Below, piece after piece: positions 1 through 64,000 of a stretch of 64,000 bases of DNA. The notes beneath the pieces are model-generated. The model made no database searches and was not told the origin of the DNA. It was given only the letters and a program-made list of their open reading frames with translations. How positions within the stretch are numbered: position 1 is the first letter of the stretch; each line of letters starts with the position of its first letter. Origin of the DNA: Halomarina rubra (lineage in GTDB: Archaea; Halobacteriota; Halobacteria; Halobacteriales; Haloarculaceae); the NCBI RefSeq assembly GCF_023699475.1, contig NZ_JALXFV010000008.1, forward strand, positions 456,757 to 520,756. The letters are read 5' to 3'. The translations under genes were made by a program, and so were the position numbers.

Positions 1-29
1 CCGGCGCGTCCGGCCTTTATCGTGCCATT

Positions 30-115
30 GTGAGACGCTTCGCGTCTCACAGGCTCCCAGGTCCTTCGGACGCTGGGAGAGGGCTTTGCGCCGAGCGGTG
101 GCGCTTCGCGCCACC
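30..115. repeat. Cluster of three perfect hairpins with TTC/GAA loops
   Basis: Three inverted repeats follow each other: 30-50 (9-bp stem), 54-79 (7+4-bp stem with one bulged base) and 97-115 (8-bp stem). All have the three-base loop TTC on the top strand. The first and third therefore contain GCGAAGC on the minus strand, a heptamer known to form an unusually stable DNA mini-hairpin. The cluster lies just beyond the stop codon of the minus-strand cdc48 gene, so it could help terminate or stabilise that transcript, or be a scattered intergenic repeat. The arms are different sequences, so they are not copies of one another. Confidence 0.6.
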
Positions 116-132
116 CGAGGCGGAAAACGGTG

Positions 133-2409
133 CTATTGGAAGGTTCTGCTGACCTGTTCGCGGTCCTCGGGCGACTCCCCGGAGTTGAACCGCTCTTCGA
201 TCTCGTCGTAGCGCTGGCGGGTCTCCTCGGTGACCGAGGCGCGCACCTCCTCCAGCGCCTGCTCGAAGTGGTCCATCGTGATGCGGACGTTGCCGACCGA
301 ACCCTCGATGTTCTCCTTGGTCGCGTCGTCCATCGATGTGATGAACTCGCGGGTGGCGACGAGCGCCGCCTCGCGGGCGACCGCCTCGATGTCCGCGCCG
401 ACGTACCCCTCGGTCTGACGAGCCAGCTTGTCGAGGTCGACGTCGTCTGCGAGCGGTTTCCGCTCGGTGTGGACCTGGAAGATGGCCCGGCGGGCGTCCT
501 CGTCCGGGACGGGGACGTGGACGTGGCGGTCCAGTCGCCCGGGGCGCAGCAGCGCCGAGTCGATGAGGTCCGGCCGGTTCGTCGCGGCGACGACCACGAC
601 GTCCTCCAGCTCTTCGAGGCCGTCGAGTTCGGTCAGCAGTTGGGAGACGACGCGTTCGCCGACGCCCGAGTCGCTCATGTTGCGACCGCGCTGGCCGGCC
701 ATCGAGTCGATCTCGTCGAAGAACACCACGGTGGGTGCGTTCGAGCGAGCCTTCTCGAAGACGTCACGGACGCCCTTCTCGGACTCCCCGACGAACTTGT
801 TGAGCAGTTCGGGCCCCTTGATGGAGATGAAGTTCGAGTTGGCCTCGTTGGCGACCGCTTTCGCGAGCAGCGTCTTCCCGGTCCCCGGCGGGCCGTACAG
901 CAGGACGCCCTTCGCGGCCTCCATATCCATCGCCTCGAACACCTCGGGGAAGTCGAGCGGCCACTGGATGGTCTCGCGGAGGCGTTCTTTCGTGTCCTCC
1001 AGCCCACCGACGCGTTCCCAGGTGACGTCGGGCACCTCGACGAACACCTCCCGCAGCGCGCTGGGGGTGATGCCTTTCAGCGCCTCGCGGAAGTCGTTCT
1101 CGGTGACCCGTAACGATTCGAGGACTTCGGCGTCGATCTCGTCCTGTTCGAGGTCGAGGTCCGGGCGGATGCGCCGGAGCGCGTTCATCGCGGCCTCCTT
1201 GGTCAGCGATTCGAGGTCCGCACCGACGAACCCGTGGGTGTTCTCCGCGTAGGTGCCGAGGTCGATGTCGTCGGCGAGCGGCATGCCGCGGGTGTGGACC
1301 TGCATGATCTCCAGGCGACCCTCCTTGTCCGGGACGCCGATCTCGATCTCGCGGTCGAACCGACCGCCACGGCGCAGCGCCGGGTCGAGCGCGTCGACGC
1401 GGTTGGTCGCGCCGATGACGGTCACCTGCCCGCGCTCTTCGAGGCCGTCCATGAGCGAGAGGAGCTGGGCGACGACGCGGCGCTCGACGTCGCCGCTGGT
1501 CTCGCCACGTTTGGGCGCGATGGAGTCGAGTTCGTCGATGAAGACGATGGCCGGCGCGTTCTCTTCGGCCTCCTCGAACACCTCACGGAGCTGTTCTTCG
1601 GACTCGCCGTAGTACTTCGACATGATCTCTGGGCCGGAGATGTCGGTGAAGTACGCGTCTATCTCGTTGGCGACGGCCTTCGCCATGAGCGTCTTCCCGG
1701 TGCCGGGTGGGCCGTGGAGCAGGACGCCTTTCGGCGGTTCGATGCCGAGTTGGCGGAACAGTTCGGGGTGGCGCATCGGCAACTCGATCATCTCCCGGAC
1801 CTGTTCGAGTTCGCCGTCGAGCCCGCCGATGTCCTCGTAGGTCACCGAGGGCGACCCGCTGGTGGCGGTTGCGCTCCCGCCCGTCGATATCTGTTCGGCG
1901 GGCTTCTCGCTGACGTTGACCTCGGTGGAGTCGGTGACGACGACCGTGCCGTCGGGATTCGTCTCGGCTATCTTCAGCGGGATGCGCTGGCCGCTCATCG
2001 AGGAGAGCGGACCGAGTCCCAGCGAGAAGGGGACGGTCTGCCCCTTCGTGACGGCCTGCCCGCTGAGTTTGTCGCGGATGTGGCTGCCGATGTTCCCGCG
2101 GATGCGGAGGTTCTGGGGGAGCGCGACGGTCACCTGCTTTGCGGGTTTGACGTCGGCCTTCTCCACCTCGACACGGTCGTCGATGCCGACGCCGGCCTCC
2201 TGGCGGAGGCGGCCGTCGATGCGGATGACGCCGTCGTCCTCGTCCTCGGGGTAGCCCGGCCAGACGCGCGCGACCGCACGCCCGTCGGAACCGCTAATGA
2301 GGATGTAGTCCCCGTTCTCGAGGTCGAGGTCGTCCATCGCGGCGCGGTCGATGGCCGCGAGGCCCCGTCCGGCGTCCTTCTGTTTCAGGGGTTTGACGGT
2401 GAGTTTCAT
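133..2409 (-). CDS. cdc48: Cdc48/VAT-type AAA+ ATPase
   Basis: This 758-aa hexameric unfoldase extracts and unfolds proteins, and in archaea is thought to feed the proteasome. An N-terminal double-psi barrel/Cdc48 domain (about 1-170) precedes two AAA modules. D1 has Walker A GPPGTGKT at 233-240 and Walker B Asp292-Glu293. D2 has Walker A at 506-513 and Walker B Asp565-Glu566. Length and architecture match the archaeal family, and both ATPase sites look intact. Its ATG overlaps the stop of the 77-aa gene upstream as ATGA, so the pair is probably co-transcribed and translationally coupled from a promoter near 2666-2673. Confidence 0.97.
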
Positions 2410-2639
2410 TGGCTCACTTCGACGGTGACGACGCCGTTTTTGATAAACGCTTGCGCGCGGCCGGCCGGAACCGAGAACTCGTACTGGTCGTCGCCGACGA
2501 CGACCATCACCGTCCCGTCGACCACGTCAACGTCCGCGTCGACCCCAGCACCCAGGTCCGCAGCGAACACGGTCCGGTCGCTGTAGTCGTACCGGCGAAG
2601 CGGTCCATCGCCCTCGGAGATGCGTTGCTGATTGGTCAT
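2406..2639 (-). CDS. Small protein upstream of cdc48 (DUF7127-like)
   Basis: This 77-aa acidic protein is predicted to be mostly beta strand. It contains a compact core ([16 protein letters not shown]) and ends in alternating hydrophobic strands, somewhat like a small Hsp20-type sandwich. It looks like the haloarchaeal family catalogued as DUF7127, but that is from memory and not verified. Its TGA overlaps the cdc48 ATG. The TATA-like TTAAATAC on the minus strand (2673-2666) sits about 30 nt before its ATG. Linkage to cdc48 suggests a role as adaptor or partner of the unfoldase, which is inference only. Confidence 0.8.
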
Positions 2640-2642
2640 GTA

Positions 2643-2673
2643 CTAACCACAGGTTAGCGCGTTTAGTATTTAA
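2643..2673 (-). promoter_or_regulatory. cdc48 operon promoter with palindromic operator-like site
   Basis: On the minus strand a TATA box TTAAATAC occupies 2673-2666, about 30 nt upstream of the ATG at 2639. Between it and the ATG lies a perfect 6-bp inverted repeat with a 3-bp spacer, CTAACC-ACA-GGTTAG (2643-2657). A dimeric regulator bound there would cover the expected transcription start. Only the arrangement is visible; no regulator can be assigned. Confidence 0.5.
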
Positions 2674-2905
2674 GGCTGTCGCAGAAGAACCGACCGACGG
2701 CACTCGGACGCTCGCGAGCGGTCGTCTCGTGGTTCCGGTGACGACCGGGGGTACATTCAGGCTGGCGGTGGGGGTAACTGTCGCCGATTGGCTACGGAGG
2801 TCGCGCCGCGGGCGAGGCGAGTGCGCCACCTGGGTACCCGGGTCGTTCGACCGGGACGGCGTCGGAACGTCGGGGCTTTTCATGGCTCGCTCCCGTGGGG
2901 CCGCT

Positions 2906-3676
2906 ATGGAACGGGTCGCCCACGACGGACGGACGACGGCGTATCGACAGACGGCCTTCGGCGAGGGGGTCCCCACGCTGTTCGTTCACGGCAGCGGCGG
3001 CGCACACTCGGTCTGGGTCCACCAGTACGGTCGGCAGGGCCCGGACGGCCCCTCCGTCGCCCTCGACCTGAGCGGCCACGGCGAGAGCGAGGACGTCGAC
3101 ACCGACCCGGGACCGGAGACGATGGCGGCGTACGCCGACGACGTGGTCGCCGTCGCCCGGGAGACCGGCGCACGAGTCCTCGTCGGAAACTCACTCGGCG
3201 GGGCGGTCGCGCTCACCGTCGCGCTGGACCGCGACCTGGACCTCGACGGACTCGTCGTGACCGGGAGCGGTGCGAAACTCGGCGTTGGCGAGGAGCTACT
3301 GGGGATGCTCGACGAGGACTTCGACGCGGCCGTCGAGACGCTCCACGGCCCGGACCTGCTGTTCCACGACGCCGACGAGGAGACGCGGGCCGCGTCGATA
3401 GCGTCGCTGGAGGCGAGCGGCCGGGCGGTCACCGAACGCGACTTCCGCACCTGCGACGCGTTCGACGTGCGGGACCGCCTCGACGAGGTGACGGTCCCCG
3501 CGCTGGCGCTGACGGGCGAACACGACCGGCTCACTCCGCCGTCGTTCCACGAGTACCTCGCCGCTGAACTCCCGGACTGTACCGCGGCGACGGTCCCCGA
3601 CGCCGCCCACCTCTCGATGCTCGAACGACCCAGTGACTGGAACGACCTGGTCGGGCCGTTCCTCACGGACCGCTGA
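2906..3676 (+). CDS. Alpha/beta hydrolase
   Basis: This 256-aa cytosolic alpha/beta-hydrolase-fold protein probably acts on a small ester, lactone or peroxide. It shows an oxyanion-hole HGSGG (28-32), a nucleophile elbow GNSLG with Ser96, a late acid Asp207 (GEHDRL) and the catalytic His235 (DAAHLSM). I chose the ATG at 2906 because a T-rich TATA-like element (2875-2881) lies about 28 nt upstream, giving a leaderless message. A longer reading frame from 2729 would add low-complexity residues before the fold. The substrate cannot be inferred. Confidence 0.85.
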   Translation: MERVAHDGRTTAYRQTAFGEGVPTLFVHGSGGAHSVWVHQYGRQGPDGPSVALDLSGHGESEDVDTDPGPETMAAYADDVVAVARETGARVLVGNSLGGAVALTVALDRDLDLDGLVVTGSGAKLGVGEELLGMLDEDFDAAVETLHGPDLLFHDADEETRAASIASLEASGRAVTERDFRTCDAFDVRDRLDEVTVPALALTGEHDRLTPPSFHEYLAAELPDCTAATVPDAAHLSMLERPSDWNDLVGPFLTDR

Positions 3677-3760
3677 CCGCTGCGGTCGGTGGCTCCGAAC
3701 GGCGACGCCGCTCGACAGCTTCACACCGTGGCGTCGCTCGACGACTCGAAAGTGACGCAC

Positions 3761-4693
3761 TCAGAGCGTGGGTGCTTCGTCCCGCCGCGCCGCCCACGTC
3801 GTGAGGTAGTGCGCCCAGTAGCCAGAACACCGGCCGTAGCGCTCGCCGAGGCGTTCGAGGTGGTCGTCGGAGGCTTCGGGGAGGCCGTACAGCTCTTCGA
3901 CGGCCGCCCGCAGGCCGGGGTCGTGGAGCGGCGGGCGGTCCGTGCGGCCGAAACCGTGGACGGCGACGTACTCCGCGGCCCACGCGTCGAACCCCCAGAT
4001 GGACTCCAGGCGGTCGAGCAGTTCGGGGGTGTCCAGGGTCGAGAGCGCGCTGGTGGCGAACGCCTCGGCCGTCGCGACCAGCGTCCGCGCTTTGTGCTCG
4101 GGAAACAGCCTCTCGACGACGGGTGCACCCGTCAACAGGAGTCGCGGCGTCGGGAACAGGAACAGTGAGTCGGTGTGCGTCGACCCACCGTCGGCAGCGA
4201 CGTCGGAGCCGTCGTAGTCGGGCGGTGGCCGCTCGACGACGCGCCCGACCGACGTGACGAGTTCGCGGCGCTGCTCTCGGACGACGTCGGTCGGCGTGCC
4301 GCGCGCGAGCGCGGCCCAGCAGGCCGCCTCGAAGGGCGTGGGGAACCGGACCTGGTGGTAGCCGTCGAGCGTGTCGAGGACGCGACGGAACGGCGGGTCG
4401 TCGGCCGCCGCCGCGTACAGCGGTTCGAGGTCGTCCGAGAGCGAGAGGAACGCTCCCAGCCAGTCCGCGACCACGCGGTCGTCACCCGACTCCTCTATCC
4501 ACTCGACCGTCGCGTCGAGGGTCGTCGTGTCCCGGCCCTCGCGGACCGTGGCGAGGAACGGTCGCTCCTCGGCGAACCCGCCGACGACGACGTCCTCGTC
4601 ACTGCACACTCGCTCGTCCGCACAGGGGTCGAACCCCGATAATGTCCGCAACGACTGCTCGAAGTCGTACGGTTCGGTCGCGTGCAGTTCCAT
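3761..4693 (-). CDS. AlkA-like HhH-GPD DNA glycosylase
   Basis: This 310-aa protein is a probable DNA-3-methyladenine glycosylase 2 family enzyme, removing alkylated or deaminated bases. The FPTPFEAACWAALARGTP segment (about 117-134) and a helix-hairpin-helix region around 225-260 (WGFDAWAAEYVAVHGFG) match the AlkA layout. The aligned catalytic aspartate is Asp258 in PLHDPGL. The hairpin Gly-x-Gly is less canonical here (GFDAW), so a divergent specificity is possible. The gene is monocistronic. A TATA-like CTTATC lies about 26 nt before the ATG, consistent with a leaderless transcript. Confidence 0.8.
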   Translation of the reverse strand: MELHATEPYDFEQSLRTLSGFDPCADERVCSDEDVVVGGFAEERPFLATVREGRDTTTLDATVEWIEESGDDRVVADWLGAFLSLSDDLEPLYAAAADDPPFRRVLDTLDGYHQVRFPTPFEAACWAALARGTPTDVVREQRRELVTSVGRVVERPPPDYDGSDVAADGGSTHTDSLFLFPTPRLLLTGAPVVERLFPEHKARTLVATAEAFATSALSTLDTPELLDRLESIWGFDAWAAEYVAVHGFGRTDRPPLHDPGLRAAVEELYGLPEASDDHLERLGERYGRCSGYWAHYLTTWAARRDEAPTL

Positions 4694-4875
4694 GGTGGGA
4701 CCGACACGGGACAGTCAGATAAGTGTCGCCCCCAACCCCACACGATACGGCAACGTAGGTGGGGTGTCGACGGGTACTTTGCCGTGTTTACAGTTCAACG
4801 TCGCGGTGGGGTGCGGTCGGGGGCTCCCGCCGCGTTTCGACGGTGAGACGCTCGCCGTCGGGCGTCGGCGACCGG

Positions 4876-5682
4876 TCAGTAGATGTCGTCGAGTTCTGCC
4901 TGGGTGTGGCTGTGTTCGTCGGCGGGGAACTCCCCGGCCTCGACGGCGGCCTTGTAGTCCTCGACGGCGCGTTGCATCTCCCCGCGGACGTCGCCGAACG
5001 CCTTCCCGAACGGGGCGACGCGCTCGGAGAGGCCGACGACCTCGTCGACGACGAGCACCTGACCGTCGCAGTCCGGGCCAGCGCCGATGCCGATGGTGGG
5101 GATGTCGAGGCGTTCGGTGACGATGCGCCCGAGGTTTGCCGGGATGTGTTCGAGTACGAGCGAGAACGCGCCGGCCTCCTCGTGGGCCTCCGCGAGGTCG
5201 ACGATGGCTCGGGCGCTCTCCTCGTCGGTCCCCTGGCGGAACAGACCGGTCTCGTTCTCACCCTGTGGCGTCAACCCGAGATGGGCCTGGACGGGGATGC
5301 CCAACTGCGTCAGTCGGCGGGTCAGCTCGACGGTGTGCTCGCCACACTCCAGTTTGACCGCGTCGGCGTCGGCCTCCTTCAGCATCCGCCCGCAGTTCTC
5401 GATGGAGGTGGCCTCGTCGACGCCGAACGAGAGGAACGGCATGTCGGCGACGACCAGCGCGTTCTCGGTGACGCGACTCACGGCGGCGGTCCTGCTCAGC
5501 ACGTCCTCGACGGTGACCGGGAGCGTCGACTCGTGACCCAGTCGGAGGTTGCCCATCGAGTCGCCCACGAGGATCATGTCGATACCCGCCTCGTCGACGA
5601 CGGCGGCGTCGGGCGCGTTGTACGCCGTCAGCATCGTGATAGGCTCCTCGCCGGCCTTCTCGCGGATGTCCTTTGCCCGCAT
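4876..5682 (-). CDS. panB: 3-methyl-2-oxobutanoate hydroxymethyltransferase (PanB)
   Basis: This 268-aa TIM-barrel enzyme transfers a hydroxymethyl group from methylenetetrahydrofolate to 2-oxoisovalerate, giving ketopantoate for CoA synthesis. Family signatures are near the N-terminus (MLTAYNAPDA, then ILVGDSMGN with the metal-binding Asp) and later in GIGAGPDCDGQVLV. The ATG at 5682 fits the family length and lies about 27 nt downstream of a minus-strand TATA (CTTTATC, about 5707-5713). An upstream in-frame start at 5721 would place the TATA inside the coding region. Confidence 0.95.
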   Translation of the reverse strand: MRAKDIREKAGEEPITMLTAYNAPDAAVVDEAGIDMILVGDSMGNLRLGHESTLPVTVEDVLSRTAAVSRVTENALVVADMPFLSFGVDEATSIENCGRMLKEADADAVKLECGEHTVELTRRLTQLGIPVQAHLGLTPQGENETGLFRQGTDEESARAIVDLAEAHEEAGAFSLVLEHIPANLGRIVTERLDIPTIGIGAGPDCDGQVLVVDEVVGLSERVAPFGKAFGDVRGEMQRAVEDYKAAVEAGEFPADEHSHTQAELDDIY

Positions 5683-5744
5683 ACCTCGCGGTCGGTCGGG
5701 GGCCCTGATAAAGCCGGCCACTCCGGGTGGACAACGAACGGTTC

Positions 5745-6017
5745 ATGTCCGCCCCACCGAAACGACGAGGCGTGCCACACGTCGAGCGTACCGACCCCGA
5801 CGGCGTCGACTACGGGTGGGTGATGCAGACGACGTTCGTCGTCGCCATCGCCGTCGGCGCACCGCTCGTCGCGCTCGCCTCCCTGTTCGTCCCGTCGCTG
5901 GGGACGTGGGCGGCCCGCGCGGAGTTCGCCATCCGTGTCGGGGCCGTCCTCTGGGTCGTCATCGCCCTCTCCGTCTTCCTCTACGCCCGTTCGCGGGTCG
6001 ACGCGACGACGGACTGA
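5745..6017 (+). CDS. Two-TM small membrane protein (DUF5822-like)
   Basis: This 90-aa protein has a polar N-terminus followed by two hydrophobic segments (about 27-48 and 62-81), so it is probably an integral membrane hairpin. It resembles a small haloarchaeal membrane family that I believe is DUF5822; no function is known to me. The gene is divergent from panB, and the AT-rich stretch near 5706-5713 may serve both directions. The ATG at 5745 is preferred over an in-frame GTG at 5727 because it gives a compact product and a short leader. Confidence 0.7.
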   Translation: MSAPPKRRGVPHVERTDPDGVDYGWVMQTTFVVAIAVGAPLVALASLFVPSLGTWAARAEFAIRVGAVLWVVIALSVFLYARSRVDATTD

Positions 6018-6029
6018 CCGCCACGCGCT

Positions 6030-6575
6030 CTACTCCGTCTCGACCCACTCGAACGCCGTGCCAGCGCGCCGAGCGGTCCGCTCGTCCCGTTCGGAGTCGC
6101 CGACGAACAGCGTCCGTTCGGGGGTGGCGTCGAGCGCCCGTACCGTCGCCAACAGCGGTTCGGGGTCGGGTTTCTCCGTCGCTACCGAGTCGCGACCGAC
6201 GACGACGCGGACGTGGTCGTCGAGGCCGTGAGTGTCGAGGGCGATGCGGCAGGCCGCCGCGCAGTTGAGCGAGCAGACGCCGACGGGCACCGAGAGCGGG
6301 AGGTCGTCCGCCCGCGGGAGTCGTTCGGAGCGCCGCGCGCCGTCGCGTTCGTGGTCGGCGATGACCGCCTCGACGGCGTCGTGGTGACCGGTCTCCTTGG
6401 CGTGCTGGAGCATCGCCCAGAGGTCGTCTGGCGGGGTCGCCCCGCGCTCGCGGAGCGTCGCCGCGACGTCCGTGGCGACGCGAGACCAGTCCACGAGGAG
6501 TCTCACGAGCGTCCCGTCGAGGTCGTAGACGACGGCGTCGTAGTGACCCGCCTCGTCCGGTGGAGTCGGGGTCAC
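6030..6575 (-). CDS. HAD-superfamily phosphatase
   Basis: This 181-aa HAD hydrolase resembles phosphoglycolate phosphatase-type enzymes. Motif I is DLDGT (Asp18, Asp20) near the N-terminus and motif IV is GDSERDE near the C-terminus. It starts with GTG at 6575, which overlaps the TGA of the preceding gene as GTGA, so translation is probably coupled. A short cap region between the motifs suggests a C1-cap type. The substrate is unknown. Confidence 0.87.
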   Translation of the reverse strand: MTPTPPDEAGHYDAVVYDLDGTLVRLLVDWSRVATDVAATLRERGATPPDDLWAMLQHAKETGHHDAVEAVIADHERDGARRSERLPRADDLPLSVPVGVCSLNCAAACRIALDTHGLDDHVRVVVGRDSVATEKPDPEPLLATVRALDATPERTLFVGDSERDERTARRAGTAFEWVETE

Positions 6576-6979
6576 GAGTGGACGATGTCTTCGACGGCCT
6601 CGATGACGGCCGTCGCCGGCGCGTCGGGGGCGAGCGCGAGGAACAGTCCTTCGCCTTCGGCGACGACGCGGACCGCGATGAGGTTCTCCATGTACGTCGT
6701 CAGGGCGCGCGTCCGCCCCGAGTCGACGAACAGTTCCTCGAACAGTTCGCGTTCGGTGAAGTCGAGGTAGACGTAGGAGTGCACCCCCGAGAAGTGGTCG
6801 TGCATAGCTTCGTCGTCGGGGTACCGGTCGGCGACGACGTCAGCGCAGTACAGCACCTCGAACGCCGCCCGGTCGTACTCCACGACGAGCAGGAGGTCCG
6901 CACCGGCGACCGCCAGCGCGCCCTCCACCGCCCGCTTCGCGTCGAAGCTCACGACGGACGGGTCGTTCATCACGGGCAT
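6572..6979 (-). CDS. Conserved small haloarchaeal protein
   Basis: This 135-aa mixed alpha/beta protein has no motif I recognise. The first half (ADLLLVVEYDRAAFEVLY) reads like a beta-hairpin core, and the second half carries an amphipathic helix. It is the first gene of a two-gene unit with the HAD phosphatase. A TATA-like GTTTATCG (about 7003-7010, minus strand) lies about 27 nt upstream, supporting a leaderless start at 6979. It may act with the phosphatase, but only linkage supports that. Confidence 0.8.
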   Translation of the reverse strand: MPVMNDPSVVSFDAKRAVEGALAVAGADLLLVVEYDRAAFEVLYCADVVADRYPDDEAMHDHFSGVHSYVYLDFTERELFEELFVDSGRTRALTTYMENLIAVRVVAEGEGLFLALAPDAPATAVIEAVEDIVHS

Positions 6980-7069
6980 GCGTTCAGGTTCGACCGATTC
7001 ACGATAAACGTTCTCGTCCGACGCATAGACCCGTCGAACGCGGGTACCGTCGCCGGCCGCTGACGGTCC

Positions 7070-8203
7070 TCAGTCGAGGAGACTGCGCGCGATGATGGTC
7101 TTCTGAATCTGGCTGGTGCCCTCGTAGATGGTGAGGATCTTCGCGTCGCGGTAGAGCCGTTCGACGTCGAACTCGCGAGTGTAGCCGTAGCCGCCGTGAA
7201 TCTGGACGGCCTCGTTGGTCACGTCCATCGCGGTCTCGCTCGCGGTGTACTTCGCCATGCTCGCCGCCGTCGGGAAGCCGTCGGTCCCCTCGGCCTTCTG
7301 CCGGGCGGCGTCGTGGACGAGCAGGCGACTGGCCTGCGTGTTCGTGTGCATGTCGGCGAGTTTGTGGCGAATCGACTGGATGTCCGCGATGGGGCCGTCG
7401 AACTGCTCGCGTTCCTGCGCGTAGTCGACCGCCCGGTCGAGGGCGTCCTGTGCGAGACCGACCGACTGGGCGGCGATGCCGATGCGGCCGCCCGTGAGGA
7501 TGGAGAGCGCCGACGACAGCCCCTCACCCTCCGGGGTGAGGCGGTTCTCCGCGGGGATTCGGACGTCGTCGAAGGTGAGACTCGTCGTGTCGCTCGCTCG
7601 CAACCCAAGTTTCTCCTCGGGTTCGCCGACCGAGAGGCCGTCGACGTCGCCGGGGACGACGAACTGGGTTATCTCGCCGGGAGCGGTCTTCGCGAAGACG
7701 ATGTAGACGCCCGCGCGTCGGCCGTTCGTGATCCACTGCTTGTCGCCGTCGATGACGTACTCGTCGCCCGCGGGTCCGCTGACCCGTTCGGCCGTGGTGG
7801 TCATCTGGGCGGGGTTCGACCCCGCGCCGGGTTCGGAGAGACAGAACGCGCCGACGGGTCGGCCCGACACCATCTCGGGGAGCCAGCGCTCTTTCTGCGC
7901 TTCGTCGCCGAACTCCGCGATACACGACGTGGCGAGGCAGTGGACCGACAGCGCGGTCGCGACTGCGAGCGTCCCGTAGGCGACCGCCTCGTTGACGACG
8001 GCGTAGGTGACGGGGTCGGCGTCGAACCCGCCGTACTCCTCGGGGACGGTCAGGCCGGTCAGGTCTAACTCCGCTAGACCGTCCCACACCTCCTCGGGGA
8101 ACTCCTCGTTCGCGTCGCACTCTTCGGCGACGGGTTGTATCTCCTCGACCGCGAACTCCCGGACCACGTTCCGGATGGCCTCCTGCTCGGCCGTCAGTTG
8201 CAT
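7070..8203 (-). CDS. Acyl-CoA dehydrogenase
   Basis: This 377-aa FAD enzyme performs alpha,beta-dehydrogenation of an acyl-CoA in fatty-acid or amino-acid catabolism. The three family blocks are visible: an N-terminal helical domain (EQEAIRNVVREFAVEE), a middle beta domain with FCLSEPGAGSNPA and WITNG, and a C-terminal helical domain with QIHGGYGYTREF and IYEGTSQIQ. The Glu in YEGTSQIQ is the usual catalytic base. The start at 8203 is preferred over the in-frame ATG at 8230 because a TATA-like T-rich box lies about 29 nt upstream. Chain-length preference cannot be told. Confidence 0.95.
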   Translation of the reverse strand: MQLTAEQEAIRNVVREFAVEEIQPVAEECDANEEFPEEVWDGLAELDLTGLTVPEEYGGFDADPVTYAVVNEAVAYGTLAVATALSVHCLATSCIAEFGDEAQKERWLPEMVSGRPVGAFCLSEPGAGSNPAQMTTTAERVSGPAGDEYVIDGDKQWITNGRRAGVYIVFAKTAPGEITQFVVPGDVDGLSVGEPEEKLGLRASDTTSLTFDDVRIPAENRLTPEGEGLSSALSILTGGRIGIAAQSVGLAQDALDRAVDYAQEREQFDGPIADIQSIRHKLADMHTNTQASRLLVHDAARQKAEGTDGFPTAASMAKYTASETAMDVTNEAVQIHGGYGYTREFDVERLYRDAKILTIYEGTSQIQKTIIARSLLD

Positions 8204-8345
8204 ACGAGGGGGTCCGACGGCGGTCCGCAAAAATCGCCCGTTCCGTGGTGGGGTGTATCGGTCGGGTCACGGACAGGACTGGACTCCAGTAACGGAGCCG
8301 AAACGCGGGAGAAAGTACATCACGGCGGCGGACTCGCCGTGTCGT

Positions 8346-8711
8346 ATGGCCGACACGACCGACCCCATCGAGGCGTTCGAGGCGCTGAGCGACGAGACGC
8401 GACTCGCCATCGTCCGGACGCTCGCGGAACGCCGCCGCGAATCCCCCGACGCGCCGACGCTGTCGTTCTCCGCGCTCCGCGAACGCGTCGGCGTCCGCGA
8501 CTCGGGGACGTTCAACTACCACCTCGACCGCCTCCAGCAGACGTTCGTTCGCAAACGCGGCGACGGCTACGAACTCGACGCCGACGGGATGCGCCTCATC
8601 GACGTGCGCGAGGGGCGAATCGGACCAGGGGTCGCTGACGACGACGCGACCTGCCCGGTCTGTGGCGAGGCCGACTGCGACCGTGTCCACGTCCAGTTCG
8701 GGGCGTTCTGA
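8346..8711 (+). CDS. ArsR-like winged-helix regulator with C-terminal zinc knuckle
   Basis: This 121-aa protein begins with a winged HTH (about 8-85; EALSDETRLAIVRTL and the recognition-helix stretch SGTFNYHLDRL). It ends with CPVCGEADC (Cys103, Cys106, Cys111), a probable metal-binding knuckle. Longer haloarchaeal relatives carry a bigger effector region between the two, so this is a compact member. It faces away from the acyl-CoA dehydrogenase across a shared intergenic region. It could regulate that gene, which is inference from position. Confidence 0.85.
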   Translation: MADTTDPIEAFEALSDETRLAIVRTLAERRRESPDAPTLSFSALRERVGVRDSGTFNYHLDRLQQTFVRKRGDGYELDADGMRLIDVREGRIGPGVADDDATCPVCGEADCDRVHVQFGAF

Positions 8712-8732
8712 GCCGTCGCCCGTCGCCGACAC

Positions 8733-9986
8733 TCACTCCCCACGCAGGAACGCGACGACCGCCTCGGGGTCCGCCGACAGGCCGCCCCCCTGTGCGGCGG
8801 TGGGGGAGCCACCGCCGCCACCGCCGAACTGGTCGGTCACCTCGCTCACGACCTCGTTGGCGTCGGTCCCGCCGCTCGTCGCGACCGCTAGCGAGGAGTC
8901 CGCGACGAGCGCGACGACGTCGAGGCCGTCGCCGACGGTCCCGCGAGCACGGTCGGCCAGTGCGTTCGCGTCCAGTCCCTCGACGGTGCCGACGAGCCAC
9001 GTCTCGCCGTCGCGTTCGACGGTCCGCTCGCGGAGGTCGGCGAGGCGCGCGCCGACGAGTTCCTCCCGGAGCGCGTCGCGTTCGGCGGCCGCCTCGTCGC
9101 GAGCGGTCCGTAGTCGCTCGATACCCTCTGGAACGTCCGCGAGCGGGGTGCCGAGGTCCGTCGCCGCGTCGAGCAGGGCGCGTTTCTCCGTCGCCCGACG
9201 GTCGATGGCCGTCGGGCCGACCGCGAACTCGACGCGCGTCAACCCCTCACCGGGGTTCGACCGGTCGAGGACGGTCACGGGGCCGACCTCCCGCGTGTTC
9301 GAGACGTGCGTCCCGCCGCAGGCCGCGACGTCCCAGTCACCGTCCGTGGTGTCGACGCCCGTCGCGTCGTCGGTCGGCGACTCTCGGACGCTCGTCGTCG
9401 CCGGGCCGACGGTGACGACCCGGACCGTCTCGGCGTCGAGACCCTCCTCGGTCTTGGTGTTGAACGCGATGTCCGGGAGCGCGAGCGCCTCCTCTCGTGG
9501 TAGCTCCGACCAAGAGACGGGGTGGGCCCCCCAGACGACGCGGTTGACGTGGCGTTCGAGGTCGACGAGCGCCGCGTCGTCGATGTCGGTCGGCGTCGAG
9601 AAGTCGACGCGGACCTTCTCGGGCGTGATGCCGAACCCGCCGTAGCCGAGGTCGTCGAACAGTCGTCGGCCCGCCCCGTAGAGCACGTGGCTCGCGGTGT
9701 GAGCGCGCATGCAGTACGTCCGGAACGCCTCGTCGACGACACAGTCCACGACGTCGCCCGCAGTGACGTCCGTCCCCTCGGGGTCGACGAGTCGGTGGAC
9801 GACCTCGTCGTCGCGCGACTCGACGTGTGCGAGGGGGACGCCGTCGAGCGTGCCGCGGTCTGCGGGCTGCCCGCCCCCTTCGGGGTAGAAGTACGTCTCG
9901 GAGAGCACCACCTCGTCGTCGTCGCGACGCTCGACGCGCGCCTCGAAGCGAGTCGTGGACGGCTCCGCCGCGGCGAGTGATGACAT
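8733..9986 (-). CDS. AlaX-type alanyl-tRNA editing protein with DHHA1 domain
   Basis: This 417-aa stand-alone homologue of the AlaRS editing domain hydrolyses mischarged Ser- or Gly-tRNA(Ala). Zinc/catalytic motifs are HTASH (His96, His100) and CGGTH (Cys223, His227). A long helical linker follows, then a Gly-rich DHHA1 segment (FGGGGGGSP) at the C-terminus, giving the long AlaX-L arrangement. Start at 9986 matches the family N-terminus; an in-frame ATG at 10061 would add a basic, unconserved extension. Confidence 0.9.
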   Translation of the reverse strand: MSSLAAAEPSTTRFEARVERRDDDEVVLSETYFYPEGGGQPADRGTLDGVPLAHVESRDDEVVHRLVDPEGTDVTAGDVVDCVVDEAFRTYCMRAHTASHVLYGAGRRLFDDLGYGGFGITPEKVRVDFSTPTDIDDAALVDLERHVNRVVWGAHPVSWSELPREEALALPDIAFNTKTEEGLDAETVRVVTVGPATTSVRESPTDDATGVDTTDGDWDVAACGGTHVSNTREVGPVTVLDRSNPGEGLTRVEFAVGPTAIDRRATEKRALLDAATDLGTPLADVPEGIERLRTARDEAAAERDALREELVGARLADLRERTVERDGETWLVGTVEGLDANALADRARGTVGDGLDVVALVADSSLAVATSGGTDANEVVSEVTDQFGGGGGGSPTAAQGGGLSADPEAVVAFLRGE

Positions 9987-10090
9987 AGCAAGGGAACCGA
10001 ACCGGGGCGCAATGGTCGTTGTGGTCGCCCGTCGTCGCCCGGGTCGTCGGTAGAAGTCCACGACCGACCCGTCCGACGACCGCCCGTCGC

Positions 10091-10612
10091 TCAGTCCTCG
10101 GCGAGGTCGACGCCGAGGCGTTCTTCGAGCGCTTCGATGACCGACCCGCCGATACCGGCGCTGGTCGCCCGGCCCTGTTCGACGGCGACGACGTCGGCCT
10201 CGCGGACGCCGATGTCGCCGGCCAGGTCCGCCGAGGAGAGCTCCTCGGCCTCCCGCGCCTCGACCACCTTCCGTCCGTACCCTTTCACGAGGTACGGGAG
10301 CGGGTCGTCCTCGTAGTCCGCGCCGCCCTCCCAGTGAGAGGCGTCGCCTTTGCGTTTGTCGTCCATCCGGGCCTGTGCGCGGACGGCCTTGAGCTTCCGG
10401 TCGCGGGGGTCGTCGCCCGACGACTGGTCGCTCCGCTGGCCACCGCCGCCACCGCTTCGTGATTCACTGCTACCGTGTCGCCGACAGTCCGGACAGACCT
10501 GGAGGACGGCCCCCTCGACGTTCACGGCTTCGAGCGACCGTCCTTCGGCACCGCAGAGTTCGCAGGAGTCGGACTCCCGCGACCCGACGCCGCCAGTCGA
10601 GTACTTCGCCAT
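10091..10612 (-). CDS. MBF1-like transcription regulator
   Basis: This 173-aa archaeal multiprotein-bridging-factor-1-like protein is a coactivator that in archaea also contacts the small ribosomal subunit. An N-terminal zinc ribbon (CELCG then CPDCRRHG) is followed by a disordered Gly/Ser-rich linker. A C-terminal Cro/C1-type HTH begins near 105 (YGRKVVEAREAEELSSADL) and ends at the C-terminus. The start at 10612 is supported by a TATA-like GAAATACTG (minus strand, about 10630-10638) about 25 nt upstream. The gene ends close to the divergently organised AlaX locus. Confidence 0.9.
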   Translation of the reverse strand: MAKYSTGGVGSRESDSCELCGAEGRSLEAVNVEGAVLQVCPDCRRHGSSESRSGGGGGQRSDQSSGDDPRDRKLKAVRAQARMDDKRKGDASHWEGGADYEDDPLPYLVKGYGRKVVEAREAEELSSADLAGDIGVREADVVAVEQGRATSAGIGGSVIEALEERLGVDLAED

Positions 10613-10750
10613 ACCCTCGTTGTGTCCTGACAGTATTTCAAACGTGCGCCCAGCGACGCGGTTTTCGAGAGCGTCGTCGTCGGGGACATCCGCCCTACCG
10701 ACCCCGAACGATGGCGTGGGTTGTCGTCCCACTGGCCGAGTCAAACGGAA

Positions 10751-10765
10751 GGGCTTTTAATACCT
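10751..10765 (+). promoter_or_regulatory. tRNA-Leu promoter TATA region
   Basis: The AT-rich stretch CTTTTAATAC at about 10754-10763 sits 35-45 nt before the mature 5' end of tRNA-Leu. It is the only TATA-like element in the interval, so a short 5' leader is expected. Confidence 0.5.
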
Positions 10766-10797
10766 GACCGGATACGAGTAAACGCACGACGAAGCGT

Positions 10798-10882
10798 GCG
10801 TGGGTAGCCAAGCCAGGCCAACGGCGCAGCGTTGAGGGCGCTGTCCTGTAGAGGTCCGCCGGTTCAAATCCGGTCCCACGCA
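10798..10882 (+). tRNA. tRNA-Leu (anticodon GAG)
   Basis: An 85-nt tRNA with the long variable arm expected of class II tRNAs. The acceptor stem GCGTGGG (10798-10804) pairs with CCCACGC (10875-10881), followed by discriminator A. The anticodon stem CAGCG/CGCTG encloses loop TTGAGGG, giving anticodon GAG. The T-arm is CCGG-TTCAAAT-CCGG. CCA is not encoded. No intron is present. Confidence 0.95.
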
Positions 10883-10980
10883 CTGATGGGACTCACCGTC
10901 CCCAAAGTGCACGGTGCTCGTCACAGTGACAGCACCCACGCATCATCCTTACCGAAACCACGCTCACCAGCCGAGAGTGT

Positions 10981-11143
10981 GCGCTGTCCTGTAGAGGTCC
11001 GCCGGTGAGCAGTCGGCTCGCCGACTGCGAACGCTGTCACGAGTGAGCGAGGCGAGCGAGTGACTGACGTTCGAATCCGGTCTCACGCTCCGGGTGACTC
11101 ACCGTCCCGAAGTGCACGGTAGCACTGTGACAGCACCCACGCA
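10981..11143 (+). repeat. Interrupted partial copy of tRNA-Leu and its downstream flank
   Basis: Positions 10981-11005 repeat the tRNA-Leu segment 10838-10862 exactly (25 bp, anticodon stem through variable arm into the T-stem). Positions 11070-11088 resemble the T-loop and acceptor 3' strand with two changes. Positions 11089-11143 resemble the flank after tRNA-Leu (10883-10942). Between the halves lies a 64-bp insertion (11006-11069) with a perfect hairpin, GCAGTCGG/CCGACTGC at 11009-11028, and a GTCAC...GTGAC pair (11036-11063). The copy cannot fold as a tRNA. It is best explained as a decayed integration or tandem-duplication scar. Confidence 0.85.
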
Positions 11144-11235
11144 CCGTCCGCACCGAAGCGACCCCCCGAGAGCCACCGCTCCGTCGACCGACGGGAAGCG
11201 ATACGACGATACCCCGGGCGCACCAACGAGGTGAC

Positions 11236-11799
11236 ATGGAGTTCCGCGCGAAAGAGCGCGTCCCGGTCCTCACCGGTGTTCTCAGCGTCGTCTCGCTCGC
11301 CCTCGTCTTCGCGGCGGTCGGTCGGGTGCTCCCGACCGGTCTCCTGCCGCGGTCGGAGTCGCTCATCGAACTGATCCCGCACCTCAACACCGTCATCAGC
11401 CTCACCGCCATCCTCACCATCCTCGCGGGGTGGCGCTGGATTCGACGCGACGACGTCGCGAAACACCGTCTCGCGATGCTGACGAGTTTCGCGCTGTTCG
11501 CGACGTTCCTCGTCCTCTACCTCTACCGGGTGAGTCTGGAGGGGCCGAGTGACTTCCCGGCGGCCGCTCCCGAGTCCGTCTACCTGTACGTCTACCTGCC
11601 GGTGCTCGCCGTCCACATCCTGCTCGCCATCGTCTGCGTGCCGCTGGTGTACTACGCGCTTCTGCTCGCGGCGACCCACACGCCCGCCGAACTCCGGCGG
11701 ACGGCCCACAGGCGCGTCGGTCGCGTGGCGGCGTCGCTGTGGCTGGTGTCGTTCACGCTCGGCATCGTCGTCTACGCGATGCTGTACGTCGTCTTCTGA
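11236..11799 (+). CDS. DUF420 membrane protein
   Basis: This 187-aa integral membrane protein has five predicted segments. The conserved HLNTVIS and DVAKHRLAML stretches and a late AHRRVGRVAASLWL match the DUF420 (YozB/CtaM-related) family, members of which are linked to heme-copper oxidase assembly in bacteria. Histidines at the membrane faces are kept. It is monocistronic, with the cupin gene following after 74 bp on its own promoter. An oxidase-assembly role is family-level inference; no oxidase gene is nearby. Confidence 0.85.
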   Translation: MEFRAKERVPVLTGVLSVVSLALVFAAVGRVLPTGLLPRSESLIELIPHLNTVISLTAILTILAGWRWIRRDDVAKHRLAMLTSFALFATFLVLYLYRVSLEGPSDFPAAAPESVYLYVYLPVLAVHILLAIVCVPLVYYALLLAATHTPAELRRTAHRRVGRVAASLWLVSFTLGIVVYAMLYVVF

Positions 11800-11873
11800 A
11801 CGGAGCGGGTCGACGGACAGTCCCGGAACCGGTGTGACGACGTGGTTAACGTGAATTCCCACCTACAGGACTC

Positions 11874-12320
11874 ATGAGTGCCACGAGAAGCGTCTCGACG
11901 ACCGACCTCGAACTGACCGACAACTGGTACGCCGACGACCCGTCGGTCGCGTGGCGGGACAACTTCCCGTTCACGCCCGGTACGCCGGGGACGACCGGTG
12001 TCGTCGCCGAGTCGATGCTGGTGGTCTACGCGGAGTTCGACGCCGGAAAGGCGCTCGGCCGGCACACCGACAGCGCCGAAGAACTACTCGTCGTCCTCGA
12101 CGGGACGCTCGAAGTCCAGGTCGGCGAGGAGCGCCGACGACTCGACGCAGGGGGGATGACACTCGTCCCGGAGACGGTTCCACACGAGGTCCGAAACGTC
12201 GGTGAGAGCCTCGCTCGGATGGTCGCCGTCTTCCCGACGACGGCCGTGACTTCGACGTTCGACGCACCGGTCATGCCGTTCGGCGAGACGACGTTCGCGT
12301 CCGGTGGCGGTGAGAACTGA
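11874..12320 (+). CDS. Cupin-domain protein
   Basis: This 148-aa single-domain cupin has probable metal ligands His64 and Glu69/Glu70 in motif 1 (GRHTDSAEELLVVLDG) and His104 in motif 2 (PHEVRNVG). The beta-barrel spans about 40-125. Such proteins may be isomerases, dioxygenases or sensors; nothing here discriminates. It starts at an ATG that follows an AT-rich patch (GTTAACGTGAATT, 11843-11855) about 25 nt upstream, consistent with a leaderless message. Confidence 0.88.
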   Translation: MSATRSVSTTDLELTDNWYADDPSVAWRDNFPFTPGTPGTTGVVAESMLVVYAEFDAGKALGRHTDSAEELLVVLDGTLEVQVGEERRRLDAGGMTLVPETVPHEVRNVGESLARMVAVFPTTAVTSTFDAPVMPFGETTFASGGGEN

Positions 12321-12371
12321 CCGGACGGCGGAGTGAGAACGTTTTTGCTACGCTTGCCCGACTATCCTGAC

Positions 12372-12680
12372 ATGGCAGACACGCAGTGGCCCCACGACCC
12401 CGACTCCGACGAGGGGAGCGAGGGCATGCGCAAGTACGGGCAGGCGATCCTCGCCAAGAAGGTGAACGAGGAGGAGGACTTCCCGCTCTCGCGCGAGGAC
12501 TACGTCGAGCAGTACGGCGACCACCCGGTCCGCATCGACCACGAGACGGTCGTCTCCGTCGCCGACGTGTTCGAGCACGTCGTCCAGGAGGAGTACCAGG
12601 ACTTCCCCGACTTCCACAAGGCCGTCGGCAGCGGGATGCGCGAGGCCGGCTACTGGTACTTCGACATCGACGACTACTGA
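12372..12680 (+). CDS. DUF5785-like small protein
   Basis: This 102-aa acidic protein begins MADTQWPHDPDSDEGSEG, continues MRKYGQAILAKKV, and ends in a conserved aromatic stretch (GYWYFDIDDY). I recognise it as the haloarchaeal family I believe is numbered DUF5785; its function is unknown. The ATG at 12372 sits about 27 nt after a T-rich TATA-like element (about 12339-12346), favouring it over the in-frame upstream start at 12333. Confidence 0.88.
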   Translation: MADTQWPHDPDSDEGSEGMRKYGQAILAKKVNEEEDFPLSREDYVEQYGDHPVRIDHETVVSVADVFEHVVQEEYQDFPDFHKAVGSGMREAGYWYFDIDDY

Positions 12681-12877
12681 GACCCCGTCGGCCGGGTCCC
12701 CTCGACACAGACCAGACGAGCGAACGCTCGCGCGATGGCGAGTCAAAGGGCGAGGAGAGCGGGCCCGTCCTCGAACCGACGACCCGTCGGCCGTCGTCAC
12801 GCGACGTGGGTCCGGGTGGATGGCCCGCGACGACGGTGACGCGGTCCGGGTCGACGGCTCTGGACACGTCGGAACGT

Positions 12878-13054
12878 CTAGCTCGGGTCCGAGACGGCGT
12901 CGTCGACCTCGAAGGTCACCGCGCGGAGTCGCGGATTGTACTCCTCGTTGTCCTCGATGAACGCCCGGAGGTCTTCGAGCGTCAGGGTCGTCGATTCGGT
13001 GTCGGTGTTCGCGGGGTCGAGCGTGTATCGCCGACTGTAGTGTTTCACTGCCAT
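12878..13054 (-). CDS. 58-aa acidic protein
   Basis: A short gene on the minus strand encodes 58 residues, starting MAVKHYSRRYTLDP and ending EVDDAVSDPS. It has a basic N-terminus, a predicted helix (LTLEDLRAFIEDNEEY) and a terminal strand, with haloarchaeal codon use throughout. A TATA-like GACTAAGTAG lies about 25 nt upstream of its ATG, supporting a leaderless transcript. It faces away from GTP cyclohydrolase. I do not recognise a named family. Composition, start context and a clean frame make it more likely real than chance. Confidence 0.75.
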   Translation of the reverse strand: MAVKHYSRRYTLDPANTDTESTTLTLEDLRAFIEDNEEYNPRLRAVTFEVDDAVSDPS

Positions 13055-13224
13055 CGGGTAGACGAACGTTCCGACTTCTACTTAGTCGCTTCCTGAATCG
13101 AACCCCAAAGCCATGAAAGTGTTAATACACCTAGCATCGGTTCGACCACCGGAACGGTTTCGCCACGGAGACGCGGTCGTCGTGAACCAACAGGGGCTTA
13201 ATCGGTGGTTCTGTACTCACGACC

Positions 13225-13983
13225 GTGACGAACACGCAGGTCACCCTCGTCCAGATCGACAACTACGGACCGTGGACGGTGACCCCCGAACCCCGCCGGG
13301 AGGTCGACCTCCAGACGCTCCAGTCTCGCCTCTACGCCGACCTCTCACAGCTCATCGGCAACCGAGAGGGGTACACCTTCTTCACCCGCTTCGACAACAT
13401 GGTGACGGTGACCAACGGCATCGACCGCGATGCGCACGCTCTCATCCAGGAGTCCGTCGCCAACCGGTACCCGGTGACTGTGAGTCTCGGCGTCGGCGTC
13501 GACCCCTCCCCCGCCGTCGCGCTCGGGGAGGCGACCGCCGCGATACAGGAGGGCGGGAGCGCACAGGACGCCAGTCGCCAGGAGATCCTCTCCGGCGAGT
13601 TCCTCTCGGAGTCCGACCGCACCGACGACGACGTCCAGATAGCGCACTTCGACGTCAACGACGCCACGGGGAAGTACACCGACCAGCTCAACGAGTTCGA
13701 CACGTTCATCCACATCGAACAGGGCTACGCCGCGCTCATGCGCTACATGCGCGAGCAGCACGACTCGCTCTCCTTCTTCGTCGGCGGGGACAACGTCATC
13801 GCCGTCTGTCCGTCGCTCGGCGAGGCGGAGTACCAGGACGCCATCGAGGCCGTCCACGAGCGCGTCGAGGTCGAACTGAAGGTCGGCGTCGGTCGCCACC
13901 GGACCGCACAGGGCGCGGGCATGGCCGCGAAGCACGCTCTCGAGACCTGCCGCGACGACGGAACGGACGTCGAGTTCGCCTGA
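13225..13983 (+). CDS. gch3: GTP cyclohydrolase III (IIa)
   Basis: This 252-aa archaeal enzyme converts GTP to 2-amino-5-formylamino-6-ribosylamino-4(3H)-pyrimidinone 5'-phosphate, the entry to riboflavin/F420-type flavin synthesis. The sequence has two nucleotidyl-cyclase-like halves, the first with TFFTRFDNMVTVTNG and the second with SFFVGGDNVIAVCP. Each half carries paired acidic metal ligands. Length and order match the family. Translation begins at GTG 13225. A TATA-like GCTTAATC (about 13196-13203) about 27 nt upstream makes this a leaderless start. Confidence 0.95.
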   Translation: MTNTQVTLVQIDNYGPWTVTPEPRREVDLQTLQSRLYADLSQLIGNREGYTFFTRFDNMVTVTNGIDRDAHALIQESVANRYPVTVSLGVGVDPSPAVALGEATAAIQEGGSAQDASRQEILSGEFLSESDRTDDDVQIAHFDVNDATGKYTDQLNEFDTFIHIEQGYAALMRYMREQHDSLSFFVGGDNVIAVCPSLGEAEYQDAIEAVHERVEVELKVGVGRHRTAQGAGMAAKHALETCRDDGTDVEFA

Positions 13984-14054
13984 GCGACCCTCGGAGCCGT
14001 CGCGTCAGCGACATAATTTCCGTCGGGAATCGGTCGCAAGCCGGGTCGTTCTGC

Positions 14055-14060
14055 TTTTTT
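14055..14060 (+). terminator. T-tract terminator after gch3
   Basis: A run of six T (14055-14060) lies about 72 nt after the gch3 stop and before the livK promoter. Archaeal RNA polymerase commonly releases at such tracts. Weak but positionally sensible. Confidence 0.35.
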
Positions 14061-14090
14061 CAGTGAAATGCACTTTGTAATTACAGCCAC

Positions 14091-14098
14091 ATTTAAGA
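14091..14098 (+). promoter_or_regulatory. TATA box of livK-like gene
   Basis: ATTTAAGA at 14091-14098 lies about 29 nt before the ATG at 14124. Transcription should start only a few bases upstream of the start codon. Confidence 0.5.
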
Positions 14099-14123
14099 GG
14101 ATTGGTTAGAATATTGGGAGAGT

Positions 14124-15497
14124 ATGACACGCAAATTCGACAGGCGGAAGTTCCTCGTCAGTGCGGGTGCGACGGGGTCGCTGTTCCTCGCTGGCTGTCT
14201 CGGCGGTGACGACGGTGGCGACGGGACGACGGAAGGAACGGACGGCGGCGGCGGTGGTGCGACCACCGGCACCGGGACCGGCACCGAGTCGATGGGTAAC
14301 GAGACCGGAACCGACGGCGGCGGCGGCGGCCCCGGCGGGGCCACCGACCGCACGCTCAGCCTCGGCGTCCTGATGCCGACGACGGGTGACCTGGCGAACC
14401 TCGGTCAGCCCATCCGCGACGGTGCTATCCTCCCACAGGCACAACTCGACGGGAACACGACGTTCACCATCGACGTCCAGGAGGCCGACACGCAGACCGA
14501 CGCGAACGCGGGACAGGCCGCCGCGGAGAACCTGGTCAACGCCGGCTACCCGATGGTGACCGGCGCGGCGTCCTCGGCGGTGACCATCCAGGCCGCCCAG
14601 AACGTGTTCATCCCGAACAGTGTCGTCGCGTGCTCGCCGGCGAGCACCTCGCCGGCCATCACGGACCTCCAGGACAGCGGTCTCATCTACCGCACGCCAC
14701 CTTCGGACGCGCTGCAGGGGCCCGTGCTCGCGCAGGTCGCGGCCGACAACCAGGGAGCGTCGTCCGCGTCGACGCTGTTCATCAACAACGACTACGGCCA
14801 GGCGCTCTCCGAGGCGTTCGCCGGAGCGTTCGAGGAGAACGGCGGCACCGTCCAACAGCAGGTGTCGTTCACGCCGGGGCAGTCGTCGTACACCTCGCGA
14901 CTCCAGCAGGCGCTCGGGGACAGCCCCGACCTGATGCTCATCATCGGTTACCCGGAGTCCGGTGTCCAGATCTTCCGGGACTTCTACTCGAGCTTCAACC
15001 AGCCCGACCTGCCCATCCTGGTGACCGACGGGCTGCGCAGCGAGTCGCTCCCGGCGGACGTCGGCAACGAGATGGCGAACGTCCAGGGGACCGCACCGCT
15101 CGCGAGCGGACCCGGGAACGACTTCTTCACGCAGCTGTACAACGAGGAGTACGGTCGTGCTCCCGGTGTGTTCAACGCCCACGCCTACGACGCGTCGGCC
15201 TGCCTGCTCATCGCCAACGCCGCCGCGGGCGCGAACGACGGGGCAGCCATCGCCGAACAGATGCAGCCCATCAGCACCGGTGGCGAGGAGTTCGGCCCGG
15301 AGACGCTCGCCGAAGCGCTCGAAGCGGCCGCCAGCGGGACGGACGTCAACTACCAGGGTGCGTCCAGCGCCGTCGAGTTCGACGAGGCTGGTGACCTCGC
15401 GGCGGTCACCTACGAACTGTTCGGCTGGACCGAGTCCGGCGACACCGAGAGCGGCTACGCAATCGAGACCCTCGAGGAGATCGAAGCGAGCACCTGA
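14124..15497 (+). CDS. livK: Branched-chain amino-acid-type ABC transporter binding lipoprotein
   Basis: This 457-aa periplasmic-binding-type protein is exported by Tat and probably lipid-anchored. RR at 7-8 sits in the signal FDRRKFLVSAG, followed by a lipobox ending at Cys25 (FLAGC). A Gly/Thr/Glu-rich linker (about 27-70) precedes the mature type I binding fold (SLGVLMPTTGDLANLGQP). It belongs with the livHMGF-type genes, which converge on it from the other strand, so the binding protein can be expressed separately and at higher level. The ligand may be a branched-chain amino acid, another amino acid or amide. Confidence 0.92.
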   Translation: MTRKFDRRKFLVSAGATGSLFLAGCLGGDDGGDGTTEGTDGGGGGATTGTGTGTESMGNETGTDGGGGGPGGATDRTLSLGVLMPTTGDLANLGQPIRDGAILPQAQLDGNTTFTIDVQEADTQTDANAGQAAAENLVNAGYPMVTGAASSAVTIQAAQNVFIPNSVVACSPASTSPAITDLQDSGLIYRTPPSDALQGPVLAQVAADNQGASSASTLFINNDYGQALSEAFAGAFEENGGTVQQQVSFTPGQSSYTSRLQQALGDSPDLMLIIGYPESGVQIFRDFYSSFNQPDLPILVTDGLRSESLPADVGNEMANVQGTAPLASGPGNDFFTQLYNEEYGRAPGVFNAHAYDASACLLIANAAAGANDGAAIAEQMQPISTGGEEFGPETLAEALEAAASGTDVNYQGASSAVEFDEAGDLAAVTYELFGWTESGDTESGYAIETLEEIEAST

Positions 15498-15697
15498 GCC
15501 GGCCGACCACCACACTTTCTTCGGCGACCCACACCCCGTAGCGACCGCACCGCCGCAGCGACCGCACTGTCGCGCCGACCGTAGCGACCGACGAGAGAAC
15601 ACGGCACACCGGCGAGCCCCAGTGACGGCGGCGTCGCTCGGCGCGAGGGGAGACGTGACGAACGGCGACGGTAGAGAGCGGCGAGGGCCGGCAGGTT

Positions 15698-15730
15698 GGT
15701 CGAGGTCGAGGTCGAGGTCGAGGTCGAGGT
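15698..15730 (+). repeat. GGTCGA hexanucleotide tandem repeat
   Basis: Five and a half perfect copies of GGTCGA lie between the two convergent transporter transcripts, ending three bases before the livF stop codon. On the minus strand it reads TCGACC. Nothing else in this interval looks like a gene. Confidence 0.9.
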
Positions 15731-15732
15731 GG

Positions 15733-16587
15733 TCAGCCGCCGAGGAACTCCTGGCGGACCTCCTCGTCGTTGAGCAACACGTCGCCGTCGTCCTCGAAGC
15801 GGTTGCCCCCGTTGACGAGGACGTAGCCGCGGTCACAGCGCCGAAGCGCTTCTTTCGCGTTCTGTTCGACCATCAGGACGGCCGTCCCGCTCTCGTTGAT
15901 GTCGTCGATACGGTCGAACATCTCGTCGACGAGGTCGGGCGCGAGGCCCGCCGACGGTTCGTCGAGCATCAACAGCTTCGGGTCGAGCATCAGCGCCCGT
16001 CCCATCGCGAGCATCTGGCGCTGGCCCCCGGAGAGCGTCCCCGCCTTCTGGCCCTGCCGCTCGCGGAGGATGGGGAACCGGTCGAACACCTCGTCGAGGC
16101 GCTCGTCGGGGAACTCGTCGAGGATGTACGCACCCATCTCCAGGTTCTCCCGGACCGACAGCCCCGCGAACACGTTCTCGTTCTGCGGGACGTAGCCGAG
16201 ACCGTGGTGGATGATGTCCTCGGGGTTCTTCCCCGCGATGTCGTTGCCGTCGAAGTCGATGCTGCCGCCCATGAACGTCGTCAGACCGAAGACGGACTTC
16301 ATCACGGTCGACTTCCCGGCCCCGTTCGGGCCGACTATGACGACGTACTCGCCGTCGGCGACGTCGAGGTCGATAGCGTCGAGCACCTGGAGGTCGCCGT
16401 AGCCCGCGTCGAGGTCGCGGACGGCGAGCAGACCGTCGGCGTCGTGGCGCGTCGTCTCGGTGCTCGCGCTGGCCCGCTCGGCGGTCTCGCGTTCGGCCGC
16501 CTGCTGGTCGGGGTCGTCACCGAGCGTCTCCGCTGCGGCCCCCGACTCGACGCTCGACTCGCCGTCGGCGTCCGAGTCGGCGCTCAT
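15733..16587 (-). CDS. livF: ABC transporter ATP-binding protein (LivF type)
   Basis: This 284-aa nucleotide-binding subunit of the LivHMGF-type importer has Walker A GPNGAGKST, signature LSGGQRQM and Walker B LLMLDEPSAGL. An acidic Ser/Ala/Glu-rich extension of about 50 residues precedes the ABC core, a common haloarchaeal feature. The ATG at 16587 overlaps the TGA of livG (ATGA). It is the last gene of the four-gene operon. A longer in-frame reading from 16950 is only the antisense-like overlap with livG and was not used. Confidence 0.93.
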   Translation of the reverse strand: MSADSDADGESSVESGAAAETLGDDPDQQAAERETAERASASTETTRHDADGLLAVRDLDAGYGDLQVLDAIDLDVADGEYVVIVGPNGAGKSTVMKSVFGLTTFMGGSIDFDGNDIAGKNPEDIIHHGLGYVPQNENVFAGLSVRENLEMGAYILDEFPDERLDEVFDRFPILRERQGQKAGTLSGGQRQMLAMGRALMLDPKLLMLDEPSAGLAPDLVDEMFDRIDDINESGTAVLMVEQNAKEALRRCDRGYVLVNGGNRFEDDGDVLLNDEEVRQEFLGG

Positions 16588-17462
16588 AGCGTCTCCCCCA
16601 GGTAGGCGTCGATGACGCGGTCGTCGTTCCTGATGTCCTCGGCCCCGCCCTCGGCGAGGACCTTCCCCTGGTGCATGACGATGATGTGTTCGCAGTGGTT
16701 CATGATGATGTCCATGTCGTGCTCGACGAGCAGGAACGTCAGCCCCTGGTCGCGCAGTTCGTGGACGCGTTCGAGCAGTTTCTTCTCCAGCGTCGGGTTG
16801 ACACCGGCGAGCGGTTCGTCGAGCAGGACCATCTCGGGGTCGGTCATCAGCACGCGGGCCATCTCCAGCAGTTTGCGCTGGCCGCCCGAGAGCGACCCGG
16901 CGTAGTCGCCGGCGAGGTGGTCGATCTCGAAGAACTCCAGGGTCTCCCACGCGCGTTCGCGGAGGTCCTCCTCCTGGGTGACGACCTGATCGCGGAGTCC
17001 CGGCAGCACCGAGTATGCGAGCGACTCCCCGACCTGCCCGCGCGGGGCGAGCATCATGTTCTCGAGGACGGTCATGTCCTCCATCTCGCGGGCGATCTGG
17101 AACGTCCGGACGAGCCCCTTGTTCGCGACCTGTTCGGGCCGCAGTCCGGTGATGTCCTCGCCCTGGAAGTACACCTTCCCCGCGGTCGGGCGGTGGACGC
17201 CGGCGATGCAGTTGAACGTCGTCGACTTCCCGGCCCCGTTCGGGCCGATGAGACCGGTCAGCGACCCGGCCTCGACGTGGAAACTCGCGTCGGCGACGGC
17301 GGTGATGCCGCCGAACTCCTTCCGGAGGTTCTGAACGCGCAGCGGGATGCCCCGTGGAGTCGACTTCGCCGCCTCCTCGACGGCGGAGTCCGCGGTTCCC
17401 GGTTCCTCGTGGTCGGCGTCGGTGCCGTCGGGAGCGGCCTGTCGCTCCTCGGTGTCACTCAT
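16584..17462 (-). CDS. livG: ABC transporter ATP-binding protein (LivG type)
   Basis: This 292-aa second nucleotide-binding subunit has Walker A GPNGAGKST, signature LSGGQRKL and Walker B VLLDEPLAGVN. The C-terminal LivG hallmark is present (FLLVEHDMDIIMNHCEHI). An acidic N-terminal extension (about 1-45) precedes the core. The ATG at 17462 overlaps the livM stop by 8 bp. It forms the heterodimeric ATPase with the LivF-type subunit. Confidence 0.93.
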   Translation of the reverse strand: MSDTEERQAAPDGTDADHEEPGTADSAVEEAAKSTPRGIPLRVQNLRKEFGGITAVADASFHVEAGSLTGLIGPNGAGKSTTFNCIAGVHRPTAGKVYFQGEDITGLRPEQVANKGLVRTFQIAREMEDMTVLENMMLAPRGQVGESLAYSVLPGLRDQVVTQEEDLRERAWETLEFFEIDHLAGDYAGSLSGGQRKLLEMARVLMTDPEMVLLDEPLAGVNPTLEKKLLERVHELRDQGLTFLLVEHDMDIIMNHCEHIIVMHQGKVLAEGGAEDIRNDDRVIDAYLGETL

Positions 17463-18804
17463 CGCTCTCACCCCCCTGGGACCGCCCGCCGTCGGTGGCG
17501 GCGGTCTGGCCTCGCTTGCGGTCGCGTTGCATCAGGTCGACGCTGGAGGCGACCTCCTTGCGGTGGCCGAGCAGGCCGTCGGGGCGGTTCTGCATCAGCC
17601 AGACGAGCAGGACCCCGATGATGATGAACCGCATACTGTCGATGTTGGCGACGACGAACCCAACGAGGGGCATCGGGTCGGCCGAGAACAGCGGCGTCAC
17701 CGCCTCGACGGCGGAGTTCGGTCGCGGCAGCGTGAGGTTGAACGTCGAGACGATGTTCGAGATGTACGTCGGCAACAGGAACAACAGCGCGGCGAACACC
17801 GCCCCGCCGAGGACGCTGCCGGTGTTCGACCCCGACCCGCCGACGATGAGCGCGATGAAGATGTAGAACGTCAACACCGGCAGGAAGTTCGTCGTCGGGT
17901 TGACCGACTGGTTGCCGAGGCCCTGCCAGAGCGCGCCCGCGAGGCCCATCAGCGCACAGCCGAGCATGAATATCTTGATTTTGAACAGCCGGGTGTCCTT
18001 CCCGAGGGACTCGGCGACGAGTTCGTCCTCGCGGATGGCCTTCAGCACGCGCCCGAACGGCGAGTTGCCGGTCCGTCGCGAGAGGACGTAGACGATGCCG
18101 ACGATGACGAGCAACAGAAGCGCGTACGTGAGGTCGACGACCAGGTTCGTCCGAGCGACGCCCAGCGACTCGAACACGCCGAAGACGGCCTCGCCGATGG
18201 CGTTCGGTTCGGACGTGACGTCGCCGGGGTTCTCGTAGTACAGCGTCCGTGCGGGGTTCGACGGGAAGTTCCGGAACCCCTGGCCCGCGCCGGTGATTTC
18301 GGCGAAGGGCCGAGCGAGTAGCGTCGTGCGGATGATCTCGGACATCGCGACGGTGGCGATGGCGAGGTAGTCGGCCCGGAGCCTGAGCGCCGGGAACGCC
18401 GCGACCAGGCCGACCAGCGCGGCGATGAGCATCGCGCCGAGGATGCCGATGGGCAGCGGAAGCCCGAAGCCGGCGGGGGTGCCACCGGGGTCACCGCTCA
18501 GGATGCCGACGGAGTACGCGCCGACGGCCATGAAGCCGGCGACACCGATGTTGAACAGCCCCGCGTACCCCCACTGGAGGTTGAGCGCGAGGACGGCCAG
18601 CGCGTACACCGCGACGAGGAACGTCATGTTGACGACGGTCCCGAGCACGCCGGCGGTGTCGTACTGGAGGTACATCCCGACCGCGGCGAACAGCACCCAG
18701 AGTGCGAGCATCGTGACGAGTAACAGCGCCGCGTCGTTGACGCCGCCGCCCTGGCTGAACCGCGTGCGAAGCACCGAGAGGCGTTCGCGTGGGGAGTTGC
18801 TCAT
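17455..18804 (-). CDS. livM: ABC transporter permease (LivM type)
   Basis: This 449-aa permease has about ten hydrophobic segments. Family stretches ALNLQWGYAGLFNIGVAGF and the cytoplasmic EAA-like loop (GRVLKAIREDELVAESLGKD) are clear. The N-terminal 30 residues are polar. The ATG at 18804 overlaps the livH stop as ATGA. The C-terminal tail is longer and more charged than in bacteria, ending in a disordered Gln/Gly-rich segment. Confidence 0.93.
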   Translation of the reverse strand: MSNSPRERLSVLRTRFSQGGGVNDAALLLVTMLALWVLFAAVGMYLQYDTAGVLGTVVNMTFLVAVYALAVLALNLQWGYAGLFNIGVAGFMAVGAYSVGILSGDPGGTPAGFGLPLPIGILGAMLIAALVGLVAAFPALRLRADYLAIATVAMSEIIRTTLLARPFAEITGAGQGFRNFPSNPARTLYYENPGDVTSEPNAIGEAVFGVFESLGVARTNLVVDLTYALLLLVIVGIVYVLSRRTGNSPFGRVLKAIREDELVAESLGKDTRLFKIKIFMLGCALMGLAGALWQGLGNQSVNPTTNFLPVLTFYIFIALIVGGSGSNTGSVLGGAVFAALLFLLPTYISNIVSTFNLTLPRPNSAVEAVTPLFSADPMPLVGFVVANIDSMRFIIIGVLLVWLMQNRPDGLLGHRKEVASSVDLMQRDRKRGQTAATDGGRSQGGESDE

Positions 18805-19907
18805 GTCGTCTCCACCCCGCCGTAGATACCCTGCGGACGAACCAGCAGGATGACGATGAGCAGCGCGAACGTCACCGGGAGGGTCATGTCGGACCACGGA
18901 CCCCTGAGCCAGATGGACGACGCCTGCTGGGCGATACCGATGACGACGCCACCGACCATCGCGCCGTACACCGACCCGATGCCCCCGAGGATGACCGCCG
19001 CGAAGATGAGCAACAGGAGGAGCCACCCGATGTTGTATGCGATGGTCCCCTGAGTGAGGACGACGAGGAAGCCGGCCGCCCCCGCGAGACCGCCGCCGAG
19101 GATCCACGTCGAGCGGATGACGCGTTCGGTCGGGATGCCCGTGACCCGGGCGAGGTCCTCGTTGTCGGCCATCGCTCGCATCGACTTGCCGAGTTTCGTC
19201 CGGGTGAGCAGGAGGTGGACCCCCAGCATCAACCCGAGCGAGGCGACGATGATGGCTATCTGGTGGGAGTCGACGATGAACCGGCCGAGTCCGAGCGTGT
19301 CACCGACGAAGAAGCGACGCGTGCCGGCGGTGACCCCTGGCCGGCCGGTGCCGTAGACGAGCGCCAGCAGGTAGCGGACGGCGAACGCGACGCCGATGCT
19401 GGCGATGAGGAGTGAGATGCCCTCCGCCCCGCGCATCGGTCGATAGACGATACGGTCGAGCACCAGCGCCATCGCGACGGTGACGACGACGCCGACCACC
19501 AACCCCACGACGACCGCGAGCGGGGCCGACGTGATACTCACGCCGACGCGTCCGGCCGGCGGGCGGAGCAAGAACAGGTCCCCGAGCGTCGCGATACTGC
19601 CGCCGGCGACGATGTACGCCGTCGACCACCCCGAGAACGCGCCGACGGAGACGTACTCCCCGTGGGCGAAGTTCGCGAAGTTCAGGATGCTGTACGTCAG
19701 CGAGAGGCCGATACCCGCCAGACCGTAGATGAGTCCGATGACCAGGCCGGTCCAGAGATACGTCATCAGCGTGGCCGGCCCCAGTGCCCCGGTGACGAGT
19801 CGCCGGACCAGGTCCAGCAACAACAGCACTGCGACCGCCCCCGCGACGAACGCCGCGGGATTGTCGAGGAATCGGCCCCCCCATGAAGTTCTGTCGCTTA
19901 CTGCCAT
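18801..19907 (-). CDS. livH: ABC transporter permease (LivH type)
   Basis: This 368-aa permease is the first gene of the operon. It shows the LivH signatures GLAGIGLSLTYSILNFANF and HGEYVSVGAF near the N-terminus and a Gly-rich GGIGSVYGAMVGG near the C-terminus, with about eight to ten membrane segments. The ATG at 19907 follows a strong TATA (GTTATTTATC, minus strand 19950-19941) with a predicted leader of roughly ten bases. Confidence 0.94.
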   Translation of the reverse strand: MAVSDRTSWGGRFLDNPAAFVAGAVAVLLLLDLVRRLVTGALGPATLMTYLWTGLVIGLIYGLAGIGLSLTYSILNFANFAHGEYVSVGAFSGWSTAYIVAGGSIATLGDLFLLRPPAGRVGVSITSAPLAVVVGLVVGVVVTVAMALVLDRIVYRPMRGAEGISLLIASIGVAFAVRYLLALVYGTGRPGVTAGTRRFFVGDTLGLGRFIVDSHQIAIIVASLGLMLGVHLLLTRTKLGKSMRAMADNEDLARVTGIPTERVIRSTWILGGGLAGAAGFLVVLTQGTIAYNIGWLLLLLIFAAVILGGIGSVYGAMVGGVVIGIAQQASSIWLRGPWSDMTLPVTFALLIVILLVRPQGIYGGVETT

Positions 19908-19940
19908 GAGTGTGTGTCACGCACTCATCGGCGGTCGACG

Positions 19941-19950
19941 GATAAATAAC
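19941..19950 (-). promoter_or_regulatory. TATA box of the livHMGF operon
   Basis: GTTATTTATC on the minus strand, about 38 nt upstream of the livH ATG, is the best TATA element in the short gap to the next gene. Expected start of transcription is near 19918. Confidence 0.55.
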
Positions 19951-19967
19951 CCACCCTCCTCGGCGGG

Positions 19968-20426
19968 TCAGAATCGCTCGCTGCCCAACACTTGTTCGGA
20001 GATTCGGTCGGCGCGCTGCTCCGGTGACTCGCGTCGTCGGAGCGTCCCCACGAGGTAGGCCACCGTGGCGACGGTCGCGACGAGGAGGGTTCCGAACGAC
20101 AGGCACGCGACGGCACGGAGCGGGACGCTCGCCCGCACGGGGTCGGTCGGCGTCCCGAACAGGGCGGCGCTCCCGAACAGGAGCGCCCCGGAGAGAGCGG
20201 CTACCGCCCCGAAGGCGAACCCTATGCGTTCGCGTTCGGGAACGGGCCGGTGTGCGAGGCGGTGGGCCGTCGCCCCACAGCCACCGGCGGCCGCGACGAG
20301 CGACCAGCGTGCGAGCAGCGGGACGTCGCCGGCGAGCGCGCTCGCCGCACCGAACGAACAGGCGACGAGCACGAGCGCCAGCGCGGGGAGGACGAGCGAC
20401 GCTAGGCGGTGGTTACGGTCGGTCAC
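19968..20426 (-). CDS. Four-TM hypothetical membrane protein
   Basis: This 152-aa protein has four hydrophobic segments (about 10-30, 38-55, 68-88 and 105-128) and a short charged C-terminal tail (RRRESPEQRADRISEQ). No family is recognised. It ends just upstream of the livH promoter on the same strand. High Ala/Val/Leu content and clean haloarchaeal codon use argue for a real gene. Confidence 0.72.
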   Translation of the reverse strand: MTDRNHRLASLVLPALALVLVACSFGAASALAGDVPLLARWSLVAAAGGCGATAHRLAHRPVPERERIGFAFGAVAALSGALLFGSAALFGTPTDPVRASVPLRAVACLSFGTLLVATVATVAYLVGTLRRRESPEQRADRISEQVLGSERF

Positions 20427-20508
20427 AGCGGGCGCTCACGGGTTCGGAGGGATAAGAGCTGGGATTAAGAGGGGAACAACTTAGGTCGCCGATGGTGGAG
20501 GGTGTCGC

Positions 20509-21693
20509 ATGGTCCGGACGCTCGACGACCTCGACGCCGCAGGTGCGGCCGTCGGAGTGCGCGTCGACATCAACAGTCCAATCGACGACGACGGTTCGCT
20601 CGCCGACGACTCCCGCCTGCGCGCGCACGTCGACACGCTCGACGAACTCGCCGGCCGCGACGCCCGTGTCGTCGTCCTCGCCCACCAGGGTCGACCCGGC
20701 GGTGACGACTTCACGACGCTCGCCGCCCACGCCGACCGCCTCGACGAGCTGCTCGACGCTCCCGTCGCCTACCACGACACGACGTTCGGCGCGGACGCCC
20801 GTGGGGCCGTCGGCGCACTCGACGAGGGACACGTCCTGGTCCTCGAGAACACCCGCTTCTACAGCGAGGAGGTGATGGCGTTCGACCCCGAGGTGGCCGC
20901 CGAAACCCACCTCGTCACGGGACTCGCTCCCGCCCTGGACGCGTACGTCAACGACGCGTTCGCCGCCGCCCACCGCTCACAGCCCTCTCTCGTCGGGTTC
21001 CCGGCGCGACTGCCGGGGTACGCCGGTCGGGTCATGGAACGGGAACTCGACGCGCTCGGGGACATCGGTTCGACGCCGACGCCACGGGTGTACGTCCTCG
21101 GCGGCGCGAAGGTCGACGACTCCATCGACGTGGCGGCGAGCGTCCTCGAATCGGGACTCGCCGACCGGGTGCTCACCGCCGGCGTCGTCGGGAACACGTT
21201 CCTCCACGCTCGGGGGGTCGACCTCGGCGTCGAGTCGACAGAAGTGGTCAAAGAGCGCGCCGGCGAGGCGCTGGCCCGTGCCGAACAGCTACTCGAGACC
21301 CACGGCGAGCGCATCCACACGCCCGTCGACGTCGCCGTCGAGCGCGGGGGCGAGCGCGTCGAACTACCCGTCGAGGACCTCCCGACGAGCGAGCCCGCGA
21401 TGGACGTCGGGGCGGAGACGGTCGCGGCGTACGGCGACGTGCTCGCCGATACGGGGACGGCCGTCCTCAACGGGCCTGCCGGCGTGTTCGAGATGGACCT
21501 GTTCTCGGCCGGGACCGCCGACCTGTTCGAGGCCGCCCGGGCCGCAGAGTACACCGTCGTCGGTGGGGGTGACACCGCCGCGGCCCTCCGTCGACTCGGC
21601 CTCTCCGGGTTCGACCACGTCTCGACCGGCGGAGGGGCGGCGTTGAAGCTCCTCACCGGTCAGTCGCTGCCCGCGGTCGAGGCGCTGTCGTGA
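20509..21693 (+). CDS. pgk: Phosphoglycerate kinase
   Basis: This 394-aa glycolytic/gluconeogenic enzyme interconverts 1,3-bisphosphoglycerate + ADP and 3-phosphoglycerate + ATP. The N-terminal substrate motif GVRVDINSPID, HQGRPGG, ENTRFYSEE and the basic AHRSQPSLVGFPAR are present. The C-terminal GGGDTAAALRR and STGGGAALKLL form the nucleotide site. Length is typical for haloarchaeal PGK. The following GNAT gene overlaps its stop. Confidence 0.96.
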   Translation: MVRTLDDLDAAGAAVGVRVDINSPIDDDGSLADDSRLRAHVDTLDELAGRDARVVVLAHQGRPGGDDFTTLAAHADRLDELLDAPVAYHDTTFGADARGAVGALDEGHVLVLENTRFYSEEVMAFDPEVAAETHLVTGLAPALDAYVNDAFAAAHRSQPSLVGFPARLPGYAGRVMERELDALGDIGSTPTPRVYVLGGAKVDDSIDVAASVLESGLADRVLTAGVVGNTFLHARGVDLGVESTEVVKERAGEALARAEQLLETHGERIHTPVDVAVERGGERVELPVEDLPTSEPAMDVGAETVAAYGDVLADTGTAVLNGPAGVFEMDLFSAGTADLFEAARAAEYTVVGGGDTAAALRRLGLSGFDHVSTGGGAALKLLTGQSLPAVEALS

Positions 21694-22175
21694 GGGTCGA
21701 CCCCCCCGGAATCGACGAGGCCGACGCCCTCGCGGACGCCTGGGTCTCGCTGGCGGCCGACCAGCAGGCGTACGACTCCCACCTGCTGGCGGAGCCGAAC
21801 CGGGGGACGGCACGTGAGACCATCTGTCGCTCCATCGTCACCGGGGGGATGCTCGTCGCACGGACGGACGACGACACGGTCGCCGGGTTCGTCCAGTTCA
21901 GTGTCGAGTCCGGCGCGTACGAGACGGACGTCCGGAAAGGACTCGTCGAGAACCTGTTCGTCGACCCCGACCACCGCGACGCGGGCGTCGGGTCGACGCT
22001 ACTCGACGCCGCCGAGTCGGCGCTCGCCGCCGACGGTGCCGACGTCGTCGTCCTCGACGTGATGGCCGGAAACGAGGACGCCCGTCGGTTCTACCGTCGT
22101 CACGGCTACGACCCGCACCGAATCACGATGCTCAAGCCTGTCGAAAACGATATACCCGGCGAGGGGGACGGTTGA
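21690..22175 (+). CDS. GNAT-family N-acetyltransferase
   Basis: This 161-aa protein has the acetyl-CoA-binding motif A (VDPDHRDAGVGSTLL, about 91-105) and the C-terminal EDARRFYRRHGYDPHRITM typical of RimI-like GNATs. It begins with GTG at 21690, overlapping the pgk stop (GTGA), so it is translated from the pgk transcript. The substrate is unknown. Its 3' end contains the tRNA-Thr promoter. Confidence 0.9.
   Translation: MRVDPPGIDEADALADAWVSLAADQQAYDSHLLAEPNRGTARETICRSIVTGGMLVARTDDDTVAGFVQFSVESGAYETDVRKGLVENLFVDPDHRDAGVGSTLLDAAESALAADGADVVVLDVMAGNEDARRFYRRHGYDPHRITMLKPVENDIPGEGDG
22149..22156 (+). promoter_or_regulatory. TATA element of tRNA-Thr inside the GNAT gene
   Basis: GATATACC lies about 30 nt before the mature tRNA 5' end and overlaps the last codons of the acetyltransferase gene. 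Confidence 0.45.
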
Positions 22176-22182
22176 ACAACGC

Positions 22183-22256
22183 GCCAAGGGAGCTTGGGTG
22201 GTTCAAGCACTCGATTTGTAATCGAGAATACGTGGGTTCAAATCCCACCCTTGGCT
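22183..22256 (+). tRNA. tRNA-Thr (anticodon UGU)
   Basis: A 74-nt tRNA. Acceptor GCCAAGG (22183-22189) pairs with CCTTGGC (22249-22255), discriminator T. The anticodon stem CTCGA/TCGAG encloses TTTGTAA, giving TGT. The T-arm is GTGGG-TTCAAAT-CCCAC. CCA is not encoded. The chromosomal gene order ends here and virus-type genes begin, so its 3' end is the probable integration site (attL). Confidence 0.95.
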
Positions 22257-22261
22257 CTTAC

Positions 22262-22302
22262 CAATTCGTTGACAATTGAATCAACCAGCGGCGGTGCTGG
22301 TT
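22262..22302. promoter_or_regulatory. Two inverted repeats beside the tRNA-Thr 3' end
   Basis: CAATT-7 nt-AATTG occupies 22262-22278 and AACCAGC-6 nt-GCTGGTT occupies 22283-22302. They lie in the 80-bp gap between the tRNA and the first viral gene. They may be recombinase arm/accessory sites, a tRNA terminator, or an operator for the downstream operon. Confidence 0.4.
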
Positions 22303-22336
22303 GTAAGGCAGCTCCTACTCGCGGGGTGGTCGCGTC

Positions 22337-22564
22337 ATGAGCGACCTCACCGTCCCCGAGGAGTTCGATAACTGGCCGTTCGACGTCAGGTCGTTCGTCC
22401 TCGCGGAAGCGAACACGGCGGTCGAGCTACGCGAGCAGATCGACAGCCTCGCCGGTCTGTCAAGTGACGACTGGGAATCCGACAACGCCGGGGCGTTCAC
22501 GAAGACAGAGTTGGCGACGCTCGTGATGGCGCTGGGCGGGCCACAGGGAGGTGACGCCCAGTGA
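22337..22564 (+). CDS. Small viral protein, unknown function
   Basis: This 75-aa acidic, mostly helical protein (PEEFDNWPFDVRSFVLAEAN, then a helix of ELREQIDSLAG) has no known motif. It is first in a run of five overlapping genes reaching 23688. A Shine-Dalgarno GGAGGTGA at 22547-22554 near its 3' end serves the next gene. Confidence 0.65.
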   Translation: MSDLTVPEEFDNWPFDVRSFVLAEANTAVELREQIDSLAGLSSDDWESDNAGAFTKTELATLVMALGGPQGGDAQ

Positions 22565-22674
22565 GTCTCCAGGCCACGAAGGGTATCACTGCCGACTACT
22601 GCCCGTGTTGTGGCGCAGCGCTCGTCGACGACGCGCGCGAGTGCCTGCGCTGTCGGAAGGTGGTTTACCGATGA
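22561..22674 (+). CDS. 37-aa zinc-ribbon protein
   Basis: A very short gene begins at GTG 22561, overlapping the stop of the gene before it, and ends in ATGA with the next gene. The product has CPCCG and CLRC pairs spaced like a treble-clef or zinc ribbon. A perfect Shine-Dalgarno GGAGGTGA lies six bases before the GTG, which decides the start. Such tiny zinc proteins are frequent in haloarchaeal viruses and may bind nucleic acid or protein partners. Confidence 0.7.
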   Translation: MSLQATKGITADYCPCCGAALVDDARECLRCRKVVYR

Positions 22675-23015
22675 GCCACGGGACGGCCCACATCAAAGAC
22701 GCCACCGCCGACGGGCAGCTCCGGGCCCAGACGTTCATCCGGAAGCTGCGCGAGGGCTGTGTCGTCCGCATCCGGACGCGCGCCGGCACGTACACCGTCC
22801 GACAGAACCCGCGTGCCGAGCGCCGCGGCCGCCGTGAGTTCACCGTCATCCACCACGGCTACGGCGGGGGATTCGTTGGCCGGTTCGGCCAGGACGCCGG
22901 CACGATCGAACGGCACGTTGAGCACGCCGAGGGCGAGCGCGCCCTGCGCATCGGCGGACGAGGTGATTGGCCCGACCATCCGCCAGTCCCCGAGGACAGA
23001 TGGGGTGGAGCGTGA
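22671..23015 (+). CDS. Basic viral protein, unknown function
   Basis: This 114-aa Arg/His-rich protein starts MSHGTAHIKDATADG. Its centre (VRIRTRAGTYTVRQNP) suggests a small beta-barrel or nucleic-acid-binding surface. Both ends overlap neighbours (ATGA at the start, TGATG at the end), so it is co-translated in the early operon. No family recognised. Confidence 0.65.
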   Translation: MSHGTAHIKDATADGQLRAQTFIRKLREGCVVRIRTRAGTYTVRQNPRAERRGRREFTVIHHGYGGGFVGRFGQDAGTIERHVEHAEGERALRIGGRGDWPDHPPVPEDRWGGA

Positions 23016-23161
23016 TGGCCCGCTACCGACTCTACTGTCCCGACTGTGGTGCGGAGGGGACGACGAGTGACCGCTGGACGCTCGACGAGTTGCTCGTGAT
23101 GCACGAGGACAACCACCCGCGTCACGCGCCGGACTACGAGACCTTGGAGGTGAGACAATGA
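23015..23161 (+). CDS. 48-aa C2H2-like zinc protein
   Basis: Starting at ATG 23015, or at GTG 23012 by one codon, the product begins MARYRLYCPDCGAEG. It carries a CxxC pair followed by a HEDNHPRH cluster, a plausible Cys2His2 site. Its 3' end supplies a perfect Shine-Dalgarno (GGAGGTGA, 23147-23154) for the next gene. Confidence 0.7.
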   Translation: MARYRLYCPDCGAEGTTSDRWTLDELLVMHEDNHPRHAPDYETLEVRQ

Positions 23162-23688
23162 GCACCGACGCTCGTCGCGCGGAACTCCAGTCGATGGAGA
23201 AAGACGAACTCGTCGACGCGGTGTTCGTCTTAGAGAGTCGTGTCGACTCGCTCACCAGGTCGCTGAACGCACTTCAGGACCTCGTGGTCGGGCCAGAGCA
23301 ACTCCCGAAGCACATCCAAAGCAGTGAGCCGGTGATCGATCGCCTCGCCAAGCTAGAGGGCACGGTGACGCCCGACCCGACCGCTACGGCCTACGCGGAG
23401 AAGAGTCGTGAACAGAAGGTTCGTGAGCTACGCATCGCACTCGGCCGTAAAGGCCGCTCGAACGGTGGGAAGGCGTCGATGGACTACAACGCTGTCCTCG
23501 CCGTCTTCGACAACCGCCCCAGTGCTGGCCATTGCTACAAACTCATGGAACTTGCCGGCCACCTCGAGGGCTTCGAGTACGACTCTACGAATGCTGACAC
23601 GAAGCGGCTTCTCGTGAATCTCGACGCTGTGAAAGACGACGCGGTGCTTCACGCCGTGAACAACCCGACCCACTCGGAGGCCAACTGA
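23158..23688 (+). CDS. Coiled-coil plus helical-domain viral protein
   Basis: This 176-aa protein has an N-terminal coiled coil (about 5-45, ELQSMEKDELVDAVFVLESR). A basic linker (LRIALGRKGRSNGGKASM) leads into a helical domain with a possible winged-helix core (YNAVLAVFDNRPSAGHCYKLM). It could be a dimeric DNA-binding regulator. The start is fixed by a Shine-Dalgarno three bases upstream. It is last in the five-gene operon. Confidence 0.72.
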   Translation: MSTDARRAELQSMEKDELVDAVFVLESRVDSLTRSLNALQDLVVGPEQLPKHIQSSEPVIDRLAKLEGTVTPDPTATAYAEKSREQKVRELRIALGRKGRSNGGKASMDYNAVLAVFDNRPSAGHCYKLMELAGHLEGFEYDSTNADTKRLLVNLDAVKDDAVLHAVNNPTHSEAN

Positions 23689-23717
23689 GATGCCGATTTT
23701 CTATCCCGTAGTTCCAC

Positions 23718-23814
23718 CGCCGTTGTTTTTAACTCTACCCCAGTTGTGTTGTTATGTGTAAGTAAAGTGCGGTTAGCGACGGGTATACCGACTCTACGCC
23801 GTCTCCGCCGGCGT
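23718..23814. promoter_or_regulatory. Intergenic T-tract, palindrome and hairpin
   Basis: Between the early operon and the next gene are a T-rich tract after 23720 (possible terminator), the palindrome GGTATACC at 23782-23789 and a hairpin ACGCCG/CGGCGT (23796-23801 with 23809-23814). The palindrome is a candidate operator for the HTH protein that follows. Confidence 0.35.
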
Positions 23815-23866
23815 GGAGGAAGGTGAACGCCGCCGCGACCGTTGTTCACGCCGTGAAACCCACCCA

Positions 23867-24208
23867 ATGTCCGAACCCAATTTTGCCGAGTCGTCCGGAC
23901 CGACCAGCCACCGCGTTCTCACCCCCCATGTCGTCCGGGCGGTCATCGAGGAAGCGGTCGCCGCGGACGACCGCGACCTCGCCCGTGGTGGCGTGCATAG
24001 CTCGACGATCCAACACCGCCTTGCAGAAGACTACGACCTCTCTCGTGAACCGAAGACGGTCCGTGATTACCTCCGGGAACACCGCGACCAGCTCGATCTC
24101 GCCGAGGTGCGGGGGCTCAACCCCGAGACACTCGTACCACGGGTCTCCTGGCTCCCGACGGAGCATCCTGACCTCTCGCCAGTGCATCTGGCCGACGAAG
24201 AGTCGTAG
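23867..24208 (+). CDS. Winged-helix-like small regulator
   Basis: This 113-aa protein carries a predicted helix-turn-helix in the middle (HSSTIQHRLAEDYDLSREPK, residues about 45-64) followed by TVRDYLREH. The pattern of a homeodomain-like or winged helix is clear but the family is not named. It faces the minus-strand defence pair convergently, with six bases between stops. Start at 23867 (MSEPNFAES) avoids an unlikely basic extension. Confidence 0.7.
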   Translation: MSEPNFAESSGPTSHRVLTPHVVRAVIEEAVAADDRDLARGGVHSSTIQHRLAEDYDLSREPKTVRDYLREHRDQLDLAEVRGLNPETLVPRVSWLPTEHPDLSPVHLADEES

Positions 24209-24214
24209 GCTAAC

Positions 24215-26122
24215 TTACTGCGGGAGTTCGACGGTGGCGTCTCCGCTCGTGATTTCTGCCACGCGCGATCGCATGTACTCCTGGAGGTCGTCGTCACAGC
24301 AGTAGATGTAGCAACCCTTCATGCCGCGGGTCATCAGCGTTCGATAGGTGTTCTTGATGATCTCGTCAGCCAGTTCTCGCGCATCATCCGGCCGCTCCTT
24401 GGTCATCTTCTTCATCCCGTGGACCGACCGGTCAGCACTCGCTCGCGCTTCGTGGTCGGTGACCAGTTCGCCATCCTCGTACCGCAGGTCGTCACCGATG
24501 ATGACGCCGACGTAGTCGAATTCGAGCCCCTGGCTGGTGTGGATACAGCCCACCTGGTCGACCGACCCTTCGGCGATGGCCCACGGGTCGTTCGCCTCGA
24601 GATTCCAACTGCGTTCGTAGTCGCCGATTGTGATGTCCATGGACTCGGCATCGGGCTTACTCTCTTTCTCCCAATCCCAGCAGTACCCAGCAACGACCCG
24701 GGAGAGCCGGCCGTCCTCGTTTCTCGCTTCGATGGCATCGTGCAACTCCTGAGGTGAGTCGAACACCCGAACGTCGTACTTGACATCCTCCTCCATCGGG
24801 ACGGCCAATTCCCGGATGTCGAGGACGTCCTCGAGCCAGTCGATGTAGTCCTCGGAGCCGGCACACCGGAGTTGCGACGTCAGCGACCGTTTGGTTACCT
24901 CGGCACCCAACTCGGCGGCGTGTTTCTCGATCTCGTCGATGGAGCCGATGTCCTTGATGTGGACGCGCTGGGTCTCGTCGATGAAGAAGACGGAGAACTG
25001 GGCCGCGTTGATGATTTCCATGATCTGGTTCTCGCCGTGGCCGAAGAAGTTGGACTTCTCGTTCAGGCGATGGGCTTCGTCGGCGATGAGCGCGTCCAGC
25101 GTGTTCGGTTCCTCATCGACGTAGCTGCCAGCGCCGGTGAACAGGTGGTTGATGTCCTTGACGAGCATGTCCCCCCTGAGTTTCTGCTCGTAGACGTCTC
25201 GGGGCGCACTGTTCTTCGAGACGTACTGCGCGGTCAGGTCCTGCTGGAGGAGTTCGACGAGGATGTTGATGGCGACGACCGTCTTCCCCGTTCCGGGGCC
25301 TCCTTCGACGATGAGGACGCGCTTCTGGTCGTCTTGTTGGGATTGGGCGGCGAGTTCGAGCGCCTTCTCGTAGACGACCTTCTGGGAATCGATGAGCGTG
25401 AACTCGTTGTTACCCTCGAGCATCTCGAGGATGGCATCCTGAAGTGACTTGCTGGGCGTTAGCGGGCTGGCGTCGATGTTCTGCAGAATCTCTCCGCCGT
25501 CGCCGACCTGGATCTTCGACTCGAGGAACGCACTGAGTTGCGCGACCTCGCCACGGAGGAACAGCGGCACCTCGTCGGTGTACTGCTGATAGGCTTCGTG
25601 TTCGAGTTCCTCGCGGGCTTCGGGCTCGTAGTTGTGGAGATACGCAATTGGATGGAGGTCGACGGGCGTCTCCTGGATGTACTGGTTGAAGTCCTCGAGG
25701 AACTGCGTGTACGACCACGCCTGATAGCACGGGTGAGTCGTCTCGCGGATATCGTTCCCGAGGTACGTCTCGATGATACCGTCTTTGTGGGCGACGGCCT
25801 GGGTGGACTCGCCTTCCCACTGTTTCAGTTCGACGATGATGGCGTTCGCGTTGCCGGCCTCGTCGTACCCGGAGATGATGAGATCGACACGGCGTGAGGT
25901 GAGGGGAATCTTGAACTCGACGGCGATACCCGCGTCGTCGGGGATGTCGCTGCTGGCGAGGACCTTGTAGACGTACTGGAAGGAGTTCTCCCAGGAGCGG
26001 ACCTCGCTGTCGCTCCCAACAGCGAGTCCCTGGTCAGCGTGTCCCTTCTTGATCTCGGCGACGAGCCGATCGTTCAGAACATCGTCCAGCAGCCCGGCCT
26101 TCGTATTCTCGTAGACAAGCAT
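24215..26122 (-). CDS. PD-(D/E)xK nuclease-DUF2075-type helicase fusion
   Basis: This 635-aa protein has two parts. Residues about 50-140 have a PD-(D/E)xK-like core (Asp80 then Glu98-x-Lys100, IIVELKQWE). Residues about 230-620 form a superfamily-1-like helicase/ATPase with Walker A GGPGTGKT (274-281), a DEAH box (348-351), TSQGLEFDYVGVI (529-541) and YRTLMTRG (593-600). This matches DUF2075/Schlafen-group-3-like ATPases. It starts 3 bp after the stop of the MazG-like gene, so the two form one operon. A nucleic-acid-targeting defence role is inferred. Confidence 0.85.
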   Translation of the reverse strand: MLVYENTKAGLLDDVLNDRLVAEIKKGHADQGLAVGSDSEVRSWENSFQYVYKVLASSDIPDDAGIAVEFKIPLTSRRVDLIISGYDEAGNANAIIVELKQWEGESTQAVAHKDGIIETYLGNDIRETTHPCYQAWSYTQFLEDFNQYIQETPVDLHPIAYLHNYEPEAREELEHEAYQQYTDEVPLFLRGEVAQLSAFLESKIQVGDGGEILQNIDASPLTPSKSLQDAILEMLEGNNEFTLIDSQKVVYEKALELAAQSQQDDQKRVLIVEGGPGTGKTVVAINILVELLQQDLTAQYVSKNSAPRDVYEQKLRGDMLVKDINHLFTGAGSYVDEEPNTLDALIADEAHRLNEKSNFFGHGENQIMEIINAAQFSVFFIDETQRVHIKDIGSIDEIEKHAAELGAEVTKRSLTSQLRCAGSEDYIDWLEDVLDIRELAVPMEEDVKYDVRVFDSPQELHDAIEARNEDGRLSRVVAGYCWDWEKESKPDAESMDITIGDYERSWNLEANDPWAIAEGSVDQVGCIHTSQGLEFDYVGVIIGDDLRYEDGELVTDHEARASADRSVHGMKKMTKERPDDARELADEIIKNTYRTLMTRGMKGCYIYCCDDDLQEYMRSRVAEITSGDATVELPQ

Positions 26123-26125
26123 TCG

Positions 26126-26473
26126 CTATTCGTCATATTTCTTGTTGGATGACGCGTATTCATCCTTCGGATAGCGTTCGCGATTGGTGTCAAGTTTATC
26201 GGCGAGCGCCTGTTCGAGATCGACGTCGTAGAGGTCGGCGAATCGGAGGGTGAAGAAGAGGACATCGGCGAGTTCGGCTTCGATGGCCTGTCGGGAGCCT
26301 GCGTCTTCGAGGAGAGCGGCTTGCTCCTCGGTGTCCTTGAACCGAAACTGTTCGAGGAGTTCGTTGGACTCCGTCGACAGCCCGATGGCAAGATCCTTGG
26401 GGGTGTGGAACTGCTCCCAGTCGCGTTCGTCACAGAACTCACGAATCTCCTGATTGAGCGCGTCGAACTGCAT
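26126..26473 (-). CDS. MazG-like nucleotide pyrophosphohydrolase
   Basis: This 115-aa all-alpha NTP pyrophosphatase is of the MazG/DCTPP type. The metal-binding ExxE (Glu35, Glu38) and ExxD (Glu67, Asp70) motifs are intact, so it probably hydrolyses a (d)NTP to the monophosphate. The ATG at 26473 follows a TATA-like GTTTATGT (minus strand, 26503-26496) by about 27 nt, giving a leaderless start. It is first in a two-gene unit with the nuclease-helicase and may deplete or sense nucleotides during infection. Confidence 0.88.
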   Translation of the reverse strand: MQFDALNQEIREFCDERDWEQFHTPKDLAIGLSTESNELLEQFRFKDTEEQAALLEDAGSRQAIEAELADVLFFTLRFADLYDVDLEQALADKLDTNRERYPKDEYASSNKKYDE

Positions 26474-26495
26474 GCCTTGGTCTTCACTGCAGGCG

Positions 26496-26503
26496 ACATA
26501 AAC
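26496..26503 (-). promoter_or_regulatory. TATA box of the MazG/nuclease-helicase operon
   Basis: GTTTATGT on the minus strand, 23-30 nt before the ATG of the MazG-like gene. Confidence 0.5.
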
Positions 26504-26700
26504 GCTGGACAGGTGGGGCGCTCCGAGTGACAAGCAGGGCCCGACCACGTCGAATCCGACGGCCAAGGGCTGACGTGGCCAATCTCCGCTCGCACAACGC
26601 TTATGGCCGAGACTGGCAGTTGTCAAGGCAAGACGCCTCTGCGTCGCACCCGGCCACCGGACGTCTGGATGATGGTGCCCGCTTCAGCACTCGCTTTCTC

Positions 26701-27249
26701 ATGATTCAACAGCACGCGTTCGATCCCCAGAGCGGCGCTCCTCTCTCGCGTGACCGCCACTACCCCGGTGCGTACCGACACGGCGTTCGGACACCACTCA
26801 ACCACCCGAACGCAGAGTGGGATGACTCCCGAGAGGGCGCCCTCACGAACGGCGAACTCCGCTCGGCGCAGCAGGGTTTGCTCGGGTACTTTCGGCGGGT
26901 CCAGCGCCAGGTCCGCCAACCAGAACCCTCGATCGATCGGCAAGCAGCGCTCGCCCTGAAGCGCCTGAAAGCCGCCACAGACGCCATCGACACGTTCGTC
27001 TGGTACGCGCTGGCCGAGTACCTCGCCCGTCAGGGTCACTGGGTAGCGTGGATGCTCGACCACACGCACGCGCGGAGTCCCCACTGTGCCTCCCGCGTCA
27101 AGTTCCGCCCAGCCGTTGGGCGTCTCGAGGCAGTGTGTGCCTCCGCTCCGAAAGCCCACGGCGCCGTCGATGAGGCCATCCGCGATCGGGTCGGCGATAT
27201 CTACACCGCAGCGTTCGATGAGGACCTCCAGGAGTTCCGGGTGCTGTGA
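26701..27249 (+). CDS. Hypothetical viral protein
   Basis: This 182-aa protein starts at ATG 26701 (MIQQHAFDPQSG). It has a helical centre with many Gln and Arg residues (GELRSAQQGLLGYFRRVQRQ), then HTHARSPHCASRVKFRP. The His/Cys cluster might bind metal. The last third (DEAIRDRVGDIYTAAF) is helical. No family recognised. It precedes the small membrane-protein genes on the same strand. Confidence 0.65.
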   Translation: MIQQHAFDPQSGAPLSRDRHYPGAYRHGVRTPLNHPNAEWDDSREGALTNGELRSAQQGLLGYFRRVQRQVRQPEPSIDRQAALALKRLKAATDAIDTFVWYALAEYLARQGHWVAWMLDHTHARSPHCASRVKFRPAVGRLEAVCASAPKAHGAVDEAIRDRVGDIYTAAFDEDLQEFRVL

Positions 27250-27252
27250 CTC

Positions 27253-27444
27253 ATGGCCGCAGCTCCAGGCACGCGTACGACCGCCGTCCATCCACTGACC
27301 TCCCTCCCCTCGGAGTGTCGTGTCCTCGGGGAGGTGTTCCAGCCACATCTCCGCTCGAGTGAGTCGAACCTGTTCGTCCGCGTCGAGTTCGACACCGGCG
27401 GGCGCTACCGAGTTCCCTTCGATGCCGTCGAGAACTATGAATGA
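27253..27444 (+). CDS. Small hypothetical protein
   Basis: This 63-aa protein ends in a beta-rich SNLFVRVEFDTGGRYRVPF, resembling a small SH3- or OB-like hairpin. Its TGA overlaps the ATG of the next gene, so it belongs to the membrane-protein operon. Function unknown. Confidence 0.55.
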   Translation: MAAAPGTRTTAVHPLTSLPSECRVLGEVFQPHLRSSESNLFVRVEFDTGGRYRVPFDAVENYE

Positions 27445-27653
27445 AGCTCCTCAGCGCCGACAACTTGCTCGTCGCCGGGCTCTTCGGCCTGCTGGCGTTC
27501 GTGGTTGTCAACGACGTCCGGCGCCCCGGCTACCATCCGACCTGGCAGCTGTACGTCGCCCTCCTGGGGGCGATGCTGGTCGTGATGGGCTACTCCGTCG
27601 ATTCACAGTGGGTCACCATCGGCACGGCGAGCCAGGAGGACGATAGCTCGTGA
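27441..27653 (+). CDS. Two-TM small membrane protein
   Basis: This 70-aa protein has hydrophobic helices at about 8-23 and 37-52 with a short polar loop. Both termini overlap neighbours (ATGA, then GTGATG). Size and topology would suit a holin or a surface-modifying protein, but nothing specific supports either. Confidence 0.65.
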   Translation: MKLLSADNLLVAGLFGLLAFVVVNDVRRPGYHPTWQLYVALLGAMLVVMGYSVDSQWVTIGTASQEDDSS

Positions 27654-27946
27654 TGCGCTACCCGCTTCCGCCGGACCTGCAACTCGCACTCAAGATCGGC
27701 CTCATCGCCGGCCTGTTGCTCATCGGATTAGCGGTCGTGTTGTTCCTCGCGCGCAGCGAGTACGGCTGGTCACCCGTCAAGCTGACCGCCTGGGGAAGTG
27801 TCATCCTCCTGCTCTCTGGCGCGCCGTGGTTCGCCGTCGAGGGCGACGCCGCGCTCGCGATTGCGATTGCGTTCATCGGCGCGCTCGGCATCGGCCTCGT
27901 CCAGTTCACCCGGTTATGGGACCAGGCCCACCGGCCTGAGTCGTAG
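27650..27946 (+). CDS. Three-TM small membrane protein
   Basis: This protein of about 98 aa starts at GTG 27650 or ATG 27653. It has three hydrophobic segments (about 13-32, 43-60 and 66-85) and a charged tail (LWDQAHRPES). Adjacent to the two-TM protein, the pair may act together in the membrane, for example in lysis or exclusion. Unproven. Confidence 0.65.
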   Translation: MMRYPLPPDLQLALKIGLIAGLLLIGLAVVLFLARSEYGWSPVKLTAWGSVILLLSGAPWFAVEGDAALAIAIAFIGALGIGLVQFTRLWDQAHRPES

Positions 27947-28083
27947 ATTGGTGAGATTGGTAGTTTATCCCACGCGCAAATCCACTGAGCGGGCCCCAAC
28001 CCGGCTTGTCAGCGATCATGTAATGGACGCCGGGCTCAGACCGGCATCTATGCGTCATTGTATATGTAATATTAATATAGAAA

Positions 28084-28093
28084 TATTTAATAC
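28084..28093 (+). promoter_or_regulatory. AT-rich promoter of the Tat-exported protein gene
   Basis: TATTTAATAC sits in a sharply AT-rich tract (about 28050-28105), 22-31 nt before the GTG start. This is the clearest strong promoter in the left part of the provirus. Confidence 0.6.
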
Positions 28094-28114
28094 AAATTAT
28101 TTCTGCTCTAACAT

Positions 28115-29047
28115 GTGAGCGAGCAAAATTCCAAAAGTGAATCGACAGTTAATAGACGAGAAGTCCTTCGGAAGACGGCGATTTCGCTGAGTGTTGCGGC
28201 CACGGGAACCAGTGTAGCCGCAGCCGATCCTGGTTCGAACGAGTCTGGAGATGATTCGACAGGGACAGAAGGCCCAGACGTTGGGACAAACGATGCAATC
28301 GATGGGGGATCCGGGGGCGGTGGTTACCCCACACTCTACGTCAACCTGTACAATGTGGACACGATCAGCGACGGACGCAGAGACAGCGTTCAGAGTGCTT
28401 TGGAGGGTGTAGCAGGCCAAATCGGGACCGACATCAATGTCAGTCGTACCACCGTTGATGGAAGCGACTATTCCGGGTGCATGGGCTGGTACAACATGTA
28501 TAACGTCCTCGATTCGACGCAGTACCTCGGCGACGGTACCATTCACTATCTCGTCTTTGACGAGTCCGAAATTTCGGATTGGAGAAAAGGGCAGGGTCAT
28601 GGTGGCGAGGGAATGCGATCCACGACGACCGCCAGCTGGACTAGCGACTTGATGTTCGGGTATAATCGGCCTGGCATTGCGTTCCTGAACGGTGATATGA
28701 ACTTTAGCGGTGCAAGAGTCGAAGGAACGATATTCGATAATATCGCCAAAAGCGAGTTCGCACGGACGATAATGGACAAGTCGAACTCGCCGGCGACTCA
28801 GTACGGGCACGCTGATGACATCAACTCCTTCGGGACGGTCCACAACGGGTTGGTCCCTGGGGACACAGCATCTCCCCTCATCACCGGGAAGACTGGCTAC
28901 AACAACCTCGTGACCGGCGGCTCTGATGACGCACTTGCAACTTGTAGCGGAGATGGTACTCCCCCACGAGCAGAGTACACAACCGGTACCCTCTCGGACT
29001 GCGCACTTAGTGAGATGCGACGGTATCTCAGTGACGACATGTACTGA
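28115..29047 (+). CDS. Tat-exported protein of unknown function
   Basis: This 310-aa secreted protein begins at GTG 28115. Its signal has VNRREVLRK (RR at 14-15), a hydrophobic stretch and AAA near 35-37. A Gly/Ser/Asp linker (about 38-68) precedes a folded domain (YPTLYVNLYNVDTI) with scattered Cys and Gly. Codon use is less GC-rich than its neighbours, suggesting recent transfer. Halocins are also Tat-exported, but no mature-peptide signature is visible. It may be a lysogenic-conversion factor acting at or outside the cell surface. Confidence 0.75.
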   Translation: MSEQNSKSESTVNRREVLRKTAISLSVAATGTSVAAADPGSNESGDDSTGTEGPDVGTNDAIDGGSGGGGYPTLYVNLYNVDTISDGRRDSVQSALEGVAGQIGTDINVSRTTVDGSDYSGCMGWYNMYNVLDSTQYLGDGTIHYLVFDESEISDWRKGQGHGGEGMRSTTTASWTSDLMFGYNRPGIAFLNGDMNFSGARVEGTIFDNIAKSEFARTIMDKSNSPATQYGHADDINSFGTVHNGLVPGDTASPLITGKTGYNNLVTGGSDDALATCSGDGTPPRAEYTTGTLSDCALSEMRRYLSDDMY

Positions 29048-29312
29048 TTCTCGATAGTTCGAGGGCCTATCCTGCTATCTGGTCGCAAAATACAATCGTC
29101 GTCTCAACTACCGCCACATCGTCTCAAGAAGTGCTGCAAAACATGTGGAAGCCCCTGGTCAATGCAGATTCCCATGCCCGAGTTGGAAACGGCCTCTGAC
29201 AGCCACTCCTAGTCCCGCATCAACAGGTAGTGGTGGCGACAGTATAATTCACCCACCTCGAATGATAGGTTTGGCATTTGCCATCACGTCTCTGACTCCG
29301 CTGTAACTCCCT

Positions 29313-29657
29313 ATGTCACGCAAACCACTCCACGGCGACGACTACGTCTTCGACGACCCGCCCGCCTGGCTCCCCACTCCACTCCAGAAGGTAGCTGGAG
29401 ACCTCATCTACGACGAGGCGCATGCGCTCGAGCTCGGTCTGGTCGGCATCCCGCTGGGCATCGCCCTCACGCTGGGTTACGACCGACTCGCCATCGGCAC
29501 GCTCATCGCACTCATCACAATCGCGTTCGGCCTTCGGGCGGCCCCAAACTCGTTGCCCATAGCCAGCCGCACCGTCCAGAAGGAACCCTGGTACTTTCTC
29601 ATCGTCCTGATCGGGTCGATGACGCTCGCGGCTGGTGCGGTCGCGATGGTTCACTGA
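29313..29657 (+). CDS. Three-TM membrane protein
   Basis: This 114-aa protein has a polar N-terminus (LHGDDYVFDDPPAWLPTP) and three hydrophobic segments (about 41-56, 60-75 and 93-110). It ends one base before the GTG of the small-terminase gene. Location directly before packaging genes makes a structural or lysis role possible. Not recognised. Confidence 0.65.
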   Translation: MSRKPLHGDDYVFDDPPAWLPTPLQKVAGDLIYDEAHALELGLVGIPLGIALTLGYDRLAIGTLIALITIAFGLRAAPNSLPIASRTVQKEPWYFLIVLIGSMTLAAGAVAMVH

Positions 29658-30329
29658 GTGAAACGCCCCATGGGAGAACGCAACTACGCAGAGGAGTGTG
29701 GCGACTACGGCGGGTCGAACCGTGATGGCGAACCGTGTGGTCGGCCGGCCGGGTGGGGAACGGACTTCCCCGACGGCAAGTGCCGCCATCACCGCGGGAC
29801 GTCCCCCGACGGAACGAGCCACAACGACAACACGAACGCAGTCACGCATGGCCTGTACGCCCAGACGAACGCGACCTACCAACAGGTCCTGACCGACGAC
29901 GAACGCCAGCTCGTCGACGACATCTTCAGCGACTACCTGGCCGACTACGAAGCACGCCATGGCGAGGCGACGACCGGGACGAGAGCCGAGCTGTTCCGCA
30001 TCGCCGTCTCCTACGGCAAGCACGTCCACGCCGACCGATGGGCGATCGAGAAACCCGAGAGCCTGGAGTCGGGCAACGCCGCAGTCGACCGCGAGACGCA
30101 CGTCAGCGACGGTGGCGAGACGTACTACACCTACAAGGAGACGGTCGTCGCGAAGGGCCAGCGGGCACTCTCTCGAGACCGCAGGGCGTGGCTGAAAGAC
30201 CTCGGTCTCATGGGTGCGTCACCGGACGATCGCCAGGCGAGCGCACTCGAGGCGGGCCTCGACCTGACCCTCTCGACCGACGAGAAAGCTGCCCTCGATG
30301 GCACGTTCGACACCGAGCCCCAGACATGA
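29658..30329 (+). CDS. Terminase small subunit (putative)
   Basis: This protein of about 223 aa begins at GTG 29658 or ATG 29670. The N-terminal zinc-type motif (CGRPAGWGTDFPDGKCRHH) followed by NAVTHGLYA is typical of small-terminase N-termini in many archaeal and bacterial siphoviruses. A helical C-terminal part should oligomerise into the DNA-recognising ring. Its TGA overlaps the TerL ATG. Assignment rests on the motif plus position, not on a full-length match. Confidence 0.65.
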   Translation: MKRPMGERNYAEECGDYGGSNRDGEPCGRPAGWGTDFPDGKCRHHRGTSPDGTSHNDNTNAVTHGLYAQTNATYQQVLTDDERQLVDDIFSDYLADYEARHGEATTGTRAELFRIAVSYGKHVHADRWAIEKPESLESGNAAVDRETHVSDGGETYYTYKETVVAKGQRALSRDRRAWLKDLGLMGASPDDRQASALEAGLDLTLSTDEKAALDGTFDTEPQT

Positions 30330-31903
30330 GCCAGACAGACCAGGCGAGTGCCGCGGCCATCGCCGAGCGTAACCCGCTGGCCCACCCGGCAATCGCCTCG
30401 GTCCAACTGTTCGAGTATTCACTCCCCCCGGGCGACCATCTCAAGGAGCTGTACAATGCGCTGTGGAAGGCCATCGACGCGGACTTCCCCCACGCCCCGA
30501 AGAAGATTGCTCGCCTGCTCCCGCGTGGACACGGCAAAAGCGAGAGTGCGGGCGTCGTGTTTCCGACGTGGGTGTTGCTCACCCACCCGGACGTCCGCGT
30601 GGCCATCATCTCGAAGACGGCCAACATCGCGGGCGAGCGCGCCGGCAAGGTCGTCGACGCCATCGAGCGCTGGGCGCCGACGTTCGGCATCGACATCGAC
30701 AGTGCGGCGGGCCACCAACTGACGACTGCCGCCAACGACCACAAAGAGCCCTCGCTGAGTGCCTACGGCCTCGAGAGCCAGCTGACGGGCAAGCACTTCG
30801 ACGTCATCATCTGGGACGACATAGCCGACTGGGAGAACCAGCGTACCGAGACCCAGCGCCGGAACGTCCGGGAGTACTTTCGAGACTACACGAAGAACCT
30901 CGGCGACCCTGACAGCGTCCTCGACGGCGGGTTCGTTCAGGCGATGATTGGGACGCGAAAACACCCCCAGGACCTCTACGAGACGGACGTTCTCCACTCA
31001 GCGACGTGGGATGCGAAGGTCTCGAAGGCTATCCGTGAGACCGACTGGCCGCTCATCGAGCAACGGGCGTGGTCGGTTCGTGGCGACGACGGGGTTGTCT
31101 ACGACGACGTCGCCGACCTGCCGGCGGCCGTCAACCTCGCGAACAACGGCGTCATCCCGGAGCGCGACCTCACCGTCCTCTGGCCCGAGCACAAACCCCC
31201 GGCGTCACTGTTGTACGACATCGTCGACGGCGACGACTCACTGCCCATCTGGCGGCGTGAGAACCAGCAGGACCCCCACGCCCTGAGCGGCGAGGTGTTC
31301 AAATCGGAGTGGCTCACATACGTCGACGAGCTCCCCCACCCTGTATCGAGCTATCGTTGGGTGGCGGGGATGGACATCGGCCTCGTCGAGGACCTCCAGC
31401 AGGCCGCCGAGAACGACACCGATTACACCGCACTGGCGGTCATCGCCTGGAATCCCTCGGCCAATCGAGGCTACCTCACTCACCTCGCCCACCGCCGGGG
31501 CATGTCAGTGAAGGGGGCAGCGGACTGGGCGGTCGAGGAACTCACCGAGTACGACATCGACGCGATGCTCGTCGAGCAGAACGCCAACCGTGGCGTCGCC
31601 CAGCGTCTCCGTGATGAGACACCCATCCCCGCCGAGGGTGACACCTCGACGGGCAGCAAAGAAGAGCGGATTCACAACCTGGCCGCAGAGTTCGAGAGTT
31701 CCCAACTCCGCGTCGTCGGCGACCCCTCGAACGAGGAGTGGCGAGACTTCGAGACGCGTGAGTGGCTGCAGTTTCCCAACGCCGCTCACGACGACCGCCT
31801 CGACGCGATTGAGATTGCAATGCGTAACGTCATGACCGACACAGGATCTACAGCCGGCGCCTTCGGCACGCCAGCGACAGGGAGGTCGAGCAGATGGCGA
31901 TAG
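30326..31903 (+). CDS. terL: Terminase large subunit
   Basis: This 525-aa packaging ATPase-nuclease has Walker A-like PRGHGKSE (Lys71, Ser72) and Walker B IIWDD (Asp164/Asp165). The C-terminal RNaseH-like nuclease shows Asp350 (GMDIGL), Glu417 (LVEQNA) and the DDRLD block near 489-493. The ATG at 30326 overlaps the TerS stop as ATGA. It acts at the portal to translocate and cut concatemeric DNA. Both active centres look intact, so the provirus may be functional. Confidence 0.92.
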   Translation: MSQTDQASAAAIAERNPLAHPAIASVQLFEYSLPPGDHLKELYNALWKAIDADFPHAPKKIARLLPRGHGKSESAGVVFPTWVLLTHPDVRVAIISKTANIAGERAGKVVDAIERWAPTFGIDIDSAAGHQLTTAANDHKEPSLSAYGLESQLTGKHFDVIIWDDIADWENQRTETQRRNVREYFRDYTKNLGDPDSVLDGGFVQAMIGTRKHPQDLYETDVLHSATWDAKVSKAIRETDWPLIEQRAWSVRGDDGVVYDDVADLPAAVNLANNGVIPERDLTVLWPEHKPPASLLYDIVDGDDSLPIWRRENQQDPHALSGEVFKSEWLTYVDELPHPVSSYRWVAGMDIGLVEDLQQAAENDTDYTALAVIAWNPSANRGYLTHLAHRRGMSVKGAADWAVEELTEYDIDAMLVEQNANRGVAQRLRDETPIPAEGDTSTGSKEERIHNLAAEFESSQLRVVGDPSNEEWRDFETREWLQFPNAAHDDRLDAIEIAMRNVMTDTGSTAGAFGTPATGRSSRWR

Positions 31904-33351
31904 AACACCCTGACGACCCCGACGGGCCGACGCGGGCTGACTTCGGTGGGCTCCGGAACCAGGCGGTCCTCGCCGCTGCGCTCGGCATGGCCTATGGCGG
32001 GAAGCGAGACTACTACGACAACTTCGCCTGGGACCGCTCGCCCGATGTCGAGGACTACTACGCGTCGTTCCTCCGCAACCCGCATGCTAACGCAGTCATC
32101 TCCATCCCCGCGGAGACGGCCTGGCGGAACGCCCCGGAGTACGTCGACGAGAAGACCTCTGAGGCAGGGGCGGAGACGGACTTCGAGTCCGACATCGCCG
32201 ACGTCGTCAACAGCACACGACTGTGGCACTACTGTAAGCGCGCGCACCTGCTCTCTCGCATCGGGCAGTTCGGGCTGTTGATGATCGGGTGGGCCGACGG
32301 CGAGGACCAGCAGTTCGCCGCGCCCGTCGACCGAACGGCACTCAGCCAGAACGACCCCGGCGACGCAATCGAGTGGCTCCGCCCGCTCTCACAGCTCTCG
32401 GTCACGGATATCCGGTGGGCAGACGCCAGCAGCGGCCGGTGGGGGCATCCCGAGTACTATCGCATCGACTTCTCGGACGAGAACGACGCGGGGACAGCGG
32501 GTGTCTTCGGCGCTGGCCAGCGCGAGCAGTGGGTCCACCACAGTCGCGTCATCCACATCGCCGGTGGACTGCTCGACGACGAGGTCCGGGGGACGCCTGC
32601 GCTCGAACCGATCTACAACACGGTCACCGACCTGCAGAAACTCGAAGGCAGTGCGGCGGAGGCGGCGTACTCCATCGCCCGGCCGGGGATTCACGTCAAC
32701 ATCGACAAGGACGCGAGCCTGCCGGAGGGGGCTGAAGAGCAGATCGATGCGGAGACCGACGCGTACGTCAACGAGTTCCAGCCGATGATGCGGACCCAGG
32801 GCGTCGAGGTCAACCGCATCGCGGGTGACCAGATCGACCCGGAACAGATCAAGCAGGCACTCATCGAGACGCTGAGTGAATCGACGAAGATTCCACAGAA
32901 GATTCTGAAGGGCAACGAGAGCGGGGAGGTCGCGGGGTCACAGGACCTCCGGGAGTTCTACGGTGCCATCGCCGAGCTCGTCGAACAGGTCTGTGACCCC
33001 CAGCTCGTTCGGGAGTTTGCCGACCGGCTCATTCGATACCAGGTCGTCGCCCCACCGGCCGGTGATGATTACGACGTCGAGCGTGAGCCACTCGCCGAGC
33101 AGGACGAGTTGGAACAGTCGGAAATTCAGGAGAACCGGTCGACCGTCGTCAAGAACATCGCCTCGTACGCGCCCGGCCTCGACAGCGCAGCCATCGCGCA
33201 GTTCATCGAAGACGGCGAGTTCCCCGAGATGGACGACACCGACCAGCCCGCCCCGGTGAACCCTGCGGAGGACGCAGGCGCACCGCCCACCGGCGCGACA
33301 CCGCCAGCGCTCGCGAATGGTGGGGAGGGCGGGTCGGGCGACGATGGCTAG
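31894..33351 (+). CDS. Portal protein (DUF1073-like)
   Basis: This 485-aa head-vertex protein forms the dodecameric portal. Signatures include YYASFLRNPHANAVIS, WVHHSRVIHIAGG and IPQKILKGNESGEVAGSQD, all common in DUF1073-type portals. The last 60 residues are disordered and Gly/Pro-rich. It overlaps TerL by ten bases in another frame, and its stop overlaps the MuF start. Confidence 0.87.
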   Translation: MAIEHPDDPDGPTRADFGGLRNQAVLAAALGMAYGGKRDYYDNFAWDRSPDVEDYYASFLRNPHANAVISIPAETAWRNAPEYVDEKTSEAGAETDFESDIADVVNSTRLWHYCKRAHLLSRIGQFGLLMIGWADGEDQQFAAPVDRTALSQNDPGDAIEWLRPLSQLSVTDIRWADASSGRWGHPEYYRIDFSDENDAGTAGVFGAGQREQWVHHSRVIHIAGGLLDDEVRGTPALEPIYNTVTDLQKLEGSAAEAAYSIARPGIHVNIDKDASLPEGAEEQIDAETDAYVNEFQPMMRTQGVEVNRIAGDQIDPEQIKQALIETLSESTKIPQKILKGNESGEVAGSQDLREFYGAIAELVEQVCDPQLVREFADRLIRYQVVAPPAGDDYDVEREPLAEQDELEQSEIQENRSTVVKNIASYAPGLDSAAIAQFIEDGEFPEMDDTDQPAPVNPAEDAGAPPTGATPPALANGGEGGSGDDG

Positions 33352-34171
33352 CGGCCCAACTCGGACGAAGGGGCTCCGCAACGAGTACCGCGTCCGACTC
33401 GCCAAACCGTTCCGTCGACTGAAGGGCGCGGTCCGGACGACCGTCATCGACAACGATGCCTTGGGACTCGGCTCGGACGTCGATGCACTCATCGCCGCGG
33501 CCGACGACATCCAGCCGGCGGGTCGGTTCTCGTTCAGCACGGATGCCGAGGCACAAGACGAGTTCAACGACTGGCTGGAGCGTCAGGCCAACCGTGGCAT
33601 CCTCGAGGTGATGCGTCGTCAGCGGATTCGGAATGGCGAGCACTTCACCGCTCGCTACGTTCGGAGCGCCTACTCACGCGGCGTCCAGTACGCCGACGCC
33701 CGACTGCGGGACCAGGGCGTCGAGCCGCCGGATGCCAGCCTTCGATCGACGTTCAACCAGCCTGTCCACGCCGACACGCTCGAACAGTTGTACACGCGGT
33801 CGTACGACGAACTAGCGACGGTCACCTCGGACATGCAGACCGCAGTGCGGCGGGAGCTGACGACCGGGTTCTCACAGGGGTGGAATCCTCGGAAGACGGC
33901 TCGGAATCTCACCGACCGCATCGACAAGATTGGCATCACCGACGCCGAGCGTCTGGCTCGGACAGAGACGATGCACAGCCACAACTCAGCCTCACTCCGG
34001 CGGTACGGCCAGGTGGGCGTCGAGAAGGTGCGCGTCATTGGGTACTCACCGTGCCCTGAGATCTGCGCGCCAATCGTCGGAAACGGCCCGTACCCACTCG
34101 ACGACATCCCGCTGGGCGGACCACCACTGCACCCGAACTGCCGGGGTGCTCTGGCTCCGGTCGTCAACTAA
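33344..34171 (+). CDS. MuF-like minor head protein
   Basis: This 275-aa head morphogenesis protein sits between portal and protease. The C-terminal MuF block is plain: LARTETMHSHNSASLRRYG, a Cys pair in CPEICAP, and GGPPLHPNCRGALAPV. The N-terminal half is Arg-rich and helical. MuF proteins are packaged in small numbers and may aid DNA ejection. Start at ATG 33344 overlaps the portal stop; an earlier in-frame ATG at 33317 would lie entirely inside the portal gene. Confidence 0.87.
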   Translation: MASGPTRTKGLRNEYRVRLAKPFRRLKGAVRTTVIDNDALGLGSDVDALIAAADDIQPAGRFSFSTDAEAQDEFNDWLERQANRGILEVMRRQRIRNGEHFTARYVRSAYSRGVQYADARLRDQGVEPPDASLRSTFNQPVHADTLEQLYTRSYDELATVTSDMQTAVRRELTTGFSQGWNPRKTARNLTDRIDKIGITDAERLARTETMHSHNSASLRRYGQVGVEKVRVIGYSPCPEICAPIVGNGPYPLDDIPLGGPPLHPNCRGALAPVVN

Positions 34172-34185
34172 CTGGTTCAGCAATT

Positions 34186-35442
34186 ATGACAGACTCAGAC
34201 ACCATCGAGACGTACGTCCGCGACCACGCCGAGGTCCGCGAAACGATTGCGGCGGCCGACCCCGACAACGGGCCGTGGCCCATCCACGGTGTCGCCGTCG
34301 CGGATGGCGACGTCCTCCACAACAACAAGGGCGAGCGGATTCTGATGACGGCGGAGCAGCTCGCCACTGCCCAATACTCACAGGCAGCGTCGAAGCTGAC
34401 GAAAGACCACCCCGACTACGAGGGCTCGCCGCCCGTCGACGCGACGGTCGGGAACAACTCGATGCACTACTCCGCGGAGGGGGAGGCCATCGTCTACGAT
34501 GCGACCACCCACGACGAGGACATCGCGGCCGGGGTGAACGGCGAGACGTACGGCGTCTCGATTCACGCCAACTTCGAGAAAGGCCCCCGCGACCCCGAGA
34601 CAGGGGCGTACGTCGCCCAGAACATCGTCCTGCACGACCTCAGCGTGGTGAGCCTGGGCGATTCGCCGAGCAACACCGCCCAGTTCGGCGGGCGCTCGGA
34701 TCTCGCCGCATGGGCCAACGAAGGCGGGCTCGAGGCCGCCGTCGCCGAGGGGGCGATGGCCGATGGCGATGAGGCGGACGTCGAAGGGTTGGTTCGGCGA
34801 CTCGCCAACCGACTCGGCCTCATCGAAGGGGCAGCCGACGGCATGGCGGTCGACGCAGACCAGGGCGATAGTCGAGCCGGCGAATCCGGGCGCGACGCGG
34901 ATGCAGACTCAATGAGTAACAAAGACGACAACATCGAGTTCATCACTGCCAACTCCCACTTCACCGAGGAGCTGCTCGCAGAGATGGACGCCGACGCGGT
35001 GGAACAGACACGCGACCTCGTGGACTCGGAAGACGACTCCACGGACGACGAGGACGGCGGCAGCGACACTGACGCCGACGGTACGGACGACACGCCGACC
35101 CAGATCGGCGAGATGTCGCCCGAAGAGCTCGGAACGGCGCTGCGCGAACAGGGCTTCGTCACCGAGGACGACGTTGGCGACATCGCCGAGGCGGCGAACG
35201 AACACGCCTCGGATGCCGAGAAGGCCGACGAGGTCATCGCGGCCTCTGAGGACTACACCGAAGACGACCGCGAGGAACTCCTCGCCTCGCCGTTCCTCGA
35301 CCGTATCCACACCAAGGCGACCACGCCCGGTGCAGCGCCGATTCCCGGCGTCGGCGGTGGCCGCGACACTGCTGAAGCGGCGGTCGGTGGGAGTGATGGC
35401 GAGTACAACGCAGATGACTTCTCCACGGGGGTCGCCGAATGA
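34186..35442 (+). CDS. Capsid maturation protease with scaffold region
   Basis: This 418-aa protein has an N-terminal protease-like domain (about 30-185) with IHGVAVADGDVLHNNKGER, KDHPDYEG and YGVSIHANF, like DUF2213-type prohead proteases. An acidic, low-complexity helical scaffold follows (about 190-400), with long Asp/Glu/Ala runs. The fusion matches other phages that make protease and scaffold from one gene. The catalytic Ser/His assignments are not certain. Confidence 0.78.
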   Translation: MTDSDTIETYVRDHAEVRETIAAADPDNGPWPIHGVAVADGDVLHNNKGERILMTAEQLATAQYSQAASKLTKDHPDYEGSPPVDATVGNNSMHYSAEGEAIVYDATTHDEDIAAGVNGETYGVSIHANFEKGPRDPETGAYVAQNIVLHDLSVVSLGDSPSNTAQFGGRSDLAAWANEGGLEAAVAEGAMADGDEADVEGLVRRLANRLGLIEGAADGMAVDADQGDSRAGESGRDADADSMSNKDDNIEFITANSHFTEELLAEMDADAVEQTRDLVDSEDDSTDDEDGGSDTDADGTDDTPTQIGEMSPEELGTALREQGFVTEDDVGDIAEAANEHASDAEKADEVIAASEDYTEDDREELLASPFLDRIHTKATTPGAAPIPGVGGGRDTAEAAVGGSDGEYNADDFSTGVAE

Positions 35443-35924
35443 GCCTCGATACGCCGAACTCGGTGGTCGCGGAGATCTTCGACAACGAGCCCAAGGAGCG
35501 GGAAGGGTTCGCAACGGCCGAACTCCGCCCTGGGATGGGCGTCACGTTCGACACCTCCGGAGAGGCCAACGACGTCTCACCCGCAGGTGTGAACTCACGA
35601 ACGACGTACGTGGTTCGCGTCCCACCCCAGACCCTGAGCGCTGCGTCGCTGAATTCGATGGACACCAGCCCCATCGACGCGACCATCGACGCGAACGACC
35701 ATCTCTACACGTTCGGGTTCCTGCGCTTCCAACAGGCCCGGTGTCGCGTCGCGTCGTCCTCGACGGCGAGCGTCGGTGACGACGTGGGCTGGAACAGCAA
35801 CGGCGAGCTCTCCGACGTCCAGACGGACGGGACGACCGCCCTGACGACGTTCGTCGGGCAGGTCCGAGAACTCGTCTCCGACGCGGATCTCGACAACGAC
35901 ATCGCGGTCGTGGAGTTCTACTAA
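35439..35924 (+). CDS. Capsid decoration protein (putative)
   Basis: This 161-aa beta-rich protein lies directly before the major capsid gene, overlapping both neighbours (ATGA at 35439, TAATG at its end). Position and a probable beta-tulip core (GFATAELRPGMGVTFDTSG) match capsid decoration proteins. No direct family recognition. Confidence 0.65.
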   Translation: MSLDTPNSVVAEIFDNEPKEREGFATAELRPGMGVTFDTSGEANDVSPAGVNSRTTYVVRVPPQTLSAASLNSMDTSPIDATIDANDHLYTFGFLRFQQARCRVASSSTASVGDDVGWNSNGELSDVQTDGTTALTTFVGQVRELVSDADLDNDIAVVEFY

Positions 35925-37078
35925 TGAGTTCTGACGCACACACCGTCACACACGACGACTTCCAGGCCGGCGCATCGGACGAGCACATCACGGCGTTCTT
36001 CAACCCGATGAAGACCTACCGTGAGCGTGCGCTGAAGCAGATTCGCGCCCAGTCGGGCTGGTCGCCCGACGTGTGGACCAGCCTCGACGCGGCGGCGGGA
36101 ATCGCGACCACCGACGCGGATGGCGAGATGGTCGAGGCCGCCTCGCCGATGCCCTACCGGATGGGCATCGACTACGAGATGGAAGGCCTCGACGAACAGT
36201 TCCGCCGCTCGACGGTCATGGACGTCCTGTCGGGGTCGGGCTTCGGCATCTCGTCTGACCTCTCGAGTTACGTCTACGTCCGGACGCTCACGAACGGGCG
36301 GATGGACGCCGACACGGCGATGGACATCCGTGGCGAGACCACCCAGGACCGAGACCGCAACGGCATCGATGGTGTCGCCCAGCCGCTCAACTACGTCACG
36401 TACGAACTCGGCGGTCGGGAGATGGAGGTCAAGCGCGCCTACGGCGAAGACCCCGAGGCCCGCCCGGCACGAGAGGCGCGCCGGGCGCTCAACCGCCGCG
36501 AACACGAAGTCCTCTACAACGGGTGGGGTGGGACGTTCGAGATCGACGGCCTGAGCTTCACCGTCGGCGGCCTGGACAGCACGAACACGGACAAGGTGCT
36601 TCAGGCGCCGAACAGTTCGGGCTGGAGTACGGCCGACAACGTCCTCTCGGACGTCGACGCGCTGCACAGTACCATCGAGCAGCAGACGGACGTCGTTGAC
36701 GAGAACGACGTCCCGCTGGTGTCGCAGGTGGGTGGGCTGGTGATGGTGCCCTACAAGCTGTGGGGCAGCGTCATGCGCCAGAACTACGAGACGAGTGCGA
36801 CTGACGAGCCGCTCATCGACCGGCTGAATCGCAAGTACCCCTACCTCACCTGGGTGCCGGCGCCGCGGCTGGACAGCGACACGGCGATCATGCTGCTCAA
36901 CGACCCGCGGTACTTCGGTGTCGTGAACGCCCAGGGTGTCACGAACACGGCGTGGGATATTTCGGGAGGTGCCGCGCGCAAATTCCGATTGGTGTCGAGT
37001 CGCATCCCGTGGGTTCGCACCCAGCCCGACGGGATTAACGGCATCGCTCGCCTGACCGGCATCTCGACGGGGGTCTGA
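35924..37078 (+). CDS. Major capsid protein, HK97 fold
   Basis: This 384-aa protein follows protease and decoration genes, as HK97-type capsid genes do. Stretches such as EVKRAYGEDPEARPAREARR, a long spine-helix candidate, VMVPYKLWGSVMRQ and TAIMLLNDPRYFGVV are typical of DUF2184-like encapsulin/HK97 capsids. No N-terminal delta domain is obvious because the scaffold is fused to the protease. It forms the icosahedral shell. Confidence 0.85.
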   Translation: MSSDAHTVTHDDFQAGASDEHITAFFNPMKTYRERALKQIRAQSGWSPDVWTSLDAAAGIATTDADGEMVEAASPMPYRMGIDYEMEGLDEQFRRSTVMDVLSGSGFGISSDLSSYVYVRTLTNGRMDADTAMDIRGETTQDRDRNGIDGVAQPLNYVTYELGGREMEVKRAYGEDPEARPAREARRALNRREHEVLYNGWGGTFEIDGLSFTVGGLDSTNTDKVLQAPNSSGWSTADNVLSDVDALHSTIEQQTDVVDENDVPLVSQVGGLVMVPYKLWGSVMRQNYETSATDEPLIDRLNRKYPYLTWVPAPRLDSDTAIMLLNDPRYFGVVNAQGVTNTAWDISGGAARKFRLVSSRIPWVRTQPDGINGIARLTGISTGV

Positions 37079-37079
37079 G

Positions 37080-37418
37080 ATGGTCCGCGTTGAGGTCCGC
37101 GCCGAGTTCTTCGATGCTGGGGAGGGCGTCTACCATCGGAGTGGCGACGAGATCGACGTCTCCGAGTCGTTCGCCGACGAGCATCCGTATCTCGTTTCGC
37201 CTGTCAAGGACGACGAGTCGGAGGTCGTCACCGAGAGCGAGGACCTCGACGAGGCGTTCCAGCCCGAGGCGTTTCTGGACCGGACCCTCGACGAGGGCGT
37301 CGTCGACGACATCGAAGACGGTGCGGTCGACGAGTTCCTCGACCAAGTCGAAGCACACGCCGAGCGAGATGGCGTGAAAGAGGCCATCGAGGCCCGCCGC
37401 GAGAATCTGGAGGAGTAA
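37080..37418 (+). CDS. Acidic head protein, unknown
   Basis: This 112-aa, strongly acidic protein starts two bases after the capsid stop. The N-terminus (VRVEVRAEFFDAGEGVYH) is a beta hairpin; the C-terminal half is helical. It could be an extra head or connector component. Unrecognised. Confidence 0.7.
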   Translation: MVRVEVRAEFFDAGEGVYHRSGDEIDVSESFADEHPYLVSPVKDDESEVVTESEDLDEAFQPEAFLDRTLDEGVVDDIEDGAVDEFLDQVEAHAERDGVKEAIEARRENLEE

Positions 37419-37424
37419 CTGCAC

Positions 37425-37799
37425 ATGGCCATCACCGTCGACGAGTCGAAGATTCGCGGGGCGCTTGACGCCAGCGAGTCGGAGTACCCCGATAGCGAAC
37501 TCGCCTTCGAGAAGGAGTTGGCCGAGACGCTCGTCAACGACGACCTCGCGCCCCACGCCGCGTCGGGCCAATCCGACCGGCTGGCACTCGTCGGGGCGCT
37601 CATCGCCGCGGCGTACGTCGACGACGACGGTGACGTCACGCAACTCCGACAGGGCAACCGGGCCGTCAGCTTCGACAGTGACTCGGCGCTGAGCCACTGG
37701 CGGAAAGCACTGCAACTCGATCCAACGGGCCGACTCGGTGACTTGGAGAAGTCGACGGTTCGCTTCTCGACACCAGACGTGAGAGGAGGCGGCGACTGA
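37425..37799 (+). CDS. Head-tail connector (gp6/DUF4054-like)
   Basis: This 124-aa helical protein (ESKIRGALDASESEYPDSE, then ALVGALIAAAYVDDDGD) sits at the usual adaptor position after the capsid gene. A DUF4054-like head-tail adaptor that caps the portal is the best reading. Moderate confidence. Confidence 0.62.
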   Translation: MAITVDESKIRGALDASESEYPDSELAFEKELAETLVNDDLAPHAASGQSDRLALVGALIAAAYVDDDGDVTQLRQGNRAVSFDSDSALSHWRKALQLDPTGRLGDLEKSTVRFSTPDVRGGGD

Positions 37800-37802
37800 C
37801 CG

Positions 37803-38189
37803 ATGCCAGGCGCGAAGATGACGGGCGTGCTCTCGCTGACGGAGACGCTCGACGACATCGCCGAGCGCTGGGGCGTCGGGACGGTCACTTGGACAATCGG
37901 CACCGGCGTCGAGTACAGCGTGTTCATAGCGTTCGGGACCTCTCGAATGGCTGCCCGGCCGTATCTCCGTCCGGCGCTCGAAGAGGCATCCCGTAAGCTC
38001 GATCAGTTCGCCGCCAGCGCGAACAGCCTGGCTGAACTCGTCAGGAACATCGCCCTGTTCGTCGAGGGGCGTGCGAAAGAGATTCTCACCGAGAAAGACG
38101 CGGTCGACACCGGCACGCTGCGGGGGAGCGTCACTGCGCGCCCCGCCTCCGGTGGCACCCCCGCCGCCATGGCATCCATCTCCGTATGA
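37803..38189 (+). CDS. HK97 gp10-like neck/tail-completion protein
   Basis: This 128-aa protein carries the gp10-family hallmark YSVFIAFGTSRMAARPYLRP, which places it among tail-completion or neck proteins. A purine-rich GGAGG lies upstream of the ATG at 37803. Its end overlaps the next start as ATGA. It probably joins the connector to the tail tube. Confidence 0.8.
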   Translation: MPGAKMTGVLSLTETLDDIAERWGVGTVTWTIGTGVEYSVFIAFGTSRMAARPYLRPALEEASRKLDQFAASANSLAELVRNIALFVEGRAKEILTEKDAVDTGTLRGSVTARPASGGTPAAMASISV

Positions 38190-38614
38190 CGTCTGGCAAC
38201 GTGGGTGAGCGCCTCGCTGGCTTCGACGACGCGTTCACGAATTGGGTCGAAGACCCACTGACGGTGCGAAACTTCGTCGAATCCGCCCAGCCCGACAGCC
38301 AGGGCGACTACCGCCGAGTAGACCACCCGGACAACCCGATTCAGACAACCGGCCAAGTCGAGCTTCCGACGACACCGGCTGCCGAGCAGGCACCGACGGG
38401 CCGCGAAGAGTCCGCCGATGTCGAGATCATCCTCCCCGACGACGTCCTCGTGACCTCGGGCGGGGTGGACGACGACGCGGGCAACTACCTCGCGTGGCCT
38501 TCGGAGATTGAGGCGCCCGACGGCCAGGTCTACACCGTCAGCAACGTTTTCGACGAAGGCAACGGCACGGTCCGCTGTGCGGCTGTCCACTCCGGCGAGG
38601 TCGATGACCGATGA
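38186..38614 (+). CDS. Head-closure-like protein (putative)
   Basis: This 142-aa beta-rich protein lies in the neck cluster between gp10-like and terminator-like genes. The core DVEIILPDDVLVTSGGVDDD with a late YTVSNVFDEG resembles head-closure/stopper folds, but only order supports this. Confidence 0.6.
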   Translation: MTSGNVGERLAGFDDAFTNWVEDPLTVRNFVESAQPDSQGDYRRVDHPDNPIQTTGQVELPTTPAAEQAPTGREESADVEIILPDDVLVTSGGVDDDAGNYLAWPSEIEAPDGQVYTVSNVFDEGNGTVRCAAVHSGEVDDR

Positions 38615-39132
38615 CGGACGCGAAGATGGCCATCATGGTGTTGCTTCGCGACAACTGGGACGCCTCGGCGATGCCGTTCGACGAGACGCAACTCTACCGG
38701 CAGAAGTCGAAACTCGTCTTTCAGACGGGCTGGTACGACCGTGATGGCGAGATGCCGGTCGTCACCGTCACGGGGAAGAACGAAGGCCCGTACCAGGGCG
38801 GCGCAACCGGCTACTCAGCGCTGCATGGCCCGACCGGTCAGGGGATGCAGCGCATCGACGGCGCGGTCTCGGTCAACCTCGTCGCCGGGACGTGGGAGCA
38901 CCTACGAGGAGCGGCCGCAGATGGCGATGACGTCAACCCGAAGGTAGCTCGCGAGGCGATGTACCAAGAGGCCGCCCGCATCCTGATGGACGCCCAGCAG
39001 ACCGACGACACGCTCGTCGTGGCGCCAGGGACGGCCACCGAAATCGAGGACACCGGCGAGGAGACCGAATCGACCGTCTATCGCACCGAGTTGCGAGTGA
39101 CGTACCAGTACGACCGCGTGCCGACGGCCTGA
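38611..39132 (+). CDS. Tail-terminator-like protein (putative)
   Basis: This 173-aa protein overlaps the preceding gene (ATGA). The N-terminus (MAIMVLLRDNWDAS) and a late YRTELRVTYQYDR suit the alpha/beta fold of tail terminators that cap the tube before joining the head. Assignment is from position and predicted fold. Confidence 0.6.
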   Translation: MTDAKMAIMVLLRDNWDASAMPFDETQLYRQKSKLVFQTGWYDRDGEMPVVTVTGKNEGPYQGGATGYSALHGPTGQGMQRIDGAVSVNLVAGTWEHLRGAAADGDDVNPKVAREAMYQEAARILMDAQQTDDTLVVAPGTATEIEDTGEETESTVYRTELRVTYQYDRVPTA

Positions 39133-39221
39133 CTCGGCATCAGTCCCGGCCTCGACCCGCTGGGGCTGTCTTTCCTTTCGCATCGCCCGATCGACCACGG
39201 ACGATGCTTCGCGCATACCAG

Positions 39222-39452
39222 ATGCGACTCACACTCACCCGAACTGATAGCGAGGGCTCGTGCCCGACGAGACGTCTTGGTGGCGTCTTCGAGGGCGAGC
39301 GGTTCGACGTCCGCGTCTTCTCGACGGGGACGACCGAGCCGATACCCGAGCCACTCGGCCAGCACCTGCTGGACAACGACCGCTACGCCGTGGCCCCGTA
39401 CGAGGGCGATGGTGAGAGCGAACCAGCGACTGCAGCCACGGAGGACCACTAA
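39222..39452 (+). CDS. Small hypothetical tail-region protein
   Basis: This 76-aa protein starts at ATG 39222, or at 39204 with six more residues. It has a short beta-rich domain (GGVFEGERFDVRVFSTG) and a Glu/Ala-rich tail. Its stop is next to the tail-tube start. Function unknown. Confidence 0.55.
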   Translation: MRLTLTRTDSEGSCPTRRLGGVFEGERFDVRVFSTGTTEPIPEPLGQHLLDNDRYAVAPYEGDGESEPATAATEDH

Positions 39453-40811
39453 ATGTCAACACTAAACGTCGAGGGCGGCTCGCGACGGACGAAGTACTAC
39501 TTCGCTCGCGAGACCGTCGATTCGAACGGTGACGCACAGACCCCGACCGACCCGGCCTGGACGCTGTACGCCAGTGTCGTCGGGACGCACGAACCGGAGT
39601 CGGAAGCGACCCACTCCGAGCGGACCGGCATCGGCAACGTCAACCCCATCGACAAGCAGCGCAATCAGGAGAGCCACGAGGTCACGCTTGGGTATGACCT
39701 CGAACGGTTCCCGGTCGACACCAACGGCGACCCCGCCGACGCCCTCGCCGATGGGATGCTCCGGGACATCGACAACCGGCTGCTCAACACCCACTCGTTC
39801 CTGGGCGTCGAGCAGCTCTCCGAGATCATCGCGAGCAACACCGTCCACGCGAAGTACTACGCCAGCGCGCGCAACAACTCCCATCCGTCGGGTGACGCGC
39901 CGACGGCTGTGTCGCTCGCGACGCGAAAGTACGACTACGCCTACGGCGGTCGTCTCTCCGAGCCGTCGCTCTCGGTCGACCCTGGCGAGGACGCGGTCGC
40001 CCAGGTCGAACTGCAGTACACGTTCGACAAGCGCCGGACCTACCAGATCGACCAGCCCGACGCGACGTCGTATCTCGCCATCCGCTCGACGTCCTCGAAC
40101 GACACGGGCGTCACCATCGACATCGAGGGCGTCGACGCCCAGACCGTCGAGTCCATCACGCTCGACGGGACAGACTCCACAACGTCGGTCGTCACGACCA
40201 GCCAGTACGACACGCTCGGCGCGGTCGCGCCCGCCTCGGAACTGGAGGGGACGCTCGAAGTGTTCATCGACGAGTCGAGCGACCAGTCGGGGCAGCCCGG
40301 CCAGCTGCTGACGGTCGTCCCCGGGAAGAACGACTACGACGGTATCGAGGGCGACGAGGGCGTTCCGCTGCTTGGCAGTGGCTCGTTCGACGACGGCTCG
40401 TCGCTGGGCTCGCCCCAGACCGTGCTCGGGTCGAAGCTGCAGTGGTTCGGCGACCCGGCCGCCGAGCGTGTCCAGTCGACGACGCTCTCGGCGTCGAACG
40501 AGGTCGAAGAGGAGAACACGACCGCCGGGCTGGCGATGTCTCATCACGAGGATGGTCAGTCGATCACCGCCGAGTCGACGGTGTTCGGCGAGACCCAGAC
40601 CCACGACAAGCTTTCGGACCACCTGCAGGGTGCCGAGGGCGAGCTCGTCATCCCGCTCACCGGCGGCGACATCAAACTCCCCCGGGCGTACATCTCCTCG
40701 GGCGGCAACGCGACCAAAGAAGAGAACCAGGCGTACATGACGACGGATCTCACGTTCACGGCACTCCAGCAGTCCGACGGGAGCGCCCCGCTCGTGTTCA
40801 GTCCGAACTGA
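39453..40811 (+). CDS. Major tail (tube) protein
   Basis: This 452-aa protein sits directly before the tail-assembly chaperone and tape measure, the standard tube position. It is beta-rich, and a central region around 190-320 looks like one or two Ig-like or decoration domains (VTIDIEGVDAQTVESITLDG). A second block (TTAGLAMSHHEDGQSITAES) resumes the tube fold. Because no sheath gene follows, the tail should be non-contractile. Confidence 0.72.
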   Translation: MSTLNVEGGSRRTKYYFARETVDSNGDAQTPTDPAWTLYASVVGTHEPESEATHSERTGIGNVNPIDKQRNQESHEVTLGYDLERFPVDTNGDPADALADGMLRDIDNRLLNTHSFLGVEQLSEIIASNTVHAKYYASARNNSHPSGDAPTAVSLATRKYDYAYGGRLSEPSLSVDPGEDAVAQVELQYTFDKRRTYQIDQPDATSYLAIRSTSSNDTGVTIDIEGVDAQTVESITLDGTDSTTSVVTTSQYDTLGAVAPASELEGTLEVFIDESSDQSGQPGQLLTVVPGKNDYDGIEGDEGVPLLGSGSFDDGSSLGSPQTVLGSKLQWFGDPAAERVQSTTLSASNEVEEENTTAGLAMSHHEDGQSITAESTVFGETQTHDKLSDHLQGAEGELVIPLTGGDIKLPRAYISSGGNATKEENQAYMTTDLTFTALQQSDGSAPLVFSPN

Positions 40812-40822
40812 GGTGACTGTTC

Positions 40823-41640
40823 ATGGCATCTACACACAGCGACGGCAGTGAGGAACAGCACGACGACCCAACGCCCGACGACGCGGGGATGGTGTCGGTC
40901 GACGACGTCATCGTCTCGCGTGATGGTGACGGGAACGTCCTTCCTGAGAAGGTCTACGTCGAGGAGTTGGGCGGGCACATCAAGGCGCGCCGCCTGACGA
41001 AGAGCGCTCGCGATGAGTACATCATGCCGCTCCTGAGCGGCGAGGACATCACCGACGGGATGCTCGCCGACCTCTACGAGACTCACCTCGTCGAGCCCGA
41101 CCTCACGAACGATGAGGGCGAGGTGACTGCGGCGTTCGTCTCCGAGCAACTCGATCCCTCGATGGAAGACGGCCTGCTGTACGGCATCCTGCTCGTCTCC
41201 GACCTGGACGAGATCGTCGACCGCCTGCGGCGGTACCCGCGTGGGGACATCTCCGACGAGGAGATGGACCGGCTCAAGCGCCTCGACGAACTGCAGAGTC
41301 TGGGTGGTGACGACGAGGGAAAGTAGCCGGCCCGTCGCTCGAAACGGGCGAACTGAGCGACCTCTCGCGATACGAAGACGCCTGTCTGAGTTCGTACTTC
41401 CTCCACGCCAAGTGTGGCTACCAGTTCACGGACGGCCCGCTGGGCGACCTGACGCCCGAAGAAGAGAAGATGCTCTGGCGAGGGTTCGAACTGTTCGAGA
41501 AGCACTTCGGGCGGGGCGCAAAGAACCGAAAACGCGGATCGAGTGGCCCCAAACCCGGCCAGCATGTGACGTCGGGCGACCAGAAGGCCTGGAAAGAGTT
41601 CGTCGAGGAGAAGCGACGAGCCAGCGCAACGCGACCCTGA
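40823..41640 (+). CDS. Tail assembly chaperone with programmed -1 frameshift (G/GT type)
   Basis: The short form is 167 aa, ending at TAG 41324-41326. A heptamer GGGAAAG (41317-41323) lets ribosomes slip back one base, adding 105 residues (from GTA 41323 to TGA 41640) for a 272-aa long form. The extension has no start codon of its own, yet is clearly coding (SYFLHAKCGYQFTDGPLGD, then KAWKEFVEEKRRA). In lambda-like phages, G and GT bind the tape measure before tube assembly. A Shine-Dalgarno GAGGTGA precedes the ATG by six bases. Confidence 0.88.
41317..41349 (+). promoter_or_regulatory. Lambda-type slippery site with downstream stem-loop
   Basis: GGGAAAG (41317-41323), identical to the lambda G-T slippery heptamer, is in phase as G GGA AAG before the TAG. 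Six bases later a perfect 6-bp stem GCCCGT/ACGGGC (41330-41335 with 41344-41349) with an 8-nt loop provides the expected stimulatory structure. Confidence 0.85.
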
Positions 41641-41682
41641 CTTCTCCGGCATCACCGCTCGCCACTGAGCGGCCTCTCTGTC

Positions 41683-44600
41683 ATGGCTATCAACGCAGAA
41701 CGACTCCAGGTGAGTGTCGAGGGTGGCGGCGGGGCCGACGACCTCGCGGGCGGGCTCGACAATCTCGCCGGCTCGGCACTGAACGCGCGACAGGCCGTCG
41801 GCTACCTCGGCATCGGGCTGGCAGCGCTGTCGGCTGGTGGCATCGCGGCGGCGACGAAGTCGGCGTATGACTTCGAAAGCGCCATGGCTGACGTCCAGAA
41901 GGTGACGTCGGCGGACACGGCCGCGCAGTTGGAAGGCGAGCTGATGAGCCTCGCCGAGACGATTCCCATCCCGCGACGCGAACTCGTCACGCTCGCTGAG
42001 CAGGCGGGGAAGTTCGGCATCGAGGGCTCGGAGAACATCTCGCGGTTCGTCGAGACGGTCGGGAAGATCGGCGCGGCGACTGACCTGGCCGCCGAGGAAG
42101 CTGGGACGCGCTTCGCGAAGATTGCAGGCGCGGTCGGCCTGCCCTACTCCGAAATCCAGAAGCTGGGCGATGCGACGAACAAACTCGCCGACTCGTTCAA
42201 GACCGACGCCGGGGAGATTTCTGACACCGCGGTCCGGGCGTCGAACGTTCTCTCGCAGCGTCTGGGCCTGGGTGCCGAAGAGACCCTGGCGCTGTCGGCG
42301 TCGATGAACGAGGTCAGCGCCTCGAGCCGACTGGCGGCGGGCGACCTCAAACGCGCTGCGGAGGCGATGATGGACCCCAAACGCGTCGGGGACATCGCCG
42401 GCGCGCTCGGCATGACGACGAGCGAGTTCAAGACCCTCCGGTCGTCGGACCCCTACGGCCTGATGCAGAAGATCGCGAAGGGTATGGCCGAGGGCGGCCA
42501 GAAAGCGACGGACCTCCAGGTCGCGCTGGGGACGCGTGCGGCACGGGGGTTCTCGAAGCTGGGGTCGAACGCCACCCAGACTGAGAAAGCGCTCACAGCG
42601 GCGAATAAGCAGTTCGAGGAGGGCGGCTCGCTGGCCCGCGAGATGTCGATTCGGACCGACACCGCGGCGGGAAAATGGCAGCTGTTCAAGAACAAAGTCC
42701 AGAACGCCGCGACGACGACCGGCCAGCGCTTCCTCCCCATTCTGAAGGACGTCCTCGGCGCGCTCAACACGGGTATCGGCGTCCTCGGCGACATCAACGA
42801 GGCGACCGACGGCTGGCTCGGCACCATCACACTCGTCGGCGGCCTGCTGGGTGGTGCAGTGATGGCCATCGGGGCGTTCGCTGGCGCGCTGAGTACGTCG
42901 ACCATCGCCGCCGCGGCCGCCTCCGGTGCCGTCGGAGCGCTCGGGACAGCGTTGACTATCCTGACCGGCCCCATCGGCATCGCCATCGCCGCGGCGGTCG
43001 CGCTCTACGCCGCGTATCGGACCAACTTCCTGGGTACGAAGGAAATCGTCGACGGGGCGATGGGTCGGATGCGGCAGATAATCGACACGCACATCGGCCC
43101 CATGATCAACAAGGTCGTCACGCTGGCGACGACCATCTACAACGCGCTGGCGCCAGTCGGGCAGTGGCTGATTACCAACCTCGGCCCCGCGTTCGCGATG
43201 GTCGGCCAGATGATTGGGGCGAGCCTGGACGCGACCATCGGTCAGATAATGTGGTTTGCGGACCTCGGCCTGTCGCTGTTCTCGGCGTTCCTGTCGTTGC
43301 TGAACGGTGACGTCGACGGTGCGCTCGCGGTTCTCGAAGGACTCTGGCAGCGGACCCTCGACGGCATCATCAACTGGATCAAGAGCTGGGACATCGTCAA
43401 ATGGCTCGGCAACAAGATTCTCGACGCCGTCGCCACCGCCGAGAAGTACATCAACAAGATTCCGGGGGTGCAGGTCTCGATGACCGACAAGGTCCGCGAG
43501 CAGATCAACAACTCCGGCATTGACGACGCGTACGGGAACACGTTCTCCCGGGCCGAGCAGCTCTCGAAGAACGTACTCAACCAGATTCGGACGAACAACC
43601 AGTCGTCGCTCAACAACCAAGAGCGGGACATCATGGCCTCTGGAATGCCGGAGGCGTACAAGCGCCAGCTCCGACAGTCGCGACTGAACGCTCAGAACGA
43701 GATGGGAATGATGCAAACGGCCAACGGCCAGTCGTTGTCGTCGATGTACACGCAGACGGGGCAAAGTCAGGTCCCGACGGCGTACAACGACCTGTTCTCC
43801 CAGTCGAAGCTGAACGCACAGACGCAACTGGGCGGTATCGAGATGGCCAACGCCCAGGCGCTCTCGGGGATGGAAACCCAGACCCGCCAGTCGAACCTCC
43901 CGCAAGCGACTCAGACGGTCTACCAGCAGTCCATCGAGAAACAGCGCGAGAAGCTCAAGCGACTCCGCAAGCGCCACAAACAGAACCTCAAGCTGTCGAA
44001 ACAGGACACCGAGAAGTCGAAGATGTACGAGGGGTTCGCCACGATGTACGCGAAAGCGGCGAACCGCCAGCAGGTGAAGCTGGACAAGATGGAGTCGAAG
44101 CATCACCGGATGCTGACGAACACGGAGTCGAAGACACGCAGCTGGTCGATGCCCACTGTGGTCCAGTCGAAGTACAACAGCGCCCAGAACGGCGCCATCG
44201 GAAAGGTTGCTGGGATGGAGCAGACCCACAGTCAGGGTCTCGCCTCGATGGAGACCGACACGCGCAACTGGTCGATGCCGACGGTTCTCGAAAGCAAGTA
44301 CAACAGCGCCCAGAACGGTGCCGTCGGCAAAATCGCCGGCATCGAACAGGGGCACAGTCAGGGCCTCGGGCAGATGCAGACCGACACGCAGAACTGGGGG
44401 ATGCCGGGCGACGTCAATTCGAAGTACGCGACGGCCGCGAGTAATCAGTCGACGAAACTCGGGGCGATGTACAGCGAGAACAACCGCCAGTTCACGAATA
44501 TGATGACGGACACGGCCGCGAAACTCGGGCAGATTCTCACGCAGATCACCACGCAGTTCGGGAACATGCTCAGCGTCATCACCAACCAGATGGGGGCCGC

Positions 44601-45126
44601 CCGGTCCCGGTTCTCCGGCGAGATGGGGACGATGGAGTCCAACACGCAGTCGGCGACCGGCTCGATGGTCAATATGTTCAGCGCGGCGTTCTCCCGCATC
44701 TCCGCGCTGGCGGGGCGCATCGCGTCGGAGGCAGCGTCAGCGGCCGCCCAGGCCGAGTCGTCACTGTCGGATGCGACGTCGGCGCGGTCGAGTGCGCGCT
44801 CGGCGGCGCGAGACGCTGCCAGTGCGGCCTCGCGAGCGCGTTCGTACACGTCGGGCGCTGGGCAACGGGCGGTCGTCGGGATGGCCTCGGGCGGCCGGGT
44901 GCTGGCTGATGGCATCGTCAAGCTCCACGAGAACGAGCACGTCCTCTCCGAGAGCGACATCAACCGAAGTGCCCGGCCGCCTATCGAGACGGAGGGCAAC
45001 AGCGGTGGCGGAGGCGGACTCTCGATCGGGCGGGTCGTCGTTCACGCGACCTCCGAGCGTGAGGGTCGGCGGGCTGGTCGCGGGTTCGTCGACGAGCTGC
45101 GGGCGGACAACTTCGACAGCGCCTGA
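41683..45126 (+). CDS. Tail tape measure protein
   Basis: This 1147-aa protein sets tail length. An N-terminal TP901-type region (YDFESAMADVQKVTSAD) is followed by several hydrophobic segments (about 370-470) and then a repeat region (611-946) of eight 42-residue units. The C-terminus is Ala/Ser-rich, then Gly-rich. Using about 1.5 angstrom per residue, as in known tape measures, the tail would be roughly 170 nm, an estimate only. Haloarchaeal siphoviruses often have such long ruler proteins. Confidence 0.92.
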   Translation: MAINAERLQVSVEGGGGADDLAGGLDNLAGSALNARQAVGYLGIGLAALSAGGIAAATKSAYDFESAMADVQKVTSADTAAQLEGELMSLAETIPIPRRELVTLAEQAGKFGIEGSENISRFVETVGKIGAATDLAAEEAGTRFAKIAGAVGLPYSEIQKLGDATNKLADSFKTDAGEISDTAVRASNVLSQRLGLGAEETLALSASMNEVSASSRLAAGDLKRAAEAMMDPKRVGDIAGALGMTTSEFKTLRSSDPYGLMQKIAKGMAEGGQKATDLQVALGTRAARGFSKLGSNATQTEKALTAANKQFEEGGSLAREMSIRTDTAAGKWQLFKNKVQNAATTTGQRFLPILKDVLGALNTGIGVLGDINEATDGWLGTITLVGGLLGGAVMAIGAFAGALSTSTIAAAAASGAVGALGTALTILTGPIGIAIAAAVALYAAYRTNFLGTKEIVDGAMGRMRQIIDTHIGPMINKVVTLATTIYNALAPVGQWLITNLGPAFAMVGQMIGASLDATIGQIMWFADLGLSLFSAFLSLLNGDVDGALAVLEGLWQRTLDGIINWIKSWDIVKWLGNKILDAVATAEKYINKIPGVQVSMTDKVREQINNSGIDDAYGNTFSRAEQLSKNVLNQIRTNNQSSLNNQERDIMASGMPEAYKRQLRQSRLNAQNEMGMMQTANGQSLSSMYTQTGQSQVPTAYNDLFSQSKLNAQTQLGGIEMANAQALSGMETQTRQSNLPQATQTVYQQSIEKQREKLKRLRKRHKQNLKLSKQDTEKSKMYEGFATMYAKAANRQQVKLDKMESKHHRMLTNTESKTRSWSMPTVVQSKYNSAQNGAIGKVAGMEQTHSQGLASMETDTRNWSMPTVLESKYNSAQNGAVGKIAGIEQGHSQGLGQMQTDTQNWGMPGDVNSKYATAASNQSTKLGAMYSENNRQFTNMMTDTAAKLGQILTQITTQFGNMLSVITNQMGAARSRFSGEMGTMESNTQSATGSMVNMFSAAFSRISALAGRIASEAASAAAQAESSLSDATSARSSARSAARDAASAASRARSYTSGAGQRAVVGMASGGRVLADGIVKLHENEHVLSESDINRSARPPIETEGNSGGGGGLSIGRVVVHATSEREGRRAGRGFVDELRADNFDSA
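43513..44520 (+). repeat. Eight in-phase 126-bp units in the tape measure gene
   Basis: Units begin at 43513, 43639, 43765, 43891, 44017, 44143, 44269 and 44395, each 42 codons. Two central units (44143, 44269) are nearly identical (WSMPTV, YNSAQNGA, GMEQTHSQG or GIEQGHSQG); the others are strongly diverged but keep length and phase. Recombination between units could change tail length. Confidence 0.85.
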
Positions 45127-45153
45127 GCAGCGTCACTCGCTCACTGCTTCATC

Positions 45154-45858
45154 ATGCCAACAACATCGTTCCACGAGTGGAATCTCCCAATCGTCGGTGG
45201 CGACGCCGACGCCTGGGGCGAGAAGCTGAACGCCGTCTTCGACGCGCTCGACGAGGAAGTCATCGAGAAGGGACCGACCGAGGGGTCGCCGCCCAAGCCC
45301 GTCCCCGACGCTGGCGATTCTGGTCGCTGGTATCTCGGCACCGACACGGTCGACCCGCGCAGCGGGAACGACACGCCGCTGCCGTTCCTGTTCTACGACG
45401 ACGGCAATCAGTGGATTATCATCTGGGATGGCGATGCGAAGACGCTCGGCGGGACTGCGGCTGGGTCGTATCTCACGAGTAGCGATGCCATCGATGCGGA
45501 CACCCTCGATGGGGCCGAGGCGTCGGCGTTCGCCCTCGGCAGCCGATTCCCGCTTCCCAACAGCGACCTCCAGAACTCAACGCTCTCGGTCGCTGGAAAC
45601 GCGGTGGGTCTCGGTGGGTCGACGGGCGTCGCGCTCCCTGATCTCTCGGATGTGAACACTGGCACGCCCACCAGCGGGCAGGCGCTCACGTACAACGGTG
45701 GGGGCTACTGGGAGGCGGCCGACGTCGCCTCGGGGTCGGCCGACACTATCGAGGACATCGTCGACGGGCAGGCGATTCACGCGAGTTACTCGGCCGATGG
45801 CACACAGCCGAGTGCGCCCCCGACTGGCGAAGTAACGCTGTGGATCGATGACTCATGA
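45154..45858 (+). CDS. Tail-fibre-like protein
   Basis: This 234-aa protein starts after the tape measure. It has fibre-type repeats DADTLDGAEASAFA and DLSDVNTGTPTSGQALTY, motifs common in phage fibres that trimerise. The N-terminus (TSFHEWNLPIVGGDADAW) could bind the tail tip. The stop overlaps the next gene (ATGA). Confidence 0.72.
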   Translation: MPTTSFHEWNLPIVGGDADAWGEKLNAVFDALDEEVIEKGPTEGSPPKPVPDAGDSGRWYLGTDTVDPRSGNDTPLPFLFYDDGNQWIIIWDGDAKTLGGTAAGSYLTSSDAIDADTLDGAEASAFALGSRFPLPNSDLQNSTLSVAGNAVGLGGSTGVALPDLSDVNTGTPTSGQALTYNGGGYWEAADVASGSADTIEDIVDGQAIHASYSADGTQPSAPPTGEVTLWIDDS

Positions 45859-47201
45859 GTGACTACGTCGAGGACCTCGACGATGGCGATGCGAGCGACT
45901 GGACGTTCTACGACCCGAACTTCGACGTCCAACAGGAGAGCTACGATGGCGCTCAGCGCTGGCGAGGTACCTACTCGGTCGGGGGCAACACCACCGATGG
46001 AGCCCCGGCGGTACTCGCCGAGTGGCACCCCGAAGAGCTCGCGGGCGGCGTTCGCCTCTCGTCGTTCGAGTTCTACTGGAACGAAGACGACATCAGCTAC
46101 GGCGGTGGCCTCCGCCTGCTCGATTCCTCGGGCAGTGAGGTGCTCACCGTCGGCTCGTCGAATCCGGGCTGGGAGGTCTCCGATGGCACCGGGAACGTGA
46201 GCGTCTGGGCCGGCGACGGCTACGACCGCTGGAACCGGTTCTCGCATACGTTCAACTGGTCGGCGGGCACCTACTCGATCGACTACTACGACCCGGTCGC
46301 GGACCACACCGAGACCGGCACGTTCGGCCTCCAGTCCACCCTGGATGTCCGGACGGTCGAACTCGTCAACCTCGGGTCGGACACCACGCCGGTCCAGTCG
46401 CTCTCGGCGACCTGGTACGACGACTTCACGTTCGGGATGAGCGGCACGGTCGTCGACCTCAAGGCGCTGTGGGAGCGCAACGACCCGAAGCTCGTCTTTC
46501 CGGATGGGACCGTCCGCCCGCCGAACTCCGGCGTCTACGTCATCGACGGCACCGGCGCGGTGTCACCACTCTGGGAGGCGGTGACCACCACGACCATCGA
46601 CGCGCTGAACGGGAGTCTCGATGCGGGGTGGAACGGCGATACCGGTGACTTCTCGTCGAACACCAGCGAGGCAGTCGAGGGCGGCGCGGCAGTCGTCACC
46701 GACACGTTCTCCTCGACGATCAACCTCACCAGCTACTCGGGTGACGGCCTGCCCGCCTACCTGCCGAAGGGGAACCGGCTGCGGACGTACCTCACACCCC
46801 AGAACATCAACGCGAACGGGCCGAAGGTGAGCATCTACATCGGTCGGGAGGGGCCAGACGAGGGGTACTACGGCCTGCTCGAGTTCCACAACGACGTCGG
46901 GCAGCTCACCCGTGCCGACGGCGATGGTACGTTCAACAACCTGCAGGGAAGCACGGCCACCTCCGAGGCGTTCAGTGTCGGCACGACCTACGAAATCTCC
47001 TATACGTGGGACGACGGCACCCTCGGCGGGTCGGACGGCGACCTCACGTTCGAAGTGAAGAACGACGATACGGACACGGTCGTCCTCACGCTCACTGGGA
47101 ACGACTCGACGTGGGACGGCAACGCGGGCTTCCGGGTGTACTTCTGGGGCGATATGAGCAACAACCCGCTCGTCTGGGACTGGATGCATCGGGTGGCCTG
47201 A
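45855..47201 (+). CDS. Tail protein with lectin-like domains
   Basis: This 448-aa protein has two beta-sandwich candidates. One lies in the first half (about 60-190) and one in the second (about 300-440, ending FRVYFWGDMSNNPLVWDW). Both have the strand pattern of concanavalin/LamG-like folds, suggesting binding to cell-surface glycans. The central WEAVTTTTIDALNGS reads as a linker. It probably forms part of the tail tip or fibre. Confidence 0.65.
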   Translation: MSDYVEDLDDGDASDWTFYDPNFDVQQESYDGAQRWRGTYSVGGNTTDGAPAVLAEWHPEELAGGVRLSSFEFYWNEDDISYGGGLRLLDSSGSEVLTVGSSNPGWEVSDGTGNVSVWAGDGYDRWNRFSHTFNWSAGTYSIDYYDPVADHTETGTFGLQSTLDVRTVELVNLGSDTTPVQSLSATWYDDFTFGMSGTVVDLKALWERNDPKLVFPDGTVRPPNSGVYVIDGTGAVSPLWEAVTTTTIDALNGSLDAGWNGDTGDFSSNTSEAVEGGAAVVTDTFSSTINLTSYSGDGLPAYLPKGNRLRTYLTPQNINANGPKVSIYIGREGPDEGYYGLLEFHNDVGQLTRADGDGTFNNLQGSTATSEAFSVGTTYEISYTWDDGTLGGSDGDLTFEVKNDDTDTVVLTLTGNDSTWDGNAGFRVYFWGDMSNNPLVWDWMHRVA

Positions 47202-47202
47202 G

Positions 47203-48726
47203 ATGAGTGAGAACCTGTTCCGCAGTAGCGTCCTGCCCGTCCGGGGCGCCCAACTCGCGGTGTTCAAACCCGGCACCGAATCGGACGACCTCGGCGACGC
47301 GGACGTCGTCGTGGCCGACGGTGACCTCGAGTCCGTCGATATCACCGAGCGCATCCAGGAACGCAAGGACACCGCGTCGATTACCATCGCGAACGACGCC
47401 GGCCAGTACACTGACGCCATCACGTCAGGCGACCGCATCGAGTTCATTGCCGACACGCCCGCGAACCGCAAGCGGGCGTACAGTACCGACGCCTACGGCT
47501 CGGGACTGTACGGCGGGTACGGCCCCATCTGGACGGGCGTGGTTCGCTCTCAAACGCCCGAGCGGGCTGGGCCACAGGACGCCATCATCGATATCCAGAG
47601 CCAGGACTGGGTGTTCGGGACGTGTTCGTTCCGGCGGGTCTACGACGCGTTCGAGGGCGCACCGATTTGCCTGCCCGACGATGACCCCAACGCCGAGTCG
47701 GCCATCGTCAACACGCTGCTTCGCGTCAACGCGCCGGCCATCGACCGGTCGTTGCTGGGGCGTGTCGACACGACCACCGACGAGTTCTCGAACGGGCAGA
47801 ACTTGCTCGACCTGCTGGGCGACCTCGCGGCCAAAGGCGACGCCGTGATGTACTCACGTGGCCGGTCGCTGGGGTTCGTCTCGCTGGGGGACCTCACGCC
47901 CACAACGACCATCGGCCCCGAGCAGGCGACCACCCACAGCGTCCGCATCAACGACGACGACCTGGCGAACGTCATCCGCGTCGACGGGGGGACGGACTTC
48001 GCCGTCGACGATGCCCAGGAGACGGTCGACTCCTATCAGACCGTCAGTGACGCGAATCGCATCCTGCACCGCGTCTCGACGCGAAAGTCAGAGCTCGCCC
48101 GCATCGAGGTCTGGACGCGGGCCGACCGCTCAGAGGACGCCGACGGCGTGGTCGTCAGGCTCCAGAAAGATGACGGCGGCCAGCCCGTCGCCGTCGACGA
48201 CACACAGTCGGACATCACCGACCCGAAGCAACTCGGTGCGGAGTTCCTCGACGACGACGGCTGGACGACGTTTCGCTTCTCGAAACACACGCTGCCCGAG
48301 CCCAACCCGTGGCTCATCATCGAATCCGAGGGCTCGACAGGCCAGGAGATCGGCGTGAACGCTTCGGGCGTTCCGGCCTACCGGGCGTACTTCCCGTATC
48401 CAATCAGCGTGCGTGTCGAGTCGCCCGCCAGTCAACGCGAGTACGGCCGGCGCGTCGACCGCATCAAAGACGACGGGCTCCAGACGTTCCAGGCCGCTCG
48501 CGACATCGGCGAGGCGGAGCTGCGCCACCGTGACGAACCACGTCGCGAGCTGTCGTTCGGTGCGCGCGGCCTCGCAGCGCACTCGCTGGCGACCGGCGAG
48601 GTGTTCGACGCCCAGTTCCCCCAGGAGGGAGCGACGGGCGACCACATCGTCATCGAGCGCGATATCACGTACGAGCGAGCGACCGTCACGACTGACGTCA
48701 CGGCTCAGGAGACGCGGACGCTCTGA
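47203..48726 (+). CDS. Tail hub / baseplate-type protein
   Basis: This 507-aa protein is at the tail-tip hub position. It has an opening strand-rich block (VDITERIQERKDTASITIAN), typical of phage hub proteins (gp27/ReqiPepy6 gp37-like), and a middle block with NVIRVDGGTDFAVDD. A late QTFQAARDIGEAELRHRDEP is helical. It likely links tube to fibres. Homology is suggested, not confirmed. Confidence 0.7.
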   Translation: MSENLFRSSVLPVRGAQLAVFKPGTESDDLGDADVVVADGDLESVDITERIQERKDTASITIANDAGQYTDAITSGDRIEFIADTPANRKRAYSTDAYGSGLYGGYGPIWTGVVRSQTPERAGPQDAIIDIQSQDWVFGTCSFRRVYDAFEGAPICLPDDDPNAESAIVNTLLRVNAPAIDRSLLGRVDTTTDEFSNGQNLLDLLGDLAAKGDAVMYSRGRSLGFVSLGDLTPTTTIGPEQATTHSVRINDDDLANVIRVDGGTDFAVDDAQETVDSYQTVSDANRILHRVSTRKSELARIEVWTRADRSEDADGVVVRLQKDDGGQPVAVDDTQSDITDPKQLGAEFLDDDGWTTFRFSKHTLPEPNPWLIIESEGSTGQEIGVNASGVPAYRAYFPYPISVRVESPASQREYGRRVDRIKDDGLQTFQAARDIGEAELRHRDEPRRELSFGARGLAAHSLATGEVFDAQFPQEGATGDHIVIERDITYERATVTTDVTAQETRTL

Positions 48727-48745
48727 GCGGCCACCAACTCCAGTC

Positions 48746-48970
48746 ATGAAAGACATATCCAACAGAGAGGCGTCGCGGCTGTTGCGTGACCAGCGCGACC
48801 GGCTGCGACGCACCGAGAACGAAGATGACCCGGACAGCGACGTCGGGCTCATCGCGAGCCCGCCGCCAGAAACTGAGCAGACCAGCGACAGCGTGAGCAC
48901 CGCGACGGCGAGTGCAGGGTCGGGCCAGTGGGACGGTGCTGATTGGTCGTTCGCAGAGTGGGGGGCCTGA
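48746..48970 (+). CDS. Small tail-region protein
   Basis: This 74-aa protein has a basic helical N-terminus (REASRLLRDQRDRLRRTEN), then a Ser/Thr/Glu linker and a Trp-rich end (GQWDGADWSFAEWG). It starts at ATG 48746. It could be a small adaptor. Unrecognised. Confidence 0.6.
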   Translation: MKDISNREASRLLRDQRDRLRRTENEDDPDSDVGLIASPPPETEQTSDSVSTATASAGSGQWDGADWSFAEWGA

Positions 48971-48971
48971 C

Positions 48972-49478
48972 GTGACCGTTCACACGAGCGCCGTCGAGAC
49001 GAACGTCCGTCTCCTCACGCACGACGTCGCCACTATCCGCGAGCACGTCCCCGAGTGGGACGAATTGGACGACCGGGCACGACTCGAAGCACTACGGACC
49101 GTCCCCCCCGAGCACGTCGACCGGTCGCGCAACACGACCTGTGTCGGGTTGCACGAGTGGATTGTCAACGGGCTGAGCGGGCAGTCCGTCCCCGAGCTCT
49201 CGGAGGTCGCCATCGGCACCGGGACGACGGCCGCCGAGGCCGACACCGCGCTGGCCAGCGAGGTCGCCCGGACGGTCGTCGCGACGGTCGAGCCCAACGC
49301 GCCTTCTGTGTTCGTCGCTGCATTCTTCGGCAGCGAGGAAGCCAACGGCGTCGACATCACCGAGGCGGGCGTCTACGCCGGCGACTGGCTCCTCAACCAC
49401 GCGACGTTCGGTGCGAAGTCCAAAGACAGCCAGAATACGTTAACAATCGAGATTTCCCTCACCTTCAACGCCGCCTAA
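48972..49478 (+). CDS. Tail/baseplate protein
   Basis: This 168-aa protein starts at GTG 48972, one base after the preceding stop. The central motif VAIGTGTTAAEADTALASEV followed by FFGSEEANGVDITEAGVYAG and LLNHATFG is typical of a phage baseplate/fibre-attachment family. It likely connects hub and fibre. Confidence 0.72.
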   Translation: MTVHTSAVETNVRLLTHDVATIREHVPEWDELDDRARLEALRTVPPEHVDRSRNTTCVGLHEWIVNGLSGQSVPELSEVAIGTGTTAAEADTALASEVARTVVATVEPNAPSVFVAAFFGSEEANGVDITEAGVYAGDWLLNHATFGAKSKDSQNTLTIEISLTFNAA

Positions 49479-49479
49479 T

Positions 49480-50352
49480 ATGGTCGACATCGTCAATCCC
49501 AGCCCCAACCGGCCGATCAGTGCGGAGATTACCGCGGCGACCATCGCCCAAGCCGCCCACGCTCCGGGTGGTGGCTGGGTCGTCCCGCCCGACGAGTCGG
49601 TCATCGAGGCCTCGCCACTCGATGCCTTCACGCCGGAGATCTCCAGCAGCGACCTGACGGTCGACATCCAGAGCGGCGAGGCGTTCATCGGCGGCGTCTA
49701 TCTCGGCCGGGATACCGTCAGCTCGGTCGAACTGGCGCCATCGACGAACGACCAGGACGTCTACGTCGGTGCAGACCTCTCCCAACCCGATACCGTCATT
49801 GTCGGCCTCGGCAGTGAGTTCGCGAGTGGTGACCCCCGGATTCGCATCGCACGGTACAACACTGACAGCACGGGCATCGTCAACCCGACGTCGGACTATC
49901 GGACAATCGGCCAGGCGGTCGACGTCGAGAACCGCCGCTACGAGGGCGGTCTCGCCGAATCGGTCGCGAAGGCCACCAGCGCGAGCGAACTCGACGGACA
50001 GACCCTGACGGACGTCCTTCGGAATGGGCGGACGGTGCCCATCCCGCTGTCGCGCATCCAGGACACCGACGACGCCAGTATCGTCGAGTTCGTCCCAGCC
50101 AGTACGACGTTCAAACTCCTCGGCGTCACGCTTATCAGCGAGTCCGGCGGCGTCCCGTCGGGCGTGTCGGCGAGCATCGTCGACGACAGTGGCACCGAGC
50201 GCTTCTCAACGACGAATCGAAGCTCGACCGGGACGGTCGATGCGCCGCTCATCCCCATCAGCGGGCAGCAGGCCCCGCTCAGACTCCGCATCGAGAACGA
50301 CTCCGGCAGTACCCAGCGCGTTGGCGCGGTGTTCGGCTACTACCTCGAGTGA
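49480..50352 (+). CDS. Tail-fibre/tip protein
   Basis: This 290-aa protein begins VDIVNPSPNRPISAEIT. It has a probable beta-sandwich N-domain (FTPEISSSDLTVDIQSGEAF) and a trimerisation-like mid region (LAESVAKATSASELDGQT). It ends in another beta block (LRLRIENDSGSTQRVGAVFG). Its end overlaps the next gene. Confidence 0.65.
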   Translation: MVDIVNPSPNRPISAEITAATIAQAAHAPGGGWVVPPDESVIEASPLDAFTPEISSSDLTVDIQSGEAFIGGVYLGRDTVSSVELAPSTNDQDVYVGADLSQPDTVIVGLGSEFASGDPRIRIARYNTDSTGIVNPTSDYRTIGQAVDVENRRYEGGLAESVAKATSASELDGQTLTDVLRNGRTVPIPLSRIQDTDDASIVEFVPASTTFKLLGVTLISESGGVPSGVSASIVDDSGTERFSTTNRSSTGTVDAPLIPISGQQAPLRLRIENDSGSTQRVGAVFGYYLE

Positions 50353-51062
50353 TGACCGGGCCATTCTCACTCCAAGACGGTGCATACGTCGTCCAAGACG
50401 GCGCGTTCACCGGCAACCTCGCTATCGAACCGTTCAACGACCCCATCGGCGGCGTCGACAACTACGATGGGTCGCAGGGCCCGTGGCGTGGCTCGGCGTC
50501 GCTGGTCAGCACGACGACGAACTCGTTCCGTGGCCCGTCGTGTGCCACTCGCGACGACGGCAACATCCTGCGGAAGTGGTCCTATCCTGGTGACGGCCTC
50601 GACCAGTACCCCGAGCTGGGGTCGTCGGGGTCACCCGGGTCGACGATCTCGATGGCGGTTCGGCCGACCGACAACTACGTCGCGCTGACGTTCGGCCACG
50701 GCTCGGGCAACGAGACCGACGGCTACGACTGTTACTGGCTCGTCCTCGACTTCGACGACTACTACGACACGTTCGGCTTCCGCCGGTCAGACGCCGGCGG
50801 TGAGACGCCGTGGCTGGTCGACAGCGGACCGGGCGTCCCCGACGACGTCTGGTATGTCATCGCCGTCATCCTCGATGGTGATGGGGTCGGTCGGCATGTC
50901 GGCCAGCTGTGGGCGACGGACGTCCCGTCGCCAGGCTCGGGCGTTCGGACGACGCTCGAACACGAGGTCGTCATGGACGATACGAACTATCGCGGGCGGG
51001 GGGTCGGATTCGTGCAGGCGGGGGCGGCCGACTGGGACGAACTCCAGCTCGGGTTGCCGTAG
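50349..51062 (+). CDS. Lectin-like tail protein
   Basis: This protein of about 237 aa starts at GTG 50349 or ATG 50352. It resembles a jelly-roll domain: NYVALTFGHGSGNETDGYDC, YWLVLDFDDYYDTFGFR and WYVIAVILDGDGVGRH. It probably contacts the cell surface. It is the last gene of the contiguous tail set. Confidence 0.68.
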   Translation: MMTGPFSLQDGAYVVQDGAFTGNLAIEPFNDPIGGVDNYDGSQGPWRGSASLVSTTTNSFRGPSCATRDDGNILRKWSYPGDGLDQYPELGSSGSPGSTISMAVRPTDNYVALTFGHGSGNETDGYDCYWLVLDFDDYYDTFGFRRSDAGGETPWLVDSGPGVPDDVWYVIAVILDGDGVGRHVGQLWATDVPSPGSGVRTTLEHEVVMDDTNYRGRGVGFVQAGAADWDELQLGLP

Positions 51063-51182
51063 GACGTCGAGATTGGTTGGCCAGGCTGTCTGGTAGAGGG
51101 CGTCAGTCGGCCAGTGGCCGTGCGTCCGGGAGGCCACTAGACGAGACCGGCAACTGCACGTGAGCGTGGGATTCTCCTTTGG

Positions 51183-51386
51183 TCAGTCCGAGGCGGTCGC
51201 TCCCGAACTGCCCGAGTCGAACGCACCGACAGACTCCTCTCCACATCTGCAGTTGCCATCAGTCGTCGGCAAGATGAACGATCCGTCGTCGCGTTCTCGA
51301 GCCGTATACGCTTGCCCGCACTCGCTACAGAGAACAATCGTCCGCCCGTTCACTGGTGCACTCCTGCCTGCTGACCTCTTCGACAC
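51183..51386 (-). CDS. 67-aa zinc-ribbon protein
   Basis: A small minus-strand protein with CSECG and CRCG pairs about 25 residues apart (VLCSECGQAYTARERDDGSF), the pattern of a compact zinc ribbon. It stands alone and opposite to the tail genes, so it may be a regulator or cargo. Confidence 0.6.
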   Translation of the reverse strand: MSKRSAGRSAPVNGRTIVLCSECGQAYTARERDDGSFILPTTDGNCRCGEESVGAFDSGSSGATASD

Positions 51387-51506
51387 ACTTGGTCTCCTGC
51401 GATAATCGTATTCATTGTCTATTCGTTACTGCTCCCCGACAGGGCGTATAATCAATCCCCAACTGTTGGGGAATTCGTCATGATTCACAACCCGTACAGT
51501 TAGGCA

Positions 51507-51803
51507 ATGACCACTTGTCGCAGACGCGTGTATGTAGTGTTGGTCACATCTTTGACTCTTCACGACGATGTCCTCGACGATTGTTCCCCAACCTGTGAAG
51601 CCGTCACGCTGGTATCGGACGACGGAACCGACCCATGCCAAGAGACGGTTGTGGAAGGCGACCAGTACGTTCGCTGTGGCTCCATCGCGACTGGCAGGTA
51701 CCGGCTCTCTCCGGAGACTGGTGGGGTCGTTGCAAACTGGCTTTGTCGACGCCACAGAGACCAACTCTCGGATGCCATCACGAAGACACTCGATTCGTGC
51801 TGA
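51507..51803 (+). CDS. Possible zinc-finger protein (strand uncertain)
   Basis: The plus frame encodes up to 98 aa. The C-terminal half (VRCGSIATGRYRLSPETGG then NWLCRRHRDQL) has the CG...CxxH pattern frequent in small haloarchaeal zinc proteins. The first 20 residues look poor, so the start may be internal. The minus frame 51426-51857 (ending GWGTIVEDIVVKSQ...IRPVGEQ) is also open and codon-aligned. Only one is likely real, and I lean slightly to the plus strand. Confidence 0.4.
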   Translation: MTTCRRRVYVVLVTSLTLHDDVLDDCSPTCEAVTLVSDDGTDPCQETVVEGDQYVRCGSIATGRYRLSPETGGVVANWLCRRHRDQLSDAITKTLDSC

Positions 51804-52286
51804 GCGCTGCGTGATACGTTCCGCCGTCACCTGCTGACTTCTGTACACGCGCAACACGTGGCAAACAGCTTGCTAGCTCCGGACCGGGCTGGCAGTAACT
51901 TCGATTGGTGATTGTCGGTATTGTTAGACAGAGAGCGTGGGTCTATCAACTGTCGAGTCTGCCCTCTGCGTACGTGTATCGCTAACCTTGGTTGGTGGTT
52001 TGGAGAACGACGAGGATGCCAGCGGATAACCGGAGCATCAGGTGTGGGAAATCAGATCAGACAATTACACTACCAAGATTTGTTGTATAAACAATAATAG
52101 TCGGGAGAGTAAGATACAATCGAATAGTTCAACCGTCTTCTGATTTGACACCACACAAGTTGGAAAACAGGTCACAACCGAGTAAAATCGGAGAAAGACA
52201 TTATAAAGTGCCCCCGGTTAGGAAAGAGTAGCACCTTTTGGCTGCTTTCTACGCCATGTGCATCATATCTGGTGCTCAGGAACCAA
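51804..52286. other. AT-rich gene-poor interval
   Basis: No convincing gene is visible here. GC falls clearly from about 51860 rightward. A TGTTAGACA motif (51922-51930) recurs inverted at 53826-53834. The tail of the interval (about 52080-52230) is A-rich with short T-rich tracts and could hold terminator or regulatory sequence for the minus-strand gene that follows. Confidence 0.6.
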
Positions 52287-53738
52287 CTATACGTATTCCT
52301 CGACCTCCTCGTCACTCATGTCGTCGTTAATCGCCAAATTGTATCGATCTACAAACTCTATCTCCACACCGTGTTTGTCCTCAATAAAGTTGATAGCCTC
52401 TATTCCACCGGTTGATATTCCGTCTGAAACTAGATGGCCCTTGTTGAACCCCCCCATGTCCATATACGCGAAAAGTTGGTATGCATCAAGCCCATTCGCT
52501 TGGTTTACCTTTATCTCCCACGGTTCCTCGTCATCAGCGAGGACATCAATGAATCCTGAGAGCCCCTGTACGGCGTATTCTGTTGCAGTATGGCTGCAAG
52601 GGTCTGGTGGTTCTAGTAGCAGGTCTGCTAGTCGATCTCTGAGACATGCCTCTGGGATTGCATCGGGTACATTTTGACTTTCCAAATAGTCTCCGCTGTG
52701 CAAAAATTTTCGTACTTGGCTTATCATAGCATCAAATTCTTGCCCTCCCACAATCCGGTTTTTTGTTATAGCAGTCGAGAATCCCTCCAGGAGGTCTATT
52801 TCCCCCCTGATTTTATTGTACTGGTTATGGGTAGAGCTTACCAAACCAATCTCTTCAAGTTGAGCGAACTGGATGACCCTGTCATTTTGAATCAAGTCCA
52901 GGCCCTGTTTTGACAACGCCTTGTAATACGGCTCATACTTCTTCGGCTGGGAGAGGCCCAAACTATTGTATTTGGCTTCGGTTTCTGGGGCGTACCCGAA
53001 TGTAAGTTGAATCTTCCAGCCGTCACCTTCGCTCCCGGAGAACTCCTCTTTGTGTAGGACTGGGTCATTAATCCGCTTATTCGGATGGAAATATATCGGC
53101 CGGACGTCATCGGGTACGATTTTCCGTGTTTCCCCAGTGTCGAGGTTTTCCCATCTGAGACTAATATCTAAGTTATTGTTGGGATTCCCAAGCAACCTGC
53201 GGTATCTTGCACCAATATACGCTTGAATCCTGCATTCGTAAATTTGTGCGGATTTTCGAAGAATTTCGTTTAAGTTCTTAATTCTAATCTCGGTGCCGTG
53301 TTCCCAATCAACATCTTCCGTTGTATGATCTACCTCTCCAAAAGAGAACTCATTGATTACGGTGGCTGTGCTTTCACTTGCGGGCTTTGTCTTGAGATAA
53401 TCGAGATTCCCTGCAGCAGATACTGCCTGCTTCATCCCCAGACCGTGTTCATTTAAGGGGTGGCCGGAATTTGATGTTGTTCCCGCTGGCGATATTGCGT
53501 CTGGAAGGTCAGAAAACGTTATCCCAGATGCATTATCTCGAATCAAGAAATAAGAGTCTCCCGAGTCGTCCGACAACCCGATATCAATATCTACTTGTAA
53601 ATCTTTGTCATCAGGACGTGCTGCGACCGCATTATCAATGAGTTCTGATATTAAGTCTATATCGTCGTAATCGTTGTTCCCCAGTACGTCAAATACTCTT
53701 TCAGATGGATCGACCTCCAGTTTACCTTTAGAAGTCAT
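52287..53738 (-). CDS. GHKL ATPase fused to PD-(D/E)xK-like nuclease
   Basis: This 483-aa protein has the Hsp90/MutL-type Bergerat fold at the N-terminus: ELIDN (32-36), DNASG (68-72) and HGLGM (98-102). Near the C-terminus Asp398, Glu408-x-Lys410 and QLFAY (421-425) form a PD-(D/E)xK nuclease signature. GHKL-nuclease fusions related to MORC/MutL ATPases occur in prokaryotic restriction and defence. The gene is AT-rich and alone on the minus strand amid viral tail genes, so it is probably recently acquired cargo. I do not recognise a named defence system. Confidence 0.82.
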   Translation of the reverse strand: MTSKGKLEVDPSERVFDVLGNNDYDDIDLISELIDNAVAARPDDKDLQVDIDIGLSDDSGDSYFLIRDNASGITFSDLPDAISPAGTTSNSGHPLNEHGLGMKQAVSAAGNLDYLKTKPASESTATVINEFSFGEVDHTTEDVDWEHGTEIRIKNLNEILRKSAQIYECRIQAYIGARYRRLLGNPNNNLDISLRWENLDTGETRKIVPDDVRPIYFHPNKRINDPVLHKEEFSGSEGDGWKIQLTFGYAPETEAKYNSLGLSQPKKYEPYYKALSKQGLDLIQNDRVIQFAQLEEIGLVSSTHNQYNKIRGEIDLLEGFSTAITKNRIVGGQEFDAMISQVRKFLHSGDYLESQNVPDAIPEACLRDRLADLLLEPPDPCSHTATEYAVQGLSGFIDVLADDEEPWEIKVNQANGLDAYQLFAYMDMGGFNKGHLVSDGISTGGIEAINFIEDKHGVEIEFVDRYNLAINDDMSDEEVEEYV

Positions 53739-53788
53739 AACCCAATACTAGTAACGAAGTGTCATAAATACTTGCGTTTGTGCGTAGT

Positions 53789-53834
53789 GTCTAATTGGGA
53801 TTGTGGATGTTAGACTCGCGGCACGTGTCTAACA
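53789..53834. promoter_or_regulatory. Cluster of GTCTAA/TTAGAC motifs upstream of the GHKL gene
   Basis: GTCTAA (53789-53794) and TTAGAC (53810-53815) form an inverted repeat with a 15-nt gap, and TGTCTAACA follows at 53826-53834. They lie just outside the GHKL gene's 5' end, at the border where GC content rises. They could be operator sites or one end of the insert. Confidence 0.45.
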
Positions 53835-53975
53835 GCTGAGTCAGTCAGAGAGGACGTGAAAATAAGCTGGTTGACGGCGGGTCTATCGGAGCGGTCTCAC
53901 GGCCGGGATTCTTCAACTGTGGCCACGTCTGCTGGCCCAACCACGCGAAGCGCAGCGACAGCGCCGAGATTTTCC

Positions 53976-55739
53976 ATGGAAGGACACGACATCGCCTTCG
54001 ACAGCACCGTTCACGCGACCGACGACCTCGGCTGGGACCCCGACGGCGAGGAGCCAATCGACGTCCCGACCGACGACGGCCTACTCATCCTGGTCCCCCC
54101 TGGCGAGTACGCCTTCCCGCTCGACACGGGCGACGAACCGGCCTGCGTTCGCGGGGACCTCACCGACTGGGGTATCCGAGGCCTCGGCAACGACCCTCGG
54201 GACGTCACCTTCCGCACCGCCAGCGGTGAGTCGGGGTATTTCATCCGGTCGGGCTACAACTCCGAGGGCATCCTTCTGGAGAACCTCGCGTTCGACAACA
54301 CCGATGCTCGCCAGGGTGGGGACATCGGCAACTTTCTGCAGGCCCAAGACGCCGTCGAGGTCCACGACGTCGACCACGTCGGTTTCTCGGGACGCGAACC
54401 GTACTGTCGGTGGTCGATCCTCCCGGCAATCAAGTCTGACGACGGCGAAGCGAACGTCGTCAACTACACCAAAACGGGGCCGTCCGTCTTTGCGGGCCAC
54501 GGGGCGAGTGACGGCGGTGGCGGCGTGTTCGACCACGAGGGCCACGTCACCTTCCGTGATTGCGAAATCGCGAACCAGGGCGGTGACGGCGGCCTCTACA
54601 CCGGCAAGCACAACGGGAGCATCGTCTTCGAGGACTGCGAGTTCCGGAACAACGACATGGCGGCCATCCGCACGGCCGCGGGCTCGGAACTCCGCAACTG
54701 TGAGATCGTCATCGACTGGGAGAACGCCCACCCCGAGAACGTCATCGACGACGCCACACCGCCGACGGGGACGATGGGCATCTACTTCTCGAGCGCGCAG
54801 TACGGCAAGTCCGGCGGAGGCATCTACGACAGTACAGTTCGTCTGTTGTCGACGTACGACACCGCCATGGCGGGCATCCTAATCAACCCCTCCGACGGAG
54901 CCATCGACCTGCACGACACCACCGTCGAGACGCATCTCGACCAGCGGCCGGTGTGGTTCATGGACCCACGCGAGCAACGCTTCGACAGCCACACGACGCC
55001 CGCCGAGCCATGGGGTGTTGACATACGCAACCTCACGGTGGCCGGTTCGGGTGAGTGTCATGGGCAGGCCGCGGTCATCCTGGAGGGGCGCCACGGCTCG
55101 ACGATCGACGGGCTGACCATCGACATGCCCAATGCGCCGGCTGGCCTCAACGTCCGGGCGAGCGAGGACGTCGAACTCGGCACCCACGACATCAGCGTCG
55201 ATGGGGCAGCGATACGGGGTGACGTCCGGACCGATGGTGGTGGCAATCGCGATTCGGACGCTCCACCGAAGACGCTCCAGTTCACCAACGAGGGCGCCCA
55301 GCGGGCGTTCTACTCGTTCCGAGCAGCGTCGACACAGCCTGATGAGGACGTACCCAGCGGCCAGACGAATCATCACCGCGACGAGGGCGGTGCTGGGGGC
55401 TATCTCACGCCCGGCGAGACTCACACCTGGCGCGTCGCCGAGCAGCCACACAACTGCTCGCTGGTCGGCGACGTGGCAGTCACCGTCGAGGGGGAGCCGC
55501 TGGAGGACGTCCCACCGATGGACACCCCCGACTGGTCGAACGACGAGTTGGCGACCGCGTGGGGCTACCCATCCGAAGCGCCCACCGAGGAGGACAGCAC
55601 AGAGGAGGATATCGAAGCGCTGCGTGAGCGGGCCGAGGACCACGAAGCCCGCCTCGACGCCGTCGAAGAGGACGTCGAGTCTATGCAGGAAGACCGCCGC
55701 TCACTGCGCAATCGTCTCGCGGCGCTGTTCGGTCGATAG
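53976..55739 (+). CDS. Beta-helix tail spike
   Basis: This 587-aa right-handed beta-helix protein has repeated rungs (GILLENLAFDN, VTFRDCEIANQGGDG, IVFEDCEFRNNDMAA) like pectate-lyase-type spikes that bind or degrade glycans. A C-terminal coiled coil (about 540-580, IEALRERAEDHEARLDAVEE) should trimerise it. Start at ATG 53976 is preferred; an in-frame GTG at 53856 would add 40 poorly conserved residues. It is separated from the other tail genes by about 2.9 kb of cargo and small genes. Confidence 0.8.
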   Translation: MEGHDIAFDSTVHATDDLGWDPDGEEPIDVPTDDGLLILVPPGEYAFPLDTGDEPACVRGDLTDWGIRGLGNDPRDVTFRTASGESGYFIRSGYNSEGILLENLAFDNTDARQGGDIGNFLQAQDAVEVHDVDHVGFSGREPYCRWSILPAIKSDDGEANVVNYTKTGPSVFAGHGASDGGGGVFDHEGHVTFRDCEIANQGGDGGLYTGKHNGSIVFEDCEFRNNDMAAIRTAAGSELRNCEIVIDWENAHPENVIDDATPPTGTMGIYFSSAQYGKSGGGIYDSTVRLLSTYDTAMAGILINPSDGAIDLHDTTVETHLDQRPVWFMDPREQRFDSHTTPAEPWGVDIRNLTVAGSGECHGQAAVILEGRHGSTIDGLTIDMPNAPAGLNVRASEDVELGTHDISVDGAAIRGDVRTDGGGNRDSDAPPKTLQFTNEGAQRAFYSFRAASTQPDEDVPSGQTNHHRDEGGAGGYLTPGETHTWRVAEQPHNCSLVGDVAVTVEGEPLEDVPPMDTPDWSNDELATAWGYPSEAPTEEDSTEEDIEALRERAEDHEARLDAVEEDVESMQEDRRSLRNRLAALFGR

Positions 55740-55834
55740 TCACGAGTTTTCACACGAAATGCGGTGTGTCCCCCTCTGGGGATGGTCAACGAGTTCCAGA
55801 CGAACTGGAGGGGGTGAACGAGTAGCGACGGCTA

Positions 55835-56839
55835 TCAGCTGTCCTCGTCGTCGTCATCCTCGTCATCATCGTTACCCCACCATCCACTCAACACGTCTCC
55901 GGCTTTGTCGACGAGGTCTTCGCCAGCGTCCGTTGCCGCATCCACACCGTCTTCGATGGCGGTCGCGCCGTCGTCGACTGCTTGGTCGACGTCGATGTGG
56001 CCATCGACTTCTGCCATCCCGTTGATTGCAGTCTTCTCGGCCTCGCTCAGCGTCTTGTTCGTCGCGTTCCGGAGTTCTGAATCCTCCTTCAGTTGCTCAC
56101 CGGCGACATCGGCGCTGTACTCGGCCGTCTTTTCGATGACGTAGGTAGCCGTGTCGACGATCTCCTCGCGGATGAGCCAGTGGACCTCGCTCAGCATCAG
56201 TGCGTACGCCTTCACACCGATCTGCCCGCGGAACCGATAGAGGAGGTGCCGAGAAAGCGCTCCGGTGAGCTCGAACGAGAGCCGATAAGGGACGCCGAAC
56301 TCCGACAGTGCAACTTCACCGGCGAACACTGCAGAGGCAATCCCCAGTCGCTCGAGATTCTCGTCGGTGGGGTCCTGGTCGTACTGTTCGGCTGCCTCGT
56401 AGAGGTTCTGCCCGCTCGCGATGAGCGGGAGATAGTCTCGGATCCCGCGCGTGTTGTCTCTGAGCACCTCGACAGCGTCTGGGCGAAGGCCGGTGTCGAG
56501 AAGCTCGTTGAAGACTGGAATCAGATACGCCGCCTGGTTGGTCGCACGCCAGGTCTGGTATGGCATACTCTCGATGTTGTCGGCATCGATCGTCTGGAGC
56601 GCATCTGCCTCCTCGATATCGAGGATTGCTGTGGCGAAGTGCGTGGTCTGTCGTGCTCGAGTCGTTGGGTCGCTCGAAAACTGGTTGGTGAAGATGCCGT
56701 CGATGACGGACTTCACGCGGGCATCAGGCTGACCCGTCGTTGGGGGAGGGCTGGAGGACGAGGCGCTCGCAGTCGAGGCGACGCTACTGCCGCCAACGGC
56801 GACCGCGAGGCCCTGCAGGAACTGGCGTCGAGTGTTCAT
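55835..56839 (-). CDS. Tat-exported helical protein
   Basis: This 334-aa secreted protein begins MNTRRQFLQGLAVAVGG, with RR at 4-5 and an Ala-rich cleavage region near 25. The mature part is predicted all-helical, ending in a very acidic, disordered tail (WWGNDDDEDDDDEDS). No family recognised. It is convergent with the spike gene and may alter the lysogen's surface or act extracellularly. Confidence 0.8.
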   Translation of the reverse strand: MNTRRQFLQGLAVAVGGSSVASTASASSSSPPPTTGQPDARVKSVIDGIFTNQFSSDPTTRARQTTHFATAILDIEEADALQTIDADNIESMPYQTWRATNQAAYLIPVFNELLDTGLRPDAVEVLRDNTRGIRDYLPLIASGQNLYEAAEQYDQDPTDENLERLGIASAVFAGEVALSEFGVPYRLSFELTGALSRHLLYRFRGQIGVKAYALMLSEVHWLIREEIVDTATYVIEKTAEYSADVAGEQLKEDSELRNATNKTLSEAEKTAINGMAEVDGHIDVDQAVDDGATAIEDGVDAATDAGEDLVDKAGDVLSGWWGNDDDEDDDDEDS

Positions 56840-56948
56840 TCCCTAACAAGAGAATGTAGCGAATTGGTGGCAATAAGTGTTGGGTGGCTGTCGTTCTGGA
56901 GGGTGCTGTTACGAAAGTTACATTGTCTGATGGCAGATTCCACGTGGT

Positions 56949-57917
56949 GTGCCCGTCCAAGCAATCAAAGATTGGCTTCCACATCTTGAGAGGAGGGCTC
57001 AAGAACGGGGAATCTACGTCGACACCGACATCGACAGTCGCATCTTTCACTTTCATCTCGGCACCGACCCGGGGGTAGTCGGGAAGGTCCGATACTCTGC
57101 AGAGGAAAGTCGGAACTACACCAACGACCAGGGGCTGAGCCACATCTGGCATCGGTACAAACCGGAGAAGGAGCTCATCGAGGAAGGGTCCGACCGGAAG
57201 GTCGTCAACATCACACTCGACGTCTGGGACAAAGACGAGTTCGACCCCGAGGAACACCACTTCCTCTTCCTGACCGAGCAGATGATCGATCAGGAGACGT
57301 ACTCCCAGGGCGATCAGAAAATCCACATCCTCGGTGAGGCAGAGTACGACGGACCACTCTCGACGTACGTCGATGACTGGGAAGCGCTGTTCGAGTACGC
57401 TCTGGCTTCTCGAGAAGGACCACAGCCGACACCGTCGGCAACCACGGGGCCGACATCACCGCCCGACCGTGAGCCAACTGACCCCGCAACGTTGCCCGCC
57501 GATACCAGCGGGACTGAAAGCGAGCGCTCGGGGACCGATATCCGAATCAGCAAACAGTTCAAGCGAGCGGTGTTCGATCACTACGACGGAACCTGCCCAC
57601 TGACCGGTATCGAACACAACGAGCTGTTGACCGTCTCGCACATCCTGGGCCGGGCAGACCACCCCGAGTCAGCTGAAGACATCGAGAACGTCGTACTCCT
57701 CGATTGGACCCACCACATGGCGTTCGACAACGGGCTCTGGACGTTCGACGAGACTGGACGCATCTGGCTCCGTCCGGGGTTCGACACGGCCAGCCAATCA
57801 CTCTGTTCGTCACTGGTTGAGCGCCGGGGGGAGAAGATCCAGGCGCTCGCACTCGTTGGCGACCAGTTCATCGAACAGCACAATGATGGCCTGGAGTGGT
57901 GGCCGCCACAGGGGTGA
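56949..57917 (+). CDS. HNH endonuclease-domain protein
   Basis: This 322-aa protein starts at GTG 56949. An N-terminal domain (about 1-140, KDWLPHLERRAQERGIYV) and a Pro/Thr-rich linker lead to a C-terminal HNH fold (about 200-280) with CPLTGIEHNELLTVSHIL and DIENVVLLDWTHHMAFDNG. The His and Asn positions look intact. It may be a homing-type or defence nuclease. It stands four bases from the next gene. Confidence 0.8.
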   Translation: MPVQAIKDWLPHLERRAQERGIYVDTDIDSRIFHFHLGTDPGVVGKVRYSAEESRNYTNDQGLSHIWHRYKPEKELIEEGSDRKVVNITLDVWDKDEFDPEEHHFLFLTEQMIDQETYSQGDQKIHILGEAEYDGPLSTYVDDWEALFEYALASREGPQPTPSATTGPTSPPDREPTDPATLPADTSGTESERSGTDIRISKQFKRAVFDHYDGTCPLTGIEHNELLTVSHILGRADHPESAEDIENVVLLDWTHHMAFDNGLWTFDETGRIWLRPGFDTASQSLCSSLVERRGEKIQALALVGDQFIEQHNDGLEWWPPQG

Positions 57918-57921
57918 TTCG

Positions 57922-58377
57922 ATGTTAACTCAGAACGCGCGCTACCTGCTCGAACACGGGCCGAGTGTGCTCGTAGATCTCCCTGGCGAACAGGTCTACC
58001 CACACGACCGCGAGGACGGCGTCCGAACGTTCTCACTGACGGGGTCGGCTGCCTCGTCGATGGGTGGGCCAGTCACGATGGTCGCCTACCACGTCGAGCA
58101 CGACCGGACCGACGTATTGCGAGCCTTCTACGAGGAGAACCCCCGGCTCGTCGAGACCAAGTCCTATCGGGCGATTCAGAAACTGCTCGGGAAGAAGACC
58201 TCGGGATGGAAAGACGCTTCCCGAGAGATCCGTGGGGAGTTCTTCGACGAAGAGGAGATCGTCACGCCGCCTGGAACTGAAGACGCCGACGGTCAGGAGT
58301 GCCCCCGCTGTGGTACTGAGTTATCGTTCAAGGGGTTGCCGGCACACCTCCGTAGTGGATGTGACGCTGGTAATTGA
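57922..58377 (+). CDS. Zinc-finger protein paired with the HNH gene
   Basis: This 151-aa protein starts at ATG 57922 (MLTQNARYLLEHGPSVLV). A helical middle (RLVETKSYRAIQKLLGKKTS) precedes a C-terminal zinc motif, CPRCG with GLPAHLRSGC. The four-base gap makes co-transcription with the HNH gene likely; it could be its regulator or antidote. Unproven. Confidence 0.7.
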   Translation: MLTQNARYLLEHGPSVLVDLPGEQVYPHDREDGVRTFSLTGSAASSMGGPVTMVAYHVEHDRTDVLRAFYEENPRLVETKSYRAIQKLLGKKTSGWKDASREIRGEFFDEEEIVTPPGTEDADGQECPRCGTELSFKGLPAHLRSGCDAGN

Positions 58378-58520
58378 GCAGAGTGTCGGTATCGATGAAC
58401 AGAGAGCGTATATCTACCTGATTCACTCTCTCCCGATACTTCTAAACTAGAGGGGAACTCGCCAGACGCGCTGTGATCATCGCAGTCGTATTCTAACAAA
58501 AATCATCTTTTTACGATTGC

Positions 58521-60461
58521 TTATTGCGGAACGCTGAGCAGGCCGACGGCTCCAAGAACGCTGAGTAGGCCAGCGGTTCGAAGAAGGCTGAATACGATCA
58601 CAATTAGAAGTAAAGCGAACACGCCCGTGATAGCATGTCTTGCGAAAGGGACGGTGCTAGAGTACTGTTGTGAGTCTCGGATGAGGAGTGCAAAGGCTGG
58701 TATGACGGAGAGCGCGGCCCCGATGTACGGAGCGGTTAATGGGGGATAGACAGAGAGTGAGAAGGCTGCGATGGTGAACCAACCGACTGCAAGAATGACA
58801 TAGAGCCGGTGAAGGTATTTGACTGCCCAGATGACTCGGGTACGGGCGGCAGTCACGACAGCATTTTTCTGTTCTATATGACCCCCGTCTGTTGAAGGTT
58901 GGGTCTGGTCAGGGCCTTTGGGCGAACAAAGCCAGCGGAGTTCTTCCAGTAATTTTTGAAACCAGCCGTTCTCATAGTGGAGGTCGGAACGGATGGACGA
59001 ATAGATGAGCTCCCGTTCTCTGTGGGCGTCTTCGTACTCGTCGAGTCCTGCCCGAGAGGTGTCGTATATTTTCGTGTACGTTGAGCGGAAGTTCGATATG
59101 CTTTGGTCGATGTTTTTATCTGTGTCCCTCAGCTCTGCGGCTGTGATTGGAAAGTAGGCGAGCAAGCCGATTGAAATAATGAAGAGGGAAAATGGCAAGG
59201 TTTGGCTGATGTCGCCCCAACGAATAATCAAGAATGTATTTGTGATGACTGCTGCGACGAGCCCGTAAATGATTGTTTTGACTTGATTGTTGACCGACCG
59301 TGTGAGGTCTGTCAAATCATCACGAAGAGCATCGACCAATCCATAGAGTTTGTCGGCAGTTTTAGTTGCTTCAGCTAATGTGTCTTGTAGTGCGCCCTCT
59401 TCGAGGATGTCGAAGTACTTCCTGATTTGACCGCAGTTGTTTGGGATGTCTGTATGTGAGTTACAACTCCGAGAGATGGCTTGCAACCAGTATTTTTGGA
59501 GGTTTTTAGTAGGGACCTCGTGAAACCCAGAAATGAGGTGAAATACGTCTGTCAACTGATCTGCCTGAGGCGTGTACTCCGTATAATCGACGACCGATGT
59601 GAGCGGTGGGTCTTGGTTTGAAATCGTGTATTCCCATTCCTGCAAATCGCGCGACGTGGGTGATTCATCTGAGAGCGCCCTGAATGTTGTGTGCAGAAAC
59701 GTGGTTGAGAATAGGTCCCGAACCGGCTGCCCATTGAACAGTAACGGGTGTTGTGACTGGTCAAAGCTGCGTTCTGTCCCCCCATGTGTATAGTTTACTG
59801 TCCTACCAATCGGGTTGTCTGGTCGGGTGTATTCCTCACATACCCTGTCTACCGCTGATAATGATGCGATGGCAATCCAGGAGGACTCGGGTTCGAACCC
59901 AATGTCTTCGTCCCCAATAAACAGTAATTGCGGTTGCTCTGGATCGATATACTGGTCTTCGATGTCTTCTGGGTTTTCAGTTTCTAACCAATCAGCCAAG
60001 ACCCCTCTGGCAGTCCAGACATGGGCCGTAGCAGCGATGTCGTGAGTCTCTCCAATCGAGCGGCTGAGGCCTTGTTTTGTTATTTCACAATCAATATTAA
60101 TGGATTCGTCGCTACCAACTACGTCGATAAAATCATCGATGAGCGATGAAACACGGTCCTGATTTTCTGAACCGTTTGAGAAGTCCTCATACTGTATTGA
60201 TTGGCGGGGGAGACCATCTGACGAACGGATACCAACGCCATTCGTTCCGATTTCGAGTTCGATATTGGAGTGGGTTGCTTCGATGGTTCCGCCGGGATCG
60301 AACCAGTATGGGAATTCGGCACAGGTTGCGGCCAAGTCTCTAAGAAACTCATCTACTTCAGGAGTCACTTCGGACTCTATCTCGACTCGTATGATTGCGT
60401 GCGTCTCCGCGTCGAGATACGAGGGAGTATTCTTGAGAAATTTAACCGCGGTGGAATCCAT
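58521..60461 (-). CDS. Multi-pass membrane protein of a two-gene AT-rich operon
   Basis: This 646-aa protein has a large soluble N-terminal part (about 1-390, Asp/Ser-rich with several Cys). About five membrane helices follow (395-413, 422-440, 552-570, 575-594 and 609-628) around a cytoplasmic helical region (450-545). The ATG overlaps the TAA of the upstream gene (TAATG), so the pair is coupled. Codon use is much AT-richer than the viral core, pointing to transfer. I do not recognise the family. A membrane effector in a defence or exclusion system is the working idea. Confidence 0.78.
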   Translation of the reverse strand: MDSTAVKFLKNTPSYLDAETHAIIRVEIESEVTPEVDEFLRDLAATCAEFPYWFDPGGTIEATHSNIELEIGTNGVGIRSSDGLPRQSIQYEDFSNGSENQDRVSSLIDDFIDVVGSDESINIDCEITKQGLSRSIGETHDIAATAHVWTARGVLADWLETENPEDIEDQYIDPEQPQLLFIGDEDIGFEPESSWIAIASLSAVDRVCEEYTRPDNPIGRTVNYTHGGTERSFDQSQHPLLFNGQPVRDLFSTTFLHTTFRALSDESPTSRDLQEWEYTISNQDPPLTSVVDYTEYTPQADQLTDVFHLISGFHEVPTKNLQKYWLQAISRSCNSHTDIPNNCGQIRKYFDILEEGALQDTLAEATKTADKLYGLVDALRDDLTDLTRSVNNQVKTIIYGLVAAVITNTFLIIRWGDISQTLPFSLFIISIGLLAYFPITAAELRDTDKNIDQSISNFRSTYTKIYDTSRAGLDEYEDAHRERELIYSSIRSDLHYENGWFQKLLEELRWLCSPKGPDQTQPSTDGGHIEQKNAVVTAARTRVIWAVKYLHRLYVILAVGWFTIAAFSLSVYPPLTAPYIGAALSVIPAFALLIRDSQQYSSTVPFARHAITGVFALLLIVIVFSLLRTAGLLSVLGAVGLLSVPQ

Positions 60462-61561
60462 TATTGGTTATTTTCGTTTGTGAGCCCTTGTACGTCATCT
60501 GGTGAGTCGTACGTGCTAATATTGGGGAACAATTCGATGTCTTCGTCGTCATCTTCGATCCCGTCGCTTTCGTTCACGTGGCGGATTTCAGGACGGCCTT
60601 TGGTGATGATGATATGGTGCCGACCATCGCTGTCACGGACAATGTTAATCCCGTTCCTTTCTGCGAGTTCTTCGATTGTGAATCCAACAACAGAACTCTC
60701 TCCATCTGGGCTGACCATGACCTCAAGGTCAGACAGGTCTGTGTATACGTCAGGGAGTTCGTTTAGAGGCTGAAGTTCGGTTACCTCGTCTCGGGCTTGT
60801 TTTACCTCTTCCAGTCGGCCTGCGTCATCCGCCTCTTCGTCGTCGCTATCGCCTTTCCAAAGGAGTTCATTTGCCTTCAGTTCCGCTTCCAATTGGGCGA
60901 ATGTACTCCAATAATTCGCGTGTCTCCGTTGATAGACGGCTGCACGGTCCTCGTGGAGATAGATCTCTCCCTCTGCATCTTCGCCGTCTGTTTCTCGTCG
61001 CGCGAGTGCTGGATATACCAACCCTTTCTCCATACGCTGTCGGACTACTTGTTCCGCCGGGTCAAGGATCTCATCTGCGCTCGGTCGGTAAGCATCTGAG
61101 AGGTGGACCTCCTGAATGACTGCGACTCGGTCTGTGTCAGCGTGTTGTGAGTCAAAGCGAAAAAAGAACAACACTGCATCTAACGCGAAATTGGTTTCAG
61201 AATATCGGGTTGCCAGTCCCTTGGCAGCATCAGCAAACGAATCGCTGTTGTATACCTGTTTCAGCGGGTGTTTACTGCTCTCTTCTGTGTCACCATCGGA
61301 TTCTCCGTCATTTCCAGCGACTGATTCAAGCGTGTGAATGCGGGCTCGTGAATTTTCTGCTGTATGGAACTTTTTCGTCTTCAGCTTTGACAGAGTCCCT
61401 GCCAACCGTGATAGGATTTCGCTTTGGTCCAAATCATTCTCGTCGTCAGTGACATCGACTCCTTCCAGCGTTGACTCGTCAAGGTGTACAATTTCCTCAA
61501 CTGATTGGTCGTCTGAACCAGTGATACAGTTATATTCAGCAAATTCAGTGACGGTGACCAT
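60461..61561 (-). CDS. Soluble partner of the membrane protein
   Basis: This 366-aa acidic protein is first in the two-gene operon. It has an N-terminal Glu/Asp-rich segment, a helical core (about 100-230, SFADAAKGLATRYSETNFAL, then AVLFFFRFDSQHADTDRV) and a C-terminal alpha/beta domain with GRHHIIITKGRPEIRHV. No catalytic motif is obvious. A soluble-plus-membrane pairing is reminiscent of Kiwa-like two-gene defence, but I see no sequence evidence for homology. Confidence 0.78.
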   Translation of the reverse strand: MVTVTEFAEYNCITGSDDQSVEEIVHLDESTLEGVDVTDDENDLDQSEILSRLAGTLSKLKTKKFHTAENSRARIHTLESVAGNDGESDGDTEESSKHPLKQVYNSDSFADAAKGLATRYSETNFALDAVLFFFRFDSQHADTDRVAVIQEVHLSDAYRPSADEILDPAEQVVRQRMEKGLVYPALARRETDGEDAEGEIYLHEDRAAVYQRRHANYWSTFAQLEAELKANELLWKGDSDDEEADDAGRLEEVKQARDEVTELQPLNELPDVYTDLSDLEVMVSPDGESSVVGFTIEELAERNGINIVRDSDGRHHIIITKGRPEIRHVNESDGIEDDDEDIELFPNISTYDSPDDVQGLTNENNQ

Positions 61562-61706
61562 TCTGTCTTTAAAACATCTTCTTATTACTAAAGTCTATTT
61601 CCTTGTACGAGGGTATCATAGGTCTCTTCTCACACCGTACTTGCGGCACTTTCTGGATTGTCTCCACGTTCGTACATTCGCTGTCAGGTCCATCTGTCGC
61701 TATCCT

Positions 61707-61961
61707 ATGGCGCTCCAAATCGTCGGGACCTGGTCGGGTGAGCGGCGATTCCTCCTCGTCGACGAGTCCGACGTCAATGGCGACCCACTGCCGGGCGACA
61801 TCGAGGCGCGCATCCTCGATACGGATACCGGTGTGCGCCACCCACCGCAGTTGCTCGGGTCGATTGTCGCCCACGCCCCATACGTCCAGCCCAACAATGG
61901 GGCCGATGGCGAACTCGAGGAACTGCTGGCCAACGTCGACGTCAGCAACCGGCCGCGGTGA
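61707..61961 (+). CDS. Small hypothetical protein
   Basis: This 84-aa protein begins MALQIVGTWSGERRFLLVD and is GC-rich again, unlike the operon before it. It has a beta-rich start and an acidic end. Adjacent to the RecA-like gene. Unknown. Confidence 0.6.
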   Translation: MALQIVGTWSGERRFLLVDESDVNGDPLPGDIEARILDTDTGVRHPPQLLGSIVAHAPYVQPNNGADGELEELLANVDVSNRPR

Positions 61962-62109
61962 GGAGCGACAGTATCGGAAGGGAACCCGGAAAGGCTCGCT
62001 TCCTAGCAACGTGATACAGAGTGCTTCTCTCCCGGCCATTCAGCCACAATCGGAAGAATCGGAAACGACCCGATAGCGTATATCCGGGCTGTCGCGCGTC
62101 TGTCTGTGT

Positions 62110-62796
62110 ATGGCATTGGAGTTCGACGTCGAGGGGGTGCCGGTGTTACCAACACTGCAGTCGGAACTCACACTCCTCGATGGCCCGACGCGCAAGACCT
62201 GTCTCGTCCACTCGCTGGTCGTCGACCACCTGTTGATACACTCTGGACACGCCGTGTGGGTCGACGGCGGGAACGCGGTCGCGACCCAACCGCTGCTTGA
62301 CCTCGTCCCATCACAACGCTTCCTCGAGCGCGTCACGCTCGCCCGCGGGTTCACCCCGTGGCAACACCAGTCGCTCGTCCGCGAGGCATTGTTGGAACAG
62401 CTCGACGAGCAGACGCGGTTGGTCGTCATCACCGATATCGACCGGCTGTACCGCGAGGAGGTCGACGAGCAGATGGGCGGGCGGATGCTCGCTGCCGTAC
62501 TCGACGTCCTGGAGACCATCGCCCACGAGCGCGAGATTCCGGTGTTGGTCACGCGCTCGACGAACGACAACCTGACCGAGCGCGTCGAAAAGTCCGCGGA
62601 CCGGGTGTTATCGATGATGTCGACCGACCATGGCCCGCGGTTCGTCGACGATTCAACGAATCAGTTCGAGACGCTCGTCTACCGCGAAGGCCAGTGGGTC
62701 CAGACGACGATTTCCTTCTGGGTCCGGGTGCTCAACGAACGCCAACGCGTGCGCGAGGAGATTCGCCAGGAGGTGCTCGCTCATGGGGCGCACTAA
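62110..62796 (+). CDS. RecA-superfamily-like NTPase with a degenerate P-loop
   Basis: This 228-aa protein looks like a RecA/KaiC-type fold. LDGPTRKTCLVHSL (about 23-36) occupies the Walker A place but lacks the usual GxxxxGK spacing. LVVITDIDRLY (about 103-113) fits a Walker B/strand-helix. Two closing blocks, IPVLVTRSTNDN and WVRVLNERQRVREEIRQ, match sensor and helical ends. It may bind DNA without ATP hydrolysis, or hydrolyse by a variant site. It overlaps the next gene by 14 bp. Confidence 0.7.
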   Translation: MALEFDVEGVPVLPTLQSELTLLDGPTRKTCLVHSLVVDHLLIHSGHAVWVDGGNAVATQPLLDLVPSQRFLERVTLARGFTPWQHQSLVREALLEQLDEQTRLVVITDIDRLYREEVDEQMGGRMLAAVLDVLETIAHEREIPVLVTRSTNDNLTERVEKSADRVLSMMSTDHGPRFVDDSTNQFETLVYREGQWVQTTISFWVRVLNERQRVREEIRQEVLAHGAH

Positions 62797-63031
62797 TCCG
62801 ACGTATCGAGACTACCTGGGCTCGCTCGAAGAGCGGTGGTCTGACTTTCGGCGTGCCCTTCGGCTCGAAGCCCAGCCCGCGTACGACGAATGCTGGGCCC
62901 ACGCCCAGGCGCACGCGCACGCCGGCGGGATGGTGAACTACACAGACCCGATAATCACCGCGCTGGTCTCGATGCACGTCGAGCAGCAACGCGAACTGAT
63001 GGAGTTGCGTGAACAAATGGAAGGTGAATAA
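62783..63031 (+). CDS. Small helical protein after the RecA-like gene
   Basis: This 82-aa protein starts at ATG 62783 inside the end of the previous gene. It is mostly helical (YLGSLEERWSDFRRALRLEA; VEQQRELMELREQMEG) and ends in a coiled coil. Probably a partner of the NTPase. Unrecognised. Confidence 0.65.
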   Translation: MGRTNPTYRDYLGSLEERWSDFRRALRLEAQPAYDECWAHAQAHAHAGGMVNYTDPIITALVSMHVEQQRELMELREQMEGE

Positions 63032-63263
63032 GGCGATTAATCCCAGTGATGAATCACTAATCTCCGTCAGGCCTCGTCATTTGCGTTTCTTGACCTAGCT
63101 CATGCTGTTCCCTTTGGTTTGCTCGAGGTCGGCTACTCGAAAGTTATGCGGTCGGAACGTCTTATTGGATGGCGGAGACCGACAGATACGGATCTCAATC
63201 GGGCTCAAACGACAGAGATGTATTTCGACTGAATGTAAAGAGGTCGAGTGTCGGGATTACTGA

Positions 63264-63716
63264 TTAAACAATCGCCATGCTTTCATCCAGAACAAATGAG
63301 AACTTCACAGAGAAATCATTAAGTTCTGTACACTCCAATTCTGTGGTATCAAGCTTTTTATCCCCGAATTCGCTTGCGTTCTCTTCATAAGTTAGATACT
63401 GCTTGGAATAATCAACATCTCCGATAATCATGCTGACTCGGTAACCCTGCTTGCTCTTTGAGATATTACGTTTGATAGCGCTCAGAGCCTCTTCGTACGA
63501 CTTCATAACCATCTCAAGACTTGCATTCGGAACTCTGGTTGTGAACCGAATATTCCCTCCGTCGTCAAATTCTATTTTGCCATCTGGCAAATTCACAAGT
63601 ATCTTGCCAGACCGTTCTCGGGTCACCTTTGACTCAGAGACCTTGCTCTCTTTCAGCGTCACATCTTGCTGTTGAGCGTATGAATTTGGCACGAACTGAA
63701 ATGTGACTCTATTCAT
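63264..63716 (-). CDS. Hypothetical protein, AT-rich
   Basis: This 150-aa protein starts at ATG 63716 (MNRVTFQFVPNSYAQQQ), overlapping the upstream gene by 8 bp. It is a beta-rich protein with Lys/Asn-rich composition unlike its GC-rich neighbours (KIEFDDGGNIRFTTRVP; YSKQYLTYEENASEFGDK). Perhaps a virion or cargo protein. Unrecognised. Confidence 0.62.
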   Translation of the reverse strand: MNRVTFQFVPNSYAQQQDVTLKESKVSESKVTRERSGKILVNLPDGKIEFDDGGNIRFTTRVPNASLEMVMKSYEEALSAIKRNISKSKQGYRVSMIIGDVDYSKQYLTYEENASEFGDKKLDTTELECTELNDFSVKFSFVLDESMAIV

Positions 63717-64000
63717 GACCCTGTGTGCTCGTGTCTTGCCCCTCCATTTCACTCAACATGATATCAATCTGTTGTTGGGCCTGAGTTTCTGTCGCTGCTG
63801 TTTCTTGTTCTAAATCCATCAGCTTCGATAGCTGCTCATCCGCTAGCTCCTGTGCCGACTCTACGGCATAGGGGTCAGACCCTGGGCTTTTACTTGCACG
63901 ATTTCCCAATTCTCGGATTATGTCTCTCTCCCTTTTCAGGCGGGGAGTGTCTGGAGCGTTTGATGAGTAGGACTGGCTGATGTCTTTGGCGTTGGCCTGA
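63709..64000 (-). CDS. Hypothetical protein, truncated by the window edge
   Basis: The minus-strand frame is open through position 64000, so at least 97 codons lie inside and the start is outside. It is a highly charged, helical protein (TPRLKRERDIIRELGNR; ELADEQLSKLMDLEQET) with Gln-rich stretches near the end. The in-frame TTG at 63909 is not needed as a start. It forms an operon with the preceding entry. Confidence 0.6.
   Translation of the reverse strand, partial: QANAKDISQSYSSNAPDTPRLKRERDIIRELGNRASKSPGSDPYAVESAQELADEQLSKLMDLEQETAATETQAQQQIDIMLSEMEGQDTSTQGHE

Follow-up and report, generated by a model that had tools for sequence, protein, structure and literature searches.

In phage lambda, the tail assembly chaperone G acts on the tape measure protein and T recruits the tube protein (PMC5009743). 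Among haloarchaeal viruses, -1 frameshifting at the chaperone locus has been reported for HVTV-1, HCTV-1, HCTV-2 and HCTV-5 (Sencilo 2013 and Pietila 2013, as cited in PMC5009743 and PMC8211752), with shift sites GGGAAAC in HCTV-1, AAAAAAC in HCTV-2 and GGGAAAG in HCTV-5 (PMC5009743); GGGAAAT in Hardycor1 and GGGAAAG in the provirus-like Natronolimnobius gene NGM69196.1 extend the series (PMC7911831), and for HF1-like viruses and HSTV-2 a shift in the +1 direction has been suggested (PMC5009743). The only demonstrated archaeal frameshift case is fucA1 of Saccharolobus (PMC8211752). The HCTV-5 record was checked, and its chaperone is deposited as a joined CDS whose site reads GAG GGA AAG, giving the heptamer GGGAAAG. 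Use of the lambda heptamer by a haloarchaeal ribosome is an existing proposal, for which a direct experimental test was not found in the frameshift literature examined. The -1 frameshifting considered here, including GGGAAAG, is a kind already known in haloarchaeal viruses, to which the window (the whole stretch of 64,000 nucleotides analysed) adds one member; the novelty that an earlier note had seen in a lambda heptamer in a haloarchaeal virus was anticipated by HCTV-5 and the Natronolimnobius gene.

Judged from its sequence, the locus is very probably the G/GT tail assembly chaperone locus of a tailed haloarchaeal provirus, expressed by -1 programmed ribosomal frameshifting. The gene order is tube - G/T - tape measure, and the features of a lambda-type G/GT pair are found together: two overlapping open reading frames between the major tail protein and tape measure genes, an in-phase heptamer, a T domain lacking its own upstream start, and a slip site kept in relatives. 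The tail tube was named by position, following the gene order of HCTV-5, and its protein is conserved in 17 haloarchaeal genomes. Since the locus lies on a 1.0-Mb contig of a Halomarina-type chromosome, in a genome of 4.07 Mb, and has genes of the host near it, among them that for phosphoglycerate kinase (at 20509), it is taken to be a provirus rather than part of a free virus genome. A tRNA-Thr gene at 22183 was rejected as the integration site because its 3' end is not repeated within the window. Between this tRNA gene and the head genes is encoded a Schlafen group 3 helicase-like protein (24215-26122, minus strand; PF09848, E 5e-109), perhaps cargo or a defence function.

Table 1. Features of the chaperone locus and its surroundings (window positions) and of the two own-start relatives (positions in their own loci).
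Feature	Positions	Strand	Details
Head and packaging module, same provirus	29735-38614	+	terminase 29735, portal 31894, MuF-like 33317, major head protein 35924, neck 37803
Probable major tail-tube protein gene (lambda V position), 452 aa	39453-40811	+	phrog_34360 (function unknown), E 5e-53
Gene G, putative tail assembly chaperone, 0-frame product, 167 aa	40823-41326	+	synteny; weak fold match to tail assembly chaperones
-1 frame (T domain)	41311-41640	+	opens 41311; TGA 41638-41640
Slippery heptamer G_GGA_AAG	41317-41323	+	GAG GGA AAG TAG, in phase; identical in Halomarina oriensis L002
6-bp inverted repeat GCCCGT-8-ACGGGC	41330-41335 / 41344-41349	+	loop 8; proposed stimulator
Tape measure protein gene (lambda H position), 1147 aa	41683-45126	+	phrog_28, E 2e-55; PF10145, E 4e-13
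G381 (L028), T with own ATG	3761-4614	-	ATGA overlap
G354 (L027), T with own ATG	1767-2637		11-nt overlap with G, +1 frame

The heptamer GGGAAAG, its phase and the TAG that follows (41317-41326 together) were confirmed as the earlier note had given them, the TAG at 41324-41326 being the end of gene G directly 3' of the heptamer. Its start-less -1 frame of 105 aa was likewise confirmed, for no ATG, GTG or TTG occurs in that frame from its opening up to 41470, and the first such codon, at 41470, falls inside the conserved domain. An in-phase GGGAAAN within 12 codons has a chance probability of ~0.0013 when codons are drawn from the provirus pool, and heptamers of the form X_XXY_YYZ stand in phase at only 4 of 6657 codon steps. 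A further site in phase, GGGAAAA at 42669-42675 within the tape measure gene and followed by an ATG in the -1 frame, is probably due to chance. The sequence GGTGGTGA at 41303-41310, ~6 nt 5' of the slippery heptamer, resembles a Shine-Dalgarno core and is not conserved, Halomarina oriensis having GGCGGAGA instead.

Expression of the locus would proceed as follows. Most ribosomes would translate G (167 aa) and terminate at the TAG, and a minority, with tRNA-Gly(UCC) on GGA and a tRNA-Lys on AAG, would slip back one base to GGG AAA within 41317-41323. The post-slip reading is GGG AAA GTA GCC..., and the 105 additional codons (41323-41637) would yield a G-T fusion of 272 aa, with the predicted junction peptide ...DDEGKVAGPSLETGELSDLSR..., in which EGK is joined to VAGPSLETGELSDLSR at the slip site. 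By analogy with lambda, G would coat the tape measure protein and the T part would recruit the tail-tube protein; slippage in the cell, its efficiency and these roles of G and T are all predicted. The host encodes tRNA-Gly with anticodons UCC, CCC and GCC, tRNA-Lys with UUU and CUU, and tRNA-Asn with GUU. Re-pairing from GGA to GGG would need only wobble by the UCC species, whereas the move from AAG to AAA should depend on the UUU isoacceptor, and competition by CUU may therefore hold slippage low. The efficiency at AAG is probably low because only tRNA-Lys(UUU), not CUU, should re-pair well with AAA, and a low level of slippage would fit a product ratio in which G outnumbers GT.

HCTV-5 resembles the window in being a tailed haloarchaeal virus whose chaperone pair is flanked by the tail-tube and tape measure genes and whose site is an identical GAG GGA AAG; however, its G is longer by several codons beyond the slip site, the virus is free rather than a provirus, and its proteins were not retrieved as sequence relatives of the window proteins. 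Hardycor1 has a tail tube that is a true relative of the window tube (31% identity). For Hardycor1 and NGM69196.1 the published second CDS begins at an internal ATG, whereas here both are assigned to a larger family in which the Z base varies and start-codon alternatives occur. Phage lambda (NC_001416) shares the identical heptamer, its phase and the gene order V-G/T-H, but slips several codons before the G stop and not directly before it as in the window; no sequence similarity was found between the two, and the window host has two tRNA-Lys species able to read AAG.

Related modules were gathered by way of the tail-tube protein from 17 genomes of the order, Hardycor1 and HATV-3, and 14 viral contigs. 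Searches of viral contigs, phages and plasmids with the G, T or tube of the window gave no close match; the productive searches were those with the tail-tube protein over whole genomes and with the tubes of relatives over viral contigs. Thirty modules with a readable G/T pair were counted, representing 29 distinct tubes, and in 24 of these, the window and Halomarina oriensis among them, G carries an in-phase GGGAAAN close to its end and T lies in the -1 frame, an arrangement whose heptamer has a chance probability of ~0.001 per module. The Z base of the 24 is G in 8, C in 6, T in 9 and A in 1. This recurrence is the strongest evidence that the sequences offer for frameshifting, and it leaves the earlier proposal of a lambda-type -1 frameshift giving G and G-T chaperones in a strong position. 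Neither a heptamer nor a clear T start near the junction was found in L128, L129 or G378; in L128 (5231-5964) and L129 (5200-5936) T follows directly on the G stop, in the -1 frame, and the stop reads CCC TAG or CCC TAA.

The nearest named relative, Halomarina oriensis, shows 80% identity to the window over G and 78% over the T domain. Over the last 150 nt of G the two sequences differ by 0, 0 and 21 substitutions at the successive frame-0 codon positions, and over the T region by 20, 14 and 34 at those of the -1 frame, a third-position bias with p 0.0096. Both frames therefore look to be under selection at the protein level.

The perfect stem-loop of the earlier note fared less well: the 6-bp repeat and its 6-nt spacer from the heptamer are present, but a stimulatory role finds no support. 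A perfect 6-bp stem occurs at an equal distance after 2.6% of positions in this GC-rich provirus, folding energies set against dinucleotide shuffles gave z values of -0.13, +0.63 and +1.20, and a rival hairpin, UCGCUCG-AAA-CGGGCGA, competes with the stem. In Halomarina oriensis one G-C pair of the stem becomes G-U through one substitution, which also leaves the T-frame amino acid unchanged. Across 25 rows of relatives, the 45 nt past the spacer lie at a median 40th percentile of random windows, with clear downstream structure only in the G062/L124/L125/L126 group. As a conserved stimulator the stem-loop was rejected on these folding statistics, its energy being no better than that of shuffles and the element not being general among relatives.

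The identity of G and T as chaperones was also approached through profiles and predicted structure. Neither protein of the window matched a family in Pfam or PHROG, and no significant hit came from searching PDB profiles with G. The G model (mean pLDDT 72) consists of a beta hairpin followed by helices; it has no PDB match at E<0.001, and the four PDB structures that align to it at Z above 2, among them the tail assembly chaperone of HK97 (2ob9, Z 4.3) and YqbN (3klu, Z 5.2), are weak matches. Its best viral Foldseek matches include tail assembly chaperones, that of ChaoS9 at E 5e-3. The predicted fold is thus consistent with a chaperone and is no proof of one. Elsewhere in the family, the G chaperone of L136 (5236-5778) carries an insert with an apparent DnaJ-type CXXCXGXG zinc motif; one A3 member matches Pfam for the DnaJ-type zinc motif at E 4e-4, the CXXC insert being seen in the alignment.

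T might instead be made separately by termination-reinitiation after the G stop, as appears to be the case in G354 and G381, two relatives from the same genus. Starts suited to such a mechanism are present among the relatives, as an ATG within an ATGA overlap in G381, an ATG at an 11-nt overlap with G in G354 and a GTGA in G073, and in Haloferax volcanii reinitiation after termination at overlaps of the ATGA type has been established (PMC6728339). For the window this is nevertheless improbable, because the T frame lacks ATG, GTG and TTG until 41470, and in Halomarina oriensis until L002:6651, both past the start of the conserved core.

Still less probable is a -1 frame that is a remnant or spurious, whether it arose by a frame-disrupting mutation in a decayed provirus or through an error in sequencing. 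The locus does belong to a provirus, and decay is seen in some related modules, as in G280, where no G open reading frame follows the tube; yet the same junction is found in Halomarina oriensis and 22 other modules, including the isolated viruses Hardycor1 and HATV-3, and the codon-position bias extends over both frames. Realignment of RNA polymerase on the GGGAAA run, by which the frame would be changed in the transcript, is to be given equally little weight: the heptamer is a short homopolymer pair, but the codon phase GGA AAN is conserved, which fits tandem tRNA slippage, and known cases of transcriptional slippage involve runs of ~9 or more A or T.

G354 and G381 have homologous G (29-37% identity) and T (E ~1e-8) proteins, and no slippery heptamer occurs near the G/T junction of either. 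In G381 a TGA immediately precedes the ATG in the T frame (CAG TGA ATG), and a G-T fusion is therefore essentially impossible. The T N-termini of the two begin with a common MSR even though the frame relation to G differs, as expected if T is initiated independently. The earlier note had held that finding related viruses with a separate start for the second domain would speak against frameshifting; G354 and G381 are such relatives, but the frameshift reading of the window stands, because no usable T start is available there. In the tube tree, a single supported group, nested within the frameshifting lineages, unites the window, Halomarina oriensis, L131 (GGGAAAC), G354 and G381, so that by parsimony frameshifting would be ancestral and later replaced in G354 and G381. 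Among other modules, G073 has a GTGA overlap at the G/T junction and hence an available T start, and L125 and L126 (around 5610-5625) have a GGGAAAT slip site plus an ATGA start for T. It is likely that within one host genus T is made in two mutually exclusive ways, as a -1 fusion only (window, Halomarina oriensis) or from its own start only (G381, G354). What appears new here is this within-genus switch of decoding mode, with G354 and G381 lacking the slip site and T having its own ATG. T4-like phages, reportedly described by Vladimirov in 2022 as having a chaperone pair made without frameshifting, resemble G354 and G381 in this respect; the switch in G354 and G381 differs in lying within one host genus.

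A practical annotation problem arises where automatic gene prediction overlooks or shortens the second domain; public annotations start T at an internal ATG in Hardycor1 (L080, 6794) and HATV-3 (L081, 6622), with loss of the N-terminal part. If the two modes of T synthesis are as proposed, covalent fusion of T to G would be dispensable for tail assembly in this lineage, and L125 and L126 could be intermediates between the two decoding modes. Archaeal frameshifting is known from very few cases, and a family with a conserved GGGAAA hexamer, all four Z bases and non-slipping relatives provides a ready comparative set, one that bears on slippage by the haloarchaeal ribosome, on the role of the tRNA-Lys isoacceptors and on the need for the chaperone fusion.
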